Part shown: positions 1 through 64,000 of the stretch, one piece after another
How the letters are laid out: each line of letters begins with the position of its first letter
How positions within the stretch are numbered: position 1 is the stretch's first letter
Origin: Rothia mucilaginosa
GTDB lineage: Bacteria > Actinomycetota > Actinomycetes > Actinomycetales > Micrococcaceae
Direction of reading: 5' to 3'
Assembly (NCBI RefSeq): GCF_019334805.1
Contig: NZ_CP079822.1
Location: 248,001-312,000, forward strand
Length of the DNA stretch: 64,000 bases
Program-made: the position numbers and the translations under genes
The notes under the pieces: generated by a model
Told to the model about the DNA's origin: nothing
What the model saw: only the letters and a program-made list of their open reading frames with translations
Databases searched by the model: none

Positions 1-1445
1 ATGAAGCTGAGCTGGAACCTTGGAGTTTGGCGGACCGTTTGTATGCCCGCGCCCATATTGATGTGGTTCAGGATGCGCAGCCGACCCGTGGGACCTACAC
101 CTTCAGTCAGTCCGCTATCGATAACCCGTGGAAGGATACGACGCTGCGGGTTGAGGGACGCCATGTCCTCGTGCGGGCTAGGGAACTGATTTCTAATGAT
201 TCGCCGGTCATTGCTATCTATGAGGCTGACCCTGCAACGGGAAAGATGGTGGGTAAACCTGTGTTCACTCAGCAGGTGGACTACACGTACAACGGAGTTA
301 GCTCCAGGTGGTTCCGCAACAACTACTTCAGCACGGAGCTGAAGATTCCTGCAGGTACGTTGAAGCCGGGCAAGCTCTACTTTATTGGTATGTACGGGGA
401 CGGGTTGCCTTACCCCGGCATGGAAGATTCTCCGGGGTCTATGCTGAATGATGTTGCTGAGTTCCTTCCGGTGCGTTCCCCCAATCAGGAAACCGCACAT
501 CCTGCGTTGCACCTTGGGTCGGTGAAACTGAACCCGTACGCGCAGACGAACTCGTTTACGGTGCGCGCTACCGAGCTCTATGCGCTGGGTGAAGGATCGT
601 ACCGCCTCTCGGTGCAGCACGTTGATGAGCAGGGGCGTTTGACCGGTCAGACGGTGTTCCAGCAGGCAATCCCGGCTGACCTCATCAAGGACGGCAGGGC
701 GGAGCTGAATCTGACGATCGCTCAGCAGCTGAACTATTCGGGTGCTTATCGTCTGGTCTTGGAGAAGGTAACCCCCGGTAAGGATGGTGCCGGTGAGTCG
801 GTGGAGCAGCTTGCTGTCGAGGATATTCCCGTGAATCTGACTCATAAGGATGAGTTGCAGGCTGCTGAACGCTGGTTTGCTGAGCGTCAGATTCTGCCTG
901 ATCCTTCGCCGCAGTCCAGGAATAGCAATCTGACGCGCCGCGATGTGACGGTGGCATTGTACCGCCTGGCGGGTTCCCCGAAGGTTGACCTGCCTGCAAC
1001 CAGCCCTTACACGGATGTAGCAACAAGCGACCCGGACTACGCCGCGTACATTTGGGCTCGTCAGAAGGGCATTACCTTCGGTTGGGTGGACGGCAAGTTC
1101 CACCCGGAGGTGAAGCTTTCGGCCCCGTCGACGGTGGCGTTCCTGTACAGGTACCAGAAGGCGACGGGCAAGGTCACGCCGAAGGCACCGACCTCTTCTT
1201 CGCTGCCGGGTAACCAGGATGCGCCCCAGAGTTCCGGTGGCTGGCAGCATAAGGCTCTTAAGGGTACCGCTTTCTGGAGTGAGGTTCAGTGGGCTGTTGA
1301 TCACCGCGTGTGGGGTTACGCCGTGTGGGATCACGGCGTTGACAAGGAACACGTTTATGAGGGCTTTGATTATTCTTTCGTTTCCTCTGGTGATTTGGCG
1401 TTGATGCTGTACCGCTTGGAGCACGGCGGCAGCCACCTCAGGTAG
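1..1445 (+). CDS. SLH-domain surface protein, 5' end cut by window edge
   Basis: The reading frame is open from position 3 at the window edge and aligns internally with the next three genes, so the true start lies outside the window. Visible parts are an Ig-like module with the family signature S-A-I-D-N-P-W-K-D-T near residues 35-45, a second module ending in V-L-E-K-V-T-P-G-K, and a C-terminal S-layer-homology region with RRDVTVALYRLAGSPKVDL, DPDYAAYIWARQKGITFGW and DGKFHP. SLH domains normally bind secondary cell-wall polymer, so a non-covalently attached envelope protein is expected. The C-terminus HGGSHLR is shared with the paralogues downstream. The exact role is unknown. Confidence 0.85.
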   Translation, partial: EAELEPWSLADRLYARAHIDVVQDAQPTRGTYTFSQSAIDNPWKDTTLRVEGRHVLVRARELISNDSPVIAIYEADPATGKMVGKPVFTQQVDYTYNGVSSRWFRNNYFSTELKIPAGTLKPGKLYFIGMYGDGLPYPGMEDSPGSMLNDVAEFLPVRSPNQETAHPALHLGSVKLNPYAQTNSFTVRATELYALGEGSYRLSVQHVDEQGRLTGQTVFQQAIPADLIKDGRAELNLTIAQQLNYSGAYRLVLEKVTPGKDGAGESVEQLAVEDIPVNLTHKDELQAAERWFAERQILPDPSPQSRNSNLTRRDVTVALYRLAGSPKVDLPATSPYTDVATSDPDYAAYIWARQKGITFGWVDGKFHPEVKLSAPSTVAFLYRYQKATGKVTPKAPTSSSLPGNQDAPQSSGGWQHKALKGTAFWSEVQWAVDHRVWGYAVWDHGVDKEHVYEGFDYSFVSSGDLALMLYRLEHGGSHLR

Positions 1446-1676
1446 CGCCCGGTTGTGGTGAGGGGTGACCGGTGGGCTGGAATGTTCGGCGTAGTTCGAC
1501 TTTTCAGCCCGCCGGTGCACCTCTGTTTTTCTTCCTTGCCTCTGTGGGCTCTTTTGCCCGACGCCAGGCTTTACGGGGCTTCTTCTCCCCTGTTGAGGGT
1601 TTTCTTTTCACGCTTTATCCGCTCGACTTCTTCGCTCGCTTCACTCACCGTACAGTTTTTTGTAGATGGGATAATG

Positions 1677-3737
1677 ATGTCTTCATTCTTCACACCACGA
1701 GGCGCCCGGCGCTGTTCCACGTCTCCGCGCCACCCGGCGAGCGCCCGCGCACTCAGCCTGTCGTTACTGTTGGGTTTGAGCCCGCTTGCCGGTATCACCC
1801 CGGCGGCTCTGGCAACACCGACCCAGGTAGCACCGGACCAGCCGGCACAGGCAACCCCCGCTCAGGCAGACCCGGAACAGGCGACCCCCGCCTCCCCCGC
1901 AGCTGAGGAGAATAAGCCTGATAACCCGGTTGGCATGAAGCTCACCTCGGGCACCCTCAACATTTCTGAGGGCGGTACCGTCTCTGTGACCACCGCGCCG
2001 CTGAGTGCCGAGTTCCGCGCGAAGTACACGCTGTATGAGTTCGGCATTGTGGAGCGCGGTGAGAATTACCTTGAGCCATATTACGGCAATCCCCTTCCTG
2101 AGGCGCAGTACGGCAGCAAGGTTGCCGGCCTCCGCGCTGAGGGCAAGGCCCACGATAATCCTGACGGGAGCGTCACGTTCACTCTTGACATTCCGAAGCA
2201 GTGGATGATGGTTCCGGAGGGTACGCTCTTCGATGTGGTGCTGACCTACTACCCGTCCGATAAGCCTGACCCGCACGACTATCCGTATGAAGATTATCGT
2301 CTTACGGCACGAATTCCCTTGCCCACGGTGCGCGACCCTGAGCCTGACCAGCCGACGTACCGCTACAGCATTTCGGCGATTGATAAGCCGTGGCAGGATA
2401 CGACTCTGACGGTTGAGGGCTACCATATTCTTCCCCCGAATATCGTAGGTGGATACGACAGCCAGGCGTACGTCACTCTATACGAGGCAGACCCGGCTAC
2501 CGGAAAGATTATGGGACGTCCTGTTTTCTCCCATGTTGTTCCGTTGACGGGCAACTGCCTGCATCACTGTACGGGTTTCCGCAATAACTATTTCGGCACG
2601 AAGATGACGATTCCGGCAGGTACGTTGAAGCCGGGTAGGCTCTACATGATTGGTATCTACGGTTCTAATCTTCCCCACCCGGGTGAAGAGGATTATAGCG
2701 GTAGCCTGCTGACCAGTGTTGCGCAGTTCCTTCCGGTACAGTCGGAGCAGCCGAGCGATAACCAGCCGAACCCTGACCAGCCTGTAGCGCGGCCGGACTT
2801 GTACATTCCGTATAAGCGCGTCAACCCGTATCAGGAGATGAATACTCTCACCGCGCGTGTCTCGAATCTTCCGAAGCTTACCGAGGGCTATTACCGTTTC
2901 TCGGTTCAGGCAACGGATATCTTCGGCGAGCTGACCGGTGAGAAGGCTATGGAGCAGGTTATCCCCGCTGAGCGCATTCACGATGGTGCCACTGAGGAGA
3001 CGCTGAACGTCCCCGGTAGTGCACTGAATTATGAGGGGTCTTACAAGGTTGTTCTGGAGAAGGTAACCCCCGGCAAGAACGATGCCGCGGATGCGGTCGA
3101 GTCGGTAGCTTCTGAGAATCTTGATCTCTTGGCGAATACTACCGAGGAGCAGAAGGCTGCTGTCGAGTGGGTTAAGCAGCAGGCTCTTCTGGATGAGAGT
3201 AAGACCGTTTTGAGTCGCCGCGATGTCACGGTGGCACTGTACCGTCTGGCGGGCGCGCCTCATGTTGAGCTGCCTGCAACCAGCCCTTACGCGGATGCGG
3301 CACCGAACGACCCGGACTACGCCGCATACATTTGGGCTCGTCAGAAGGGTATTACGTTCGGCTGGGCGGACGGCAAGTTCCACCCGGAGGCGAACCTTTC
3401 GATTGCCTCGACGGTGGCATTCCTGTACAGGTACCAACGAGCGCTAGCCCCTGCGTCTTCGCCGGAGTCGAGCAGTTTGCCGTCTTCGTCTGTGCCCAAG
3501 AACAGTAGTGTTCCGGGTGATTCTCAGATTCGGGTTTCGCGTTCGCATTGGTCCGATTATGAGCGTACGGATACTGCATTCTGGCGGGAGTCGCTGTGGG
3601 CTACTCAGCAGTTCATCTGGGGTTATACGGATTATGATCACCGCTATGCCGAGGGTTTCAGTTCGGATACTGTTTCATCTTCGGAGTTCTCGGTCATGCT
3701 GTACCGCATGGCGCACGGCGGCAGCCGTCTCGATTAG
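1677..3737 (+). CDS. Secreted SLH-domain surface protein (subfamily 1)
   Basis: About 686 residues. I chose the second of two adjacent ATGs because it matches the start of the paralogue at 6308 (MSSFF). The N-terminus has a positive stretch, a hydrophobic segment around residues 25-45 and an Ala-x-Ala region, giving a signal peptide. A Pro/Ala/Gln/Thr-rich linker follows (about 50-85), then three Ig-like modules (about 90-200, 210-345, 350-470) and an SLH region (about 490-686) with RRDVTVALYRLAGAP and ARQKGITFGWADGKFHPEA. Likely bound to the wall through SLH. The first 74 bases around the start (1636-1709) are identical to 3961-4034 before the next paralogue, which suggests recent duplication or gene conversion. 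Ligand unknown. Confidence 0.87.
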   Translation: MSSFFTPRGARRCSTSPRHPASARALSLSLLLGLSPLAGITPAALATPTQVAPDQPAQATPAQADPEQATPASPAAEENKPDNPVGMKLTSGTLNISEGGTVSVTTAPLSAEFRAKYTLYEFGIVERGENYLEPYYGNPLPEAQYGSKVAGLRAEGKAHDNPDGSVTFTLDIPKQWMMVPEGTLFDVVLTYYPSDKPDPHDYPYEDYRLTARIPLPTVRDPEPDQPTYRYSISAIDKPWQDTTLTVEGYHILPPNIVGGYDSQAYVTLYEADPATGKIMGRPVFSHVVPLTGNCLHHCTGFRNNYFGTKMTIPAGTLKPGRLYMIGIYGSNLPHPGEEDYSGSLLTSVAQFLPVQSEQPSDNQPNPDQPVARPDLYIPYKRVNPYQEMNTLTARVSNLPKLTEGYYRFSVQATDIFGELTGEKAMEQVIPAERIHDGATEETLNVPGSALNYEGSYKVVLEKVTPGKNDAADAVESVASENLDLLANTTEEQKAAVEWVKQQALLDESKTVLSRRDVTVALYRLAGAPHVELPATSPYADAAPNDPDYAAYIWARQKGITFGWADGKFHPEANLSIASTVAFLYRYQRALAPASSPESSSLPSSSVPKNSSVPGDSQIRVSRSHWSDYERTDTAFWRESLWATQQFIWGYTDYDHRYAEGFSSDTVSSSEFSVMLYRMAHGGSRLD

Positions 3738-4001
3738 TTTCGGTGCGTGAGGGGGCTGGCGGACTGTGTTCTTCGAGTCGTTGTGCCGCAGGCTCAACAG
3801 CTAGATCAGTCCCGCCCCTAGCATCCTTTACAGGCACCGGTGAGGGGAATCGGGAGCGTTACCCGATGGGAATCTTCCCATGAGCAGCACCCCGGTTTCC
3901 CGACCCTTGATTCGCTCAACTTTTTCGCTCACTTCACTTATTCACGCTTCACCTGTTCATTCGCTTCACTCACCGTACAGTTTTTTGTAGATGGGATAAT
4001 G

Positions 4002-6035
4002 ATGTCTTCATTCTTCACACCACGAGGCGCCCGGTACCGCTCAACTGCGCCGCGCCACCCGGCGAGCGCCCGCGCGCTCAGTCTGTCACTGTTGCTAGGT
4101 TTGAGCCCGCTTGCAGGTATCACCCCGGCAGCGCTGGCGGCTCCCGAACACCCGGCGCAACCGGCACAGGCGACCCCCGCCTCCCCCGTTGCGGCACAAG
4201 AGGATGTTAACGAGTCTGAGCAGACGCTTCCGCACGTGCGAGAAGAGCCCCGCAACCCTGAAATGGACGGGTTTAAAGTCTCTCCCGAGACTCTCAACAT
4301 TTCTCGAGGCGGCACCGTAACGCTGACTACGCCTCCGCTCAGTGCTGAGTTCCGTCAGAATTACGAATTCTACGAATTTTCTCTGGTCGAACGCGGTTCT
4401 TCTTACTTCCATCTTGGGCATAATTACTTCCGCACGCCGGGTACCCAGTACGGCTACGTCTTTGACCGTGACCGCAACCCGAAGCAGATGGTAGAAAATC
4501 CGGATGGGAGCTACACCTTCTTCCTCAATGTTCAGCCGCTCATTATTGAGGCTGAAGAAGGCACTCTTTTCGACGTCATTCTGACGTACTACCAGAAGGG
4601 CTACCATCCGGGGCCTTGGCAGTCTGATTTCCGTCTCGTGGCGCGTGCACCTATTAATGTAGTGCAGGACCCTAAGCCTACCGAGACGAAGTACATTTTC
4701 GGAGCCTCCGCGATTGATGACCCGTGGAAGGATACGACTCTAACGCTTGAGGGGTTCCACATTACTACGAGCGGTAATCGTGAAGACCTGGGAGGTCCGG
4801 CGCTTCTGGCTCTTTATGAAGTCGACCCGAAGACCGGAAAGATTGTAGGCGAACCAGCATTCACCGATTGGATTCGGTATACGGATTGCGGTGAGTTCTG
4901 TAGCGGCTTCCTGAATGAGCATTTTAAGACGTCTATTACGATTCCTGCAGGCACGCTTAAGCCGGGTAAGGTCTATAAGATCGGGTTTTACGGTTATGAT
5001 CGCCCGGAGGATGAGAAGTACCCCGGTGAGCTGCTGAAGGATGTTGCAGATTTCATCCCGGTACGTTCACCGAATAAGGAATCAGCTAGCCCTGAGATGT
5101 TTCTGAAGGCTACGACGGTGAGCCCTTATGATGGGGAAAATATTCTGCCGGTACGTGCTATGGGTCTGAAGAAGCAGCCTGGGGTCTCTTACCGTTTCTC
5201 AGTGCAGTATGTTGACGAGCAGGGACGACTGACCGGTCAGAAGGCACTGGTGCAGGATATTGCTGCTGAGAATATCCATGACGGCACGGTGGATGAGAAG
5301 CTGAACGTCCTCGGTGAGGCGCTGAATTATGACGGCTCGTACAGGCTCGTTTTGGAGAAGGTGACTACCGGTAAGGACGGGGCGGTTGAGTCGGTTGAGC
5401 AGCTTATTTCGAAGGACCTGCAGCTGGAGGTGACGAAGGATAAGGAGGGAGATGTTGCCTGGGAGTGGTTTAGGTATCGTCAGATTCTTCCTGAGTTTTC
5501 TGAGTCAGGTAGAAACAGCTATATGACGCGCCGTGATATCACGGTGGCGTTGTACCGTCTGGCGGGTTCGCCGAAGGTTGAGCTTCCGGCGACGAGTCCT
5601 TATGGAGATATCACCCCGGATGACCCGGATTATGCGGCATATATTTGGGCTCGTCAGCAGGGTGTGACCTTTGGCTGGGTTGACGGGAATTTCCACCCGT
5701 ATGTGCAGCTTTCTCCTCGCTCTATTGTCGCGTTCCTGTACAGGTATCAGCGTTCGCATGGTAAGGTGTCCCCCAGCTTGCCGACTGCCGCACCTCAGCC
5801 TCGTAACGGTAGCTTGCCGGGGTCGAAGGATTCTGAGCTGAGCACTAAGAATTGGGCTACGGAGTTGGAGGAGGGTAGCGCTTTTTGGCGTGAATCTCGG
5901 TGGGCTGTACAGCAACGTATTTGGGGCTACGCCAAGGATGGGCGACGCGAGTACTTTACTTGGGAGCAAACGCCCACCGACGACTTGGCGGTCATGCTGT
6001 ACCGTATGGAGCACGGCGGCAGCCACCTCAAGTAG
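4002..6035 (+). CDS. Secreted SLH-domain surface protein (subfamily 1)
   Basis: About 677 residues, start chosen by alignment with the neighbours (second ATG of ATGATG). It has a signal peptide, a short Pro/Ala linker, three Ig-like modules (signatures GGTVTLTTPPLSAEFR, SAIDDPWKDTTLTLEG, SYRLVLEKV) and a C-terminal SLH region with RRDITVALYRLAGSP and ARQQGVTFGWVDGNFHP. The signal-peptide DNA is nearly the same as that of the gene before it, while the mature part has diverged. That pattern fits export cassettes being homogenised while exposed modules vary. Same strand and same order as its paralogues; probably its own transcription unit. Confidence 0.87.
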   Translation: MSSFFTPRGARYRSTAPRHPASARALSLSLLLGLSPLAGITPAALAAPEHPAQPAQATPASPVAAQEDVNESEQTLPHVREEPRNPEMDGFKVSPETLNISRGGTVTLTTPPLSAEFRQNYEFYEFSLVERGSSYFHLGHNYFRTPGTQYGYVFDRDRNPKQMVENPDGSYTFFLNVQPLIIEAEEGTLFDVILTYYQKGYHPGPWQSDFRLVARAPINVVQDPKPTETKYIFGASAIDDPWKDTTLTLEGFHITTSGNREDLGGPALLALYEVDPKTGKIVGEPAFTDWIRYTDCGEFCSGFLNEHFKTSITIPAGTLKPGKVYKIGFYGYDRPEDEKYPGELLKDVADFIPVRSPNKESASPEMFLKATTVSPYDGENILPVRAMGLKKQPGVSYRFSVQYVDEQGRLTGQKALVQDIAAENIHDGTVDEKLNVLGEALNYDGSYRLVLEKVTTGKDGAVESVEQLISKDLQLEVTKDKEGDVAWEWFRYRQILPEFSESGRNSYMTRRDITVALYRLAGSPKVELPATSPYGDITPDDPDYAAYIWARQQGVTFGWVDGNFHPYVQLSPRSIVAFLYRYQRSHGKVSPSLPTAAPQPRNGSLPGSKDSELSTKNWATELEEGSAFWRESRWAVQQRIWGYAKDGRREYFTWEQTPTDDLAVMLYRMEHGGSHLK

Positions 6036-6307
6036 TTACCCTGAAGTAGTTATTTGAGAGTCGCCTCCCGCGGCCACACAGCCTGATACTGTGTTGCTTT
6101 ACAATCGGTGATGGCGGGCTGATTCGCCCGGCTTTTCAGCCCGCCAGCACTTTCGCTAAGACGCATGGTGCGCCCCCTCTTCTACTCAACTTTTCGTTCA
6201 TTTTCACCGTTCATTTCTCTCTCCCCCCCCATTCACTCAACGTTTTCCCTCACTCGCTTCAATCACCTCGCAGAAAACCACTGTGCAGAACATTAGATGG
6301 GATAACC

Positions 6308-8443
6308 GTGTCTTCTTTCTTCCGACCAACCACCGCTCAGGGTGCTAAGATGCCCGCCCTAAAGGCCCCTGCCCAAAATGCCCGCACTCTAAAGACTCAG
6401 GGCAAGAAGGCAATCAGCCTCTCCCTGTTGCTGGGCATGGCCCCGGCGATGGCGGTCACCCCTGCTGTGCATGCTGATGCGGCACCGGCGAAACCCGCAC
6501 AGACTGCTCAAGCGGCCCCCGTTCAGGTAGGCGCCGCCTCCCCTGCCGCATCGTTGCAGGCAACCCCCGTAGCTGCCGCCCCCGGCGCCGCTGAGGCGGA
6601 TGCCGCAACCGGTATTAGCGATGCTGACAAGATTGATTTGAAGGTCACTACCGGCACCCTCAACATTTCTCAGGGAGGCACGGTGTCCGTGACGACCTCC
6701 CCGTTGAGCCCCGAGTTCCGTAAGAAGTACAAGCTCTTCCAGTTCGGCCTCGTGAACCGTGGTACCGATTACGGGTGGTCCCGTACCAGTGAGGCAACCC
6801 AAAATCCCCTGTACCGTGGCAAGGTCGATCATCTTCGAGAAGACGGTATCGTCCACGACAACCCGGACGGAAGCCTCACCTTCACCTTCGAGGTCAAGAA
6901 GCAGACCATCCGGGCGATCCCTTCGCCTGCCCTTGACGTGGTGTTGACCTACTACCCGGCGGGCGAGCGCGAGCCGAACGCCGAGGAGTATGAGGATCCC
7001 CGTCTTACTGCCCACACTCCGCTCAGCCTGACTCAGGACCCTGAGCCGGGTCAGACTACTTATGTGTACAGCATGCCGGCGATTGATAACCCCTGGGTTG
7101 ATACGCAGCTGAAGATTGAGGGCTACCATATTCTCTCTAAGCAGCTTCTTGAGCCGGGGAGCGCCCCGGCGTATCTGATGCTGTATGAGGTTGACCCTGC
7201 AACGGGAAAGATGGTGGGCAAACCCGTTTTCACGCATGCAGTTCGTTATACGGATTGCGGCGAATACTATTGCTGGAGTTTCCTCAACAACTATTTCTCT
7301 GCGGATGTGACAATTCCTGCGGGCACTCTGCAGCCGGGCAAGTCGTACATGATTGGCGTCTACAGCGGCTTCTTCCCGAATCCAGATGAGGAGAAGGTCC
7401 CCGGTAGCCTCCTGACGGATGTTGCCCCGTTTATTCCGGTGCGCTCACCCAACTCGAACACCGAGGTGAAGGATGCCGCCCCGGTTCTGCGTGTTGAGCC
7501 GCAGCAGAGGGACCAATATTATTCTGATTCACCGCAGGTGAGCCCCTATTGGGAGAAGAACACGTTGCAGGTGCGTGCCGTGAATCTGCCGAACCTCACC
7601 GAGGGTCATTACCGTTTCTCGCTGCAGGCTACGGATGCTTCTGGCAATCTGACGGGTCAGAAGGCGCTGGAGCAGGATATTGCGGCTGACCGTATCCAGA
7701 GCGGTTACACGGAGGCGACCCTCGCTGTTCCCGGTGAGGCGCTCAATTATCAGGGCGGTTACAAGTTAGTGGTGGAGAAGGTTCTTCCCGGTCAGGGTGG
7801 TGCCGCGGATTCTGTGCAGCAGGTTGTTTCTACTGACCTTGGTTTGGTGGTGAACGCGTTTGAGGAGGGTGAGGCTGCGAAGAGGTGGTACAAGGCTCAG
7901 CAGCTTCCCAAATCAGAGTCCTATTCTTCTGAGAATATAACGCGCCGTGATCTGACGGTGGCTCTCTATATGTTGGCGGGTTCGCCGAAGGTTGAGCTTC
8001 CGGAGGCCAGCCCGTATCCGGATGTTCAGCCTAGCGACCCGGACTATGCCGCGATTGTGTGGGCTCGTCAGCAAAGCATTACGTTCGGTTGGGCGGATGG
8101 CAATTTCCACCCGGATGCGAAGGTTTACAATTCTTCGGCGGTGGCGTTCCTGTATAGGTATCAGAGGGCGCAGGGTAAGGTTCCTGCGGCAAAGCCTCGT
8201 CCTGTTTCTTCGGCGTCAAAGAAGAGTAGTCTGCCGGGTGGTTTTTCTGAAGGCGGGTGGAATACTGTTCTTGGCTGGCATTACTCGTTCCGTAAGGAGT
8301 CCCAGTGGGCGATTGATCAGCGCATTTGGGGTTATATCAGCGAACAGTCTACCTATGAGGCGTATGTGCCGTCGTTTATTGGGCACACGGAACTCGCTAC
8401 GATGCTGTACCGCATGGAGCACGGCGGCAGCCGTCTCACATAG
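6308..8443 (+). CDS. Secreted SLH-domain surface protein (subfamily 1)
   Basis: 711 residues from a GTG start preceded by GATGGGATAACC, matching the position of ATG in the two upstream paralogues. The signal peptide is followed by a long Ala/Pro/Gln-rich linker (about residues 55-105). Three Ig-like modules come next, with GGTVSVTTSPLSPEFRKKY, PAIDNPWVDTQLKIEG and PGKSYMIGVY-like segments, then an SLH region with RRDLTVALYMLAGSP and ARQQSITFGWADGNFHPDA. The C-terminus MLYRMEHGGSRLT is family-typical. Predicted non-covalently attached envelope protein. It closes the first block of four closely related genes. A strong terminator lies about 110 bases downstream. Confidence 0.87.
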   Translation: MSSFFRPTTAQGAKMPALKAPAQNARTLKTQGKKAISLSLLLGMAPAMAVTPAVHADAAPAKPAQTAQAAPVQVGAASPAASLQATPVAAAPGAAEADAATGISDADKIDLKVTTGTLNISQGGTVSVTTSPLSPEFRKKYKLFQFGLVNRGTDYGWSRTSEATQNPLYRGKVDHLREDGIVHDNPDGSLTFTFEVKKQTIRAIPSPALDVVLTYYPAGEREPNAEEYEDPRLTAHTPLSLTQDPEPGQTTYVYSMPAIDNPWVDTQLKIEGYHILSKQLLEPGSAPAYLMLYEVDPATGKMVGKPVFTHAVRYTDCGEYYCWSFLNNYFSADVTIPAGTLQPGKSYMIGVYSGFFPNPDEEKVPGSLLTDVAPFIPVRSPNSNTEVKDAAPVLRVEPQQRDQYYSDSPQVSPYWEKNTLQVRAVNLPNLTEGHYRFSLQATDASGNLTGQKALEQDIAADRIQSGYTEATLAVPGEALNYQGGYKLVVEKVLPGQGGAADSVQQVVSTDLGLVVNAFEEGEAAKRWYKAQQLPKSESYSSENITRRDLTVALYMLAGSPKVELPEASPYPDVQPSDPDYAAIVWARQQSITFGWADGNFHPDAKVYNSSAVAFLYRYQRAQGKVPAAKPRPVSSASKKSSLPGGFSEGGWNTVLGWHYSFRKESQWAIDQRIWGYISEQSTYEAYVPSFIGHTELATMLYRMEHGGSRLT

Positions 8444-8862
8444 TGTCTCGCCGTGGTGTTAGCTATTTTGGGTAGCTTTCGTCAAATAGGCGACTTTATG
8501 GCTCTGTTTATGTGCCACTTTTATTGTGGGTGACTTTTATGTTGCCTTGCCCACCGCATTGTGAATATTCTCAACCTGCAGAGGTTGCATAGGTGCGAAT
8601 TTTTCGAATGCGGTGGGTTTTTTGTGCTTTCTTTTTTGTACAGTGACCGGTGTTTGTGCTTATCAGCACACTATTTAGGCATATTTTCCACGTCATGCAC
8701 ATACTTTTTAAAGCTATACTTCACCTTAAGACATGCGATAAAACACACAGGCATTTTTCGCACTGATGACCTTTCAGGTTCCAGCACGTCTTAACTATTT
8801 GCTACGGTGTTTATGCGCACCACACTCGATGCGTGACACCGATAAAAACTGATTGGATAACA
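8444..8862 (+). other. Intergenic region with terminator and promoter-like AT-rich stretch
   Basis: 419 bases without a gene I can support. The first half holds the hairpin terminator annotated separately. From about 8640 the sequence turns AT-rich and contains TATACT at 8715-8720, a possible -10 element for the next gene, without a convincing -35. The short open frame at 8561-8794 has no family resemblance and overlaps the terminator, so I do not call it. Confidence 0.5.
8550..8623 (+). terminator. Rho-independent terminator after SLH gene 4
   Basis: CCCACCGCATT at 8550-8560 pairs with AATGCGGTGGG at 8607-8617 and is followed by a run of six T. The loop contains a smaller hairpin (CAACCT/AGGTTG). 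Confidence 0.85.
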
Positions 8863-10695
8863 ATGTCCTCACTTCCCAACCACATGCGCTTTGCGCTACC
8901 CAAAAACATGGCCAAGAGCGGCTGCGCCATCACCCTGGCGGGCGCCATGCTCTTGCCCCTCTCCCCCGCGTTTGCCGCACCTGCTACTCCGGTAGCTGCC
9001 CAGGCTGTTGCACAGGGTGAGGTTCAGGGTGCTCAGCGTCTGCAGGTTACCTCCGGCACTTTTGACATTCTCAAGGGCGGCAACGTGACCGTTAGCGGCT
9101 CCGGTTTCTCCAAGGACTTCGTTGAAGGCAAGTCGTTCCGCCTGTACGTTGTTCCGAAGGGTGAAAGCGTTGCTTTCCCGCCGCACCGCCCGCGTGATTA
9201 CCCGTTCTATGTTCAGGATGTTCCCGCCTCCGCCTTTGCGGCTGACGGCACCGTGAACCTGACCGCTTCTATCGGCGCTAACTATCTGGAGGCCAATGGC
9301 TCGTCCTTCGATGTTGTGCTCGGTTACCGCGATGACGCTGAAGACGGCTGGATTCCCGCGGATGAAGTTCGTGCTGAACTGAAGGTTGCGGATGTTCCCG
9401 CCGTTGATTCCCCGACTCTGTCGTACGACGCTTCGTCGGTGAATGCTTCTGAGAACACTAAGGTCACCGTGAACGGTGCCGGTTTCCAGAACATTTCGTA
9501 CAACGGTAGCGAGTCGCTAATTGTGGCGGTTCGTGCGGTTGATCCGGCGACCGGTAAGGCGACCGGCCCCGCGCTGGCTCAGTCGGAGGCTAAGTTCACC
9601 TCTTACTCTGCTTTCTTTGGCCAGTACATGGGTTACACTAACGGCCGTTTCTCGACGGTTCTGGACATCCCGGCGGGCACCCTGAAGTCCGGCAGCTCCT
9701 ACGTTGTGCAGACTTTCGAGTTCAACGTTCCGGAAGATAACGATGAGGCGAACAGCCAGGCGCTGAGCACTCAGGCGTTTGTTCCGGTGAACGGCGAGAA
9801 CGCTAAGACTGCTTCGCCTTCGGTTTCCCTGAGCACTGACACGGTGGATCTGAGCTCTTCGACCACTATCCGTGTGAAGGGTAAGGACTTCAAGGTTCCG
9901 GCTGGCGCTACCGTGAACGTTCTGTTCTCTGAGGCTGAGGCTGACGGCAACCCGACCGGTGAGGCTCTGGATAGCATCACTCTGAACTCTGACCGTGTGG
10001 CAACTGGCGCATTTGAGACCACCGTTAACGTTGACGGCACCAAGCTGGATGAGGATAGCCGCTACGCTATTTTCGTAACCATTAACTACGCAGATGGTCA
10101 GCGCGAGCGCATCGCTGCCGATTACCTGACTCTGACCGGTGAGTCTGCGAACAAGAAGGCTCATGAGCGTTTCGCTGATGTTCCGGCTGCTCACGCGAAC
10201 CACAAGGCTGTTCTGTGGGCTGCTGATCAGAAGCTGATTGATTCTCGTGAGAAGGATTGGTTCGGCGTTAATGATGATGCGACCCGCGGTGAGCTGACTG
10301 TTGCGCTGTACCGCCTGGCTGGTTCCCCGAAGGTTACCCTGCCGGCTACTAGCCCGTACCCGGATGTGAAGACCGATGACCCGAACTACACTGCGTACAT
10401 TTGGGCTCGTCAGAAGGGCATTACTTTCGGCTGGTCTGATGGTAAGTTCCACGCGAATGCGTCTGTTTCTAACGCTACTGTTGCGGCGTTCCTGTACCGT
10501 TTCGATGGTAAGAAGCCGGTTGTTGCGACTGAGGCGCCGTACACCGATGTAAAGGTCGGCTCTGCGTTCTACCGTGAGATTACTTGGGCTAAGCAGCAGA
10601 AGCTACAGGTTTTCCCGGGCTCTGAGTACCACCCGTCTGCGCTGGTGAGCCGTGGTGAGCTGGCTGGTTTCTTGATGAACTACAAGGTCCGCTAG
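8863..10695 (+). CDS. Secreted SLH-domain surface protein with three Ig-like modules
   Basis: About 610 residues. The start is the ATG of MSSLPNHMRF after GATTGGATAACA, matching the MSxLPN starts of later paralogues. The signal peptide ends near Ala-Phe-Ala-Ala-Pro. Three Ig-like modules follow: FDILKGGNVTVSGSGFSKDF (about 60), SSVNASENTKVTVNGAGF (about 200) and STDTVDLSSSTTIRVKGKDF (about 340). Three SLH repeats begin near 440 (FADVPAAHANHKAVLWAADQ, then ARQKGITFGWSDGKFHANA, then AFYREITWAKQQ). This copy has the clearest canonical SLH repeats of the cluster. Codon use is strongly biased to GCT/GTT endings, which suggests good expression. Envelope role inferred; ligand unknown. Confidence 0.87.
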   Translation: MSSLPNHMRFALPKNMAKSGCAITLAGAMLLPLSPAFAAPATPVAAQAVAQGEVQGAQRLQVTSGTFDILKGGNVTVSGSGFSKDFVEGKSFRLYVVPKGESVAFPPHRPRDYPFYVQDVPASAFAADGTVNLTASIGANYLEANGSSFDVVLGYRDDAEDGWIPADEVRAELKVADVPAVDSPTLSYDASSVNASENTKVTVNGAGFQNISYNGSESLIVAVRAVDPATGKATGPALAQSEAKFTSYSAFFGQYMGYTNGRFSTVLDIPAGTLKSGSSYVVQTFEFNVPEDNDEANSQALSTQAFVPVNGENAKTASPSVSLSTDTVDLSSSTTIRVKGKDFKVPAGATVNVLFSEAEADGNPTGEALDSITLNSDRVATGAFETTVNVDGTKLDEDSRYAIFVTINYADGQRERIAADYLTLTGESANKKAHERFADVPAAHANHKAVLWAADQKLIDSREKDWFGVNDDATRGELTVALYRLAGSPKVTLPATSPYPDVKTDDPNYTAYIWARQKGITFGWSDGKFHANASVSNATVAAFLYRFDGKKPVVATEAPYTDVKVGSAFYREITWAKQQKLQVFPGSEYHPSALVSRGELAGFLMNYKVR

Positions 10696-11168
10696 GGCTC
10701 TATAAGGTTCACTAGGGCTTTATAAGGTTCGCTAGGACTAGTCTCTAGGGTCTATGGATTATGCCGGGCTGGCGGCGATGAAACGTTGGTTTTATCCCGC
10801 CGGCCCGGCTTTTCTGTGCCATTGCGGGGTGTTTATGAGGTGACTGCAAGGTATCTGTAGGGGCGCGTGCGGGACTGTCGCCCGGTGCTGTTCCGCGGTT
10901 TTTCGAGGTATTTTTGCCGGTTGCCACGCTAGTGTGGGCTGTACCGCATGTGGGGCGCACCTCATGCGGTACCCGCTATTGGGTGGATTTTTGGGGTGCT
11001 CCACTCCCCTTTTTCAAGAATGTTCCATGGAGTGTAAATTAATATTTTTCAAGCTGTGGTTTATGCTTAGGACTGTTGCGCCCCCTTGGTGCGCGCCCGT
11101 TTCCGGTTGGGTGCGTAGAACTAGAGGGAGCCCATCACACACCGATACATCAACCACATCGAGGATTC
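10696..11168 (+). other. Intergenic region between SLH genes 5 and 6
   Basis: 473 bases. It begins with short direct repeats of the stop-codon region (CTATAAGGTTC recurring at about 10700-10735), then the terminator annotated separately. The rest contains no gene I can support. TATGCT at 11062-11067 is a possible -10 for the gene at 11169, with a weak upstream match. Confidence 0.45.
10763..10814 (+). terminator. Rho-independent terminator after SLH gene 5
   Basis: GCCGGGCTGGCGG at 10763-10775 pairs with CCGCCGGCCCGGC at 10797-10809 (one mismatch), followed by TTTTC. Confidence 0.8.
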
Positions 11169-12053
11169 ATGTCCCAGGATTTTAAGCAGCCGACTAATGC
11201 TGCCCATAATTCTTCTGCACCTCTGCTGGCGCCGGAGGGCACCCCCGAGGCTTCTTCTCAGGATGCCGCTAAGAAGCGTAAGCGCCGCCGTATTGAGCTG
11301 GCTGTTGGCGCTGTGGCGTTGGCGGGTGTTTTGTATCTGCCGTTCTCACCTCTTTTCTCTTTTTATGATTCGTCGGAGGCGCGTCTTTCTTCGGCGGATA
11401 CTGCTGCGCCGGTAGCTGCTTCGGTGCCTGCTACCTCCTCTCCTCTGGCGTCGAGTTCTTCGACACAGGGCCCGAAGATTCTGCGTCCGTCCGTGACCGC
11501 GCCTGATGCGAACACTATGTTTGCTGATGCCCCTGAGGATTCTGCGTACTATGCGGGTATCCGTTGGGCTGTTCGCACTCAGACGATGGAGCCGCTTTCT
11601 GAGGACCACTTTGGTGCTGAGGATCCGGTGACTCGTGGCGAGTTGATCACCATGTTCTATAAGCTGGCGGGTTCGCCGGCGGTAACCCGTCCGGAGCATT
11701 CGCCGTATGCGGATGTTGATGAGTCTGACCCGAACTATGATGCGTACCTGTGGGCGCGTCAGGAGCGTATTACGTCCGGTTGGGTTGATGGTAAGTTCCA
11801 TGCGGAGGCGCGCCTGTCGAACGCTTCTGCTGCGGCTCTTCTGTACCGTGCTGATGGTGCGCAGAAGATTCAGATGTCGGGTACTTCCCCGTTTAGCGAT
11901 GTTTCGTCTGCGACTCCGTTCTACCGTCAGATTGTGTGGGCGTCTCGCCATGGCGTGTCGACGGTGTCTGAGGGTAATGCTTTTGAGCCGACGGCTCAGA
12001 CCTCTCGTGGTCGTGTTGCGATGATGATGTACCTGTACTTCCGCACTTCCTAG
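11169..12053 (+). CDS. Membrane-anchored SLH-domain protein
   Basis: 294 residues. I chose the ATG at 11169 (MSQDFKQPT) because of the upstream GAGGA; a longer frame starts at 11076 without support. Unlike its neighbours it has no cleavable signal peptide. The first 40 residues are polar and end in KKRKRRR, followed by a single hydrophobic segment (about residues 45-65), so it is probably a type II membrane protein. A Ser/Ala/Pro linker leads to three SLH repeats (FADAPEDSAYYAGIRWAVRT, YADVDESDPNYDAYLWARQ, FSDVSSATPFYRQIVWASRH). The Ig-like modules are absent. It may tie the membrane to the wall polymer. Its terminator follows directly. Confidence 0.85.
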   Translation: MSQDFKQPTNAAHNSSAPLLAPEGTPEASSQDAAKKRKRRRIELAVGAVALAGVLYLPFSPLFSFYDSSEARLSSADTAAPVAASVPATSSPLASSSSTQGPKILRPSVTAPDANTMFADAPEDSAYYAGIRWAVRTQTMEPLSEDHFGAEDPVTRGELITMFYKLAGSPAVTRPEHSPYADVDESDPNYDAYLWARQERITSGWVDGKFHAEARLSNASAAALLYRADGAQKIQMSGTSPFSDVSSATPFYRQIVWASRHGVSTVSEGNAFEPTAQTSRGRVAMMMYLYFRTS

Positions 12054-12113
12054 TTTTTGCACTTCCTAGTTTCTGTGCTTTGTTTTAGCGCTTTGCTTTA
12101 GCGTGTTTGGCGG

Positions 12114-12150
12114 CCCCGCACTCTTGTTTGGGAGTGCGGGGTTCTTTTTT
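12114..12150 (+). terminator. Rho-independent terminator after SLH gene 6
   Basis: CCCCGCACTC at 12114-12123 pairs perfectly with GAGTGCGGGG at 12132-12141, followed by TTCTTTTTT. Confidence 0.9.
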
Positions 12151-12236
12151 CGGGCTTTAGCCTGCTGGGCTCAGTTTTTAGCGGCTGGTCAACCTGGGAA
12201 AACCCTCAGAACCTTCAAGTCTCTATTGAGTGTTTC

Positions 12237-12265
12237 CTGACATCTGTTCAGCCCTTTGATAGGGT
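12237..12265 (+). promoter_or_regulatory. Sigma-A type promoter, copy 1 of 4
   Basis: CTGACA at 12237-12242, a 17-base spacer, TAGGGT at 12260-12265. The same boxes with the same spacing recur before the next three genes. The 5' leader of about 125 nt contains a small hairpin TCCCCGAAAC/GGGGA at about 12272-12291, also conserved in the other copies. Confidence 0.75.
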
Positions 12266-12395
12266 GAAATTGTCCCCGAAACTGACGGGGATATTCGACC
12301 ACTTCTCATTGGGTTGGCGCAGATTCGACGAAGATTTCTCACTCCCCTTTTAGAAACTGCATTGGCGCGATGGGTTCGACCAATAAGGAATGATT

Positions 12396-14360
12396 ATGTC
12401 CGCTCTTCCGAATTTCAAGGCTTCGTCCTTCTTCCGTGCAGCACGGGGTTGCGGTGCATTGGCGCTGGCTGGCGCGATGATTCTGCCGATGTCTCCTGCG
12501 CTTGCTCAGAATGTTGCCGCGGATACTCCTGCGGCGGCTGTTGCTGGTTCCCTGCCGGATGATCGCGTCCGCGAGAATCCTGTTGCTACTTCTGATGAGT
12601 TCGCTCCTCATTGGAGCTACAACGCTTTGAAGGATACCGGTAACGATCAGGTTCTGAACTTCTCAGGTTGGGGTTTCAACGGCGATATTAACTCCCCGAA
12701 GGGTGTTCAGATTGTTGTGCGTGAGAAGGGCTCGAACACCCCCGTCCTGGCTATTAGCGACATCATCGAGTACAACGACCCCGAGTATGCGTTCCAGTAC
12801 CAGCATGGGCTCCTCAACGGTAACGTTAAGATTCCCGCTAACACCCTGAATAAGGCAAAGCAGTACGTTGTCGAGGTATGGGGCAACAACGGCTACCAGG
12901 AGGGTAGCGAAGACCTGGTGACCCCCGTTGTTGGCAAGGCACCCGAGGGTCGCGGTACTCTGCTCGCTTCTCAGACGCTGAACTTCAATGGTTCTGACGG
13001 CACGACGGCTGCGGATGTTCCGGGCGCTAAGGCCACCCAGGAGGACGCTCCGACGTTCGAGGTTCTGTACGACGGCAAGGCTCAGTTGCTGTACACCTTT
13101 GAGGGCGGTACCGTCCACGTGAAGGGTTCGGGTTTCACTAAGGAGTGGCGTGAAAAGCACGGCAAGGTGGCGGTTTACCTGGCCGCTTCTCAGGGTGTTC
13201 CCGACGGTAGCCTACTGCCCGCTGATGATACGCCGCTGCGTTTTGAGGAGGGTAAGGACTTCACCATTGCTGAGGACGGCACCCTGGATGCTCAGCTGAC
13301 GGTCAAGCCGGACGTGCTTCAGCGCTACTATGAGCCTCGCTACTACTTCCCCGGTATCCCGACTTACGATGTGCGTTACGAGGTTGACCTGGTTGCTGAG
13401 CAGCAGGGTCAGCCCCAGCTGACCATTGAGGATCTGTGGGCTGGCAAGAATGTGATTCGCCGTATTGCAGTGCAAACTCAGGCGTTCCGTCCCAGTCCGT
13501 TTGCCCCCAAGGTGGAATACAAGGCTCTTGGCGATACCACCACTGATCAGGACATTTACTTCTCGGGTACCGGTTTCTACGGTGAGATTCACTCCGTCAA
13601 GGGTGTTCAGTATGTAATCCGTGAGAAGGGTTCGAACACCCCTGTTCTGGCGACCAGCGACATCATTGAGTACAACCACCACGACCGTGCCTTTGAGTAT
13701 GTGAACGGCGTAGTGAACGGCACCGTGAAGGTTCCGGCTAACACTTTGGATGCTTCGAAGAAGTACGTGGTGGAGGTCTGGGCTAATGACGGCTACAGCG
13801 AGAGCGGCGAGTTCCTTGCCCCCGTTGTGGGTAAGGCGCCCGAGGGTCGCGGTGAGCTGTTGGCTTCTCAGGACCTGAATTTCAAGGGCTCTGACGCTGT
13901 TGAGGATAAGAAGCCTAGCTTGACCGATGAGCAGCGCAAGGAACGCGCTACCCGCGGTGAGCTGGCGGTGGCTCTGTACCTTCAGGCTGGCGCGCCCGAG
14001 GTGAAGCTGCCTGAGACGTCGCCCTGGCCGGATGTGAAGACTGACGACCCGAACTACGCTGCGTACATTTGGGTTCGTGAGAAGGGCATCAGCTACGGCT
14101 GGTCGGACGGCAAGTTCCACGCGGACGCTGGTATCTCGAACGCTACCGTTGCGGCGTTCACTTACCGTGCGGCGGGTTCTCCTGCGGTGACGGGTGATTC
14201 TCCCTATGTGGATGTTAAGCCTGGTGCTCCGTTCTATCGTGAGATTCTGTGGGCGAGCCAGAATTTGCCTACTGTGTACGGTGGTCACTATTTCATTCCT
14301 AAGCAGCTGCTGACTCGCGGCCATCTGGAGACTGTTCTGACTGCTTTCCAGTCTCGATAA
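12396..14360 (+). CDS. Secreted SLH-domain protein with duplicated Ig-like module (subfamily 2)
   Basis: About 654 residues; ATG at 12396 follows AAGGA with 5-base spacing. Signal peptide to about residue 38 (ends ALAQN). A module I call B (signature KGVQIVVREKGSNTPVLA, PANTLNKAKQYVVEVWG, APEGRGTLLASQ) occupies about 65-200. Module A (GGTVHVKGSGFTKEWREKHG, EGKDFTIAEDGTLDAQL) occupies about 225-365. A second B copy lies at about 370-505, then SLH repeats to the end (ARGELAVALYLQAGAP-like, REKGISYGWSDGKFHADA). The three following paralogues have only A-B, so this gene gained an extra B next to the signal peptide. Predicted envelope protein, ligand unknown. Confidence 0.87.
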   Translation: MSALPNFKASSFFRAARGCGALALAGAMILPMSPALAQNVAADTPAAAVAGSLPDDRVRENPVATSDEFAPHWSYNALKDTGNDQVLNFSGWGFNGDINSPKGVQIVVREKGSNTPVLAISDIIEYNDPEYAFQYQHGLLNGNVKIPANTLNKAKQYVVEVWGNNGYQEGSEDLVTPVVGKAPEGRGTLLASQTLNFNGSDGTTAADVPGAKATQEDAPTFEVLYDGKAQLLYTFEGGTVHVKGSGFTKEWREKHGKVAVYLAASQGVPDGSLLPADDTPLRFEEGKDFTIAEDGTLDAQLTVKPDVLQRYYEPRYYFPGIPTYDVRYEVDLVAEQQGQPQLTIEDLWAGKNVIRRIAVQTQAFRPSPFAPKVEYKALGDTTTDQDIYFSGTGFYGEIHSVKGVQYVIREKGSNTPVLATSDIIEYNHHDRAFEYVNGVVNGTVKVPANTLDASKKYVVEVWANDGYSESGEFLAPVVGKAPEGRGELLASQDLNFKGSDAVEDKKPSLTDEQRKERATRGELAVALYLQAGAPEVKLPETSPWPDVKTDDPNYAAYIWVREKGISYGWSDGKFHADAGISNATVAAFTYRAAGSPAVTGDSPYVDVKPGAPFYREILWASQNLPTVYGGHYFIPKQLLTRGHLETVLTAFQSR

Positions 14361-14407
14361 GCTGGCTCGCTAAACTGGCTCTGCTTATCGACTAGTCGCA
14401 CGAATAA

Positions 14408-14456
14408 CCCCGTGTTCCCGAGTGGTGTTTCTATTCGGGAGCGCGGGGTTCTGTTT
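14408..14456 (+). terminator. Rho-independent terminator after SLH gene 7
   Basis: CCCCGTGTTCCCGA at 14408-14421 pairs with TCGGGAGCGCGGGG at 14435-14448, followed by TTCTGTTTT. The same design follows the next two genes. Confidence 0.82.
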
Positions 14457-14557
14457 TCGGGGTTTGGCTTGCTGAGTTTGGTTTGCTGGGCTCATTTTTT
14501 AGTGGCTGGTCAACCTGTGAAAACCATCAGAACCTTCAAGCCTCTCTTGAGTGTTCT

Positions 14558-14586
14558 CTGACATCTACCTGAGGGTTTGATAGGGT
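14558..14586 (+). promoter_or_regulatory. Sigma-A type promoter, copy 2 of 4
   Basis: CTGACA at 14558-14563, 17-base spacer, TAGGGT at 14581-14586. The surrounding sequence (about 14505-14665) is closely similar to the region before the previous gene, including the leader hairpin CCCCGAAACCGACGGGG. Confidence 0.75.
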
Positions 14587-14721
14587 GAAAATGTCCCCGA
14601 AACCGACGGGGATACTCAACCACTTCTCATTGGGTTGGCGCAGATCCGACGGAGATTTCTCACCCCCAGAAACCCTATGAACCTGCATCATCCCGGTGGG
14701 TACGACCCGTTAGGATGATGC

Positions 14722-16257
14722 ATGTCCCCGCTTCCGAATTCTAAGTCTTCTTTCCTCCGTGCGGCTCAGGGTTGCGGCGCACTGGTGCTGGCTGGCGCTA
14801 TGGTTCTGCCGATGACTCCGGCACTCGCCCAGGATGCGGCACCTGTTGCTAATGCACCGGCGGCAAATGCTGTGACCCCCAAGCCGGCTGCTCAGGATGC
14901 AGCGGCACAGCCGACGTACTCCACTGATTATGACGGTATTCTGTACACCGGCGAGGGTGGCACCGTGACCCTGAAGGGTGCCGGTTTCACCAAGCAGTGG
15001 CGTGAGCAGCACGGCACCGTTGTCTTCTACATTGCTGCTACGAAGGACCGCCCCGGTAACGCTGAGCCTTCCACGTCGATGCTCCGTTTTGAAGAGGGTA
15101 AGGATTTCACCATTGCCGATAACGGTACTTTTGAGGCAAAGCTGACCGTCAAGGCTAAGGCGCTGGAGAGTTTCTACACTCCCATCGATTATTTCCCGGG
15201 TATCACCCTGGATGAGGTGCGTTACGAGACGGGTATTTTGACCGAGGCTAAGGGCCAGCCCCAGTCGAGCATTGAGGATATTTGGGCTCGCAAGAACGTT
15301 ATCGCCCACCACCCGATGTACACCCGCGCTTACCATCCGCAGGTCCTGGCACCTAAGTGGAAGTATGATGCTTTGAAGGACACCACGAAGGATCAGGAGT
15401 TGCTGGTCAAGGGTGAGGGTTTCGTTGGTGAGGAGTTGCCTGGCCGTGAGGGTGCCATGTACGTGATTCGCGAGAAGGGCACCGGCACCCCCGTCCTGGC
15501 GATGAGCGATATGAAGTCCTACTATGAAGGTCCCGATGGCGTAACCCGCCTGGAGGGAGGCACTCTTTACCGCACCATCAAGATCCCCGCAAACACCCTG
15601 GATCCGTCTAAGCAGTACGTCATTGAGGCGTGGAGCGACTACGACTACGACCTCACCAAGAAGGACAGGCCCCTCATCACCCCGATTGTGGGTTTGGCGC
15701 CGGAGCACCGCGGTGTTCTTATGGGCCGTCAGGATCTGAAGTTTGAGGGTGTTCAGGACTTCGCGGATGCTACTGCGCCCGCGCGAGAATACAAGACCTT
15801 CACCTCGAAGCTCACCTACCAGGAGCAGCAGCAGCGCGCTACTCGCGGCGAGTTGACTGCGGCGCTGTACGCTCAGGCTGGTAGCCCCAAGGTGAACCTC
15901 CCGGCAGTCTCCCCCTGGCCGGATGTGAAGACCACCGACCCGAACTACACCGCTTACGTGTGGGCTCGTCAGAAGGGTATTACTTTCGGCTGGTCTGATG
16001 GTAAGTTCCACGCGGATGCCGGTATTTCGAACGCTACGGTTGCGGCGTTCACCTACCGTGCAGCGGGTTCCCCGGCGGTATCAGGTGTGTCTTCCTTTAC
16101 CGATGTGAAGCCGAATTCTGCGTTCTACCGTGAGATTCTGTGGTCCACTCAGCAGTATGTCATTAATCCGGATTTCGGCTCTTTTAATGCGACGGACCTG
16201 GTGAATCGTGGTCAGTTGGAGCAGATGCTGTTCAATTTCCAGAACCGCGCTAAGTAA
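14722..16257 (+). CDS. Secreted SLH-domain surface protein (subfamily 2, A-B type)
   Basis: 511 residues. Signal peptide with MSPLPNSKSS start and ALAQ cleavage region near residue 36. Module A (about 70-210) has GGTVTLKGAGFTKQWREQHG and EGKDFTIADNGTFEAKL. Module B (about 215-350) has MYVIREKGTGTPVLAMSD and KQYVIEAWSDYDYD. SLH repeats run from about 370 (ARQKGITFGWSDGKFHADA, AFYREILWSTQQ). It is closest to the gene at 18459, sharing the variant GTG(T/S)PVL loop and GLAPEHRG, so the four genes form two pairs by module B type. Envelope role inferred. Confidence 0.87.
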   Translation: MSPLPNSKSSFLRAAQGCGALVLAGAMVLPMTPALAQDAAPVANAPAANAVTPKPAAQDAAAQPTYSTDYDGILYTGEGGTVTLKGAGFTKQWREQHGTVVFYIAATKDRPGNAEPSTSMLRFEEGKDFTIADNGTFEAKLTVKAKALESFYTPIDYFPGITLDEVRYETGILTEAKGQPQSSIEDIWARKNVIAHHPMYTRAYHPQVLAPKWKYDALKDTTKDQELLVKGEGFVGEELPGREGAMYVIREKGTGTPVLAMSDMKSYYEGPDGVTRLEGGTLYRTIKIPANTLDPSKQYVIEAWSDYDYDLTKKDRPLITPIVGLAPEHRGVLMGRQDLKFEGVQDFADATAPAREYKTFTSKLTYQEQQQRATRGELTAALYAQAGSPKVNLPAVSPWPDVKTTDPNYTAYVWARQKGITFGWSDGKFHADAGISNATVAAFTYRAAGSPAVSGVSSFTDVKPNSAFYREILWSTQQYVINPDFGSFNATDLVNRGQLEQMLFNFQNRAK

Positions 16258-16281
16258 GGCGGACTAGTTCTACGCTGAATA

Positions 16282-16333
16282 CCCCGTGTTCTCGAGCAGG
16301 TTTTCTGTTCGGGCACACGGGGTTCAGCTTTTA
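16282..16333 (+). terminator. Rho-independent terminator after SLH gene 8
   Basis: CCCCGTGTTC at 16282-16291 pairs with a GGGCACACGGGG arm ending at 16322, then TTCAGCTTTTA. Duplicate of the cassette at 14408. Confidence 0.78.
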
Positions 16334-16389
16334 CCGGCTGATCAACCTGTGAAATGTCTCAAAACCTTCAAGCCTCCCTTGAGTGTTCC

Positions 16390-16418
16390 CTGACATCATT
16401 TGGAGGGTTTGATAGGGT
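16390..16418 (+). promoter_or_regulatory. Sigma-A type promoter, copy 3 of 4
   Basis: CTGACA at 16390-16395, 17-base spacer, TAGGGT at 16413-16418, followed by the conserved leader hairpin CCCCGAAACCGACGGGG. Confidence 0.75.
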
Positions 16419-16545
16419 GAAAATGTCCCCGAAACCGACGGGGCTTCCAACCATTTTTCTCATAGGGCGTGCAGATTCAACGGCGAATTCCCTACCCGCC
16501 GTTGATTCCGCAGAGCTCTGCGGGAAACAACTTTAAGGATGTGCT

Positions 16546-18117
16546 ATGTCCTCGCTTCCGAACTCTAAGTCTTCTTTCCTCCGCGCAGCTCAGGGTTGCG
16601 GCGCGCTGGCGTTGGCTGGTGCTATGGTTCTGCCGATGACCCCGGCGCTGGCTCAGAATGCGGCTCCTGCCGCTGATGCCGCCGTTGTTGCCGCTACCCC
16701 GCAGGCGGCCAACCAGGTCGCTGCGGCTACCCCGACCCTGGATGTGTCTCTCCCCAATGGTTACAACTACGACGGCGTAAACATCTTCCTCGTAACGACC
16801 GAGGGCGGTACCGTCCATGTGAAGGGCGCGGGCTACACGAAGGAGTGGCGCGCCCAGCACGGCACCGTAGCGCTGTACATTGCTCCCGCGAACTACGCGC
16901 CCTCCGGCTACGAGATTCCGACTTCGAAGATGTTGCGCTTTGTGGAGGGTCAGGACTTCACCATTGCCGATGACGGCACTTTTGAGGCTGATCTGAAGGT
17001 TGAGGCGTACAAGCTTGCCGCCTACTACTTCGTTGATGACGATTACGCCCAGGATCCGACCGGCGGCACCAAGTATGATGTCCGCTACGAGATTCACGTG
17101 GTTGCTGAGCAGAAGGGTCAGAAGCCGCTGACCACTCAGGAGCTGTGGACCAGCAAGAACGTGGTGAGCACTCAGGTTCTGAATACTCTGGGTAAGAGGG
17201 CAGAGCCGTTCGCACCACGTCTGGGTTACAACGGTGTGGCTGATCCCGCAAAATCGCAGGATCTGAACGTTGGCGCTCAGGGTTTCCACGGCAATATCGA
17301 CTCCGTTAAGGGTGTCCAGTTCGTGGTTCGTGAGAAGGGCTCGAACACCCCGGTTCTGGCAACCAGCAACATCATCGAGTTTGACCACCCCACCGAGTCT
17401 TCGGCGTACCGTGACGGCAACCTGTACGGTAACGTGCATCTTCCGGCGAACACTCTGAATGCTTCGAAGAAGTACGTGATTGAGGTTTGGGCTAATGACG
17501 GTTACAGCGAGACGGGCGAGCTGCTCGCACCGGTCGTGGGCAAGTCCACCGAGGGCCGCGGTACCCTGCTCGCATGGCAGGACCTGGACCTGAACGGCAC
17601 GAACGGTTACAAGGATGCGAACCTGCCCAACGCTCAGGATCCCAAGAAGGACGACGATCAGAAGCCTGCTCCTTCTGATGAGAAGCTGAAGACCCCCGCA
17701 ACTCGCGGTGAGCTCGCGGCTGCCCTGTACATCCAGGCGGGCACCCCCGAGGTGAAGCTGCCTGAGACTTCCCCCTGGCCGGATGTGAAGACCGACGACC
17801 CGAACTTCCCGGCGTACGTGTGGGCTCGTCAGAAGGGTATTACCTTCGGCTGGTCGGACGGCAAGTTCCATGCTGATGCCGGCATTTCGAATGCTACCGT
17901 TGCGGCGTTCGCCTACCGTGCGGCTGGTTCTCCTGCGGTGACGGGCAACTCTCCCTACAGCGATGTGGCTCCGGGTTCGGCGTTCTACCGTGAGATTCTG
18001 TGGGCTCAGCAGAACAAGGTGGTGCTGAACGCTAGCGGCGCTTTTGACGCTCAGCACATGGTGACTCATGGTGAGCTGGAGACTCTGATTGAGGCGTTCC
18101 AGGCTCGCGCTAAGTAA
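16546..18117 (+). CDS. Secreted SLH-domain surface protein (subfamily 2, A-B type)
   Basis: 523 residues, start after AAGGATGTGCT. Signal peptide to about residue 37, module A (about 85-225; GGTVHVKGAGYTKEWRAQHG, EGQDFTIADDGTFEADL), module B (about 230-370; KGVQFVVREKGSNTPVLA, NASKKYVIEVWANDGYSETG), then SLH repeats (TRGELAAALYIQAGTP, ARQKGITFGWSDGKFHADA, AFYREILWAQQN). Module B is closest to the copies in the gene at 12396. The Asp/Lys-rich segment near residues 363-380 is a likely spacer before SLH. Envelope role inferred. Confidence 0.87.
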   Translation: MSSLPNSKSSFLRAAQGCGALALAGAMVLPMTPALAQNAAPAADAAVVAATPQAANQVAAATPTLDVSLPNGYNYDGVNIFLVTTEGGTVHVKGAGYTKEWRAQHGTVALYIAPANYAPSGYEIPTSKMLRFVEGQDFTIADDGTFEADLKVEAYKLAAYYFVDDDYAQDPTGGTKYDVRYEIHVVAEQKGQKPLTTQELWTSKNVVSTQVLNTLGKRAEPFAPRLGYNGVADPAKSQDLNVGAQGFHGNIDSVKGVQFVVREKGSNTPVLATSNIIEFDHPTESSAYRDGNLYGNVHLPANTLNASKKYVIEVWANDGYSETGELLAPVVGKSTEGRGTLLAWQDLDLNGTNGYKDANLPNAQDPKKDDDQKPAPSDEKLKTPATRGELAAALYIQAGTPEVKLPETSPWPDVKTDDPNFPAYVWARQKGITFGWSDGKFHADAGISNATVAAFAYRAAGSPAVTGNSPYSDVAPGSAFYREILWAQQNKVVLNASGAFDAQHMVTHGELETLIEAFQARAK

Positions 18118-18193
18118 GGTCGTTTAGCCCGCCCGCGTCCCCCTCGGGTTTTACCTTGAGGGCGAGTGCGGCGCATCGGATAGTTCTCTGAAT

Positions 18194-18244
18194 CCCCCGT
18201 GTTCCCGAATGGTTTTCTGTTCGGGGGCGCGGGGTTCAGCTTTT
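18194..18244 (+). terminator. Rho-independent terminator after SLH gene 9
   Basis: CCCCCGTGTTCCCGA pairs with TTCGGGGGCGCGGGG, followed by TTCAGCTTTT. Same cassette as at 14408 and 16282. Confidence 0.8.
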
Positions 18245-18300
18245 AACAGCTACCGCGGTGTGAGATTTCTCGAAACCTTAAAGTATTCCTTGAGCGTTTC

Positions 18301-18329
18301 CTGACAATCGTTCAACGCTTTGATAGGGT
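18301..18329 (+). promoter_or_regulatory. Sigma-A type promoter, copy 4 of 4
   Basis: CTGACA at 18301-18306, 17-base spacer, TAGGGT at 18324-18329, then the leader hairpin CCCCGAAACCGAGGGGG. Confidence 0.75.
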
Positions 18330-18458
18330 GAGAATATCCCCGAAACCGAGGGGGATTTTCAACCACTTTTCTCATGGGGCGTGCGCAGATTCAACGGTAG
18401 ATTCCCTACCTACCGGCGAGCTCGCGAAGCCCCGGAGAAACAACTTTAAGGATGTCTC

Positions 18459-20087
18459 ATGTCCTCGCTTCCGAACTCTAAGTCTTCATTCTTCCACGCG
18501 GCCCGCAACTGTAGCGCGCTCGTACTGGCGAGCGCGATGGTCCTGCCGCTGACCCCGGCGTTAGCCCAGGACGCAGCGCCCACCGCAAACGCGCCCGTTG
18601 CTAACGCACCGACTGCCAATACCCCCACCCCTGCAACTCAGGACGTCGCGGATGAGCCGTCTTTCACCGTTGTCTATGAGGATTACTACTACCAGGACGG
18701 CCGTGACGTCTTCGAGCAAGAGGGCGACGGCCTGTACACCGGTGAGGACAGTAAAATTACGGTTCTGGGCACCGGCTTCACCAAGGAGTGGCGCAAGCAG
18801 CACGGCAAGGTAGTCATCTACATCGCGCCCGAGGAGAACGTCCCCTACAACGCCCATCAGGTGACCGATACCCTCTTGCGGTTTGAAGAGGGCAAGGACT
18901 TCACCATTGACGATGACGGCACCTTTGTCGCCCCGCTGAAGGTTGAAGCTAATACTTTGCCGAGTTACTACACTCTCACGGAGTATTTCCCGGATATGAC
19001 TCTGGACAAGGTGCGTTACGAGGTTGGCATCCTTGCCGAGCCCGAGGGCCAGCCGCAGTCAACCGTTCAGGATATCTGGGCTCGCAAGAACGTTGTGACG
19101 CATCACGGTCTGAGCACCAATGATTATCATTTCGATACCTTCGCACCTAAGTTGAAATACGACGCTTTGAAGGACCCCACGAAGGATCAGGAGCTGCTGA
19201 TTCAGGGTCAGGGCTTCGTAGGGACTGACATCCCCGGTGCTGAGGGCATGATGTACGTCATTCGCGAGAAGGGCACGGGTTCCCCCGTCCTGGTCATGAG
19301 CGAGATGAAGCATTACGTCCAAGGCGATGATGAATACGAGACGAGCCTGGAGGGAGGCTTCGCTTTCGTCAATCTCAAGATTCCCGCGAACACGCTGGAT
19401 CCGTCCAAGCAGTACGTCATTGAGGCGTGGAGCGACTACGGTTACCCCAGCAAGACGGATAAGACTCTCATCACGCCGATGGTGGGTTTTGCCCCGGAGC
19501 ACCGCGGCGTTCTTTTGGCGCACCAGGATTTGAAGTTTGAGGGTGTCCAGCGGTTCACGAATGCTTACGTACCCGTAGAGGAACGTATGTACTTTTCGAC
19601 ATCGCTGAACGACGAGGAACAGAAGCAGCCTGCCACCCGCGGTGAGCTGGCTTCCGCCCTTTATGAGATGAAGGGCAGCCCCAAGGTGGACCTTCCTGAA
19701 GTCTCTCCGTGGCCGGATGTGAAGACGGACAATCCGAACTACGCCGCCTACATTTGGGCTCGTGAAAAGGGCGTTACTTTCGGCGGACCTGACGGAAAGT
19801 TCCACGCGGAGGACGGTCTCACGAATGCAACCGTTGCCGCAATGATTTACCGTGCGTCTGGTTCACCGGAAGTATCGGGTGTTTCGTCCTTCCCGGATGT
19901 TACGCCGGATTCCGCGTTCTACCGTGAGATTCTGTGGGCTACCCAGCAGAATGTTATTACTCCCGAGACCGGCATGTTTGAACCGAATCATGCTGTGACC
20001 CGCATTGAATTGGACTGGATGTTGTTTTATTACCGGCATCGTGTGCTGAACCCTATCACTACCGGCCTGTATCGCATTGCTAACTAA
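18459..20087 (+). CDS. Secreted SLH-domain surface protein (subfamily 2, A-B type)
   Basis: 542 residues, start after AAGGATGTCTC. Signal peptide ends near ALAQD. Module A (about 80-225) has an unusually acidic and aromatic N-terminal extension (repeated Tyr/Asp around residues 65-85) compared with its paralogues. Module B (about 230-370) has MYVIREKGTGSPVLVMSE and KQYVIEAWSDYGYPSK. SLH repeats follow (TRGELASALYEMKGSP, AREKGVTFGGPDGKFHAED, AFYREILWATQQ). One SLH repeat reads FGGPDG where the others have FGWSDG. The C-terminus is about 14 residues longer than in the related genes. It is the last SLH gene of the cluster. Confidence 0.87.
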   Translation: MSSLPNSKSSFFHAARNCSALVLASAMVLPLTPALAQDAAPTANAPVANAPTANTPTPATQDVADEPSFTVVYEDYYYQDGRDVFEQEGDGLYTGEDSKITVLGTGFTKEWRKQHGKVVIYIAPEENVPYNAHQVTDTLLRFEEGKDFTIDDDGTFVAPLKVEANTLPSYYTLTEYFPDMTLDKVRYEVGILAEPEGQPQSTVQDIWARKNVVTHHGLSTNDYHFDTFAPKLKYDALKDPTKDQELLIQGQGFVGTDIPGAEGMMYVIREKGTGSPVLVMSEMKHYVQGDDEYETSLEGGFAFVNLKIPANTLDPSKQYVIEAWSDYGYPSKTDKTLITPMVGFAPEHRGVLLAHQDLKFEGVQRFTNAYVPVEERMYFSTSLNDEEQKQPATRGELASALYEMKGSPKVDLPEVSPWPDVKTDNPNYAAYIWAREKGVTFGGPDGKFHAEDGLTNATVAAMIYRASGSPEVSGVSSFPDVTPDSAFYREILWATQQNVITPETGMFEPNHAVTRIELDWMLFYYRHRVLNPITTGLYRIAN

Positions 20088-20122
20088 GTAGGCCAGGTAA
20101 CTAAGTAGGCCGGGCCGGTTCT

Positions 20123-20162
20123 AGCCCGGGTACCTCGTCACAACGGACGGGGTGCCCGGGCT
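20123..20162. terminator. Bidirectional hairpin between convergent genes
   Basis: AGCCCGGG at 20123-20130 pairs with CCCGGGCT at 20155-20162, with further pairing inside (TACC...GGTG). It lies between the convergent ends of the SLH gene and the NIF3-like gene. T-runs are weak on both sides. Confidence 0.5.
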
Positions 20163-20223
20163 CTTACGCGCTGAGGGAATCCGCGCGGATTCTTCTAGAG
20201 TTCTCGCCCCTAGAATTCTCGCC

Positions 20224-21156
20224 CTAGAGTTCCCACGCGGGGGCTGCGGCGGTGCTTGCCGAGCGCGCATCCTGACCGGTTGCCACGCCGGTGGAGACGG
20301 TGAAGTCCCACGGGTCGCTGTTGAGTGCAGACAGCTTCGTTTCGATGGTGAAACCGCGCTCAGCGAGCAGGGCGCGCAGGCGGTTTGCCGCCGACTGCAG
20401 CCAGAGGGATTCGCTGGCGGCGTGGGAGCAATCAATCAGGGCGATGTTACTGCCGTCGACTCGTGCGGTTTCGCGGAATTCGCTAGCGGGGTGGTGACGC
20501 AGGTCGGCGGTAATGTACACCTGCGCGTCGGTGGCGCGTACCGCGTCGAAGAGAGAGTCACCGGCACCACCGCAGAGGGCGACGCGGCGGATCGGCTGGT
20601 CGGCACGTCCGGCGATGCGCAGGCCACCGGCGGTTGCGGGCAGTGCCGCTGCGAGGCGTTCTGCAAGCTCCTTGAGGGTGATTTCTTCGGGCAGGGTGCC
20701 GAGGCGGCCGGTGCCTACCGCGTGTTCCTGCTCGTCAAGTACCTGGGTTTGCGCTTCGGTGAGCGGTTCGCGGTCAATCAGACCGATAGCGTCACAGAGT
20801 GCTTCGTTCACACCTTCGACGGCGGCATCGGCGTTGGTGTGCGCGCCGAGCAGGCCGCATCCGCCTTCGATGAGGGTGTGCAGAACGTTGCCTTTGTAGT
20901 CGCTGTCGGGGATGAACTTTGCGCCGCGTAGCAGCAGCGGGTGATGGGTGATGAGCAGCTGCGCGCCTTCGGCTACAGCTTCTTCAGCGGTGGCGGTGAG
21001 GGCGTCTACTGCGAAGAGGACGGTGCTCACTTTAGCGGCGCCACGTCCGGCGACGAGGCCGGATGCGTCCCATCCGGCGGCGAGCTGCGGCGGGAAGAGC
21101 GTGTGGAAGGCGTCGACGACTTCTGCGAGGGTGGGGGTTTCTAGTTTTTCAGTCAT
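20224..21156 (-). CDS. NIF3/YbgI-family dinuclear metal-binding protein
   Basis: 310 residues. Family features are the N-terminal Q-L-A-A-G-W-D-A-S-G-L segment (about residues 24-34), the metal-binding LLITHHPLLLRG block (about 66-77), LLGAHTNADAAVEGVN (about 99-114) and the C-terminal DCSHAASESLWLQ block (about 243-255), whose His is a usual metal ligand. Members form hexameric toroids with two metals per active site; the reaction is not settled, and a role in GTP cyclohydrolase-like or repair chemistry has been proposed. It is single-copy and convergent with the SLH cluster, divergent from msrA with about 100 bases between. Family assignment firm, function unknown. Confidence 0.9.
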   Translation of the reverse strand: MTEKLETPTLAEVVDAFHTLFPPQLAAGWDASGLVAGRGAAKVSTVLFAVDALTATAEEAVAEGAQLLITHHPLLLRGAKFIPDSDYKGNVLHTLIEGGCGLLGAHTNADAAVEGVNEALCDAIGLIDREPLTEAQTQVLDEQEHAVGTGRLGTLPEEITLKELAERLAAALPATAGGLRIAGRADQPIRRVALCGGAGDSLFDAVRATDAQVYITADLRHHPASEFRETARVDGSNIALIDCSHAASESLWLQSAANRLRALLAERGFTIETKLSALNSDPWDFTVSTGVATGQDARSASTAAAPAWEL

Positions 21157-21254
21157 ACCTCTATTGTGGCAGGTGGCGCGGCGGCAGCTCAGGAATATTA
21201 TGCGGCTCGGCGGTGTTCTTCAGGTAGTGTGGTTTTATAGTTCAAGGAGGAATC

Positions 21255-21776
21255 ATGACTGATGTTGTTCTTGCCGGCGGCTGTTTCTGGTGCCTGGATG
21301 CGGTGTACCGCCAGTTCCGCGGGGTTGAGGAGAGCGTCTGCGGCTACACGGGCGGCGATACTCCCGACCCTGATTATCGTTCGGTGTGTTCGGGTGCGAC
21401 CGGGCATCAGGAGGCGCTGAAGCTCAGCTTTGACCCGCAGGTGATTGACCTGGATACGGTGCTGGATATTTTCTTCACGAGCCACGACCCGACTAGCTGG
21501 GATCGTCAGGGTGCGGATACCGGTTCGCAGTACCGTTCGGTGCTTTTCTACGCGGATGAGCAGCAGCGTGAGGCGTTTGAGCGTGCGGTGGCGCGTGCTC
21601 AGCAGCTGTACTCCTCCCCCATCGTTACGGAGATTAAGCCTCTGGGCGTGTTCTATGAGGCTGAGGAGTATCACCAGAATTATTACGCGTTGAATCCGGC
21701 GCAGGGTTATTGTGCGTTTGTGGTGAGCCCGAAGGTGGCTCATGCGCGCCGTAATTTTGCGCATCTGCTCCGTTAG
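21255..21776 (+). CDS. msrA: Peptide methionine-S-sulfoxide reductase MsrA
   Basis: 173 residues, start after AAGGAGG. Reduces the S-epimer of methionine sulfoxide in proteins and free methionine, in the cytoplasm, with thioredoxin as usual donor. The catalytic motif GGCFWCLDA sits at residues 10-18 (Cys12). GYTGG near 33-37, SGATGHQEAL near 50-60 and DTGSQYRSVLFY near 89-100 are family hallmarks. The length is typical for a single-domain MsrA. MsrB is encoded separately at the other end of this window. A terminator follows about 50 bases after the stop. Confidence 0.96.
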   Translation: MTDVVLAGGCFWCLDAVYRQFRGVEESVCGYTGGDTPDPDYRSVCSGATGHQEALKLSFDPQVIDLDTVLDIFFTSHDPTSWDRQGADTGSQYRSVLFYADEQQREAFERAVARAQQLYSSPIVTEIKPLGVFYEAEEYHQNYYALNPAQGYCAFVVSPKVAHARRNFAHLLR

Positions 21777-21826
21777 CTACTCCGTTAGTCGGTGCGTCCG
21801 GTTCAGTTGAGGCGTATTACGTTGTT

Positions 21827-21872
21827 CACCCCGTAGCTGTCTTTTGTTGTGTGGCAGCTATGGGGTGTCTTC
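21827..21872 (+). terminator. Rho-independent terminator after msrA
   Basis: CACCCCGTAGCTG at 21827-21839 pairs with CAGCTATGGGGTG at 21855-21867 (one mismatch), followed by TCTTC. Confidence 0.75.
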
Positions 21873-21990
21873 ATATGCGCCCGGCTATTTGTTGTTCGCC
21901 GGTGTTTTACGGTTGCTATAAGGTGCGCCCGGTATGATGGGGGTGTCGACTCACTCCCCCTCGTCCGTTGACCTCTTCGAAAGACTGCTG

Positions 21991-22767
21991 ATGACAAGCT
22001 CCTCTTCTAAGCCCGTCGCCTTGAGCCGCCGCGCCGTGTTGGGTGCGGGCGGTGTTGGTCTTGCCGCTGTGTTGTCTGCGTGTGCGCGTACGGTGCATCC
22101 GCCGGTTGCTACTGCTGAATCTGAATCGGCGAGCGCGAGTGCTTCGGTGAGCCCGTCTGCTTCGCCGGCGTTGCCGTCTGCGAATAAGTCGTATAAGGGT
22201 AAGGTCACGTTCGATAACTTTGAGAAGAACGGCGAGTACGTTCCTGCCACGGCTGAGAAGAAGGCGCAGAACGTGCCCAAACCGCTCATGCCGGAGAAGG
22301 TGCAGGAGCTGAGCATTGACGGTATTTATGCGCTGATTGGCTATTGGATTTCTAGCTTTAATTATTTGGCGTTGACGGGTGATATTGAGCCGTTGAAGAA
22401 GACGGACCCGAGTAGCGAATACTATAAGGAGCTTGAGCCGATGGTTAAGCTCTATGAGACAGGGCGCGGCTGGATTTACGATACGAGTGAGCCGATGTCT
22501 GTGTACCTGATGACGGACACTCCCACGCAGGTTGAGGGCGACCGTATTCGTTATTTCTGGCGTGCTCGTTCTCTGGTTGACCAGAATGCGAAGAGGCATC
22601 TGACGGAGGGGGACAACCGCGATAAGTCGCTGGCTAGGGCAGAAGATTCTCAGGGGCAGGCGATGAGGATTGTTGTGGAGTATAAGGAGGGTGCTTGGTT
22701 TATGAGCACTCAGAAAGATAAGGATGCTGATAAGAGCACGGAGTCTGCGAGCCCCTCAGCGTCCTAG
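21991..22767 (+). CDS. Tat-type lipoprotein, DUF6318-like (paralogue 1)
   Basis: About 258 residues. I chose the ATG at 21991 because MTSS...SRRAVLGAG aligns with the paralogues and a GAAAG box lies upstream. The signal peptide has twin Arg (SRRAVLG) and a lipobox L-S-A-C, so a membrane-anchored exported lipoprotein is predicted. A Ser/Ala linker (about 45-70) precedes a globular domain with Y-K-G-K-V-T-F-D-N-F-E-K-N-G-E-Y-V-P-A-T, AQNVPKPLMPEKVQE, YWISSFNYLALTGD and a C-terminal Y-K-E-G-A-W. By recall this resembles actinobacterial DUF6318. Unlike the others it has C-A-R-T-V-H-P-P after the lipobox Cys instead of C-A-S-D-I-R-P-L. Function unknown. Confidence 0.82.
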   Translation: MTSSSSKPVALSRRAVLGAGGVGLAAVLSACARTVHPPVATAESESASASASVSPSASPALPSANKSYKGKVTFDNFEKNGEYVPATAEKKAQNVPKPLMPEKVQELSIDGIYALIGYWISSFNYLALTGDIEPLKKTDPSSEYYKELEPMVKLYETGRGWIYDTSEPMSVYLMTDTPTQVEGDRIRYFWRARSLVDQNAKRHLTEGDNRDKSLARAEDSQGQAMRIVVEYKEGAWFMSTQKDKDADKSTESASPSAS

Positions 22768-22823
22768 TGCACTAATTGCAGCTTTTTAGACCTTTCTTCG
22801 CAAAAGGATATAGGTAGTGGTAT

Positions 22824-22854
22824 TTGATATCCATTCATGTGCTTAGGGTATAAT
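22824..22854 (+). promoter_or_regulatory. Putative promoter of lipoprotein paralogue 2
   Basis: TTGATA at 22824-22829 and TATAAT at 22849-22854, spacing 19. The segment from the -10 to the start codon (TATAATGATGGTGTCAACTC onward) recurs with few changes before the paralogue at 23937 (TATGAT at 23878) and, more distantly, before 21991 (TATGAT at 21933). Confidence 0.55.
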
Positions 22855-22907
22855 GATGGTGTCAACTCACTCTATTTCCTTTGTTGACTTCTTTTGAAAG
22901 GCTGATT

Positions 22908-23699
22908 ATGACGAGCCCTTCCCCCACCTCTGTTGGTATGTCCCGCCGCGTGGCACTGGGTGCAACCGGTGCCGGCGTACTGGCTGCATTGACTGCGTGC
23001 GCTAGCGATATTCGCCCGCTGGCTGATGGCTCGGCGTCTAACTCTACTTCCGGTTCTGCTAGTGCATCCGCGAGCGCTTCAGCTAGTGCCTCACCCAGTG
23101 CCTCGGCTAGCGCTTCGCCTTCTGCTTCTTCCGGCAAGCATTATAAGGGCCTCGTGAAGTTCGATAACTTCGAGAAGAACGGCGAGTACGTTCCGGCAAC
23201 CGCCACTCATAAGGCGCAGAATGTGCCGAAGCCTCTCGTTCCGGCGAACATGAACGAGCAGAACGTTGACGGTATTTACGCGTTCGTTGGTTATTGGTTG
23301 GCGAGTTCCAACTATCTGCTGATGACCGGCGATACTGAGCCGCTGCAGAAGGTTGAATCTGCGGATTCACTGCAGAATTACCAGAATTTGACGGTTGCCT
23401 ATGAAAATAATGCGGGCTGGCTCTACGGTGTGGATAGCCCTATGACTCTTGAGTTGCTTTCTGATTCACCACAGAAAATTTCCGGTAGCAGAACTCGTTA
23501 TGACTGGTTGGCGTACATGAACTACAGCGCCGATATGAAGATTCACATTGAAGGCAGCCCTGATGAACCTTTCATGGAGGATAGTTCGCGGGAACTGACG
23601 AAGGTTAGTGTGGAGTACAAGGACGGTAAGTGGATTATGGTCAGCAGTGAGGATGGCTCTTCTGCGACTGACTCTGCCGGCGGGTCTTCTTCTGTCTAA
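22908..23699 (+). CDS. Tat-type lipoprotein, DUF6318-like (paralogue 2)
   Basis: About 263 residues; ATG at 22908 after GAAAGG. RR signal peptide (SRRVALGATGAGVLAALTAC) with lipobox L-T-A-C followed by A-S-D-I-R-P-L. The Ser/Ala linker is long (about residues 45-85), built from 6-base Ser-Ala codon repeats. The globular domain has FDNFEKNGEYVPAT, AQNVPKPLVPANMNE, YWLASSNYLLMTGDTEPL and Y-K-D-G-K-W-I-M. The first 20 residues and upstream leader are nearly identical to the next gene, so the two arose by recent tandem duplication. Membrane-anchored outside the cell; partner unknown. Confidence 0.82.
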   Translation: MTSPSPTSVGMSRRVALGATGAGVLAALTACASDIRPLADGSASNSTSGSASASASASASASPSASASASPSASSGKHYKGLVKFDNFEKNGEYVPATATHKAQNVPKPLVPANMNEQNVDGIYAFVGYWLASSNYLLMTGDTEPLQKVESADSLQNYQNLTVAYENNAGWLYGVDSPMTLELLSDSPQKISGSRTRYDWLAYMNYSADMKIHIEGSPDEPFMEDSSRELTKVSVEYKDGKWIMVSSEDGSSATDSAGGSSSV

Positions 23700-23744
23700 G
23701 CACCTACCCTATAGGTAAGGTCTAACGGCTTAAGATAGACTTCT

Positions 23745-23783
23745 CCCCCGCCTGCGGTAATGCACCGTGGGCGGGGGTTCTTT
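23745..23783 (+). terminator. Rho-independent terminator after lipoprotein 2
   Basis: CCCCCGCC at 23745-23752 pairs with GGCGGGGG at 23770-23777 across a TGCGGT/ACCGT inner stem, then TTCTTT. Nearly the same sequence follows the next gene. Confidence 0.85.
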
Positions 23784-23936
23784 ATGTCAAGACTTGGTGA
23801 TGCTTTGCAGTGGTATTAGGTTGCTTTGTCATCGGCGCTAAATGACGACCGCTGATGGGCATCTGTGTATTTGCCGGTATGATGGGGTTGTCAACTCACT
23901 CAATTTCCTTTGTTGACTTCCTATGAAAGGCTGATT

Positions 23937-24701
23937 ATGACGAGCCCTTCCCCCATTTCTGCTGGTATGTCCCGCCGCGTGGCGCTGGGCGCGACCGGTG
24001 CCGGTGTGCTGGCTGCATTGACTGCGTGCGCTAGCGATATTCGCCCGACGGCTGAAGGTTCGGCGTCTAGCTCCGCTTCTGAAAGCGCCTCGGCCGCTGC
24101 TTCCGCATCTGCTTCTTCGGACAAGTCCTATAAGGGCTTTGTGAAGTTCGATAACTTCGAGAAGAACGGCGAATACGTTCCTGCCACTGCCGAGAAGAAG
24201 GCGCAGAATGTGCCCAAGCCCCTCGCCCCGGCGAACATGAACGAAGATAACGTTGATGGCATGTATGCGTTCATTGGCTACTGGCTGGCAAGCTTTAACT
24301 ATGCGCTAATGACCGGTGATACTGAGCCGATGAAGAAGGCTGACCCTGCAGATGTGTATGTGAATGGTCTGCAGGAACTTACGATCATGTACGAGAACGA
24401 TCTGGGCTGGATGTACGGTACGGATACCCCGGTTACTCTTGAGCTGACTAGTGGTTCACCGAAGAAGGCGTCCGGTAAGGGTACCCGTTACGACTGGCCG
24501 GCATACATGAACTACAGCGCCGATGCGAAGATTCACATTGAGGGCAAGTCTGACCAGCCCTTTAAGACCGCTTCTAGCCCGAATGGCAAGCTGGCGAAGG
24601 TTGCCGTGGAATACAAGGACGGTAAGTGGATTATGCTCACCGGCGATGAAGGCTCTTCTTCGTCGGCTTCCGCTTCTTCCTCTAGCTCTTCTTCTGTCTA
24701 G
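23937..24701 (+). CDS. Tat-type lipoprotein, DUF6318-like (paralogue 3)
   Basis: About 254 residues; ATG at 23937. RR signal peptide and lipobox L-T-A-C-A-S-D-I-R-P, a shorter Ser/Ala linker, then FDNFEKNGEYVPATAEKKAQ, FIGYWLASFNYALMTGD and VEYKDGKWIMLTGD. The C-terminus is a run of Ser and Ala. Sister copy of the previous gene, with duplicated leader and terminator; the linkers and the middle of the domain have diverged. Confidence 0.82.
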   Translation: MTSPSPISAGMSRRVALGATGAGVLAALTACASDIRPTAEGSASSSASESASAAASASASSDKSYKGFVKFDNFEKNGEYVPATAEKKAQNVPKPLAPANMNEDNVDGMYAFIGYWLASFNYALMTGDTEPMKKADPADVYVNGLQELTIMYENDLGWMYGTDTPVTLELTSGSPKKASGKGTRYDWPAYMNYSADAKIHIEGKSDQPFKTASSPNGKLAKVAVEYKDGKWIMLTGDEGSSSSASASSSSSSSV

Positions 24702-24746
24702 GCCCCACCATATCGGTTCCGGTCTAACGGTTTGAGGTAGGCTTCT

Positions 24747-24786
24747 CCCCCGCCTGCGGTAATGCACCGTGGGCGGGGTTTCTTTG
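24747..24786 (+). terminator. Rho-independent terminator after lipoprotein 3
   Basis: CCCCCGCC at 24747-24754 pairs with GGCGGGG at 24772-24778, then TTTCTTTG. Duplicate of the hairpin at 23745. Confidence 0.83.
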
Positions 24787-24895
24787 TGCCGAAACTCTGC
24801 GAAAATTCTGCCGTAACTCTGCGGAACCCCAGGGTAGGAAACCCAGGGAACACCCAGGGGAAAACCCAGCGGATGTTCGGGGTCGGAGGAGGGGC

Positions 24896-24931
24896 GCTCG
24901 GGTACGCTTAACGTATATACATTGACGTACT
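24896..24931 (+). promoter_or_regulatory. Shared upstream box before lipoprotein 4
   Basis: GCTCGGGTACGCTTAA at 24896-24911 is repeated exactly at 28644-28659 and as TCTCGGGTAACCTTAA at 25904-25919. Immediately after it, TATATACATTGACGTACT (24914-24931) recurs exactly at 25923-25940. TACGCT could serve as a -10 element; no good -35 is seen. Confidence 0.5.
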
Positions 24932-25008
24932 ACATGTGGTCTTTACCTGCAGGTTGTGAGCTTCGTGCTGACGGCTTTGGGGGTGAAGGATCCAACGAAG
25001 GACTTCCG

Positions 25009-25773
25009 ATGACTACTTTCTTCACTCGACGTACTGCCCTGGGTGTTGCCGTTGCTGGCGCGCTTTCTGCGTTGACTGCGTGCGCTAGCGATATTCGCCC
25101 GCTGGCCGACAGTACCGGCTCGGCTTCTCCGTCGGAGGCGGCGACCGCCTCCGAGACCGCCTCCGAAACTGCGTCTGCGAGTGCTTCGGCTTCTCCTTCT
25201 GCGTCTGCGAGTGCTTCGGTTGCTTCGGGTCTTCCGTCTTCGGGTAAGTCCTATAAGGGTCCGATGAAGTTCGATAGCTACGAGAAGACCGGCGAGTACG
25301 TTCCGGCGAGCGCTACGAATCCGGCTGAGAATATGCCGAAGCCTGTTCCTCCGGCGAATATGAAGGAGCACAGCGTTGATGGTGCGTATGCTTTCTTGAG
25401 TTTCTGGCTTGCTAGCTTGAACTATTTGATGATGACGGGTAACCCGGCCCCGATTGAACATATCTACTACAACGGCTACGGTTGGGAGAAGTATCAGAGC
25501 ACGATCAAGCTGTATGCGTCGGGTGCTGGTTGGGTGTACGGTACGGAAACTCCGTATATTGTTGAGCTGCTGACGGATGCTCCTCGTGAGGTGCCGGGTA
25601 GCGACAATACCCGCTTTATTTGGGAAGGCTATTCCTACATGGACCCGAAGATGATGCGGCATTATAGGAATCAGCCTGAGAAGGCAACGAGCGCTGATGA
25701 GTCGAAGAAGAAGGTGGCGAGGTTCCGTCTGGAGTACAAGGACGACAAGTGGGAGCTGTCTAGCGCCGCTTAG
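25009..25773 (+). CDS. Tat-type lipoprotein, DUF6318-like (paralogue 4)
   Basis: About 254 residues. The ATG at 25009 (MTTFFTRRTALG) aligns with the next paralogue; a longer frame from 24922 would translate the leader. Lipobox L-T-A-C-A-S-D-I-R-P-L. The Ser/Ala/Glu/Thr linker (about 35-85) carries an internal 16-base direct repeat (TCTGCGAGTGCTTCGG). The domain has FDSYEKTGEYVPASA, MPKPVPPANMKEHSVDGAYA, WLASLNYLMMTG and LEYKDDKWEL. Function unknown. Confidence 0.82.
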   Translation: MTTFFTRRTALGVAVAGALSALTACASDIRPLADSTGSASPSEAATASETASETASASASASPSASASASVASGLPSSGKSYKGPMKFDSYEKTGEYVPASATNPAENMPKPVPPANMKEHSVDGAYAFLSFWLASLNYLMMTGNPAPIEHIYYNGYGWEKYQSTIKLYASGAGWVYGTETPYIVELLTDAPREVPGSDNTRFIWEGYSYMDPKMMRHYRNQPEKATSADESKKKVARFRLEYKDDKWELSSAA

Positions 25774-25820
25774 TTGCCGTCTGGCGGAGGGTTTCCTCTC
25801 GTGGTGATTTTTCATGTTAT

Positions 25821-25866
25821 AAGACCCCGCACCTGGTAAAACGCTGGGTGTGGGGTCTTAATTTTC
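25821..25866 (+). terminator. Rho-independent terminator after lipoprotein 4
   Basis: AAGACCCCGCACC near 25821 pairs with GGGTGTGGGGTCTT ending near 25859, followed by AATTTT. Confidence 0.82.
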
Positions 25867-25903
25867 TGAACACTTGAGGTGGTCGCGGGGGCTAGGTGGT
25901 GGC

Positions 25904-25940
25904 TCTCGGGTAACCTTAAAAATATATACATTGACGTACT
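25904..25940 (+). promoter_or_regulatory. Shared upstream box before lipoprotein 5
   Basis: TCTCGGGTAACCTTAA at 25904-25919 followed by TATATACATTGACGTACT at 25923-25940, the second and third parts of the element seen at 24896-24931. About 82 bases before the start codon. Confidence 0.5.
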
Positions 25941-26021
25941 GATAGGTCTGTACGGGGTGCGCATGCCCGCCACGGTGTGTGGCGTGATTTGCTCTGTATT
26001 GGCTCCAACGAAGGGCTTCCG

Positions 26022-26774
26022 ATGACTACCTTCTTCACTCGACGTACTCTCCTGGGCGTGGGTGCGACCGGCATCCTTGCGGCGCTGGCTGCGTGCGCTA
26101 GCGATATTCGCCCGCTGTCGCAGGGTTCCGGCGGTTCCTCTGGTTCAGCTTCTGATGCTGCGTCTGGCGCGGCTTCTGGTGCGGCGTCCTCTTCTGCGAG
26201 CGCTTCGGCGTCGCCTTCTCCTACCGATGATCACACGCCCGGCTCATACGTGGGTCCGATTAAGTTCAATAACTACGAGCGGAACGGCACCTACATCCCT
26301 GCGACTGCGGATGCGCCGGCGCAGAACGTGCCGAAGCCTCTGATTCCGGAGAAGATGAAGGAAAACAGCCCCGAGGGCGCCTACGCTCTGATGGGTTATT
26401 GGCTTGCTTCCCAGAATTATCTGATTCTGACCGGCGATGTTGAGCCGCTGATGAAGGCGGATCCTGCGAAGGCTTTTTTGAGGAACTCTAGGACCATGAT
26501 TAAGCTCTACGAGTCGGGTCTGGGTTGGATTTACGGTTCGGATCAGCCGTACAAGATTGAGATTGCGGAGAATGAGCTTCAGCCGGTTGCTAATAAGCAG
26601 GACCGTTATGAATGGCTTGTGACTGTTGCTTATGATCCTGCCGCTAAGTACCACATTGAGGGTGAGCCTGATGCGACTATCGTTGAGGAGGAAAAGACGA
26701 TTCCTCGCACGACGAAGTTCATCATGGAGTACAAGGAAGGCATGTGGCGCATGCTCCTGGATAACAACAGCTAA
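26022..26774 (+). CDS. Tat-type lipoprotein, DUF6318-like (paralogue 5)
   Basis: About 250 residues; ATG at 26022 (MTTFFTRRTLLGVG). Signal peptide ends at lipobox L-A-A-C-A-S-D-I-R-P-L. A Gly/Ser/Ala linker precedes FNNYERNGTYIPATA, VPKPLIPEKMKENSPEGAYA, YWLASQNYLILTGDVEPL and MEYKEGMWRMLL. Only 40 bases separate it from the next gene, without a terminator, so the two may be co-transcribed. Confidence 0.82.
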   Translation: MTTFFTRRTLLGVGATGILAALAACASDIRPLSQGSGGSSGSASDAASGAASGAASSSASASASPSPTDDHTPGSYVGPIKFNNYERNGTYIPATADAPAQNVPKPLIPEKMKENSPEGAYALMGYWLASQNYLILTGDVEPLMKADPAKAFLRNSRTMIKLYESGLGWIYGSDQPYKIEIAENELQPVANKQDRYEWLVTVAYDPAAKYHIEGEPDATIVEEEKTIPRTTKFIMEYKEGMWRMLLDNNS

Positions 26775-26814
26775 TTTTCTTCATCTTCTGATACGCACTA
26801 TTTAAGGATTTCTG

Positions 26815-27615
26815 ATGACGACTTTCCTTTCTCGACGTGCAGCCCTGCTAGCTGCCGGTGCAGGCGCTATTACGATGCTGAGTGCCTGCTCCAGTGATAT
26901 TCGTCCGCTGACTGACGGCTCCCCGTCTGCTTCTGGTGAGGCTTCCTCTTCCGCAAACCCCAGCGCCTCTGATAGCCCCTCTGCCTCCGCTAGCTCATCC
27001 TCTGCGGATGGTTCTTCTGAGAAGTCTTATCTGGGGCCGGTAAAGTTCGATAACTATGAGAAGAAGGGCGAGTACGTCCCCGCGGATGAGACGCACAAAG
27101 CGCAGAATGTGCCCAAGCCTCTCCCTCCGGCGAATATGCATGAGAAAACCATTGATGGCGCATACTCTGCCTTTAGTTTTTGGCTTGCCAGCGTCAACTA
27201 TCTGGTGCTCACCGGTGACGATGAGCCGTTGAAGCAGGCTGACCCCTCCGGCAGGGATGTGAAGTCTTTCCATGATTACGTGACTTTTTATGAGTCCAAT
27301 GAGGGGTGGTTTTACGGTTCGGAGCAGGCGCTTCAGGCTGAGATGATGACCCCGCAACCTGAGAAGGTATCGGGTAGCGACTCCCTCTACTACTGGCGTA
27401 TCACGCTGTCCAAGGACTCTAAGGCGATGATGCATGTTGAGGGTAAGGGAAACAGGCCTATGTACCAGAACACTTCCATGGAGCCTGAGCTTTCCGACCT
27501 GAAATTGTCGTATCAGGACGGTAAATGGTTCACTTACCCCACTAAGATACGCGGACAGGGCACTGCGAGCCCGAGCACCAAAGCATCCGATGATGCTAAC
27601 TCTAAGACCGCCTAG
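26815..27615 (+). CDS. Tat-type lipoprotein, DUF6318-like (paralogue 6)
   Basis: 266 residues, start after AAGGATTTCTG. Signal peptide MTTFLSRRAALLAAG to lipobox L-S-A-C, then S-S-D-I-R-P-L. Ser-rich linker (about 40-70). The domain has FDNYEKKGEYVPADETHKAQ, VPKPLPPANMHEKTIDGAYS, WLASVNYLVLTGDDEPLKQ, and ends with a Thr/Ser/Ala tail. Probably in one unit with the gene before it. Confidence 0.82.
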   Translation: MTTFLSRRAALLAAGAGAITMLSACSSDIRPLTDGSPSASGEASSSANPSASDSPSASASSSSADGSSEKSYLGPVKFDNYEKKGEYVPADETHKAQNVPKPLPPANMHEKTIDGAYSAFSFWLASVNYLVLTGDDEPLKQADPSGRDVKSFHDYVTFYESNEGWFYGSEQALQAEMMTPQPEKVSGSDSLYYWRITLSKDSKAMMHVEGKGNRPMYQNTSMEPELSDLKLSYQDGKWFTYPTKIRGQGTASPSTKASDDANSKTA

Positions 27616-27721
27616 AGCATCTTTGCAGAGTTCACCTTATGGGTGAGGATCTACCTCACTTATAGGGTTAATAAGCTCCAGAGCTTCATCCCCTACCCTA
27701 CTTATCATTTAAGGATTTTTC

Positions 27722-28483
27722 ATGGCAACTTTTCTTTCCCGACGTGCCGCGCTAGCTGCAGCTACCGGTGCTGGCGCGGCTGCGGCGCTGACTGCGTGCG
27801 CTAGCGATATTCGCCCGCTGGCTGATAGCTCCGCCTCCGGTGAGGCTTCGGCGAGTGCCAGCGCTTCTGAGTCTGCGAGCGCATCCGCCTCAGCATCTGC
27901 GTCGTCTTCCGCTAAGAAGTCGTACAAGGGTACCGTAAAGCTCGACAAGTACGAGAAGAACGGCGAGTACGTTCCTGCCACGGCTGAGAAGAAGGCGCAG
28001 AACGTGCCGAAGCCTGTTGTTCCGGAGAAGATGAACGAGGCGACCGTTGAGGGCATGTACCAGTTCCTCTGCTACTGGGTGGCAAGCTTCAACTACATGT
28101 TCATGACGGGCGATTTCGAACCGCTCAAGAAGGCTGACCCTGAAGGCCGCTATGCGAACGATCACGCCAATGCTGTTCTTATCTACTCTTCCGGTAAGGG
28201 CTGGGTGTATGACACGGATGCGCCGGTTACCATTCAGCTGCTGACTGATGCTCCCAAAAAAGTTGAGGGCGGTCCCAACCGTTACGATTGGCTCGGACGC
28301 ATTATCTATGATCCCAATGCAAAGGCTCGCGTTGAGGGTCATGACCCTGTTCCTCTGGTTGATGGATCGACCAAGAGCGAGGCAACCAATTTTCCGTTTG
28401 ACTATAAGGATGGCGTCTGGTTCTTACTCAGTGATGAAGAAGCTGATTCCCCCTCTTCAGAGGCGAGTAGCGCTAGTGCCTAA
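27722..28483 (+). CDS. Tat-type lipoprotein, DUF6318-like (paralogue 7)
   Basis: 253 residues, start after AAGGATTTTTC. Signal peptide MATFLSRRAALAAATG, lipobox L-T-A-C-A-S-D-I-R-P-L, Ser/Ala linker to about residue 62. The domain has LDKYEKNGEYVPATAEKKAQ, VPKPVVPEKMNEATVEGMYQ, YWVASFNYMFMTGDFEPLKK and FDYKDGVWFLL. A terminator follows about 30 bases after the stop. Confidence 0.82.
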   Translation: MATFLSRRAALAAATGAGAAAALTACASDIRPLADSSASGEASASASASESASASASASASSSAKKSYKGTVKLDKYEKNGEYVPATAEKKAQNVPKPVVPEKMNEATVEGMYQFLCYWVASFNYMFMTGDFEPLKKADPEGRYANDHANAVLIYSSGKGWVYDTDAPVTIQLLTDAPKKVEGGPNRYDWLGRIIYDPNAKARVEGHDPVPLVDGSTKSEATNFPFDYKDGVWFLLSDEEADSPSSEASSASA

Positions 28484-28513
28484 CCCGCGTTCCTAGTTCA
28501 TTTATAGTGATGA

Positions 28514-28565
28514 GGGAAGCTCTCGAATGCAGTTGAGGCTGCGTGCGGGAGCTTCCCCTTTTTGT
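28514..28565 (+). terminator. Rho-independent terminator after lipoprotein 7
   Basis: GGGAAGCTC at 28514-28522 pairs with GAGCTTCCC ending at 28557, with inner pairing GCAG/CTGC, then CTTTTTG. Confidence 0.85.
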
Positions 28566-28690
28566 TTGTATGGCCTGCGTACGGTCGTGTTGAACTATTC
28601 TCCCAGATGAGCAGGTGCCGGCTTTGAACGTGTCAACAAACCTGCTCGGGTACGCTTAAAAGCACACGAACAAACTATTGAGGGGTTCCC

Positions 28691-29401
28691 ATGCCTACCT
28701 TCGTTACCCGACGCACCGCCCTGGGTGTTGTTGCTACTGCCGCGCTCGCCTCCTTGACTGCCTGCGCCAGCGATATCCGCCCGCTGGAGGACCCGAGCGT
28801 GGTTGACTCGATGCGTCCCTACAAGGGCGAGTTGAAGTTCAATAGCTACAAGTCCACCGGAACGTACCACCCCGCAAGCAGCACGAAGAAGGCGGAGAAC
28901 CCGCCTATGCCCACCCCTCCCGAGAACATGAAATCGAAGACGACCTCGGGCATGTACGCAGCTATAGGCTACTGGGTCGCGTCCCTGAATTATCTGACGG
29001 TTACTGGCGACGCTACCCCGTTCAAGGACGTGGACCTGGACGGCATCTACGTGCAGAAGATGAAGGCATACGTAGAGTTGTACGCAAAGAATGAGGGGTG
29101 GATGTACGGCACCGAGACGCCGCTCGTGGCTGACCTGACCGAAGAGACCCCGCAGAAGGTTGACGATGAGCAGTACCGCTGGAAGGGTGTTGCCCGTAGC
29201 CATAAGGATGCTGTTCTCCATTACGTGCCCGAGGACAGGGACATTCGTCTGGCTGAGACGAGCGGTGACTCCAGCGACGATGAGGTCACTTTTGTGTTGA
29301 AATACCGAAACGATGCGTGGATGGTCACCGTTGAGACGAAGAGTTCCTCGACGACTTCTCCCGGATCCTCGGGCGGAAGCGATTCTGGCCTCAACGTTTA
29401 G
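28691..29401 (+). CDS. Tat-type lipoprotein, DUF6318-like (paralogue 8, short linker)
   Basis: 236 residues. Signal peptide MPTFVTRRTALGVV, lipobox L-T-A-C-A-S-D-I-R-P-L. Unlike paralogues 2-7 the Ser/Ala linker is missing: the domain (YKGELKFNSYKSTGTYHPAS) starts about 15 residues after the lipid Cys. Also AENPPMPTPPENMKSKTTSG, YWVASLNYLTVTGDATPFK and LKYRNDAWMVTV; a Ser/Gly tail ends it. GCTCGGGTACGCTTAA lies 31 bases before the start. Close relative of the next gene. Confidence 0.82.
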   Translation: MPTFVTRRTALGVVATAALASLTACASDIRPLEDPSVVDSMRPYKGELKFNSYKSTGTYHPASSTKKAENPPMPTPPENMKSKTTSGMYAAIGYWVASLNYLTVTGDATPFKDVDLDGIYVQKMKAYVELYAKNEGWMYGTETPLVADLTEETPQKVDDEQYRWKGVARSHKDAVLHYVPEDRDIRLAETSGDSSDDEVTFVLKYRNDAWMVTVETKSSSTTSPGSSGGSDSGLNV

Positions 29402-29593
29402 GATGCGGCAGCACGGCAAAGCGGCGACACAGGAAAATACCGGCTCAGGAAAATGCCAGTACAGGAAAGCGGCAGCATAAGAAGATGATGACACTTTCCC
29501 CTGGTAAACGGCACTTTTCGTTAGCTAACGTAGCTTTTATAGTATTTTCCAAGGTTTGACAACGAAGAAATCATAAACATAACCAAATACACT

Positions 29594-29640
29594 AAGGTAC
29601 CCTGAAATAGATACACCGATAATCTATTGAAGGGTACCTT
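29594..29640 (+). promoter_or_regulatory. Near-perfect palindrome abutting the start codon of lipoprotein 9
   Basis: AAGGTACCCT at 29594-29603 is the exact complement of AGGGTACCTT at 29631-29640, which touches the ATG at 29641. Inside, AATAGAT pairs with ATCTATT. A TTGACA at 29556-29561 with TAACCA 18 bases on would place the transcript start near 29592, so the whole hairpin, including the ribosome-binding GAAGGG, could form in the mRNA. Alternatively TACCCT acts as a -10 and the palindrome is a DNA operator. Confidence 0.6.
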
Positions 29641-30342
29641 ATGTCCACCTTCGTGACCCGACGCGCCGCCTTTGGCATCGCCGCCACCGCCGCGCTCGCC
29701 TCCTTGACCGCCTGCGCCAGCGATATTCGCCCGCTCAGCGACCCGAGCACGCCCAAGGAACAGCGCTCCTACAAGGGCGAGCTGAAGTTTGACAGCTACG
29801 AATCACGCGGCACCTACGTTCCGGCGACCAGCTCAAAGAAGGCGGAGAATCCTCCCAAGCCTATTCCTCCTGCAAAGATGAAAGCCAAGACGACGGAGGG
29901 CATGTACGCCGCCATAAGCTTCTGGTTGGCTTCTTTCAATTACCTTATAATTACCGGCGATATTGAACCCTTTAAGGCTGTGGATACGAACCGAAACGAT
30001 ATCTACAAGGCCGAACCCTTCGTCGAATTTTACGAGAAAAACACTGGCTGGGTGTACGACACCGATGCACCGTTCTCGGCAGAGCTGGTCGAGGACGCTC
30101 CAGAGAAAGTTGACGAGCAACAGTACCGCTGGAAGGGCACTGGCCGTTACAGCAAGGAAGCAAAAATCCACTACACAGACGGTAGGGAACTTACTATGGC
30201 TTCACTAAGCAGCGGCCCCGGTGACTACGAGTTCTTCTTCATCTTGGAGTATCAAGACGGTGCATGGACGGTCAGGAATGAACCCACCAAGCTGGCATCA
30301 AGCTCAGCCAGCTCAAGCAGCAGCTCCAGCACCTCCGTTTAG
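29641..30342 (+). CDS. Tat-type lipoprotein, DUF6318-like (paralogue 9, short linker)
   Basis: 233 residues. Signal peptide MSTFVTRRAAFGIAA, lipobox L-T-A-C-A-S-D-I-R-P-L, no Ser/Ala linker. The domain has YKGELKFDSYESRGTYVPAT, AENPPKPIPPAKMKAKTTEG, FWLASFNYLIITGDIEPFK and LEYQDGAWTV, then a Ser-rich tail. Its start codon is directly preceded by the palindrome at 29594-29640, which no other paralogue has. Sister copy of the gene before it. Confidence 0.82.
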   Translation: MSTFVTRRAAFGIAATAALASLTACASDIRPLSDPSTPKEQRSYKGELKFDSYESRGTYVPATSSKKAENPPKPIPPAKMKAKTTEGMYAAISFWLASFNYLIITGDIEPFKAVDTNRNDIYKAEPFVEFYEKNTGWVYDTDAPFSAELVEDAPEKVDEQQYRWKGTGRYSKEAKIHYTDGRELTMASLSSGPGDYEFFFILEYQDGAWTVRNEPTKLASSSASSSSSSSTSV

Positions 30343-30514
30343 AACCCCGGTCATATCGTAGCTGCGTGAGAGCCTCGGGGCCCGTGTTTTTCGTCATCTC
30401 CTGCCGCTTTTACGGTCATGGAGGCGCACACGACATTGGGCTGACCGCTCCCCTGCGATATTCTGGAATTAGTTCAATACCGGCACATACTTTAGTCACC
30501 TCAGAAAGAGCCCC

Positions 30515-31357
30515 ATGTCTACCATGTATACCCGCCGCACCGCCCTGACCGCACTGGGTCTGGGCACCGCCGCGCTTCTTGCCGCATGTTCCTCGAAGTC
30601 CTCCGAGTCTTCGGTGACCGCGAGTGCATCCGCTACCGAGTCTTCGACCGCGAGCGCAACCGCATCCGTCTCCCCCACCGCGGAGGCAACCACCACCGTT
30701 GAGCCCGGCCCCAGCATGAAGGGTGAGGTCGTTCTTGCCGATTACTCCTCCACCGGCACTTTTGAGCCCGGCACCAAGGAGCACAAGGCAGTGAACGTTG
30801 CGATCCCCGTGGAGCCGGCGAAGCTGCGTGAGAACAGTGTTGAGGGTCTGCACGCGTTCATTGCGTACTGGCAGGCTACCCTGAACTACCTGCTGCTGAC
30901 CGGTGACGGTGTACGCTTCACGAACATTGACCACACCGGTGACTACTCGACTGTGGCTGAGTTTTTCCAGAGCATGTACGCTTCGGAGAGCGGCTGGGTG
31001 ATCGGTTCGGAGCGTCCGATGATTCTGTCGCTGACTGCTGACCGCCCGACCAAGGATACTCGCACCGGCTACTACACTTGGGCAACCGAGATGGTGATTG
31101 ATGGTGCTGAGGGTGCTGGCGTGTACAGCAAGACCAACGATCGTGTGCAGCCGCTGACCGAGGTGTTCAAGTACCCGGGCAAGCCGGTGGCTGGTCAGGT
31201 TGTGGCGCACTACCAGGACGGCACTTGGCGTATGGTGCGTCGCGCTCCGGGTACTGCTTCTGCTTCGCCGGTTCCGTCGCTGAGCCCGAGCGCTTCGGCT
31301 GAGGGTACTGCGTCTGCGGAGGCTACCACTGCTTCTGCTGAGGCATCGGCACAGTAG
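30515..31357 (+). CDS. Lipoprotein, DUF6318-like, divergent member
   Basis: 280 residues. Signal peptide MSTMYTRRTALTALGLG with lipobox L-A-A-C, followed by S-S-K-S and not by the S-D-I-R-P-L of its neighbours. Ser/Thr/Ala linker, then VLADYSSTGTFEPGTKEHKA, IPVEPAKLRENSVEGLHAF, YWQATLNYLLLTGDGVRF and A-H-Y-Q-D-G-T-W-R-M. The long C-terminal Ser/Ala/Pro tail (about residues 245-280) is also distinctive. Codon use (GCT, GTG, CTG) is closer to the housekeeping part of the window. It may be the ancestral member; the order of duplication is inferred only. Confidence 0.8.
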   Translation: MSTMYTRRTALTALGLGTAALLAACSSKSSESSVTASASATESSTASATASVSPTAEATTTVEPGPSMKGEVVLADYSSTGTFEPGTKEHKAVNVAIPVEPAKLRENSVEGLHAFIAYWQATLNYLLLTGDGVRFTNIDHTGDYSTVAEFFQSMYASESGWVIGSERPMILSLTADRPTKDTRTGYYTWATEMVIDGAEGAGVYSKTNDRVQPLTEVFKYPGKPVAGQVVAHYQDGTWRMVRRAPGTASASPVPSLSPSASAEGTASAEATTASAEASAQ

Positions 31358-31380
31358 ATTCAGATCCCCTTTATACCGCT

Positions 31381-31446
31381 GAGAAGCCACATGTGTTTCG
31401 AGAAGCCACCATTATGGTTGCTTTTCGAAACACATGTGGCTTTTCG
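31381..31446 (+). repeat. Dispersed 65-base hairpin element, copy 1
   Basis: GAGAAGCCACATGTGTTTC, then a second GAGAAGCCAC, then the inverted complement ending in CACATGTGGCTTTTC. It lies 24 bases after a stop codon. Two further copies are at 60789 and 62818, each just after a gene. It probably acts as a terminator, and may be a mobile REP-like element. Confidence 0.75.
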
Positions 31447-31482
31447 CTTTTACTCTTTCTTGAATAAAGACAGATATAAACA

Positions 31483-31517
31483 AAAAAGCCTTGATTCCAA
31501 AGAATCAAGGCTTTTTC
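31483..31517 (-). terminator. Terminator downstream of tRNA-Glu
   Basis: AAAAAGCCTTGATTC pairs perfectly with GAATCAAGGCTTTTT across a CAAA loop. It has T-runs in both directions and directly follows the tRNA on the minus strand. Confidence 0.88.
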
Positions 31518-31523
31518 CTAGTG

Positions 31524-31596
31524 TGACCCCAACCGGATTTGAACCGGTGTTGCCGCCGTGAGAGGGCGGAGTACTAGGCCGCTATACGATGGGGCC
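31524..31596 (-). tRNA. tRNA-Glu (anticodon CTC)
   Basis: 73-nt cloverleaf on the minus strand: acceptor GGCCCCA/TGGGGTC (one G-U pair), D-arm with TAGCGGCCTAGTA, anticodon stem CCGCC/GGCGG around CTCTCAC giving anticodon CTC, T-arm CCGGTTCAAATCCGG, discriminator A. No encoded CCA. Confidence 0.95.
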
Positions 31597-31835
31597 GTGA
31601 GATTTACATCTCTTTTACCAGGTCTCCCTGGCAATACATATAACTATACAGAGGTTCCCAGAAACAACCAAATTGAAAAGCGGTGAATTGGGTCACATAT
31701 TTTACACCGAGTGCAAGACCTACCGTTTAGGCTCCTTTCCAGCCAAACCAGGCACTCCCCCGGCAGCTTCAACCACCACAGCGGCCCGCCTCCGCCCAAT
31801 AAACAGCCCCATAAAACGCCACAGCGCCAAGGCAC

Positions 31836-31868
31836 AAAAATGCGCCCCGCACAGCGTACGGGGCGCAT
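31836..31868 (-). terminator. Terminator of the 730-residue propeller gene
   Basis: ATGCGCCCCG at 31840-31849 and CGGGGCGCAT at 31859-31868 pair perfectly. On the minus strand the hairpin ends in TTTTTGTG. Confidence 0.85.
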
Positions 31869-31890
31869 CCGCTCAAATTAGAGCAAGAAA

Positions 31891-34083
31891 CTATGCCTTA
31901 CGGCGGCGAAGCACCATCACAGCGGCACCAGCAATCAGCGCGAACGCACCGACAGCAGACAGGCTCAGAACATTCTGAGCACCGGTCTTAGCCAGCGAGC
32001 CCTTGCTCTGAGGCGCAGACTTGGTAGCCGAAGCGTTCACCTGAGCATCGGAGCTAGAGCCCTTAGGCTGCGACTCAGACTTCACCGAAGAAGAGTTCTT
32101 CAGCGGCGCGGTCTTCGCGGTGGTTCCCAGCTGATCGTTAGCGTCCTCAGCCTTCGACTGCTCACCCTTGGGCTGTTCAACTGCCGGCTTCTTTTCTACT
32201 GCAGCAGATGCGGAAGGCGATGCCGAAGCATTGGTCGGGAATGCCGGCTCGTCAGCCTCATCGCGGTTATCTGCATTGCCGGCATCCTTCGCATCGTTGA
32301 CAATCAGCGAAACAGCCGAATCGTAATTACGGTTGGTTGCCACGTCAGAACCAGCGGTGACGGTACCGAGCATGTAGCCCTGGCTGTACTGCATGGTGTT
32401 CGCGGGAACACGCAGGGTCGCGTCGAAGGAGTACTTGCCGGTGCGTGCGTTGTAGACGAACGCGCTCGCCGGAACGACGGTCGAGACCTTCTGAATGCTT
32501 GCCAGTTCGCTATCGGTCAGCTTGTCGAAACCCATCGACCATTCGCCTTCCTTGACCAGGAACAGGCGAATACCTTCAGCCGGGGGCTTCTCAAAGTCAT
32601 AGCCGGACACATGGAAGGTATAGGGGCGAGTAATGTCGACAGTGCCCTCAGCGAAGTTCAGGGTGGGGTCAATCAGCACTGCGGTAGCCTGCTTCGGGTA
32701 GCCCTGGAAAGGAACCTTAGCGGGGTTAATGGTCGCGGTGGAGGTGAACTCGCCCCCGGAAACCTCAGCGTAGAACTTCACGATGGAGTTCGGAACCAGC
32801 TTCTGCTGCGAGGAGGGAACAGCCTTGCCGTTACGGTCAACGGTCGCCTTGGAGGTATAGGTGTCGGTCATGGAGCCGTCACCGGTCTTCGAGTTCAGCA
32901 CGTAGGGTACCGCCGCGGTGGTGTTAGCAATGTCCTGCTTGTCCACTGCGATGACGGAGCCATCCTCGGTGACGGTCAGGTCGTTAGCCTTACCGCCGTT
33001 CATCTCAACCTCACCAATCACGCGGTCAGCCTTGGCGTCGAAGATGGCGATCTTGCCGGTACCGAAATCGGTCACGTACACCAGGTCGCGGTCCTCGTCG
33101 TTCTCCATGGACAGCGCCTGGGTGCCGAACTTAACGAACTTCTTGAACGCACCGGTGGTCAAATCGTAGACGGAGATACCGGAGTTCACGCCGTCCACGC
33201 CCTGCGAGGAGACGTAAATTTCGTTCTCGGAGTGGTCAATAGTGACGTCAGAGGGACGAACCTCAACGGAGGAATTCTCGCCCCGGGTCTGAATAACCTG
33301 CTCAGTCTTGAAGGTCTTGGTGTTGATGACGAAGACCTTGCCGCCGGTACGCTCGGGCACGTACAGCTTGTCGCCGTCAACGGTCATGTTCATACCGACG
33401 TAGCGGGTGCCGCCGTTGGGGGCGCCTTCCAACTGCAGCTTGGTAACCTCGAAGGTCTTCATGTCGATCGCGGACACGTAGTAGCGGCCGGTCACGAACA
33501 CCTTGCCGGAGTTGTGGTCCACCAGCACGGAGCGGGGGTGCTCAATCCAGTTCGGGTCGCTCTCGGCGATGCCGTGGTTAGTCCAAATCTGCTCCATGGT
33601 GTTCTGGTCGAACACAGACAGGGAGTTGTCGGTGGTGTTAGTAACCCACACGGTGCCGGATACGTCATCAACAGTGATGCCGTACGCGGAAATGTAGCCG
33701 AATTCGCCGTTCTTATCCAGCTCGAAGGGAAGCGCTGCTACTTCTTCAATCTGAAGAGTGTCTGCGTTGACACGAGCAATAGTGGAGGCGAGGTTGCTAT
33801 TACCGCCCACGCCGACCATCCAGATCTTGTGGTTCGCCTTGGAGTAGGCAACCTGGTACTGGCCGGGCAGACCCTGGGTAATCTGCGCGACGGATGCGGA
33901 GGTGTCAACAACGCGGCTCAGCGATGCGGTGGAAGGAGCCGATGCGCTGGAGGCGGCGGTCTGGTTTGCGGTGTTCGGTGCTGCGAAGGAGGCAGGAATC
34001 ATGGCTGCGCCGGAGATTGCGAGCGCGAGGGAGCCGACGGCGAGCCCCTTCAGTGCTTTGCCCGAGGAGGGAGTGAGGTTCAA
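31891..34083 (-). CDS. LAxTG-anchored surface protein with one YncE-like beta-propeller
   Basis: 730 residues. Signal peptide about 1-34 (KGLAVGSLALAISGAAMIPA). A beta-propeller (about 65-400) shows repeated blades such as YGITVDDVSGTVWVTNTTDN, WIEHPRSVLVDHNSGKVFVT and NEIYVSSQGVDGVNSGISVY, matching YncE-type YVTN propellers. A second module (about 430-600) resembles the Ig-like modules of the SLH proteins. A Ser/Ala/Lys/Pro-rich wall-spanning region follows. The end is L-A-K-T-G, a hydrophobic stretch and RRRKA, a sorting signal of the LAxTG type that class E sortases are known to use. Covalent wall display is inferred. Ligand unknown; E. coli YncE is Fur-regulated, so an iron link is possible. 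Confidence 0.87.
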   Translation of the reverse strand: MNLTPSSGKALKGLAVGSLALAISGAAMIPASFAAPNTANQTAASSASAPSTASLSRVVDTSASVAQITQGLPGQYQVAYSKANHKIWMVGVGGNSNLASTIARVNADTLQIEEVAALPFELDKNGEFGYISAYGITVDDVSGTVWVTNTTDNSLSVFDQNTMEQIWTNHGIAESDPNWIEHPRSVLVDHNSGKVFVTGRYYVSAIDMKTFEVTKLQLEGAPNGGTRYVGMNMTVDGDKLYVPERTGGKVFVINTKTFKTEQVIQTRGENSSVEVRPSDVTIDHSENEIYVSSQGVDGVNSGISVYDLTTGAFKKFVKFGTQALSMENDEDRDLVYVTDFGTGKIAIFDAKADRVIGEVEMNGGKANDLTVTEDGSVIAVDKQDIANTTAAVPYVLNSKTGDGSMTDTYTSKATVDRNGKAVPSSQQKLVPNSIVKFYAEVSGGEFTSTATINPAKVPFQGYPKQATAVLIDPTLNFAEGTVDITRPYTFHVSGYDFEKPPAEGIRLFLVKEGEWSMGFDKLTDSELASIQKVSTVVPASAFVYNARTGKYSFDATLRVPANTMQYSQGYMLGTVTAGSDVATNRNYDSAVSLIVNDAKDAGNADNRDEADEPAFPTNASASPSASAAVEKKPAVEQPKGEQSKAEDANDQLGTTAKTAPLKNSSSVKSESQPKGSSSDAQVNASATKSAPQSKGSLAKTGAQNVLSLSAVGAFALIAGAAVMVLRRRKA

Positions 34084-34661
34084 TGTGTGTCCTTCAAATG
34101 TGTAACGGAAGTGCTCACATGCCGCATGCGAATGCTAACGAGACACCCGTGAATATGCGGTGACATATTCGACGGCACGAAAAGCAGAAATGCAGGTAAC
34201 GCATAAATTTACCTACCTTCTAATCCTCAGTGTTTTCCCAGGAAAATACAAGCAGCGACGTGGGTGTGTTTTGTATTTTTATGAGTGAGCCCCTAATTCG
34301 CCTCCAGTATCACGTGAAGGTTGAGCTGTTTCCGGGGTTTTTCTTTGCTCTTGCAGGCAAAAACCCTGTCCACAAGGGGTGTTGTGACGCTTTTATATTT
34401 ACACATTAATGTAAAAGTTTAGGTGAGGCGCGCCAGTAACATTCACCGCTGGCCACACATTTTTTCGACATTCAAAACCTATATTTTTACAGACAAGTGC
34501 ACATATATAAATATATTTTAAAACCTCTGCCCAGCATTAGCCCAAGCAGGCACGCAAAAGGCGGGTACCCCTCCCCCAGATTCGAAGAATCCGAAAGAGA
34601 AAATACCCGCCTTCTCACGCGTTACATCGAGCATTTACGCCCGAAAACTAAACGCTACGCT
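34084..34661 (-). other. Intergenic region between the two propeller genes
   Basis: 578 bases, AT-rich. It should hold the promoter of the 31891-34083 gene. Visible: a GGGTTTTT/AAAAACCC hairpin at 34335-34366, TTAGGTGAGGC at about 34419 (a possible iron-box half-site), and the terminator of the upstream gene. No gene is supported. Confidence 0.45.
34558..34613 (-). terminator. Terminator of the 1032-residue propeller gene
   Basis: AAGGCGGGTA at 34558-34567 pairs with TACCCGCCTT at 34604-34613, with an inner hairpin GATTC/GAATC. On the minus strand the distal side reads CGCCTTTTGC. Confidence 0.75.
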
Positions 34662-37600
34662 TTATGCCTTGCGGCGGCGCATCACCAGAGCAGCACCTGC
34701 AATCAGAGCCACAGAAGCGAAAGCAACCAGCGGCATCACAGCGTCAGCACCGGTGTTCGCCAAAGCGCCACGCGAAGAGCCAGCCTGCGAGGAACCTGCG
34801 TCGCTCTTAGCAGCCGAGGAACCACCGCCCAAATTATCGGAGCCACCAGCAGAGGAACCGCTGTTCTTCACAGCCGAACCGGACTTATCAGCCTTCACAG
34901 CATCCGGAGCAGGCTTGGAGTCCTGTGCACCGGTCTTAGCGTCAGACTTGGAGTCAGACTGAGATGCCTGATCCTTGGAGGTCTGATCCTTAGCCTCTGC
35001 GGTGTTCTCGGACTTAGCATCAGACTTCTTGTCCTCAGACTTCTTGTCCTCAGGCTTCGGATCAGCCGGCTTCGGATCAGCCGGCTTCGGGTCTGCAGGC
35101 TTCGACTCCTCAGCCTTCACACCGGTCACCGTCGGGTAACCCGCAAACTGAAGCGAAGTCGGGGTGATTGCCACCGGTGCTGCGCTCGCGTCGGTGTCCT
35201 TCACGCCAACCTTGAACTTCAGAATCGAGTTAGCCTTCAGCTGCTGAACCGATGCGGGAACGTCGTTACCCTGGCGGTCCTTGGTGGGCAGGGTGGTGTA
35301 CTCGCTGGCGGTGGTGATTTCGCCGGTGGTGCCGTTGAGCACGTAGGGCAGGGTCACCTTCTCGTCGCGGTCCTTCTTGTCAACAACCAGCACGGAGCCG
35401 TCCTTGAGCAGGGTCACGTCGTTCGCGGCTGCACCGTTCATCTCAACCTCGCCGATGACCTCGTCAGCACGGCCGTCGAAGACAGCCACCTTGCCGGTAC
35501 CGAAGTCGGTCACGTACACCAGGTCGCGGTCCTCATCGTGCTCCAGAGCAAGCGCCTGGGTGCCGAACTTGACGAACTTCTTGAACTCGCCGGTGGTCAG
35601 GTCGTACACGGAGATACCGGAGTTGACGCCCTTCACACCCTGGGAAGAGACGTAAATCTCATTCAGCGAGTGGTCCACAGCAACGTCGGAGGGGCGAACC
35701 TCAACGGTGGAATCCTCACCCTGAGTCTGGATGGTCTTCTCAACCTTGAAGGTCTTGGTGTCCACGACGAAGAGCTTGCCGCCGGTGCGCTCGGGCACGT
35801 ACAGCTTGCCGCCATCGAGGAACAGGTTCATGCTGATGTAGCGGGTGCCACCGTCGGGTGCGCCCTCAAGCTGAATCTTCTCAACCTGCTTAGTCTTCAG
35901 GTCAATAGCAGAGACAAAGTAACGGCCGGTCACGAACGCCTTACCGGACTCGTGGTCAACCAGAACGGAGCGGGGGTGCTCAATCCAGTTCGGGTCGTCT
36001 TTCTGCACGCCCTCGTTGGTCCAGATGAGCTTGAGGGTCTGCTGGTCGTACACTGCCACGGAGTTGTCGGTGGTGTTGGTAACCCAGACGGTGCCGTCCA
36101 CGTCATCAACGGTCACACCGTACGCGGAGGTGTAGCCGTACTGGCCCTTGTCGTTCTTCTTCACGGGCAGCTCGGCGAAAGCCTCGGTCTGCAGGGTGTC
36201 TGCATCCACGCGTGCCAGGGAGGAAGCGAGGCCGCCGCGTGCACCCACGGTGGGCACGAACAGCTTGTGGTTCTTCTTGGAGTAGCCAACCTGGAACTGG
36301 CCGGGCAGACCCTGAATGATGTTCGCAACGCTACCGTTTGCGTCCACGGTGCGGTGTGCCTCGGTGGAGGGGGTGGTTGCGTTGTTGTCGGCCGCCTTGG
36401 TCTTGGTGGCGGTTGCCGGGTAGCCCTGGAACTCGCGGGTTTCGGGGGTGACCTGCTTGACCTCGGAGTTGTCGCCTGCGGTTGCGGTGACCTTGAACTT
36501 CAGGATGGAGTTCGCCTGAATCTCGGAGGTCTTGGCGGGAACCTCGTTGCCCTGCTTGTCCTTAGAAGGCTTGCTGGTGACCTTATCTGAGGTGCTGACG
36601 GTGCCGGTGGTGCCGTCGAGGACGTAGGGCACGGTTGCGGTTGCGCCAGCCTGCTTGTCCACAGCGATAACGGAGCCGTTGGGCAGTACGACCAGGTCGT
36701 TTGCCTTGCCGCCGTTCATGGCGACCTCAGCGATCAGCTTGTCTGCTGCGCCGCCGTCAATCACGCCCACCTTGCCGGTGCCGAAGTCGGTCACGTACAC
36801 CAGATCATTGGCCTCATCGTTATCGAGCGAGAGCGCCTGGGTGCCGAAGGGGATGAACTTCTTGAACTCATAGGTGGTCGCATCGTACACGGATACACCG
36901 GAGTTCTCGCCCTTCACGCCTTGCGAAGAGACGTAAATTTCGTTCTGCGAGTGGTCAACAGCCACGTCGGAGGGGCGAACATCGCCGTCCTTATCGCCCT
37001 TCACAGAGATGGTCTTCTCGACCTTGAAGGTCTTAGTGTCGATCACGAAGAGTTTGCCGCCGGTGCGTTCGGGCACGTACAGCTTACCGCCGTCCACCAG
37101 AATGTTCATGCTGATGTAGCGGGTACCGCCATCGGGTGCGCCCTCAAGCTGAATCTTCTCAACCTGCTTGGTCTTCAGATCGATAGCCGAGACAAAGAAG
37201 CGACCGGTCACGAAAGCCTTACCCGACTCGTGATCGACACGCACCTCGCGGGGGTGCTCAATCCAGTTCGGGTCGTCCTTGCTCAGACCCGCATTGGTCC
37301 ACAGCTGCTTCATGGTCGCCTGATCGTACACGGCAACGGAGTTATCGCGGGTGCTGGTCACCCACACGGTACCTTCCTCGTCATCGACGGTGATACCGTA
37401 CGCACCCTCGTAGGAGTAGCCCTTCGCGTCCTGGACGATGGGCAGCTCAGCAACTGCCTCAATCTTCAGGGAGTTCGCGTCAATACGAGCGATAGTGGAA
37501 ACGTGCTCGTCGCGGTCTGCAGTGCCCGCAACCCAAATCTTGTTGGTCTTCTTGGAGTATGCGACCTGGAACTGACCGGGCAGACCCTGGGTGATCTTTG

Positions 37601-37760
37601 CCATCGCCTTGTCGGTGATGGTGCGAGCGTCGCTGCTCTGGCTTGCTGCCCGGGTGGATTCTGCCGCGAACGATGCGGGGATGGTGGCAACGCCGGAAAT
37701 TGCCAGTGCCAGCGATCCAACGGCGAGACCCTTGAATGCCTTGCTTGATGCGAGCTTCAT
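34662..37760 (-). CDS. LAxTG-anchored surface protein with two YncE-like beta-propellers
   Basis: 1032 residues. Signal peptide about 1-33. Two tandem propeller modules (about 45-400 and 470-830) are near copies: both contain PNWIEHP, DLKTKQVEKIQLEGAPDGG, LYVPERTGGKLFV and NEIYVSSQGVKG, so the gene arose by internal duplication of a unit like the neighbouring 730-residue protein. Each propeller is followed by a segment with ILKFKV and F(Q/A)GYP. Then comes a Pro/Lys/Asp-rich repeat (PADPK repeated), an Asp/Ser/Lys-rich region and L-A-N-T-G, a hydrophobic stretch and RRRKA. Predicted sortase-anchored wall protein. Upstream sites resemble a DtxR/IdeR operator. Confidence 0.88.
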   Translation of the reverse strand: MKLASSKAFKGLAVGSLALAISGVATIPASFAAESTRAASQSSDARTITDKAMAKITQGLPGQFQVAYSKKTNKIWVAGTADRDEHVSTIARIDANSLKIEAVAELPIVQDAKGYSYEGAYGITVDDEEGTVWVTSTRDNSVAVYDQATMKQLWTNAGLSKDDPNWIEHPREVRVDHESGKAFVTGRFFVSAIDLKTKQVEKIQLEGAPDGGTRYISMNILVDGGKLYVPERTGGKLFVIDTKTFKVEKTISVKGDKDGDVRPSDVAVDHSQNEIYVSSQGVKGENSGVSVYDATTYEFKKFIPFGTQALSLDNDEANDLVYVTDFGTGKVGVIDGGAADKLIAEVAMNGGKANDLVVLPNGSVIAVDKQAGATATVPYVLDGTTGTVSTSDKVTSKPSKDKQGNEVPAKTSEIQANSILKFKVTATAGDNSEVKQVTPETREFQGYPATATKTKAADNNATTPSTEAHRTVDANGSVANIIQGLPGQFQVGYSKKNHKLFVPTVGARGGLASSLARVDADTLQTEAFAELPVKKNDKGQYGYTSAYGVTVDDVDGTVWVTNTTDNSVAVYDQQTLKLIWTNEGVQKDDPNWIEHPRSVLVDHESGKAFVTGRYFVSAIDLKTKQVEKIQLEGAPDGGTRYISMNLFLDGGKLYVPERTGGKLFVVDTKTFKVEKTIQTQGEDSTVEVRPSDVAVDHSLNEIYVSSQGVKGVNSGISVYDLTTGEFKKFVKFGTQALALEHDEDRDLVYVTDFGTGKVAVFDGRADEVIGEVEMNGAAANDVTLLKDGSVLVVDKKDRDEKVTLPYVLNGTTGEITTASEYTTLPTKDRQGNDVPASVQQLKANSILKFKVGVKDTDASAAPVAITPTSLQFAGYPTVTGVKAEESKPADPKPADPKPADPKPEDKKSEDKKSDAKSENTAEAKDQTSKDQASQSDSKSDAKTGAQDSKPAPDAVKADKSGSAVKNSGSSAGGSDNLGGGSSAAKSDAGSSQAGSSRGALANTGADAVMPLVAFASVALIAGAALVMRRRKA

Positions 37761-37897
37761 ATGTATGTCCTTTTTCGTGGGTGGTGTGTGGAGGTGCTTC
37801 TCTCCCCCACCGATGGGTGGTGAGGTGCCGCGTTTTTCCTGCTCTCTGATGTGGGTTTCGTGGGCCCACGAGGAAGGAAACTAGTCTTCACACAGTA

Positions 37898-37944
37898 TTA
37901 AGTAAGGTAGCCATTAACTTGCCTTCTAGGTAATACTTACTTAG
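37898..37944 (-). promoter_or_regulatory. Paired DtxR/IdeR-like operator candidates
   Basis: TTAAGTAAGGTAGCCATTA (37898-37916) matches the first half of the iron-box consensus TTAGGTTAGGCTAACCTAA well. CTAGGTAATACTTACTTAG (37926-37944) matches it at 12 of 19 positions and is itself an imperfect palindrome. Both lie 138-184 bases upstream of the propeller gene start. Confidence 0.4.
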
Positions 37945-38081
37945 CGCACAGGATTTTTCAAGATTTCAGGTATATATGACGCAAAATTTCATATGCCAGG
38001 CACAGCCTGTCACTAAAACTCCCCGACTAAAACTCCCTGAGGTGCGGCAATACAGCAGCGAGGCACGACATGGCACAGCAA

Positions 38082-38117
38082 AACCCCCGCCTCCAGCAAA
38101 GCCAGAAGACGGGGGTT
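38082..38117 (-). terminator. Terminator of the SLH/Tat gene
   Basis: AACCCCCG at 38082-38089 and CGGGGGTT at 38110-38117 pair perfectly; on the minus strand the stem ends in GGGGGTTTTGC. Confidence 0.8.
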
Positions 38118-38172
38118 CCACGCACCCCAACACACGGTGCCGAAGTGACACGGTGCCAGGGGTGACTAAAAA

Positions 38173-39252
38173 TTAGGAGACATACGAGAAGTCAGTGAAC
38201 AGCAGGTTCTGCAGCTTGTAGCGGCGAATGAAACGAGCCAGCTCCGCGCGAGTAGTCGGCGCGGTCGGGTTGAACACACCCGAAGCATCCAGCACGATGT
38301 CGTTCGCGCCAGCCCACGCAACGTAACGATGCAGAGTACCCGCACCGAGCACGTCGCGGAAACGAGAACCAGTGCCCTCCTTCATTTCGGTCAGCTGAAC
38401 CTCCGCGTTGTACTGGAACAGCACAGCCGCCAGCTCCTCGTGAGAAACCGGTGCGGTCGGGTCAATCTTGTCGCCACCGGTGAGCGGCTCGGTGATCTTA
38501 CGGTCACGAGCCCAGTGCAGCGCGTTCGCGGTCGGGCGGTCTGCCGCATCCGCGAAGGGTGCAACATCCGAGTTTTCGCTCACGCCAGCGTGACCTGCAG
38601 CGTGGTTCAGCAGAGCAATAAGCTCCTCACGGGTCACAGGGCGGTCCGGCTCAAACGCGCCAGTCTGCGGGTTCGGCATCAGCCACTTCTTCTGGTTCGC
38701 CATGCGGATATCCTCAGCGAACGGGTGGTTATCCGGAACATCCTCGAAAGAAGTCTTCAGAATCTTAGTCTCAGCCATGGGGATGCGCGCAGCAATCTGG
38801 TGGGTAATCTCCTGGCCCCACGGGTCAGAGCAAATATCCAGCTGCAGGGCGTGATCAACACCTTCACCCTGCATCAGCTCGATGGGGAACTGGTCGCTAC
38901 CGCTGAAGCTGTCAGCGTCACCGTCAAATTCGGGGGTGAGCGGCCAGGAGCGCAGAGTTTCGAAAGAGTCGTTACGAACGTAGCCGTGGCGTACGGTCAG
39001 GGTGGTGCCTTCGGTGAGGAATTCGCGCAGACCGTGTGCAGTGTAGTTGACGGTCATACCGGTTTCGGTGATGGTGGCGCGCTGAATGACGAGGCGCGGG
39101 CCTTTGGTTTCCTCGGTTGCCGGGGCAAGGTTTGCGGGAGCTTCGTCAGCCTGAGCGGCCTGTGCCTGCAGGGTCAGTACGCCTGCAGCAGCAGCGGCGG
39201 AAGCACCCTTTACAAAGAATCGTCGTGAGAGTCGATGGGTAAGCAAGGGCAT
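38173..39252 (-). CDS. Tat-exported SLH-domain protein
   Basis: 359 residues. N-terminus MPLLTHRLSRRFFVKGASAA has a Tat-type RRFF-K motif, then an Ala-rich hydrophobic stretch and Q-A-Q-A-A-Q-A-D, so folded export is likely. An Ig-like module (about 50-165) precedes three SLH repeats (FEDVPDNHPFAEDIRMANQK, DVAPFADAADRPTANALHWA, FRDVLGAGTLHRYVAWAGA). It lies on the opposite strand from the SLH cluster at the start of the window and is more diverged. Likely wall-polymer-bound; ligand unknown. Confidence 0.85.
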   Translation of the reverse strand: MPLLTHRLSRRFFVKGASAAAAAGVLTLQAQAAQADEAPANLAPATEETKGPRLVIQRATITETGMTVNYTAHGLREFLTEGTTLTVRHGYVRNDSFETLRSWPLTPEFDGDADSFSGSDQFPIELMQGEGVDHALQLDICSDPWGQEITHQIAARIPMAETKILKTSFEDVPDNHPFAEDIRMANQKKWLMPNPQTGAFEPDRPVTREELIALLNHAAGHAGVSENSDVAPFADAADRPTANALHWARDRKITEPLTGGDKIDPTAPVSHEELAAVLFQYNAEVQLTEMKEGTGSRFRDVLGAGTLHRYVAWAGANDIVLDASGVFNPTAPTTRAELARFIRRYKLQNLLFTDFSYVS

Positions 39253-39701
39253 GATTGTCCTATTCAGTTCTTGTTTGAGTTGAGTGAGTTACGGGTGGCA
39301 GGATGCGCGGACAGCGGCGTAAACGGTGAGTGAGGCCGATACGGTGGTTCCCTCCCCTGTGTGCGTGAGTGAGACGCAGCGTACGGGGTGCGGGTGTCTG
39401 TCGGGCGGATGCGCGGTGAGTGAGACCGGCACGGTTCCCTGACCCAGTCATCTAGCGTACCTTAAAGTCCCGTTTAAAGCGAAGACGAAACGGCGGTGAT
39501 TTTACGCCCATTTTCGGTATTCAACGAAGTAGGGGCGTTATCTGGCAACGTTTGCCGGAAGTTGGCATGGGTTGGACGAGGGAGGCAAGGGAAGCATTGC
39601 GGAGCCGCTGGGGTGCGGATTGAACATAGTTAGGCTGATATTTTTGGGTGCACTGTTTACCAGCCCTCCTTTTTGGGGAGGACTGGTAAACAAGGCTTTC
39701 T
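39253..39701 (-). other. Intergenic region between SLH/Tat gene and CRISPR
   Basis: 449 bases. GGTGAGTGAG followed by (G/A)CCG occurs at about 39327 and 39412, both running into ACGGT and TTCCCT, and CGTGAGTGAGACG at about 39364 is a third partial copy. These may be operator repeats for the minus-strand gene. The last 50 bases hold the inverted repeat annotated next. No gene is supported. Confidence 0.45.
39655..39691. repeat. Inverted repeat at the old end of the CRISPR array
   Basis: GTTTACCAG at 39655-39663 pairs with CTGGTAAAC at 39683-39691, with CTCC/GGAG inside. It sits 10 bases beyond the last degenerate repeat, where a transcript from the leader would end, so it may terminate the pre-crRNA, although no T-run follows. 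Confidence 0.55.
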
Positions 39702-39912
39702 AAAACATCCCCACTGATGCGGGGAACACCTGAACGCGCTCAAGCTGACGATGCAATGGCAGGGCTCATCCCCGCTCACGCGGGGAACACATACGCCGCT
39801 CCAGAGCCTCAATCAGGACTTTGGGCTCATCCCCACTCGCGCGGGGAACACCAAGGCATTGCGGCTCGCCCGGCGGTTGCCCCGGGCTCATCCCCGCTCG
39901 CGCGGGGAACAC
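39702..39912 (-). CRISPR. Short type I-E CRISPR piece, four repeats
   Basis: 28-base repeats at 39702-39729 (degenerate at its outer side), 39763-39790, 39824-39851 and 39885-39912, with three 33-base spacers. Core CCCCGCTCGCGCGGGG with GAACAC ends, the same as the oldest repeats of the large array. The degenerate outermost repeat marks this as the leader-distal end. It is separated from the main array by about 686 bases. Confidence 0.92.
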
Positions 39913-39924
39913 AAGAAAAAACGC

Positions 39925-40215
39925 TCATTTATCCTTCTTTTCTTTGACCTCAACACCATGTGGACGCGGGGTGCCGCTGTTATTCCAGCCCCACGCTCGG
40001 GATTTCGGCGGGTTCTCCTCACGCCAATCCATCCAGCGGCGAACCTCGGATTCGAAATAACCCCAGGTGTTGCCGGTACGCGAGGCGGGGTGCAGGTCAC
40101 CCTTCTTGCGCGCGCTGTTCACGGTCGCGACCTCTACCCCGGCCATTTTTGCAACTTCTGAACTCGTCAAATACACGGTGAATTCGTGTTCCGTGTGTTC
40201 CGTTTTCTTTGCCAT
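39925..40215 (-). CDS. Small HTH (excisionase/MerR-like) DNA-binding protein
   Basis: About 96 residues; ATG at 40215 (MAKKTEHTEHEF) follows AAAGGATAACAGCA. A longer frame reaches 40254 without an RBS. Residues about 15-65 form a winged-helix HTH: YLTSSEVAKMAGVEVATVNS, RKKGDLHPASRTG, YFESEVRRWMDW. The tail is Pro/Trp/Lys-rich. Such proteins are common on actinobacterial phages, plasmids and integrative elements, where they act as excisionases or repressors. It lies within what looks like a split CRISPR array. Family level certain, function inferred. Confidence 0.75.
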   Translation of the reverse strand: MAKKTEHTEHEFTVYLTSSEVAKMAGVEVATVNSARKKGDLHPASRTGNTWGYFESEVRRWMDWREENPPKSRAWGWNNSGTPRPHGVEVKEKKDK

Positions 40216-40281
40216 TGCTGTTATCCTTTCTTCTGCGTGTTTCCATGATTTCACGCCCTTCTGTCCCTCTCGTTTGGGGGT

Positions 40282-40333
40282 CCCCGGTGCCTTTTCCCAC
40301 GCCTGTTTTTGGGCGGTGGCACCGGGGTTTTTA
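40282..40333 (+). terminator. Rho-independent terminator-like hairpin in the CRISPR-splitting segment
   Basis: CCCCGGTGCC at 40282-40291 pairs perfectly with GGCACCGGGG at 40318-40327, followed by TTTTTAT on the plus strand. No plus-strand gene is evident upstream. Confidence 0.65.
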
Positions 40334-40549
40334 TATTCTTGCAGTCAATAAGCAGCCAACCATCTGGACAGTATTAGTCACGACTATAATGCCTACCAGC
40401 TCAAACAACCAGACGCCAAGACCTACTACAGGTATTCGGCTTTCATCGCCATTTCTAGATGCCCTGCAGGCTCTGAGAGTAAACCCAGCCAAGACCAGCG
40501 AGAAGTGGGCGGCAACAACGAATCCGGCAACGCCGAAGCTTAACCCCTG
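40331..40549 (-). pseudogene. Fragment of a hydrophobic membrane protein
   Basis: An open minus-strand frame of about 72 codons bounded upstream by TAG, with no ATG near its beginning. It reads as two membrane segments (FGVAGFVVAAHFSLVLAGF and GVWLFELVGIIVVT) separated by a short charged loop (RASRNGDESR). It is probably a remnant brought in with the HTH gene. I do not recognise the family. Confidence 0.35.
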
Positions 40550-40598
40550 CTAGTACGAGGAACATCGGCTCCCCTCTCCAGCCGGGAGCCTAGGAGGG

Positions 40599-43500
40599 GG
40601 ATCACCCCCGCTTGCGCGGGGAACACTCCTGACCGTCCAGAACCGACCATTCAACGAACGGCTCACCCCCGCTTGCGCGGGGAACACTCCTGACCGTCCA
40701 GAACCGACCATTCAACGAACGGCTCATCCCGGCTTGCGCGGGGAACACACCTAACCCCAGAATCACCATCGTCTTAAGCTCGGCTCATCCCCGCTCGCGC
40801 AGGGAACACTACGTCCCCGCAGCGGCGGCATGTGCAACGGCGGGCTCATCCCCGCTCGCACAGGGAACACACGAAAACCGACACCACCCATCCCCTGCGT
40901 CCCGGCTCATCCCCGCTCACGCGGGGAACACCACAGGGAAATTTCACCCTGGCAGTAAAGGAACGGCTCATCCCTGCTCACGCGGGGAACACGTGTACAG
41001 CTCGCGTGCTTCAGAGCGGCGGAACGGCTCATCCCCGCTCGCACGGGGAACACACTTTATTTAGCTGATATGAATATCGTAGCGCCGGCTCATCCTCGCT
41101 CACGCGGGGAACACCAGTTTTTCGCGACTGAATGTCCAGCCAGTCGAGGCGCATCCCCGCTCGCGCGGGGACCACCCAGCAAGGCCAATCATCACGTCAG
41201 CCGGGACGGGCTCATCCCCGCTCGCACGGGGAACACATCACCTGGCACGTGCTCGCCTCCTGCCTCTGGGGCTCATCCCCGCTCGCGCGGGGAACACTTG
41301 CCGAGTATGAAGATGAGGTACGTGCCCGCCGGCTCATCCCCGCTCGCGCGGGGAACACCATCATTGAGGAGTCGAGTAGCACGCATACGGGGGCTCATCC
41401 CCGCTCGCGCGGGGAGCACCTGGCAGCCGAAAAGATCAGGATGAGCGCGTGGGGCTCATCCCCGCTCGCGCGGGGAGCACACCCGCAAGGGTTTCGCGGA
41501 GACCACGCAGACGGGCTCATCCCCGCTCGCGCGGGGAGCACCGGCTTTTTGATGCTGGTCTGTCTCATGGCCTGGGCTCATCCCCGCTCGCGCGGGGAGC
41601 ACGTACCAAAGCTCACCCGGTGTGCCAACAGGTCGGGCTCATCCCCGCTCGCGCGGGGAGCACGGTTCTGACAGAGAATCACAGGGGCGAAGGCGGGGCT
41701 CATCCCCGCTCGCGCGGGGAGCACGGTTCTGACAGAGAATCACAGGGGCGAAGGCGGGGCTCATCCCCGCTCGCGCGGGGAGCACCTAGTAGGATTCCTA
41801 GCAAGTCCATTATTTGCGGGCTCATCCCCGCTCGCGCGGGGAGCACTAATGCCGTAGGGCGGGTCGGTGATTAGGGCTGGGCTCATCCCCGCTCGCGCGG
41901 GGAGCACGGTAACGAATTGGTAGGGGGGGGGTACCAAATCGGGCTCATCCCCGCTCGCGCGGGGAGCACAGGCGCTAAACAACATTGCCCTAGCTGAGAA
42001 AGGGCTCATCCCCGCTCGCGCGGGGAGCACCCGAGCGGGCGGGAGGGGGTGGCGAGCGCCTTGGGCTCATCCCCGCTCGCGCGGGGAGCACGCGACATAC
42101 CGATACTAGACGCATAATGCCCGGGGCTCATCCCCGCTCGCGCGGGGAGCACCCGTCGCCTATGGTCAGTCAATCGAGGTTGAGGGGCTCATCCCCGCTC
42201 GCGCGGGGAGCACGAGATTCAGGACTATGACGGTATCCCTTTGGGGGGCTCATCCCCGCTCGCGCGGGGAGCACTTCTTGGGGTGCAGCCTGATGCCGGT
42301 CACGGCGGGCTCATCCCCGCTCGCGCGGGGAGCACCAGTGCACAAATCCCGTTGGGCGTTGCCGTTGGGGCTCATCCCCGCTCGCGCGGGGAGCACCAGT
42401 CCGTAAGTATATGCGAGGCGTACCGGGGGGGGCTCATCCCCGCTCGCGCGGGGAGCACTAATCTTCATGGTTTAGTGTTCCTCTCGGTTGGGGCTCATCC
42501 CCGCTCGCGCGGGGAGCACGACTCCATCAGATGCCATACATCCTCGCCGTCGGGCTCATCCCCGCTCGCGCGGGGAGCACGCAGAGCATCGCTTACCAAG
42601 AGCAATCCGAGGGGGCTCATCCCCGCTCGCGCGGGGAGCACGGCGGGGTCATACTCCTCCTCCCACAGAAGAAGGGCTCATCCCCGCTCGCGCGGGGAGC
42701 ACACGTTCGTTCTATCGTCGTTCGACTGTGAACGGGGCTCATCCCCGCTCGCGCGGGGAGCACCTGAGACTATGGCATCTGCAAAGGCTACCGATGGGCT
42801 CATCCCCGCTCGCGCGGGGAGCACGCTGGTTCGCTGGGTGAGCAGGTTGCCGCCGCGGGCTCATCCCCGCTCGCGCGGGGAGCACGCACCAAGCACCGAA
42901 GCCAATTCATTGTAGGCGGGCTCATCCCCGCTCGCGCGGGGAGCACCCGGTTCTGGCTTGCTTTCGCATTCCAGGTAGGGGCTCATCCCCGCTCGCGCGG
43001 GGAGCACACATAACCGGACTGCGTGACGTTGGGGTCGCCGGGCTCATCCCCGCTCGCGCGGGGAGCACCCTGAATTTGTGTTCCGGTAAACCAGCGCCGG
43101 GGGCTCATCCCCGCTCGCGCGGGGAGCACAGTGGACTTCTTCTAGCGGTCGTCCCGGCGTGGGGCTCATCCCCGCTCGCGCGGGGAGCACGCTGTGGTGT
43201 GTAAATCGCCGTGGACTTCCAAGGGCTCATCCCCGCTCGCGCGGGGAGCACTCGCCAGCCTTAAACAGTGCATCCCTACCGGCGGGCTCATCCCCGCTCG
43301 CGCGGGGAGCACGCTCTGAATCCCCGGGTTGGTGAATCTTCTGTGGGCTCATCCCCGCTCGCGCGGGGAGCACTGCCTCAGCGTTGGCGGTGAAGAGGGC
43401 GCCCAGGGCTCATCCCCGCTCGCGCGGGGAGCACTCTGCATCCCAGAACTTGATGAACTGACGCCAGGGCTCATCCCCGCTCGCGCGGGGAGCACCATCC

Positions 43501-46500
43501 AGGAATGGGCACTCATGGTGACCGTCACGGCTCATCCCCGCTCGCGCGGGGAGCACTCAGACTTGCCGCCCACTTCAGAACCATAAGTCGGCTCATCCCC
43601 GCTCGCGCGGGGAGCACTCTGGCGGTGTTCGTCAGGGACGCGCGCGATGGGGCTCATCCCCGCTCGCGCGGGGAGCACTGTGCCGGGTATGAAGGTTTTG
43701 TAGTGCATCGGGGCTCATCCCCGCTCGCGCGGGGAGCACTGCCATGATGTTATGTCCTTTTCTGATTTGCTGGGCTCATCCCCGCTCGCGCGGGGAGCAC
43801 CATAGGCTAGTAGCAGAGAATCGGACAGCTTGGGGCTCATCCCCGCTCGCGCGGGGAGCACATGCCGGTGCCGGTTTCATAGAGCACGCCAGTGGGCTCA
43901 TCCCCGCTCGCGCGGGGAGCACGAGCTCGCGTAATGCTCTGGAGTCTGCCGCGCGGGCTCATCCCCGCTCGCGCGGGGAGCACTTGCGGTGGTTGAGGCT
44001 GCTGAAGAGCTGGCCGGGCTCATCCCCGCTCGCGCGGGGAGCACTGGGTTGCCTCTCCACCCGTGAGCCATTCTCTGGGCTCATCCCCGCTCGCGCGGGG
44101 AGCACAACCAGACCCACCCGCACCGGGTGGGTTTTTCGGGCTCATCCCCGCTCGCGCGGGGAGCACCGACCTCGCCGGTCACAACGTCCACAGATTCAGG
44201 GCTCATCCCCGCTCGCGCGGGGAGCACGTCAGGCGCATATGGATAGGCACGTCGGTGACGGGCTCATCCCCGCTCGCGCGGGGAGCACGTCAGGCGCATA
44301 TGGATAGGCACGTCGGTGACGGGCTCATCCCCGCTCGCGCGGGGAGCACCAGGAGCTGCTCGCCATGCCGACCCGCTTTTTGGGCTCATCCCCGCTCGCG
44401 CGGGGAGCACAGGACTCGGCTATTCAGAAGCTCGCAAAGTCGGGGCTCATCCCCGCTCGCGCGGGGAGCACGCAAGCCGCGCCGCTCTGCATAGGGTATC
44501 AGTGGGCTCATCCCCGCTCGCGCGGGGAGCACTCATATAAGGCTTCTTGAATTTTGTCAAGTCGGGGCTCATCCCCGCTCGCGCGGGGAGCACTCCCTAA
44601 AGGGGACAACGACAGCACCCCCACCGGGCTCATCCCCGCTCGCGCGGGGAGCACTCATGGCTGGCTATAACGCGGGTCCGGGTGCCGGGCTCATCCCCGC
44701 TCGCGCGGGGAGCACGGGGTTATGAAAGCTCGACAGGGTGCCGATACGGGCTCATCCCCGCTCGCGCGGGGAGCACTCTCCTTCTTATGTCGGTTCAGTT
44801 CGCGCGCTGGGCTCATCCCCGCTCGCGCGGGGAGCACAAACCTGACCTGGACAAGCTGACGCGCGCGGTGGGCTCATCCCCGCTCGCGCGGGGAGCACGG
44901 CTCCATTGCTGAGAACATCGGCGCGGGTTGGGGCTCATCCCCGCTCGCGCGGGGAGCACTCATTGAGGCGCTTCAGGCGGGTGCGAATTGCGGGCTCATC
45001 CCCGCTCGCGCGGGGAGCACGCATCCTGCGCAGGTTGCCGTCTGATTCTTGGGTGGCTCATCCCCGCTCGCGCGGGGAGCACCAAGGAACTATATATTTG
45101 TCACAAGTACAAAAGGGCTCATCCCCGCTCGCGCGGGGAGCACGTGGTACTTCGGACGGATACCTCCTCCGGGACGGGCTCATCCCCGCTCGCGCGGGGA
45201 GCACGTAGCAGTTGCTGAAGCCATTGAGGTCATCATGGGCTCATCCCCGCTCGCGCGGGGAGCACCAGCATGACCGCGCCGCCGTGGCTGCGGGAACGGG
45301 CTCATCCCCGCTCGCGCGGGGAGCACCGGCGCTGTTCCTTCGCCAACTTGCGGGCGCTGGGCTCATCCCCGCTCGCGCGGGGAGCACTCACGCAGACCGC
45401 CGCCGAGGCATGGTTTGCCGGGCTCATCCCCGCTCGCGCGGGGAGCACCAGCGCTAACGCAGCCCAAACCTTTCTGCCGTGGGCTCATCCCCGCTCGCGC
45501 GGGGAGCACATGCCGCCGTGGTAGGCCAGCTCAAGCAGGGGGGGCTCATCCCCGCTCGCGCGGGGAGCACTCTGAGGTAATTACCGCCCCGCGCACCGTA
45601 TGGGGCTCATCCCCGCTCGCGCGGGGAGCACCACCTTGACTCCTCAGACCGCGAGCCGCGACGGGGCTCATCCCCGCTCGCGCGGGGAGCACTCCTCGCT
45701 ACTGAACAGCGAGTCCGCTGTTACGGGCTCATCCCCGCTCGCGCGGGGAGCACGAAACAGGGGATGCAGGCCAACGTTATCATGGGGGCTCATCCCCGCT
45801 CGCGCGGGGAGCACGCTTCGTGAGCTTACCCCGCTAACTACCTTTGGGGCTCATCCCCGCTCGCGCGGGGAGCACTCACTGAGTGAGTCGTAGACGGTGA
45901 CGCGGTAGGGCTCATCCCCGCTCGCGCGGGGAGCACGTGGTGTTTACGGTTTCCCATTCCCCGGCGGCGGGCTCATCCCCGCTCGCGCGGGGAGCACCTA
46001 GCGCAGAGGTCTAATACTAACGGCAACAAGGGCTCATCCCCGCTCGCGCGGGGAGCACGCTGATATCGCATTCATGCGTGAGAAGGCGGCGGGCTCATCC
46101 CCGCTCGCGCGGGGAGCACCACGCGCAGAGCCAGCGGTTGACTCCGCGCGAGGGCTCATCCCCGCTCGCGCGGGGAGCACCAGCCGCTGCATCTTTGAAC
46201 CTCGACGGTGAGGGGCTCATCCCCGCTCGCGCGGGGAGCACGATGTCGTGGCAGTGAGTCCGGCAGGGCATCGGGGCTCATCCCCGCTCGCGCGGGGAGC
46301 ACATTCTGTAGCACCTTCTCTTCTCATCCGCTTAGGGCTCATCCCCGCTCGCGCGGGGAGCACACCGGAAATATTCTAATGGGTGTTAGCGACCTGGGCT
46401 CATCCCCGCTCGCGCGGGGAGCACGGGGTCACCTGTTGCACCCCGGGGGGTCACCTGGGCTCATCCCCGCTCGCGCGGGGAGCACCGCATGAATAGCGGT

Positions 46501-47095
46501 AGCGCGCCGGTAATCGCGGGCTCATCCCCGCTCGCGCGGGGAGCACTTCCGGTCGAAGCTGCGGACTTCGACCCGTGGGGGCTCATCCCCGCTCGCGCGG
46601 GGAGCACTTTTGCTCCGCTGGCCCTGTGGCTGGCCTGTGGGGCTCATCCCCGCTCGCGCGGGGAGCACCTAAGCTCCGGTATAAAACCGTTGTGCTCTTG
46701 GGGCTCATCCCCGCTCGCGCGGGGAGCACGTGGTGTTTACGGTTTCCCATTCCCCGGTGACGGGCTCATCCCCGCTCGCGCGGGGAGCACGTCTAGGATG
46801 ATGTTCTAAACACCCACAGGCTGGGCTCATCCCCGCTCGCGCGGGGAGCACCTTTTGCGTTTCTCTCACCCGAAAAAGAAGCCGGGCTCATCCCCGCTCG
46901 CGCGGGGAGCACCCGGTAATCGCGTTCGGGTGTCCCAGCGAGGGGGGCTCATCCCCGCTCGCGCGGGGAGCACCGTGGATTGCAAGGTCACTGAATCTCC
47001 GACCTGGGCTCATCCCCGCTCGCGCGGGGAGCACCCTGCAACGCCCATGTGGGCATGGTCGCCGGTGGGCTCATCCCCGCTCGCGCGGGGAGCAC
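40599..47095 (-). CRISPR. Large type I-E CRISPR array, about 107 repeats
   Basis: Period 61 bases (28-base repeat, 33-base spacer) from 40599-40626 to 47068-47095, so about 107 repeats and 106 spacers by arithmetic. In crRNA sense (minus strand) the repeat starts GTGCTCCCCGCGCGAGCGGG. The leader lies at the right end next to cas2. Repeats up to about 41360 mostly carry GAACAC and scattered variants; from about 41393 on nearly all carry GAGCAC and are uniform. Exact tandem spacer duplications occur at 40627/40688, 41663/41724 and 44228/44289. Near-identical spacers lie at 45937 and 46730. Confidence 0.98.
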
Positions 47096-47189
47096 ACTTG
47101 CTGACATGGGGCTTTACCCCCTACATCAGCAAAATAGAATCACTTTGGAGCCAGAGCCTGTATCCAGAATACACGATAAACAGTTATTC
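47096..47189 (-). promoter_or_regulatory. CRISPR leader
   Basis: 94 bases between the newest repeat and the cas2 stop codon, AT-rich compared with surroundings. The repeat-proximal part contains an imperfect hairpin (GCTGACATGGGG / CCCCCTACATCAGC). It should hold the pre-crRNA promoter and the integration signals; I cannot assign exact boxes. Confidence 0.75.
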
Positions 47190-47528
47190 TTAACCACGAC
47201 GAGCACGGCGATACTTACTCGCCTTACTCCACCCAGATTTTGGCACCGTTTTGCGAACCACCGGGCGATAAATCAGCTTCACACCCTCAAAGTCGACAGG
47301 CTCCCAATCCGCATTATTCACCCGAAACTCAAGCCGCTGCTCATTATCCTCCGGAAACACCATCGTCGCCCTACCAGTGCCACCCGACTCCAACACACGT
47401 GCCCACAACTTCTCACGAATCCTGGCACTCACACGCCCCACAAACACGCCAGGATTAATCTCCAAAAGCCACTTCGTCAAATCACCACGAAGACTCACCG
47501 GACAAGCAGACAAAACAATAACAATCAT
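47190..47528 (-). CDS. cas2: Type I-E CRISPR-associated endoribonuclease Cas2
   Basis: 112 residues. Ferredoxin-like fold typical of the I-E (CasE-subtype) Cas2: MIVIVLSACPVSLRGDLTKW, then the strand F-V-G-R-V-S-A-R-I-R-E-K-L-W, and a basic C-terminal tail (SKASKYRRARRG) that in this subtype packs on Cas1. It forms the Cas1-Cas2 integrase that adds spacers at the leader. Its ATG overlaps the cas1 stop (TGATG), indicating translational coupling. Confidence 0.96.
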   Translation of the reverse strand: MIVIVLSACPVSLRGDLTKWLLEINPGVFVGRVSARIREKLWARVLESGGTGRATMVFPEDNEQRLEFRVNNADWEPVDFEGVKLIYRPVVRKTVPKSGWSKASKYRRARRG

Positions 47529-48472
47529 CAGTCCACCCCTCCATCCCCATAATTCATGCCACCGCGCTGAGCCTCACCCTGCTCATTCCACAAACCCACA
47601 ACATCCAGCTCAAGCATCTCCTCAGGAACCTCCTCAGACAACAGAAGCCGCTGAATATCCCGCACAACCCGCTCCATCACCCTCTCAGAACGAATACGGT
47701 CACGCACCGCCCTACGCGTCACAGACCCAATATCCATCCCCTCCGTATAGCCAGAAACCACCTCAAACGCAGCAGGAATCGTAATCTCAGCCTTATACAA
47801 ATCAGCAATGTCATACACAAAAGACCAAGAATTCCCGGTATGCACAAACCCCAGCCCAGGCGCACACCCCAAAGAAACAATCGCTGCATGAACAATCCCA
47901 TACAACGCGGCATGCGCAGCCGACAACGCCTGATTAATCGGTGACCCATCACCAAAATTATTCGGATCATACTCACGGCGTTCCCACGGAACACCAGTCC
48001 GCTCAGACCACTGCCTATACACAGAACGCACCCTAGCGCCCTCCCTACCACGCAGCTGCTGCATCGTCAGCTCGCTCGTGTCCTCACCAGGAAAACGCCA
48101 CTGATACATCATGCGCGCCACAGCCAAACGGCTCCGCGTATTCGACACCAACTTCGCCTGAGCAATCAACAGACGCGAAGAACGAGCCACAGACTTACCG
48201 CTCGCATAATAACGAACACCCTGCTCGCCAACCCACACCACCGTAGTACCGCACTCCCCCAACAAAGCCATCGCCTGATGAGTAATACGAGTACCCGGCC
48301 CCAACAGCAAAGCGCTCAAACTCGCAGCAGGGCAATGAACCACGCCCTCTTCCTTCACAAACGTCACCGCACTATCCGCACGGGAAATCGTCGCATGCTC
48401 CACATACACAAAACTCAAACGGTCAGAACTACGAAACAGCTCAGACGAGCTCGGAGGAATAGCCCCCTGCAT
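47528..48472 (-). CDS. cas1: Type I-E CRISPR integrase Cas1
   Basis: 314 residues. Metal-binding residues are at the expected places: Glu144 (in LRGREGARV), His211 (GLGFVHTGNS), Asp221 and Asp224 (YDIADLYK), each three positions after E. coli Cas1 E141, H208, D218 and D221. Catalyses spacer integration with Cas2. It is preceded by a strong terminator after cas6e, so cas1-cas2 may be transcribed separately from the Cascade genes or by read-through. Confidence 0.97.
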   Translation of the reverse strand: MQGAIPPSSSELFRSSDRLSFVYVEHATISRADSAVTFVKEEGVVHCPAASLSALLLGPGTRITHQAMALLGECGTTVVWVGEQGVRYYASGKSVARSSRLLIAQAKLVSNTRSRLAVARMMYQWRFPGEDTSELTMQQLRGREGARVRSVYRQWSERTGVPWERREYDPNNFGDGSPINQALSAAHAALYGIVHAAIVSLGCAPGLGFVHTGNSWSFVYDIADLYKAEITIPAAFEVVSGYTEGMDIGSVTRRAVRDRIRSERVMERVVRDIQRLLLSEEVPEEMLELDVVGLWNEQGEAQRGGMNYGDGGVD

Positions 48473-48528
48473 GATCTTCTCCTATGAACATCAGCGTGCC
48501 AGCATCGGCACAAAGTATGAGTGAATAA

Positions 48529-48572
48529 AGAAAGGGCGGGGCACCATCACACAGAACAGTCCCCCGCCCTTC
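48529..48572 (-). terminator. Terminator between cas6e and cas1
   Basis: GGGCGGGG at 48534-48541 and CCCCGCCC at 48562-48569 pair perfectly. On the minus strand it is followed by TTTCTTTATT, so it would act after cas6e. Confidence 0.85.
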
Positions 48573-48583
48573 ACCCGCATTAC

Positions 48584-49264
48584 CTAGCGGGACAGAGGCG
48601 CCAACGTCAGAAGGCCCATACCGTACGCCTTGCCCCTGCCCATACCGGAAAGCAGAGACTTACGGAATAGCTCAACATCAGTGATGCGAAGAACGCCGTC
48701 GAACTGAGCCTTACGATGAGTCACCTTACCGACCTTGCCCTCAGCGTTACGGCGGGCAAACGCAAGGTCCTGACGAGAAGAAACCATCGGGCACTCCTCA
48801 ACATCCTGACCCTCAACCGTGGGAATTACTTCAAATCCCCATTGCGGAGCACGCTCACGAATCCACGCCTGCTGTTGCTCAGCCGTCACGTGCGGGAACG
48901 TGTCGCGCTTACCCGTCTGCTTATTCGTGTGACGCTTCACAGGGTTTGCGGCAAGACGGAAAGCCCACTCCTGACCGTTCTCCAACTTCGCCAGCAAACG
49001 ACCATAATGAGCACTCTCACCAGGGCGAGTCTGCCAGCCAGCCTGCTCCACAAGAGCCGAAAAATCAGGCTTCTCAGGGCTCAACATGTACAGAACCGGA
49101 GCATGTTTAGACTCATCCAAACGCCACAGGATGCGGCTCTCAGAATAATCCGTATCCGGCGGCAAAGTCGCCATCACAGCTGCATGCATCGCCTGCGGGC
49201 TACGCAACAACTTCCACGCGCCACGACGCTGTGGATTAATCATGAAACGAGAAAAATACGTCAT
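48584..49264 (-). CDS. cas6e: Type I-E crRNA-processing endoribonuclease Cas6e
   Basis: 226 residues, two RAMP folds. The likely catalytic His27 (PQAMHAAV) corresponds to E. coli His20. The Gly-rich loop near the C-terminus (SGMGRGKAYGMGLLTLAPL) is typical for RAMP proteins. Cleaves pre-crRNA at the repeat hairpin and stays bound to the 3' handle in Cascade. The start overlaps the cas5e stop by four bases (ATGA). Confidence 0.96.
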   Translation of the reverse strand: MTYFSRFMINPQRRGAWKLLRSPQAMHAAVMATLPPDTDYSESRILWRLDESKHAPVLYMLSPEKPDFSALVEQAGWQTRPGESAHYGRLLAKLENGQEWAFRLAANPVKRHTNKQTGKRDTFPHVTAEQQQAWIRERAPQWGFEVIPTVEGQDVEECPMVSSRQDLAFARRNAEGKVGKVTHRKAQFDGVLRITDVELFRKSLLSGMGRGKAYGMGLLTLAPLSR

Positions 49265-50010
49265 GCGTCTATCACCACATTCAAGAAATCAGGTTCGGCA
49301 GGGCTCTCGGAAGATTCTGCATCAACCGAGGAGGCTGCAGCATGAAGCTTTCGTCCTTGAGGATTCTCCAATACCAGAGGCTCCGCAGTAACCACCTCAC
49401 GGGCAGCATATTGACGGTACTCCGGGCTGAAACTCACCGGAATATCCTGAACCAAATCACCGCGCTCACCAGGCAACGCATCACGCAGGATGCGCAACGC
49501 TACCGGGCTCGGAAAATCCTTACGACGATACTCAGGAACCTGCCACTCCAACGAACGCAGAGCCTCCTCAGCAGACTCCTCACGGATACCCAGGACAAGG
49601 TCGTAACCAGCCGGGCACGCACGCCGCCCAAGATACAGAGGATATACAGGCTTCTTCAGCGCAGACTCGATAGTCTCCAACTGTTCGCGTTCCCCATCGA
49701 GAGCCACTACAAAAACAGCGTCAGAAAGGTACATGCGGGTCGAAAGAGAAACCGCGCCCTTCGGGCTCTTAGCCCAGTTCTTAGCGGTCTGATAGTCACG
49801 AATCAGGGTACCAGAGGCATCCGTACGCACCGCGAACTTCAACGAAACCAAGTCATCAACCGGCTCGTTACGCGAGCGTCCCAAGGCTGCAGCGACCATT
49901 CCAATCACGCCAGATTTGCTCGGCTCATGTCCGGCATCACGGCGACGGAAACGGCTCTGAGTGCCCCATGACTGCAACGGCCCGCTCATCTTCAAGAGCA
50001 GGGTAGGCAT
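49261..50010 (-). CDS. cas5e: Cascade subunit Cas5e
   Basis: 249 residues. Begins MPTLLLKMSGPLQSWGTQSR, the usual Cas5e N-terminus (L-x-G-P-x-Q-S-W-G), followed by DAGHEPSKSGVIGMVAAALG with the family's S-K-S-G-V-x-G-x-x-A-A motif. Binds the 5' handle of crRNA and caps the Cas7 backbone. One-base overlap with cas7e. The C-terminus is about 25 residues longer than in E. coli CasD. Confidence 0.96.
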   Translation of the reverse strand: MPTLLLKMSGPLQSWGTQSRFRRRDAGHEPSKSGVIGMVAAALGRSRNEPVDDLVSLKFAVRTDASGTLIRDYQTAKNWAKSPKGAVSLSTRMYLSDAVFVVALDGEREQLETIESALKKPVYPLYLGRRACPAGYDLVLGIREESAEEALRSLEWQVPEYRRKDFPSPVALRILRDALPGERGDLVQDIPVSFSPEYRQYAAREVVTAEPLVLENPQGRKLHAAASSVDAESSESPAEPDFLNVVIDA

Positions 50011-51131
50011 TAGGACTCCTGAGAGGTGAGAGCAGTCAGCTGAGCTTCCAGGGACTCCAGCAGACCCTTCAGAGTGACAGACTCGCCCAGACCAGCCAGT
50101 TCTTCCTTGAGGTCGCCCAAAGCCAGAACATACGAAGCGACCGGCTCGTAACCGTATGCTTCTTCAATGTTCTTAGCTTCAGATGCGAGCGCACGAGCTG
50201 CGACTACGCGGCGGCCCTCAACCTCGGTGATAGCCTTCTCAAAGGCGTTCACGTAGGAGATGGGGCGGTCGTTACGAACGGTCACGATAACCGCGTCAGG
50301 CAGGGTGCGTGCAGCGAAAGAATTCTGCTTACCGGTAGGCATGGAGTTAATGAAGGAACGGACAAACGCCAGAGTTGCCTCAACACTTGCAGAAACATCG
50401 CCCAGGTTAGCGTTCAGTGCATCCAGGTTGATGTTGGCGTAGCGGTAGAAGGTGCTTGCCGCCATCTCAATGGTGCCGATCATGCCCGCACCGGTAGAGT
50501 CATCGGAAGAACGAACGACGTCATCCACTGCAGTGTAGTAGTCAAAATCGGGTTCGGAACCGTGGACGCTCAAAGCGTGTGCTACCTGGCAAGCCGCATC
50601 AACGTTGAAATCGGGAGCATCCGCCAGCATGCGACCGAAGAGAGCAATATCAACGCTGTGGTTGGTATCAAGGATTTCCTTAACCTGCTTCGCGGGAAGC
50701 TTCTCGCCGTTAGCTTCGATGATTGCCTGCACCAACTTGTCAATCTGCTGGTTGCTCAGCAAGAGCAGGTAGCCAGAAACAGGACGTCCTGCTTCTTCGC
50801 CTTCCTTCGCCTTAGGTTCCTTGAGCGTAATACCTGCAGCCTTGAAAGCTGCAACAACAGCCGTTTCAGCCTTCTCAGCATCGAACTCGGGCGCAAGCTC
50901 CAAGATACGCGCCACTACCTTGTCAGCAACCAGGCGGGTACGTACACCCAGCTGCGAGCGGTCAAGATGCGATTCAAAATCGCGGCGAATGACGGACTTC
51001 CAAGCCTGGCTGGAAACACGCTGACGCTGAACGCCGCCAAAGAAAGCGGACTTGGGGCTGCCGGTATCGTCACGGTTAATATTCGACGGGGGCAGGGTCT
51101 GCAGGGCGTGGATGTCGACGAAAGTAGTCAT
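50010..51131 (-). CDS. cas7e: Cascade backbone subunit Cas7e
   Basis: 373 residues. N-terminus MTTFVDIHALQTLPPSNINR with DDTGSPKSAFFGGVQRQRVSSQAWK is the hallmark of Cse4/CasC. F-R-Y-A-N-I-N-L-D and FINSMPTGKQNSFA are further family blocks. Six copies form the helical crRNA backbone of Cascade. It is 28 bases downstream of cas11 in the operon. Confidence 0.97.
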   Translation of the reverse strand: MTTFVDIHALQTLPPSNINRDDTGSPKSAFFGGVQRQRVSSQAWKSVIRRDFESHLDRSQLGVRTRLVADKVVARILELAPEFDAEKAETAVVAAFKAAGITLKEPKAKEGEEAGRPVSGYLLLLSNQQIDKLVQAIIEANGEKLPAKQVKEILDTNHSVDIALFGRMLADAPDFNVDAACQVAHALSVHGSEPDFDYYTAVDDVVRSSDDSTGAGMIGTIEMAASTFYRYANINLDALNANLGDVSASVEATLAFVRSFINSMPTGKQNSFAARTLPDAVIVTVRNDRPISYVNAFEKAITEVEGRRVVAARALASEAKNIEEAYGYEPVASYVLALGDLKEELAGLGESVTLKGLLESLEAQLTALTSQES

Positions 51132-51159
51132 GATGTTTTCCTTCTTTCAGGAGTAATAG

Positions 51160-51774
51160 TTACTTAGTGGTTTTGCTCGCAGCAGCGCGAACAGGGATGA
51201 GCCCGTAGGAGAAGTCGCGGTTCCAGCGGTACATAACCTTTTGACGCGTCGCAGGATTCAGAAGACGCATGTAATCCACCGCAAATCGACCGTAATCGAA
51301 GGCAATACCTTCGGAACGAAGCAGAGTAATCAGGCTACGCAGGTAATGCTGGCGAGCATTCTCCGTCTGAGCGGTCAGCAGAGAATCAAAACGCTTCTTC
51401 ATTGACGTTGCGGTGTCGCCAACCAGCTTGCCTACCGCGTTGCCAAAAGAAACCTCTGCATCGTGCATGGGCTGGTTCTGCGACTGCTGATGCAGAGCAA
51501 AAAGAGTCAAAGCAGTGTACGCAGCGCTCTCCGCATTACTCGGCTGGTCTCCCCTCCCTCGGTACTGTTCAGGAATACCTTCAGTGCCATCTTCCTTTTC
51601 CAGGATGATTCCTAAGAGTTCCGGGTACTGAAAGGGCGATGCACCCACACCTCGGCGAAGCTGAGCAAGCTGAGCCGTGGCTGCTGAGACACCGTTACTT
51701 TTCTGGTGGTACAGGCGCATCACTTTTGCCACGACGAAACGTTGTAGCTCATCCTGCGCGGTGTAATCACTCAT
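51160..51774 (-). CDS. cse2: Cascade small subunit Cas11e (Cse2)
   Basis: About 204 residues; ATG at 51774 (MSDYTAQDELQRF), overlapping cas8e by 8 bases. A longer frame would run far into cas8e and is rejected. Blocks ALAQLRRG-like (TAQLAQLRRGVG), AYTALTLFALHQQSQ and YGRFAVDYMRLLNPATRQKV are typical of Cse2, an all-helical protein present in two copies that stabilises the R-loop. Confidence 0.95.
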   Translation of the reverse strand: MSDYTAQDELQRFVVAKVMRLYHQKSNGVSAATAQLAQLRRGVGASPFQYPELLGIILEKEDGTEGIPEQYRGRGDQPSNAESAAYTALTLFALHQQSQNQPMHDAEVSFGNAVGKLVGDTATSMKKRFDSLLTAQTENARQHYLRSLITLLRSEGIAFDYGRFAVDYMRLLNPATRQKVMYRWNRDFSYGLIPVRAAASKTTK

Positions 51775-53452
51775 TGGTTTCCTCCTTGTCAGAGTGAGAT
51801 GTAGAGTCCTGGTAAGCCAGGGGAATAATCTTACGCAGGCGAGCATGTAGCAGGCGATCCGCACGCGCAACATTGTAGAGAACTTCATTACCAGCAGGGT
51901 CCTTACCGAAGGTACCCAGCATGGCTTTGGGGCCAGCGTTGTATTTAAGAAGGTCTGATTCTTGCGTGATTACGGCACGTACACGGCTTTGCCACTCCTT
52001 CTTTTTCTCAGCGATATCTTCCGATGCTCGCTGATCTGCAAGCCAGAGGCGGAAAGCATCTTCCATACGGTTCAGGAGAGCTTCAGTAGCATCCGCACGG
52101 AACTCGTATTCCCGACCTGCCGCTTGTAGAAGCTGTCCAGCAAACTGCCCAAGAGCGATTGCCGCGTCCATGGTGGTTTGGATGTTCTCGCGAACCATCT
52201 GGGACGCACTCACGCCTTCATCAGTCAGCAGAGAAAGCTCAAGAGTCATAGAGTCAGAAATAATGTTCTCGATGATGGAGCTCTGGGTACCGTATTCGAC
52301 ACCCACCAGCTGAACCTGTACCTCCGCATCGGTCGGGAAGTACCTTCCCGAACCCAGCTGACGAATCACGGGAGCAGGCTTATTCTGCTTCTCAGATTCC
52401 GGGGTAAGACGAGTCAGCAGAGCATCAGCACCACGCCACAGGGTACGTTCAGCCGCGTGAGTCTGCGGCATCCATACCTGTTCGGTCTTTGACGACTGAT
52501 TCTTGCTGTACCGATACCCCGTCAGAGGGTCAGTATAGGTATTGCGATCAAGCCACTTATCACCGTTGGAGATAAGTACCGAAGTCACACGATTGCCGTC
52601 ATGATGCAGACGGATGCGACGTGACTGCCAGGTCAAAATCTCGCACATACCGCTCGCGGGCACCGGCTGGTCCTTGTACTGAGCCGCAGGACCACCAGTG
52701 TATGCACGCGGTGCTGCGGTATCAGGTTCAGCACGTTCCCAAACTGGAACGTCTTGTTCGAATGACTCTTTATCGGTCAACTGCTCGTAGTCCAGGCTGT
52801 ACAGCAAGGTTTCCATCATGTTGGCGCCGTGAACAATCACCTTGCCGGTGGCGCCGTACCAGCCAACGCCCAGAGGATAGCCCTTGCCACCCTTAACACG
52901 GGGGTCACCTACAGCACCAGATTTAATACCTGAGTAGTCGTAGGCATGAAGCGTTACGAGATACCGAGCTGCTTCAGCAAAGCTCAGAGACTTCAATGTC
53001 ACCTCAGCCCGCTGCGAGAAGTACTCGCTTTCAGAATCCAAAACCAAGCGACTAACAGGCTTCGTGTCCCCCTTTGCCGTATGCAAATCATGCACCTGCA
53101 TAAAGGGGCGCTCGCCGCCTACCAACCAGAAACGATCCTTGAAAATTTCAAGGTATCCCAGAACAGCAGCCAGGTTATTAGCGTCAGGCTCACGCATCTG
53201 GCGAATCCATTGGGCCGGACCATTAGAGGTATCGATACTGTCTGCAAGGAAGGATGCACGAGCAAAAATCACGAGCACGACACCAAAAATTGCAGTATCC
53301 GTCAGCGGGTTATCCGATTGAATTCGGTCAATCTCATACACCCGTTTGAAATAATCGCGCAGAGACAGCTCGACTACTTCGCCCGACTTAAGCCGGGCAA
53401 GAATCCATGCTTCATCTACAAGATTGAACCTAGGTTCTTCCATGACAACCAT
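51767..53452 (-). CDS. cas8e: Cascade large subunit Cas8e (Cse1)
   Basis: About 561 residues. I chose the ATG at 53452 (MVVMEEPRFNLVDEAWILAR) because AAAGGAG precedes it; the longer frame from 53509 lacks a site. FNLVDEAWI, the FWLVGGERPFMQV block, G-G-K-G-Y-P-L-G-V-G-W-Y-G and CEILTWQSRRIRL are Cse1 features. Recognises the PAM and recruits Cas3. About 60 residues longer than E. coli CasA. First gene of the Cascade operon. Confidence 0.95.
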   Translation of the reverse strand: MVVMEEPRFNLVDEAWILARLKSGEVVELSLRDYFKRVYEIDRIQSDNPLTDTAIFGVVLVIFARASFLADSIDTSNGPAQWIRQMREPDANNLAAVLGYLEIFKDRFWLVGGERPFMQVHDLHTAKGDTKPVSRLVLDSESEYFSQRAEVTLKSLSFAEAARYLVTLHAYDYSGIKSGAVGDPRVKGGKGYPLGVGWYGATGKVIVHGANMMETLLYSLDYEQLTDKESFEQDVPVWERAEPDTAAPRAYTGGPAAQYKDQPVPASGMCEILTWQSRRIRLHHDGNRVTSVLISNGDKWLDRNTYTDPLTGYRYSKNQSSKTEQVWMPQTHAAERTLWRGADALLTRLTPESEKQNKPAPVIRQLGSGRYFPTDAEVQVQLVGVEYGTQSSIIENIISDSMTLELSLLTDEGVSASQMVRENIQTTMDAAIALGQFAGQLLQAAGREYEFRADATEALLNRMEDAFRLWLADQRASEDIAEKKKEWQSRVRAVITQESDLLKYNAGPKAMLGTFGKDPAGNEVLYNVARADRLLHARLRKIIPLAYQDSTSHSDKEETNE

Positions 53453-53601
53453 TCCCACTCCTTTCTTCTTTGAAATCAGCTCCTTGTCGAATGACGAACA
53501 AGCGAGCACAATATCGGACTCTGGTCCACAATGAGAGTAGACCAGGTAATTAAGCCTTGTCAGTAGGTTCTTTGAAGAGCCTTCATTGGCTTGTTGAGTT
53601 C

Positions 53602-53631
53602 ATCATAGGACCATCAAGAAGGTTAAGTCAA
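53602..53631 (-). promoter_or_regulatory. Promoter of the Cascade operon
   Basis: On the minus strand TTGACT (53631-53626), an 18-base spacer and TATGAT (53607-53602). This predicts a leader of about 140 nt before cas8e. Confidence 0.65.
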
Positions 53632-53691
53632 GAAAATCAACTGTATTAATCACATGTTTAATATTTTTGATATGCTTAACCGAGAGAGAAA

Positions 53692-53775
53692 GCAGAATCC
53701 CCGCTGACGCAGGGAACAACTCAAACCAACTGTCAATAACCACATTGGCTCATCCCCGTCTGCTTCGGGGAACAT
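53692..53775. CRISPR. Two degenerate repeats between cas8e and cas3
   Basis: AATCCCCGCTGACGCAGGG with GAACAA end (repeat about 53692-53719) and GGCTCATCCCCGTCTGCTTC with GGGGAACAT end (53747-53775), separated by 27 bases instead of 33. Same orientation as the main array. The second keeps a strong CCCCG/CGGGG hairpin. They lie in the divergent control region, upstream of the Cascade promoter and just before cas3. Possible regulatory mini-CRISPR or relic. Confidence 0.75.
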
Positions 53776-53826
53776 ACGCCTCGCACCGCAGCGAAGTACG
53801 CACTAGTCTATCGTCTAAGGAGAATC

Positions 53827-56800
53827 ATGGCACCCGCCCCTGAGCATCTTTCAACACCTGAAACGGCATCATTCTGGGCAAAAACAGGAGACAAGGACTC
53901 CCCTACCCGCGGCCTCTCCCTCGTTCAGCACATGCTCGATGCTGGTTCTGTTGCCGCCCGCCTCTGGGATACGTGGCTCGCCCCCGGTCTGCAGAAGCGT
54001 TTTAGTGAGCACCTCCACCTTTCTATGGAAGATACGCGCGCACTTGTATGCTGGCTCGCCGCCACCCACGACATGGGCAAAGCAACCCCCGAATTCTCCG
54101 GGCAGCTCGATGCACGACGCGACGAAAACCTCGCTATATACCGTCAGCGTATCGAGCAGCAGGACTTTGAGTTCCCTGAAGACCTTGTGACCCCCACTAG
54201 CGGTATGCGCTGCCCCCATAGCAAGTACAGCCAGAGTATTCTCATTCATCTGCTCACCAACAATATCGAGGGCATGCCGAGTAAAGTCGCTGAAACTCTT
54301 GCAAGTATTTCCGGCGCGCACCACGGCACACCAGCAGACTACCTCTCTGCATCCACTGAACTGAGCAACGTCATTTTGGAGCGTCTCTCCCCCAAATGGC
54401 ATGCCACCTGGCAGGAACTCTACGACATCACACTGGAACGTTTCGGTGCATCCTCGGCGTTACAGCAGCTAGCACAGCACGGACAGGTTATCCCCGTCTC
54501 CGTGCAGTTCTGCATTACCGGTTTCGTCATCATGTCAGACTGGATTGCCTCAAACCCTGATTTCTTCCCCATGGGAACCTTCGGCTCAGCCGAACAGGAA
54601 CAGCGAGCGCGCATCGGCTGGCAAGCTCTCGGGCTTGAACAACGCTGGATCGCCGCGCTGGATACCCACCCCGGCGCACCTGCAGTTAATCTCTACGCAT
54701 CCCGTTTTGGGTGGAAGAATCCCACCCTACGCCCCATGCAGGAAGTCGTAGTCGAAGCGGCACGCTCCATGCAAAGCGGCGGCATGATGTGCATCGAAGC
54801 ACCCATGGGTCAAGGTAAGACCGAAGCCGGTCTTATTGCTGCCGAGTTCCTTGCGCAGGCAACCGGTCGCACCGGTGTAGCCTTTGCTGCACCAACTCAG
54901 GCAACTTCTAATGCCCTCTTTGACCGTGTTATCGAATGGGTGGAATACCAGACAAATAACGTGGCGCAAGAACACGGCGGACCTATTGAGCCGCACTCCA
55001 TGTTCCTGGGTCATTCCAAGAACCGGTTCAACAAGTCCTATGAGGCACTCTCCAAAGCAGATATTTTCGACGAGTCTTCTACCCCCGGGCGAGAAAACAA
55101 CCGAAAAACGCTACGCCCCGGAACGTCCCTCGCGCGACACAGCTGGCTCAGCGGTACAAAGAAGGGACTTCTCTCCAGCTTCGTTGTGTGCACCATCGAC
55201 CAGGTTCTCATGACCGCTCTGCAAGCACGGCATGTGATGCTCCGATACCTTGGGCTTGCGTCTAAGGTCATCATCATTGATGAGGTTCACGCCTACGACG
55301 CATACATGAACCAATACCTTTCTACTGCGCTCTACTGGATGGGTCAAATGAATGCGCCCGTCATTCTCATGTCAGCGACCCTGCCGTCAGCCACTCGTGA
55401 TGATCTCATGGAGCACTATGCCAAGGGTCTGAAGGTTGGAGCAGAACCGAACAAAGTAGCTGCTCCTGCTCCCCCATCACAGAATGACCTGATGGCGAAA
55501 ATGAAAGCTCGACTCGCAGGTATTCAGGCAGCACCTAAGCCGGAAGCGTCCGAAGAACCCTTCCTCGATCTGGATTACCCCGTCGTCCACACGCTCACCG
55601 CCGAAGACAACGGAACTCCCAAGAAATGGAAGGTTGAACAGCCCGTAGAGCAAACCGAAATCGAGCTGAAACTCATTGACGACAGCCCCGAAAGCGTCCT
55701 GAACGTGCTCGAACCGCTCGCCAATGACCACGGATGCGCCGCAGTCATCTGCAATACCGTTGGCCGAGCCCAGGAAATGCACGCATTTCTGAGTGAACGG
55801 TTCGGTGAAGAGCACGTAATCCTCACGCACTCTCGCTTTACCGCCACACACCGCGCCGAACAAGAAGAAATTCTTGTCTCCAAGCTCGGCAAGAAGGCAC
55901 ACTACAGCAAAGCTGACGGGGAGGATTCCTCGCGCCCGCACCGCCTCATTGTGGTGGGTACGCAGGTCATCGAGCAGTCACTTGACCTGGATTTTGACGT
56001 GATGATTACCGACTTCGCGCCGGTTGACCTGGTACTTCAGCGCATGGGACGTCTACACCGTCACGATAGCCGCAGCAGCTCGGAACGCACCCCCGCATAC
56101 CGCAAGCCGGTGTGCTACGTGCGAGGAGTTGAAACTTTCGGCTCGCACATTGAGGCACCCGACTTCCCGCGTGGATCCAAAGCAGTCTATGAGCCGATGA
56201 TTCTGCTCAGCAGCTACGCACAGCTACTCCCCCACTTCGACGGTGAGCCGATTCGAATTCCTGCGGACATCAGTCCGCTGGTGCAGAAGACCTACCAGGA
56301 AAATACGTCTACTAAGATTCCTAGTGCCTGGGCAGAAATCTACGAGAACGCCAAGCAGGAATACGAGAAGGGTAAAGAACAAGCCAAGGCCCGAGCTGAA
56401 GGCTATCTGCTCTGCGCGCCTCAGGGTGAGTACACCATGGCGGGTTGCATGAAGAGTCTTCTCCAATCCAACGACCGGCGATTCTCTGACGAACAAATCG
56501 GCGAGGCAAAGGTTCGCGACACCGACGCGTCCCTGGAAGTTATCGCAATTGTGGTAGAACGGAACCAGCCGGGCAATCCCAAGAGCGCGATTAAAAACTA
56601 CCGACTCTTGCCTTCCATCAACGGTACAGACGAGGCTGATTCTCTCTGCTTTGACGCTTCAGCCGATGACCCACCGACTTACTGGCAGAGCATGCAACTT
56701 GCGGCTTCATCGATTCGACTCCCCTACCAGTACTCAGATGCACCCAACCACCGCGTCAGGGGTGGGATACTCCGATTCGACGCTGCACTCGACCAGCTGG

Positions 56801-56970
56801 AGAAGGAACGCATCGAGAACTGGCAGAAATCATTCATGCTGGAGGGGCAGCTCATCCTGCCCTTCGAAGAGGTCGAAGCAGGCGTGTACTCGTATATTCT
56901 CTGCGACCACGAGCTGGTGTACAGCACCCAGCTAGGCCTGCAGAGCTTCAAGCTTGATAACGAAGACTAG
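53827..56970 (+). CDS. cas3: Type I-E helicase-nuclease Cas3
   Basis: 1047 residues, ATG after AAGGAGAATC. N-terminal HD nuclease: His35 (SLVQHMLDAG) and His81-Asp82 (LAATHDMGKATPEFS). Superfamily 2 helicase: Walker A EAPMGQGKTEAG near residue 328, DEVH box IIDEVHAYDAY near 485, SATLPSATRDD near 515, and motif VI region LVLQRMGRLHRHD near 737. Nicks and degrades DNA marked by Cascade. Encoded divergently from the Cascade operon; about 160 residues longer than E. coli Cas3, partly through a charged insert near 545-620. A terminator follows directly. Confidence 0.97.
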   Translation: MAPAPEHLSTPETASFWAKTGDKDSPTRGLSLVQHMLDAGSVAARLWDTWLAPGLQKRFSEHLHLSMEDTRALVCWLAATHDMGKATPEFSGQLDARRDENLAIYRQRIEQQDFEFPEDLVTPTSGMRCPHSKYSQSILIHLLTNNIEGMPSKVAETLASISGAHHGTPADYLSASTELSNVILERLSPKWHATWQELYDITLERFGASSALQQLAQHGQVIPVSVQFCITGFVIMSDWIASNPDFFPMGTFGSAEQEQRARIGWQALGLEQRWIAALDTHPGAPAVNLYASRFGWKNPTLRPMQEVVVEAARSMQSGGMMCIEAPMGQGKTEAGLIAAEFLAQATGRTGVAFAAPTQATSNALFDRVIEWVEYQTNNVAQEHGGPIEPHSMFLGHSKNRFNKSYEALSKADIFDESSTPGRENNRKTLRPGTSLARHSWLSGTKKGLLSSFVVCTIDQVLMTALQARHVMLRYLGLASKVIIIDEVHAYDAYMNQYLSTALYWMGQMNAPVILMSATLPSATRDDLMEHYAKGLKVGAEPNKVAAPAPPSQNDLMAKMKARLAGIQAAPKPEASEEPFLDLDYPVVHTLTAEDNGTPKKWKVEQPVEQTEIELKLIDDSPESVLNVLEPLANDHGCAAVICNTVGRAQEMHAFLSERFGEEHVILTHSRFTATHRAEQEEILVSKLGKKAHYSKADGEDSSRPHRLIVVGTQVIEQSLDLDFDVMITDFAPVDLVLQRMGRLHRHDSRSSSERTPAYRKPVCYVRGVETFGSHIEAPDFPRGSKAVYEPMILLSSYAQLLPHFDGEPIRIPADISPLVQKTYQENTSTKIPSAWAEIYENAKQEYEKGKEQAKARAEGYLLCAPQGEYTMAGCMKSLLQSNDRRFSDEQIGEAKVRDTDASLEVIAIVVERNQPGNPKSAIKNYRLLPSINGTDEADSLCFDASADDPPTYWQSMQLAASSIRLPYQYSDAPNHRVRGGILRFDAALDQLEKERIENWQKSFMLEGQLILPFEEVEAGVYSYILCDHELVYSTQLGLQSFKLDNED

Positions 56971-56982
56971 CCAAGACAAACA

Positions 56983-57030
56983 AAGACCCCCTCCGGATCC
57001 TCACGTGGAGCATCCGGCGGGGGTCTTCAC
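56983..57030 (+). terminator. Terminator after cas3
   Basis: AAGACCCCC then TCCGGAT pairs with ATCCGG then CGGGGGTCTT (arms 56983 on and up to 57027), ending TTCACTT. Confidence 0.85.
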
Positions 57031-57094
57031 TTATAAAACTTTTCGGCGCAGTTCACGCATTCACACTGCACGGTTTCGCAGCGTCAAGCAGCAG

Positions 57095-58144
57095 CTACTC
57101 AGACTCGCCGAGCATGCCCTCACGAGCCAACGCAGTCAAACGAGACACCGCACGGAAGTACTTCTTCTGATAACCACCAGCCAGCATCTCCTCGGTAAAC
57201 ACCTTGTCAAAAGGCACACCCGAAGAAACAATCGGCAAGTCCTTGTCATACAGGCGGTCAGCCAACACCACAAAACGCAGCGCCACCGACTGCTCAGTAA
57301 TCGGGTGAACATCACGCCACGCAATACCATCCAGGCCATCAATCAGCTGACGGTAACGCGACGGGTGCACCTTCGCCAGATGCTCCACCAGGTCAGCGAA
57401 GTTATCAACGCCAACAGTCTGGCCGCCGAACACTTCCTCAACCTTCGCATCAAACGCATCATCAGCAACAGGCTCCGGCGCAGCAGGCAGGCCACGGTGA
57501 CGGAAATCCTCACCATCCACACGGTGCACCTCAAACTGCGAAGCAAGCACCTGAATCTCACGCTTAAAATCCTCAGCCGCAAAACGGCCCTCACCCAGCG
57601 CACCAGGCAGCGTGTTCGACGTCGCCACAAGCTTCACGCCAGCATCCGCCAGCTCACGCATCAGACGAGACATGAGCACAGTATCACCCGGATCATCCAG
57701 CTCAAACTCGTCAATACACACCAGCTTGTAGCTGCTCAACGCCTCAACCGTCTTACGGAACGTCAACGCACCCACCAGGTTCGTGTACTCCACAAAAGTA
57801 CCGAACGCCTTCGGGCCATCCACATAATGCCACAGCGACGCCAACAGGTGAGTCTTACCCACACCAAAACCGCCGTCAAGGTACAGGCCAGCCTTCGTCG
57901 AATCCTTCTTCTTGCCCCCAAACAGGCGACCAAAGAAACCGGCACCAGCGCCGCCACCATTAATCTTGTCGCCAAAATCCTTCAGCTTCTGCACAGCCTC
58001 AGCCTGCGACGGCTGATTCGGATCAGGAATGTAGCTATCAAAAGACACTTCGCCAAAACGCTCAGAGGGGCGGAAACCCGCCAGCAACTCATCAGCAGAA
58101 ACGCGAGGGATGCGGTCGGTCAAGTGTACGGTCGTGGTGGGCAC
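57095..58144 (-). CDS. zapE: ZapE/AFG1-family ATPase
   Basis: About 349 residues from a GTG at 58144 preceded by AAGAG. A second GTG at 58237 gives a longer protein, but family members begin near HLTDRIPRVSADELL. Walker A GLYLDGGFGVGKTHLLASL (about residue 85-103), Walker B K-L-V-C-I-D-E-F-E-L-D-D-P-G-D and the sensor region LVATSNTLPGALGEGRF are diagnostic. ZapE is linked to FtsZ ring dynamics in Gram-negatives, AFG1 to protein quality control in mitochondria; the actinobacterial role is unclear. Flanked by the CRISPR locus and the lipoprotein island, convergent with cas3. Confidence 0.88.
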   Translation of the reverse strand: MPTTTVHLTDRIPRVSADELLAGFRPSERFGEVSFDSYIPDPNQPSQAEAVQKLKDFGDKINGGGAGAGFFGRLFGGKKKDSTKAGLYLDGGFGVGKTHLLASLWHYVDGPKAFGTFVEYTNLVGALTFRKTVEALSSYKLVCIDEFELDDPGDTVLMSRLMRELADAGVKLVATSNTLPGALGEGRFAAEDFKREIQVLASQFEVHRVDGEDFRHRGLPAAPEPVADDAFDAKVEEVFGGQTVGVDNFADLVEHLAKVHPSRYRQLIDGLDGIAWRDVHPITEQSVALRFVVLADRLYDKDLPIVSSGVPFDKVFTEEMLAGGYQKKYFRAVSRLTALAREGMLGESE

Positions 58145-58851
58145 AAAAACTCTTTTCTTCAGTGACGGCGATGTGACTTCCGCTTTAAGTGTAGTACTGT
58201 CTAACACCCCGCGTGAGTCGCATGAGTTGCCCGCCACATTGCGGGCACGGGGAGGGAGTGGGATGTGGGTGTGTTGGGTGTGTAAGTGCTGTGCGGGGAT
58301 ACGGAGGCGAGCAGGGTGAGGATGTGCCGGGGTTTGCTTCAGGCGGGGACGTCGTTGGCTGGTTCTATCTCGGACGGGGTGCTGCGTTCGATAGGTTAGT
58401 GTCTTCGCCGTGGGTTTTATACCCGCGGAGGAGGCAATAGCCTATCGAATATTCCCTTAACCTATCGGCTATTTCTCCACCCTACTGTCTACTCCCCTAG
58501 CTTGCTGTTCATTCTTTTGGTCCGCGGCCCTCTCCCCTGGTCTGCTGCGGGAATTCTTTTATCGGGGAACACTCACCGCTACATGTAAATTCTTTGCGTG
58601 CAGGTACTTATTTGATGCATAAAGCATTGAGGTATTCGTATGGTGATGTTTCGTCGCTGTAGCACCCAAAAGAATGCAAACGACCGCAAACATGCGGTAG
58701 GGTGGTAACTGTAGTGTTCCATAGCGCATTGATGCGTTTGTTGGGCGCGCTACGGGGCTGTTTTTCTTCCGGCAGTCAGTTTGACCTGTGAATAACGGTC
58801 TGACTAGCAACTAAATAACACACCGTCACCGATGATAGGAGCGTATCTTCT
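58145..58851. other. Long intergenic region before the second lipoprotein island
   Basis: About 700 bases with no gene I can support. CGATAGGTTA at 58389-58398 is the exact complement of TAACCTATCG at 58458-58467, and CCTATCG occurs again at 58441, so a three-site operator is possible. TTGACC at 58781-58786 may be the -35 of the lipoprotein promoter. The short frames here have no conserved look. Confidence 0.45.
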
Positions 58852-59580
58852 ATGGATTCGACCATTTTCAACCGCCGTACCCTGCTGGGTAGCGGCGCAC
58901 TCATGGGACTCAGTGCCCTGCTTGCGGCATGTGGCCAGCAGGCAAATAACGAGGCGGCAGCCACCGCCTCCGCGGCGCCGAGTGAGACCGCTTCGGCATC
59001 TGCGGCAGCTTCTGAATCTGCATCAGCTTCGGCAACCTCGTCTACTATCCGAGGCTACTCTGGACAGTCCAAAGCCCCCGACGGCGAATACCGTAAAGCC
59101 GACGGCTACGGACCCGCGCAAAACGTACCCAAGCCCCCGAGCCGGAAACAATACCCCGAAACTCAGGAGGGCGCTCTCAACATGATCAACGACTGGACTA
59201 TAGCCCACAACTATGCAGTCCAGACGGGTGATTGCGAATACGCTAAAGCATATGTGAAACCAGAAACTGACGAAGAAAAATTCTACGGATATGTCGAACG
59301 CCTTTATAAGCGCGGCGGATGGATCATTAATGGTCTCGACAAATATCAGCTCGATGGTCAGTTTATTTATGATGAAAAAACTAAAGAATACACCCTTATG
59401 CTGAAGCATATTTGGGAATTCGTAATGTATGTTGAGCCCGACGGGTCATACACCGAAGACACGAATACGGCCGAGGGGGACGATAGCGGCGCTTACATTC
59501 TCAAATATTCGGATGGATTTTGGACTGTCGTTGGCTCACTTTCTCAAGAGCAGCTGAAGGAAAAAGGGTCGTTGAAATAG
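58852..59580 (+). CDS. Lipoprotein, DUF6318-like, second island
   Basis: 242 residues. Signal peptide MDSTIFNRRTLLGSGALMG, lipobox L-A-A-C-G-Q-Q. Ser/Ala linker (about 35-65), then YSGQSKAPDGEYRKADGYGP, AQNVPKP, and a domain with NDWTIAHNYAVQTGDCEYAK and LYKRGGWIINGLDKYQLDGQ. It is a distant relative of the first lipoprotein cluster. The last 350 bases are notably AT-rich compared with the first part. The next gene begins one base after its stop, so the two are translationally linked. It is the intact paralogue of the broken gene at 60947. Confidence 0.82.
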   Translation: MDSTIFNRRTLLGSGALMGLSALLAACGQQANNEAAATASAAPSETASASAAASESASASATSSTIRGYSGQSKAPDGEYRKADGYGPAQNVPKPPSRKQYPETQEGALNMINDWTIAHNYAVQTGDCEYAKAYVKPETDEEKFYGYVERLYKRGGWIINGLDKYQLDGQFIYDEKTKEYTLMLKHIWEFVMYVEPDGSYTEDTNTAEGDDSGAYILKYSDGFWTVVGSLSQEQLKEKGSLK

Positions 59581-59581
59581 C

Positions 59582-60766
59582 ATGTTCCATATCAGAGAAA
59601 TGGGAAGTGCATATATACTCACTTTTGCTGTTATCACATCATCTGTTTTTATGAGCGTTCCTCCTGCGAACAGCCAGGAATGCAGTAGCGATAACGGCCA
59701 TGCTATATGCCTCACTAAGGAAAAGACTCCACAACAAAACTTTGCGAGGAAAGGCACCCTAGATACTAGGATAGACTCACCTGCCGCTAAATCATCCCTT
59801 GAAATAGAAGCGGAGAACCAGCGGAAGGAAGAAGAATTCCGTAGAAATTATGACGAAGTAAAAGACAACTTGGGGCAGCCTATGTATATTCCCAAAGGTA
59901 ATGCGCGCAAGCAAGGTGAAGCGGAATGTCTTGCAGCGGGAAGACAACCTGGTAAATACAGCCGTATCCGTGAGATGCCTATTAGTGGCGAAGAGGTAAA
60001 TTACAATCCGAAAACAGGACTAGGAACATATTGCCAGCCACTTGATACCAAAACTCTCACCTCTAATGACCCCGCGCAACCCAAGGGCCCTTCTCCTGAA
60101 GAAATGCTCCAAGAAGTTGAGGACCAATTCGCTAAAACCGATATCCAGGCCCCTGTACTGAAGCAGTCCTATAACCTTGGCTCTGGTCAGGGCGAAGATA
60201 ACCCTAACGTCTATAAGAACCAGGCCGTCAACTTCTACGTCGACGCACCCACCGCACGATGGGAAGGCGACCTCATGATCGGCCACGTAGAGATGGAATC
60301 CTACCCCACCCAGATGACCATCCAATACGGCAACGGTGACGAGGGCAGCTTCTACACCATGGGCAAGCCGGTCAGCAGGGCACGCGGCGAAGAGCCACGC
60401 AAGACCGCAACCAGTTATGCGTATCAGCGGTCGGGCAACTTCCATGCCTACGCAACGGTCTCTTACTCTGGTCGTTTCCGTGTGAACGGCGGTGACTGGC
60501 ATGCTCTGGATGTCGTGTTGACGAAGGAAACTGTCGATCCGTTGCTGATCCGTGTCTGGTGGACCGATGTGGGACGCGTGGCTGGCGACTGCAGCTATGA
60601 CGACACTCGTTGGGGCTGCAAGAATGATCCGACCATGGGTAAGAAGGATAACCCGAACCCTCGCCTACGCAAGGCCGATATCCGTACCGGCCAGCGTTGG
60701 CACCTCAACGATAACGGTGACGGGGATACGGAGTATTCGCTGCACCGCGACTGGCCCGATATGTAA
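59582..60766 (+). CDS. Secreted protein with PKD-like domain
   Basis: 394 residues. Signal peptide (GSAYILTFAVITSSVFMSV, cleavage near P-A-N-S-Q). The first half is polar and charged, with no family I recognise, and is AT-rich. From about residue 200 the DNA becomes GC-rich and the protein shows a PKD-like fold: VNFYVDAPTARWEGDLMIGH, M-T-I-Q-Y-G-N-G-D-E-G-S, YAYQRSGNFHAYATVSYSGR, FRVNGGDWHAL. Similar C-terminal domains occur in uncharacterised secreted actinobacterial proteins (recall). Start one base after the lipoprotein stop. It may act with that lipoprotein on the cell surface; inferred from coupling only. Confidence 0.78.
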   Translation: MFHIREMGSAYILTFAVITSSVFMSVPPANSQECSSDNGHAICLTKEKTPQQNFARKGTLDTRIDSPAAKSSLEIEAENQRKEEEFRRNYDEVKDNLGQPMYIPKGNARKQGEAECLAAGRQPGKYSRIREMPISGEEVNYNPKTGLGTYCQPLDTKTLTSNDPAQPKGPSPEEMLQEVEDQFAKTDIQAPVLKQSYNLGSGQGEDNPNVYKNQAVNFYVDAPTARWEGDLMIGHVEMESYPTQMTIQYGNGDEGSFYTMGKPVSRARGEEPRKTATSYAYQRSGNFHAYATVSYSGRFRVNGGDWHALDVVLTKETVDPLLIRVWWTDVGRVAGDCSYDDTRWGCKNDPTMGKKDNPNPRLRKADIRTGQRWHLNDNGDGDTEYSLHRDWPDM

Positions 60767-60788
60767 AGCCCGCCGCGGGTCTTACGTT

Positions 60789-60853
60789 GAGAAGCCACAT
60801 GTTCGCCGAGAAGCCACTTCTTTCGTGGCTTTTCGAAACACATGTGGCTTCTC
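60789..60853 (+). repeat. Dispersed 65-base hairpin element, copy 2
   Basis: Starts GAGAAGCCACATGTTCGCC, then GAGAAGCCAC, inverted complement ends ACACATGTGGCTTCTC. It lies 22 bases after the PKD gene stop. The left arm carries a few changes (ATGTTCGCC where copies 1 and 3 have ATGTGTTTC). Confidence 0.78.
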
Positions 60854-60946
60854 AGCTATCGGGGTTATTCCCTTCGGCTGTTTAGTCTTCCGGTTTCTAG
60901 CCAGCCACCTATTCACACTTCACACCGATACGAGGAATGTATTTCC

Positions 60947-61423
60947 ATGACTTCCATTCTTCTTACTCGCCGCGCGATGCTGAGCGGCGGCACACTTATG
61001 GGCATTGGTGCCCTGCTTGCGGCGTGCGGCCAGCAGACGGCTAATGAGGCGGCAGCCACCGCCTCCGCCGCCCCGAGTGAGTCGGCTTCGGCGTCTGCAG
61101 CGGCGTCTGACTCGCCTTCGGCGAGTGCTACTCCGAGAGTAACTCGCGGGTATTCAGGTAATTCTAAAGCACCCGACGGCGAGTACCGCAAAGCTGATGC
61201 ATACGGTATAGCTCAGAACGTCCCTCTTCCGAAGGCTAAGCCGCAACAGTACCCTGAAACCTTTGCTGGTCTTCGTGAGATGATGACCGATTGGGTCAGA
61301 GCCCGTAACTACGGTATTCAGACCGGTGACATGCAGTATGTATGGCCCTCTATGCTGGATACCTACGAGAAGGATATTAAGTTCCTCAAGGATATCGAAG
61401 GCCTTTATCAGCGCGGAGGCTGA
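60947..61423 (+). pseudogene. Lipoprotein gene broken by insertion, N-terminal part
   Basis: 158 codons from the ATG at 60947 after GAGGAATGTATTTCC. RR signal peptide (LLTRRAMLSGGTLMG), lipobox L-A-A-C-G-Q-Q, linker and YSGNSKAPDGEYRKADAYGI, MTDWVRARNYGIQTGDMQYV, ending EGLYQRGG then stop. In the intact paralogue at 58852 the matching LYKRGG is followed by WIINGLDKYQLDGQFIYDEK; here foreign DNA follows, and the sequence resumes at FIYDEK near 62586. About 14 codons are lost. The frame may still yield a truncated lipoprotein. Confidence 0.88.
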
Positions 61424-61514
61424 GGTGGTGCGCTCCCCGGACTGGGTCTGTATTCCTACTTTCTAGTTTACCAAATAAGACTATAATAAGGAGTATCTAT
61501 TTTCGGAGGTTTTT

Positions 61515-62529
61515 ATGTCATTTCTATCAAAAAATTGGGCAGGGCTGTCAGTCTGTCTGATCATTTCTATCATCTCTTGGGTTTTAGGAGGATTTCTGCC
61601 TGTTGTGGGAGCACCTGTTTTCGCCATTTTTATCGGAATGATTCTCCATCCCTTTCTCACTTCCTATACACAACTGGATGCCGGTTTGACTTATAGCTCC
61701 AAAAAATTGCTTCAGTATGCTGTTATTTTGCTTGGGTTTGGACTCAGTATCTCACAAGTTTTCGCAGTTGGAAAATCTTCCCTTCCTGTCATCATTTCGA
61801 CCATTTCTATCGCTTTAATTATTGCTTTCTTTTTCCAACGCTTTTTTAATCTGGATACAAAGCTTGCTACCTTGGTCGGTGTAGGTTCTTCTATCTGTGG
61901 CGGTTCTGCCATTGCAGCGACTGCTCCTGTTATTCACGCCAAGGAAAAAGAAGTGGCCCAAGCCATTTCTGTTATCTTTTTCTTCAATGTCTTGGCAGCT
62001 CTTATCTTTCCAACTCTAGGTTCTTGGCTCCATCTTTCCAACGAAGGTTTTGCTCTCTTTGCGGGTACTGCGGTCAACGATACTTCCTCTGTGACAGCTA
62101 CTGCTAGTGCCTGGGATAGTCTTTACAATGCAAACACTCTTGAGCCTGCAACTATTGTCAAGCTGACACGTACTCTAGCTATTATCCCTATCGTTCTCTT
62201 CCTCTCCTATTATTGGCAAAGCCGTCAACAAGGCAACAACCAAGGAGTGAAGCTTAAAAAAAATCTTCCCCGTTTTCATTCTCTACTTTATCCTAGCTTC
62301 TCTGCTAACTACTCTTCTCACATCTTTCGGTGTCAGCACTAGCTTCTTTTCACCTCTCAAACAACTCTCCATATTCCTCATCATCATGGCTATGAGTGCT
62401 ATTGGTCTCAAAACCAACCTCATTGCTATGATCAAATCCAGTGGAAAATCCATTCTTCTTGGAGCCCTTTGCTGGATTGCTATCATCCTGACTAGTCTTG
62501 GCATGCAATTACTCATCGGTATTTACTAA
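61515..62529 (+). pseudogene. yeiH: Streptococcus-like YeiH/UPF0324 membrane protein gene, frameshifted
   Basis: Begins [20 protein letters not shown] after a perfect GGAGG. Multi-spanning membrane protein of the YeiH (putative sulfate exporter) family with [19 protein letters not shown] and [13 protein letters not shown] signatures. The first frame ends at 62342. Removing one A from the run of eight at 62256-62263 joins it to [19 protein letters not shown] and [12 protein letters not shown] up to the stop at 62527-62529, giving about 337 residues, full family length. The DNA is AT-rich with streptococcal codon use, unlike its flanks, and the protein closely resembles what I recall from oral streptococci. 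Confidence 0.85.
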
Positions 62530-62582
62530 GAAAAAAGGGAGCCTAAAGGCTACCTCAGAACGTAGACAAACGTCATTTTTGG

Positions 62583-62804
62583 CGTTTTATCTATGATGAA
62601 AAAACTAAAGAATACATTCTCATGCTGGAACACATTTGGGAATTCGTAATGTATGTTGAACCCGACGGGTCATATACCGAAGACAAAAATACTGCCGAAG
62701 GGGACGATAACGGCGCTTACATTCTCAAATATTCAGATGGATTTTGGACTGTCGTTGGCTCGCTTTCTCAAGAGCAGCTGAAGGAAAAAGGGTTACTGAA
62801 ATAA
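62583..62804 (+). pseudogene. Lipoprotein gene broken by insertion, C-terminal part
   Basis: Continues the 60947 gene: FIYDEKTKEYILMLEHIWEF and YILKYSDGFWTVVGSLSQEQ match the end of the lipoprotein at 58852 almost residue for residue. The homology begins at about 62583, right after streptococcal sequence, with no start codon or RBS of its own. Confidence 0.88.
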
Positions 62805-62817
62805 CCCCATAACCATT

Positions 62818-62882
62818 GAGAAGCCACATGTGTTTCGAGAAGCCACCATTATTGTGGCTTCTCGAAACACATGTGGCTTCTC
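62818..62882 (+). repeat. Dispersed 65-base hairpin element, copy 3
   Basis: GAGAAGCCACATGTGTTTC, then GAGAAGCCAC, then the inverted complement ending AACACATGTGGCTTCTC. The 19-base outer arms are perfectly complementary. It lies 14 bases after the lipoprotein stop. Confidence 0.8.
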
Positions 62883-62941
62883 GGCGCATAGGTATCAGCG
62901 CATAGGTATCGGCGCGTGGTGACTTCCGTAAAATGGTATCT

Positions 62942-63442
62942 ATGGCTAAGAAAACTAAAGGTAAGAAGAGCGGCGCAGCAACCGCCGCCGTAGCACTGCT
63001 GACCGAGACGAACACCCCCTTCCAGATGCGTGAATACGAGCATGTTGAGGGCGTCACCTCCTTCGGTGAAGAAGCCGCGAAGAACCTCGGTGCCTCCGAG
63101 GAGCAGGTGTTCAAGACCCTGCTGATCGTGCATGAGAAGGATTTCGCGGTCGCAATCGTGCCGGTCTCTGGCAAGCTCAACGTGAAGGCGGCCGCCGCAG
63201 CCCTCGGCTGGAAGAACGCCTCCATGTGCGACCCGAAGGTCGCCGAGCGCCGCACAGGCTACGTGGTGGGCGGTATTTCTCCGCTGGGTCAGAAGACCCC
63301 CTCCCCCACCCTGCTCGATGAGTCTGCGCAGCTTTTTGACACGATCATGGTTTCTGGCGGTAAGCGCGGCCTGGATGTTGAGCTCGCCCCGGACGACCTG
63401 CTGAAGCTCACCAACGGCAAGTACGCTGACATCCGTGCTTAG
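62942..63442 (+). CDS. ybaK: YbaK/EbsC-family Cys-tRNA(Pro) deacylase
   Basis: 166 residues from ATG 62942 (MAKKTKGKKSG); an in-frame ATG at 62933 is an alternative. TAAAAT at 62929-62934 could be a -10 for a leaderless transcript. YbaK-domain features: TETNTPFQMREYEH, FKTLLIVHEKDFAVAIVPV, the conserved Lys in K-T-L, VGGISPLGQK and IMVSGGKRGLDVEL. The family hydrolyses Cys mischarged on tRNA-Pro in the cytoplasm. Length typical. Confidence 0.93.
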   Translation: MAKKTKGKKSGAATAAVALLTETNTPFQMREYEHVEGVTSFGEEAAKNLGASEEQVFKTLLIVHEKDFAVAIVPVSGKLNVKAAAAALGWKNASMCDPKVAERRTGYVVGGISPLGQKTPSPTLLDESAQLFDTIMVSGGKRGLDVELAPDDLLKLTNGKYADIRA

Positions 63443-63529
63443 TCCGCGCGTAGCGGGAATAATCCGCCCGGCCGCGGCGTTATGTGAGCCGTAAGAGCCT
63501 GGGCATGAGAGCAAACTGAAGGAGTCATG

Positions 63530-63991
63530 ATGGGCAATTCGCTACCCGGCGTGGGTGCTATCGCCAAGAACTGGCGTGAAGTGCTCAAGCCTGAAGAGTA
63601 CGCTGTTCTGCGTGAGGGCGGCACCGAGCGCGCGTTCACGGGCGAGTACTGGAACACCCACACGGAGGGTGTGTATTCGTGTCGTGCCTGCGGTACGGAG
63701 CTGTTCCGTTCTGATCAGAAGTTCGATTCGCATTGTGGTTGGCCGTCGTTTTTCGCGCCGCTGGCTGAGGACCGTGTGCGTTACCTGGAGGACACGACGT
63801 TCGGTATGCGCCGTGTGGAGGTGCGTTGCGCCGCCTGCGATTCGCACCTGGGTCACGTGTTTGAGGGTGAGGGCTACCCGACTCCCACGGATTTGCGGTA
63901 TTGCATTAATTCGGTGTGTCTGACGCTGACCCCGGCTGGTGAAGCACAGCCTGGTGATACTCCGGTTGACGAGGCGGAATCCACCGAATAG
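63530..63991 (+). CDS. msrB: Peptide methionine-R-sulfoxide reductase MsrB
   Basis: 153 residues. ATGATG at 63527; the second ATG has better spacing to AAGGAG. Zinc-site CxxC pairs are present (SCRACGTELF and RCAACDSHLG), as are the FDSHCGWPSFFAP block and the catalytic RYCINSVCL with the reactive Cys. Reduces the R-epimer of methionine sulfoxide in proteins, complementing MsrA at 21255. Complete within the window, ending 9 bases from its edge. Confidence 0.96.
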   Translation: MGNSLPGVGAIAKNWREVLKPEEYAVLREGGTERAFTGEYWNTHTEGVYSCRACGTELFRSDQKFDSHCGWPSFFAPLAEDRVRYLEDTTFGMRRVEVRCAACDSHLGHVFEGEGYPTPTDLRYCINSVCLTLTPAGEAQPGDTPVDEAESTE

Positions 63992-64000
63992 ACCCCGCCA

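Follow-up and report, generated by a model that had tools for sequence, protein, structure and literature searches.

Spacers 6 and 19 of a type I-E CRISPR array in Rothia mucilaginosa are identical in 30 of 32 positions and differ only within the seed. The pair is probably best read as re-immunisation against a seed variant of a target that had been sampled before. In the following, the window denotes the whole stretch of DNA analysed, 64,000 nucleotides in length, and coordinates refer to it unless another contig is named.

The type I-E locus and its near-identical spacers

The window contains a complete type I-E locus with 110 repeats and 108 spacers, 105 of which are distinct. The main array (40598..47095, minus strand) is composed of 107 repeats of 29 nt and 106 spacers of 32-33 nt, and a leader-distal stub of three degenerate repeats and two spacers is located at 39762..39912 on the same strand. 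Membership in type I-E is reflected in the 29-nt repeat with a hairpin stem, in units of 61 bp, in spacers of 32-33 nt, and in the location next to cas2, where the interval from the first repeat to this gene (47096..47189, minus strand) is presumed to be the leader by its position only. The minus strand further encodes cas2 (47190..47528; PADLOC Cas2e, E 6e-43), cas1 (47528..48472; Cas1e, E 2e-131), cas6e (48584..49264; Cas6, E 4e-60, and Cas6e, E 7e-53), cas5e (49261..50010; Cas5e, E 1e-52), cas7e (50010..51131; Cas7e, E 2e-120), cas11e or cse2 (51160..51888; Cas11e, E 4e-32), given as the longest frame with a provisional start codon, and cas8e or cse1 (51767..53509; Cas8e, E 8e-85), whose end overlaps this longest cas11e frame. 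Solely cas3 (53827..56970, plus strand; Cas3e, E 6e-196) is oriented opposite to the other cas genes. All eight cas proteins match I-E PADLOC models, in good agreement with the type assigned by the initial annotation, and the locus is an ordinary type I-E. The nearest named arrays belong to Rothia sp. RSM386 and R. mucilaginosa 141_RMUC, with Cas1 being 94-95% identical.

Spacer extraction from the array places spacer 6 at 46730..46761 and spacer 19 at 45937..45968, both on the minus strand, and yields in crRNA sense GTCACCGGGGAATGGGAAACCGTAAACACCAC for the former and GCCGCCGGGGAATGGGAAACCGTAAACACCAC for the latter. They differ at crRNA position 2 (T in spacer 6, C in spacer 19) and position 4 (A and G, respectively), the rest of the 32 nt being identical, and lie 13 units or 793 bp apart, exactly as the initial annotation had described them. 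It had further placed both differences in the seed, which holds for the seed of positions 1-5, 7, and 8 given in a passage of PMC5904413. The probability that two random differences both lie in these seven positions is 21/496 = 4.2%. Spacer 6 is the sixth from the leader side and thus the newer copy, while spacer 19 is the older one, an order that had likewise been read correctly.

In an all-against-all scan, the pair reaches an overlap score of 26, where 20 shuffled spacer sets gave no score over 10, and its occurrence by chance is unlikely. The all-against-all spacer comparison also reveals that the neighbours of spacer 6 and those of spacer 19 are unrelated to each other, hence the pair does not stem from a block duplication. 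Same strand and same register would put the PAM at the same place for two acquisitions. The only other near-identical spacers of the array are three exact tandem copies, 46/47 (44228..44320, minus strand), 88/89, and 105/106. In contrast to the pair 6/19, which lies outside any duplicated block, these represent a different and ordinary phenomenon.

A second site was revisited in a shifted register. Spacer 3 (46913..46944, minus strand) ends with the 11 bases with which spacer 10 (46486..46517, minus strand) begins, and no overlap as high occurred in 20 shuffled spacer sets. In Rothia sp. RSM386, one spacer bridges this junction, covering 29 bases of spacer 10 with one mismatch and 14 bases of spacer 3 with the same single mismatch. 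Together with the pair 6/19, this overlap points to an array in which at least two sites were sampled repeatedly. It also places AAC directly upstream of protospacer 10, a weak hint to a candidate PAM.

Same-site spacer pairs in other I-E arrays

Were newer copies a response to seed changes of the target, their differences would be predicted to concentrate in the seed, while an even spread is expected if they merely sample relatives. Our survey for this prediction covers 191 genomes, 236 arrays, and 9,331 spacers, window included. Sample 1 consists of 80 Cas1e loci, out of 141 relatives, plus the window. Samples 2 and 3 were drawn via Cas2e searches after sample 1 had suggested a seed bias and the test rule had been fixed. 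The regions of sample 2 provided 54 of 59, 16 of 21, and 27 of 32 genomes with Cas2e, the rest being already included or having cas2 at a contig end (G517, G583, G881, G1251, and G1462). Sample 3 provided 40 of 94 genomes, taken nearly in listing order, where those already included and those with contig-end cas2 were skipped and G1515 and G1535 were left out. Duplicate genomes were removed, which affected five loci of sample 2 and two of sample 3. A minimum spanning tree served to collapse the same-site pairs, and adjacent, block-duplicate, and window pairs were excluded; the adjacent or block-duplicate edges dropped were four with 2/7 mismatches in the seed and, in sample 3, four with 1/4. 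One of the 236 arrays, in locus L219 at 14225, is unlikely to be a CRISPR array and gives no pair to the counts. A control pairing with reversed spacers, carried out on sample 1, produced no pair with fewer than 10 mismatches, and the pairs of this sample therefore represent real relations.

Pairs with one to three mismatches, 48 from 27 genomes with the window pair excluded, carry 38 of their 90 mismatches in the seed, compared with 19.7 (22%) expected (p=1.2e-5). As many as 35 of the 90 map to positions 1-5, and position 6, which the canonical seed does not include, is likewise raised (5/90). The 46 pairs with four to eight mismatches show no excess (47/251). The two classes differ significantly (Fisher p=1.6e-5), a contrast inflated by a shortage of changes at positions 1-5 in the diverged pairs (25/251 versus 39 expected). 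Separated by sample, the near pairs have 9/13, 18/50 (p=0.016), and 11/27 (p=0.021) mismatches in the seed, such that the rule fixed in advance held in both further samples, for sample 2 only under the corrected boundary rule described below. Scored per pair, 28 of the 48 contain any seed change, versus 17.5 expected (p=0.0011), with sample 2 (13/25, p=0.11) and sample 3 (7/14, p=0.24) not being significant on their own. Among pairs with exactly two mismatches, three of 18 have both in the seed, where 0.8 are expected. Mismatch types show no visible difference between seed and non-seed positions.

The signal is unevenly distributed among genomes. Leucobacter weissii (L109) and a second genome (L177) hold 13 of the 48 pairs; without both, 22 of 61 mismatches remain in the seed (p=0.008). 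Averaging all near pairs by genome gives P=0.086. Furthermore, sample 2 was not enriched under the initial repeat-boundary rule (7/28 in the seed, 6/24 without adjacent pairs), which lost or misread 36 arrays; all counts reported here derive from the corrected rule, which was in place before sample 3 was drawn. Exact pairs that are neither adjacent nor part of a block number 46, and since unchanged re-acquisitions are this common, re-sampling a site needs no escape. The seed signal of the class is thus imperfect and uneven, but repeated, and it supports the re-immunisation idea for the class. A two-component fit assigns the window pair to the seed-biased class with a posterior of 0.91, which becomes 0.81 when the two richest genomes are left out.

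Two genomes reveal same-site re-acquisition with seed changes like those in Rothia. In Enorma burkinafasonensis (L069), one site is present three times, as spacers 44, 18, and 2 with the seeds AGG, AGA, and AAA, such that the seed changes by one step each and follows the array order. The same site occurs in the phage contig IMGVR_UViG_3300031993_001145 (L273:6080-6111) with AGC, followed by 29 identical bases and with an AAG PAM adjoining. The surrounding frame matches tail tape measure families. Reading this frame by eye, a change at position 3 falls on a third codon position and is synonymous and one at position 2 alters the amino acid, while the remaining third codon positions of the site are invariant. 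In one array of Leucobacter weissii, four sites account for ten of the first 19 spacers, and their groups (3, 11, 14, 18; 5, 19; 6, 15; 9, 16) are interleaved rather than in block order. Differences occur at positions 7, 1, 1, and 2+27, and two pairs are unchanged. The seed changes thus affect positions 2 and 3 in Enorma and 1, 2, and 7 in Leucobacter. Unlike the Rothia pair, both genomes hold three versions of a site, and the Enorma site is known from a phage contig. For a pair of L219 (spacers 37/60), a pattern search of IMG/VR found no target.

Along this line, we consider it possible, while remaining hesitant, that near-identical pairs within one I-E array form a general record of seed escape, of which the Rothia pair is one instance. 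Hosts would track a single favoured protospacer as a phage passes from one seed version to the next, re-acquiring it each time; the clearest case would be the Enorma series AGG, AGA, AAA, with AGC in the phage contig. If so, array order would tell in which direction and succession the seed of a phage had changed, with no need for a sample of the phage. Phages are rarely sampled together with their hosts, and evidence for seed escape shaping natural arrays is hard to obtain for this reason; same-site spacer pairs keep both states plus their order in one DNA molecule. Should the seed excess hold in a larger, genome-weighted survey, escape and re-immunisation could be read from arrays in their order of occurrence. 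A full-text search, with few subscription journals covered, gave among the entries listed no title or abstract opening reporting seed bias among near-identical spacers within an array.

Searches for targets

No target with either seed version was found in Rothia, same-family genomes, IMG/VR, GenBank phages, PLSDB, or GTDB contigs. Across 35 Rothia genomes, with positions 2 and 4 left free and no more than three mismatches allowed, the array itself is the sole match, and the 28 shared bases occur nowhere outside the array in 395 same-family genomes, these 35 among them. IMG/VR gave no match to an exact 25-mer, an exact 18-mer, or three codon-degenerate patterns of the pair, nor to a pattern across the site of spacers 3 and 10, and GTDB contigs gave none to an exact 23-mer of the pair. 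Matches of the pair in GenBank phages are at chance level (best E 0.3), as are two partial matches of spacer 6 in PLSDB plasmids.

The array as a whole matches 33 GenBank phage records, including matches of spacer 37 to RusA, with many others lying in repeat-like pieces. In PLSDB, the array matches 146 plasmid records; among the 20 listed, the matches span repeats and are uninformative on targets. Prophage regions amount to 20 stretches in 9 genomes, where a capsid family is present in 7 of the 35 genomes and a portal family also in 7 of 35. When the 108 spacers were compared with the prophage stretches over 36 loci, two matches with six and two with eight mismatches resulted, the latter being comparable to the reversed control, which gave one with eight. 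Concerning flanks, where type I-E would call for an AAG-like PAM, AAC adjoins the six-mismatch match of spacer 108, TTG that of spacer 37, and, read by eye, AAA adjoins the spacer 37 match in the RusA gene of an Arthrobacter phage.

Origin of the pair and comparison with known systems

Seed escape and priming are established in type I-E systems, where, according to laboratory work, seed mutations weaken immunity and can prime acquisition. In the reading that we prefer, the lineage would have taken the same protospacer twice, the sources being two versions of a single phage or mobile element. Acquisition of spacer 19 would have come first, and a later version of the target would have carried changes at positions 2 and 4 of the seed. 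Pairing of the older crRNA with this newer version would create rC-dA at position 2 and rG-dT at position 4 and presumably leave direct interference weak or nearly absent. Recognition despite the mismatches probably remained sufficient to prime a further acquisition, through which the same PAM-defined site may have been re-taken as spacer 6, restoring the full seed match. Priming mostly draws spacers from elsewhere on the same DNA.

How the variant arose is constrained by data from E. coli. As described in parts of PMC13122317, rC-dA at position 2 and dT mismatches anywhere are tolerated singly, and so are certain two-mismatch combinations that include position 2. In the same excerpts, few targets with two seed mismatches are lost without cas1, many are lost through priming, and many are stable. 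Given the single tolerance, either change alone would probably not confer escape; both together could reduce direct interference while keeping priming, by analogy with these data. As the single changes are mild in E. coli, a diverged relative or a stepwise change is likelier than a single-step escape mutant. The seed variant may be either an escape mutant that arose under this immunity or an existing relative whose spacer was retained because of the seed gap. Random variation among relatives likewise produces a seed bias when a second copy is worth keeping only for variants that leave a seed gap, and arrays alone are compatible with both. The proposal of re-immunisation against an escape variant, made in the initial annotation, is partly supported: it gains from the seed excess of the class (38/90 versus 47/251), a single-step mutant is less likely than it implied, and its suggested search for targets with each seed version beside one PAM gave no target in the collections covered, so that nothing links the pair to an actual phage.

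An unlikely though serious alternative holds that two diverged relatives of a phage were sampled at a favoured protospacer, the seed placement being due to chance and of no special benefit. The 46 exact pairs testify that unchanged resampling is common, diverged same-site pairs lack a seed excess, two differences within the seed have the chance of occurrence given above, each mismatch type is mild by itself in E. coli, and the class signal is weak once genomes are weighted equally. However, pairs with one to three mismatches are seed-biased as a class, and two-mismatch pairs lying wholly in the seed exceed their expected number. It is distinctly improbable that spacers 6 and 19 match paralogous gene copies or a repeated module instead of versions of one site. 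Such an origin would agree with the lack of a target in the collections searched, but in our judgement, identity of all remaining bases in register with the differences confined to positions 2-4 would be unusual for paralogues. Very little speaks for a unit duplicated within the array by recombination with subsequent mutation of one copy: exact tandem duplicates occur three times in this array and block duplications in others, but 13 units separate the two copies, and their neighbours are unrelated. Moreover, all repeats between 43618 and 47095 are letter-identical with the sole exception of 45054, which makes two in-place mutations within one spacer unlikely. A sequencing or assembly error at both bases, judged from the assembly alone, is hardly credible in a single-contig genome of 2,283,079 bases, as two substitutions in one spacer, both in its seed, would form an odd error pattern.

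Regarding published systems, two papers on Rothia CRISPR (PMC3667864, PMC10276449) have no bearing on the pair in the parts available, and a section of PMC10370329 deals with a different system, where one protospacer is matched by reverse-complement spacers. The closest model is the I-E system of E. coli K-12, which shares with Rothia the full set of cas3, cas8e, cas11e, cas7e, cas5e, cas6e, cas1e, and cas2e, the 29-nt repeat, 32-nt spacers, and the seed of seven positions. According to passages of PMC13122317 and PMC5904413, seed-mismatched targets can prime acquisition in this model. Unlike it, the Rothia case concerns a natural array without laboratory challenge, and its new spacer lies at the same protospacer. 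In the arms race of Streptococcus thermophilus, as outlined in part of PMC6452269, the phage mutates its target and the host gains spacers, and an excerpt of PMC7105378 reports the same interplay for structured colonies with type II systems. The Rothia pair resembles these laboratory arms races in that a gain of spacers by the host would answer a change in the phage target.

Sites matched by more than one spacer

The ends of spacer 3 (46913-46944) and spacer 10 (46486-46517), numbered from the leader side, overlap by 11 bases, and spacer 44 of the Rothia sp. RSM386 array crosses the same site with one difference. The site has been targeted repeatedly, and in two lineages of Rothia.

In Enorma burkinafasonensis, a single site was acquired three times, with stepwise changes in the seed. 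A fourth version of this site is found on the phage contig IMGVR_UViG_3300031993_001145 (L273) at 6080-6111, where it lies in the tape measure frame and adjoins AAG. The same contig carries a second site at approximately 5795-5826, which is matched with two to five mismatches by spacers from four other surveyed genomes (L226, L228, L200, and L219). All four matches share one register and adjoin AAC, and the alignments indicate one site favoured by several hosts.

The Leucobacter weissii array at 6966 reveals a further pattern: ten of its first 19 spacers map to four sites in interleaved order, some of these repeated-site spacers with seed changes and others without. Perhaps these spacers record two waves against one phage. 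Within this array, spacers 6 and 15 begin with the 14 bases on which spacer 21 ends.

Outside the seed, the near-identical pairs of the survey show a smaller excess of mismatches at positions 20 and 21, each with 6 of the 90 mismatches (2.8 expected).

Phage matches and further spacers of the array

Spacer 37 (44838-44869) shows 91-94% identity over 27-32 bases to RusA-like resolvase genes in phages of Arthrobacter, Gordonia, and Mycobacterium; with six mismatches, it additionally matches a portal-bearing contig from a Rothia genome. Several Corynebacterium xerosis phages carry an unannotated stretch matching the array in many pieces; in Corynebacterium phage Stiles (MK977710, 22026-22175, inside L274) there are 14 such pieces. 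This stretch of the C. xerosis phages is perhaps a phage-borne repeat-like sequence.

Spacer 49 (44106-44137) resembles, as judged by eye, a near-perfect hairpin with an A-run at one end, a combination which reads like a transcription terminator on the opposite strand.

Old end of the array and last repeat base

Close to its old end, the array is interrupted by 685 bp containing a short frame (39913-40597), and there seems to be an additional degenerate repeat at approximately 39700-39729. Within the main block (40598-47095), base 29 of the repeat is C next to nearly all recent spacers and G at eight of the twelve oldest ones. G also predominates at this position in the two nearest relatives, the Rothia sp. 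RSM386 array and L057. In the Enorma array, base 29 is C in the eight rows inspected, while the matched phage site has AAG; thus, base 29 is not a simple copy of the PAM there.
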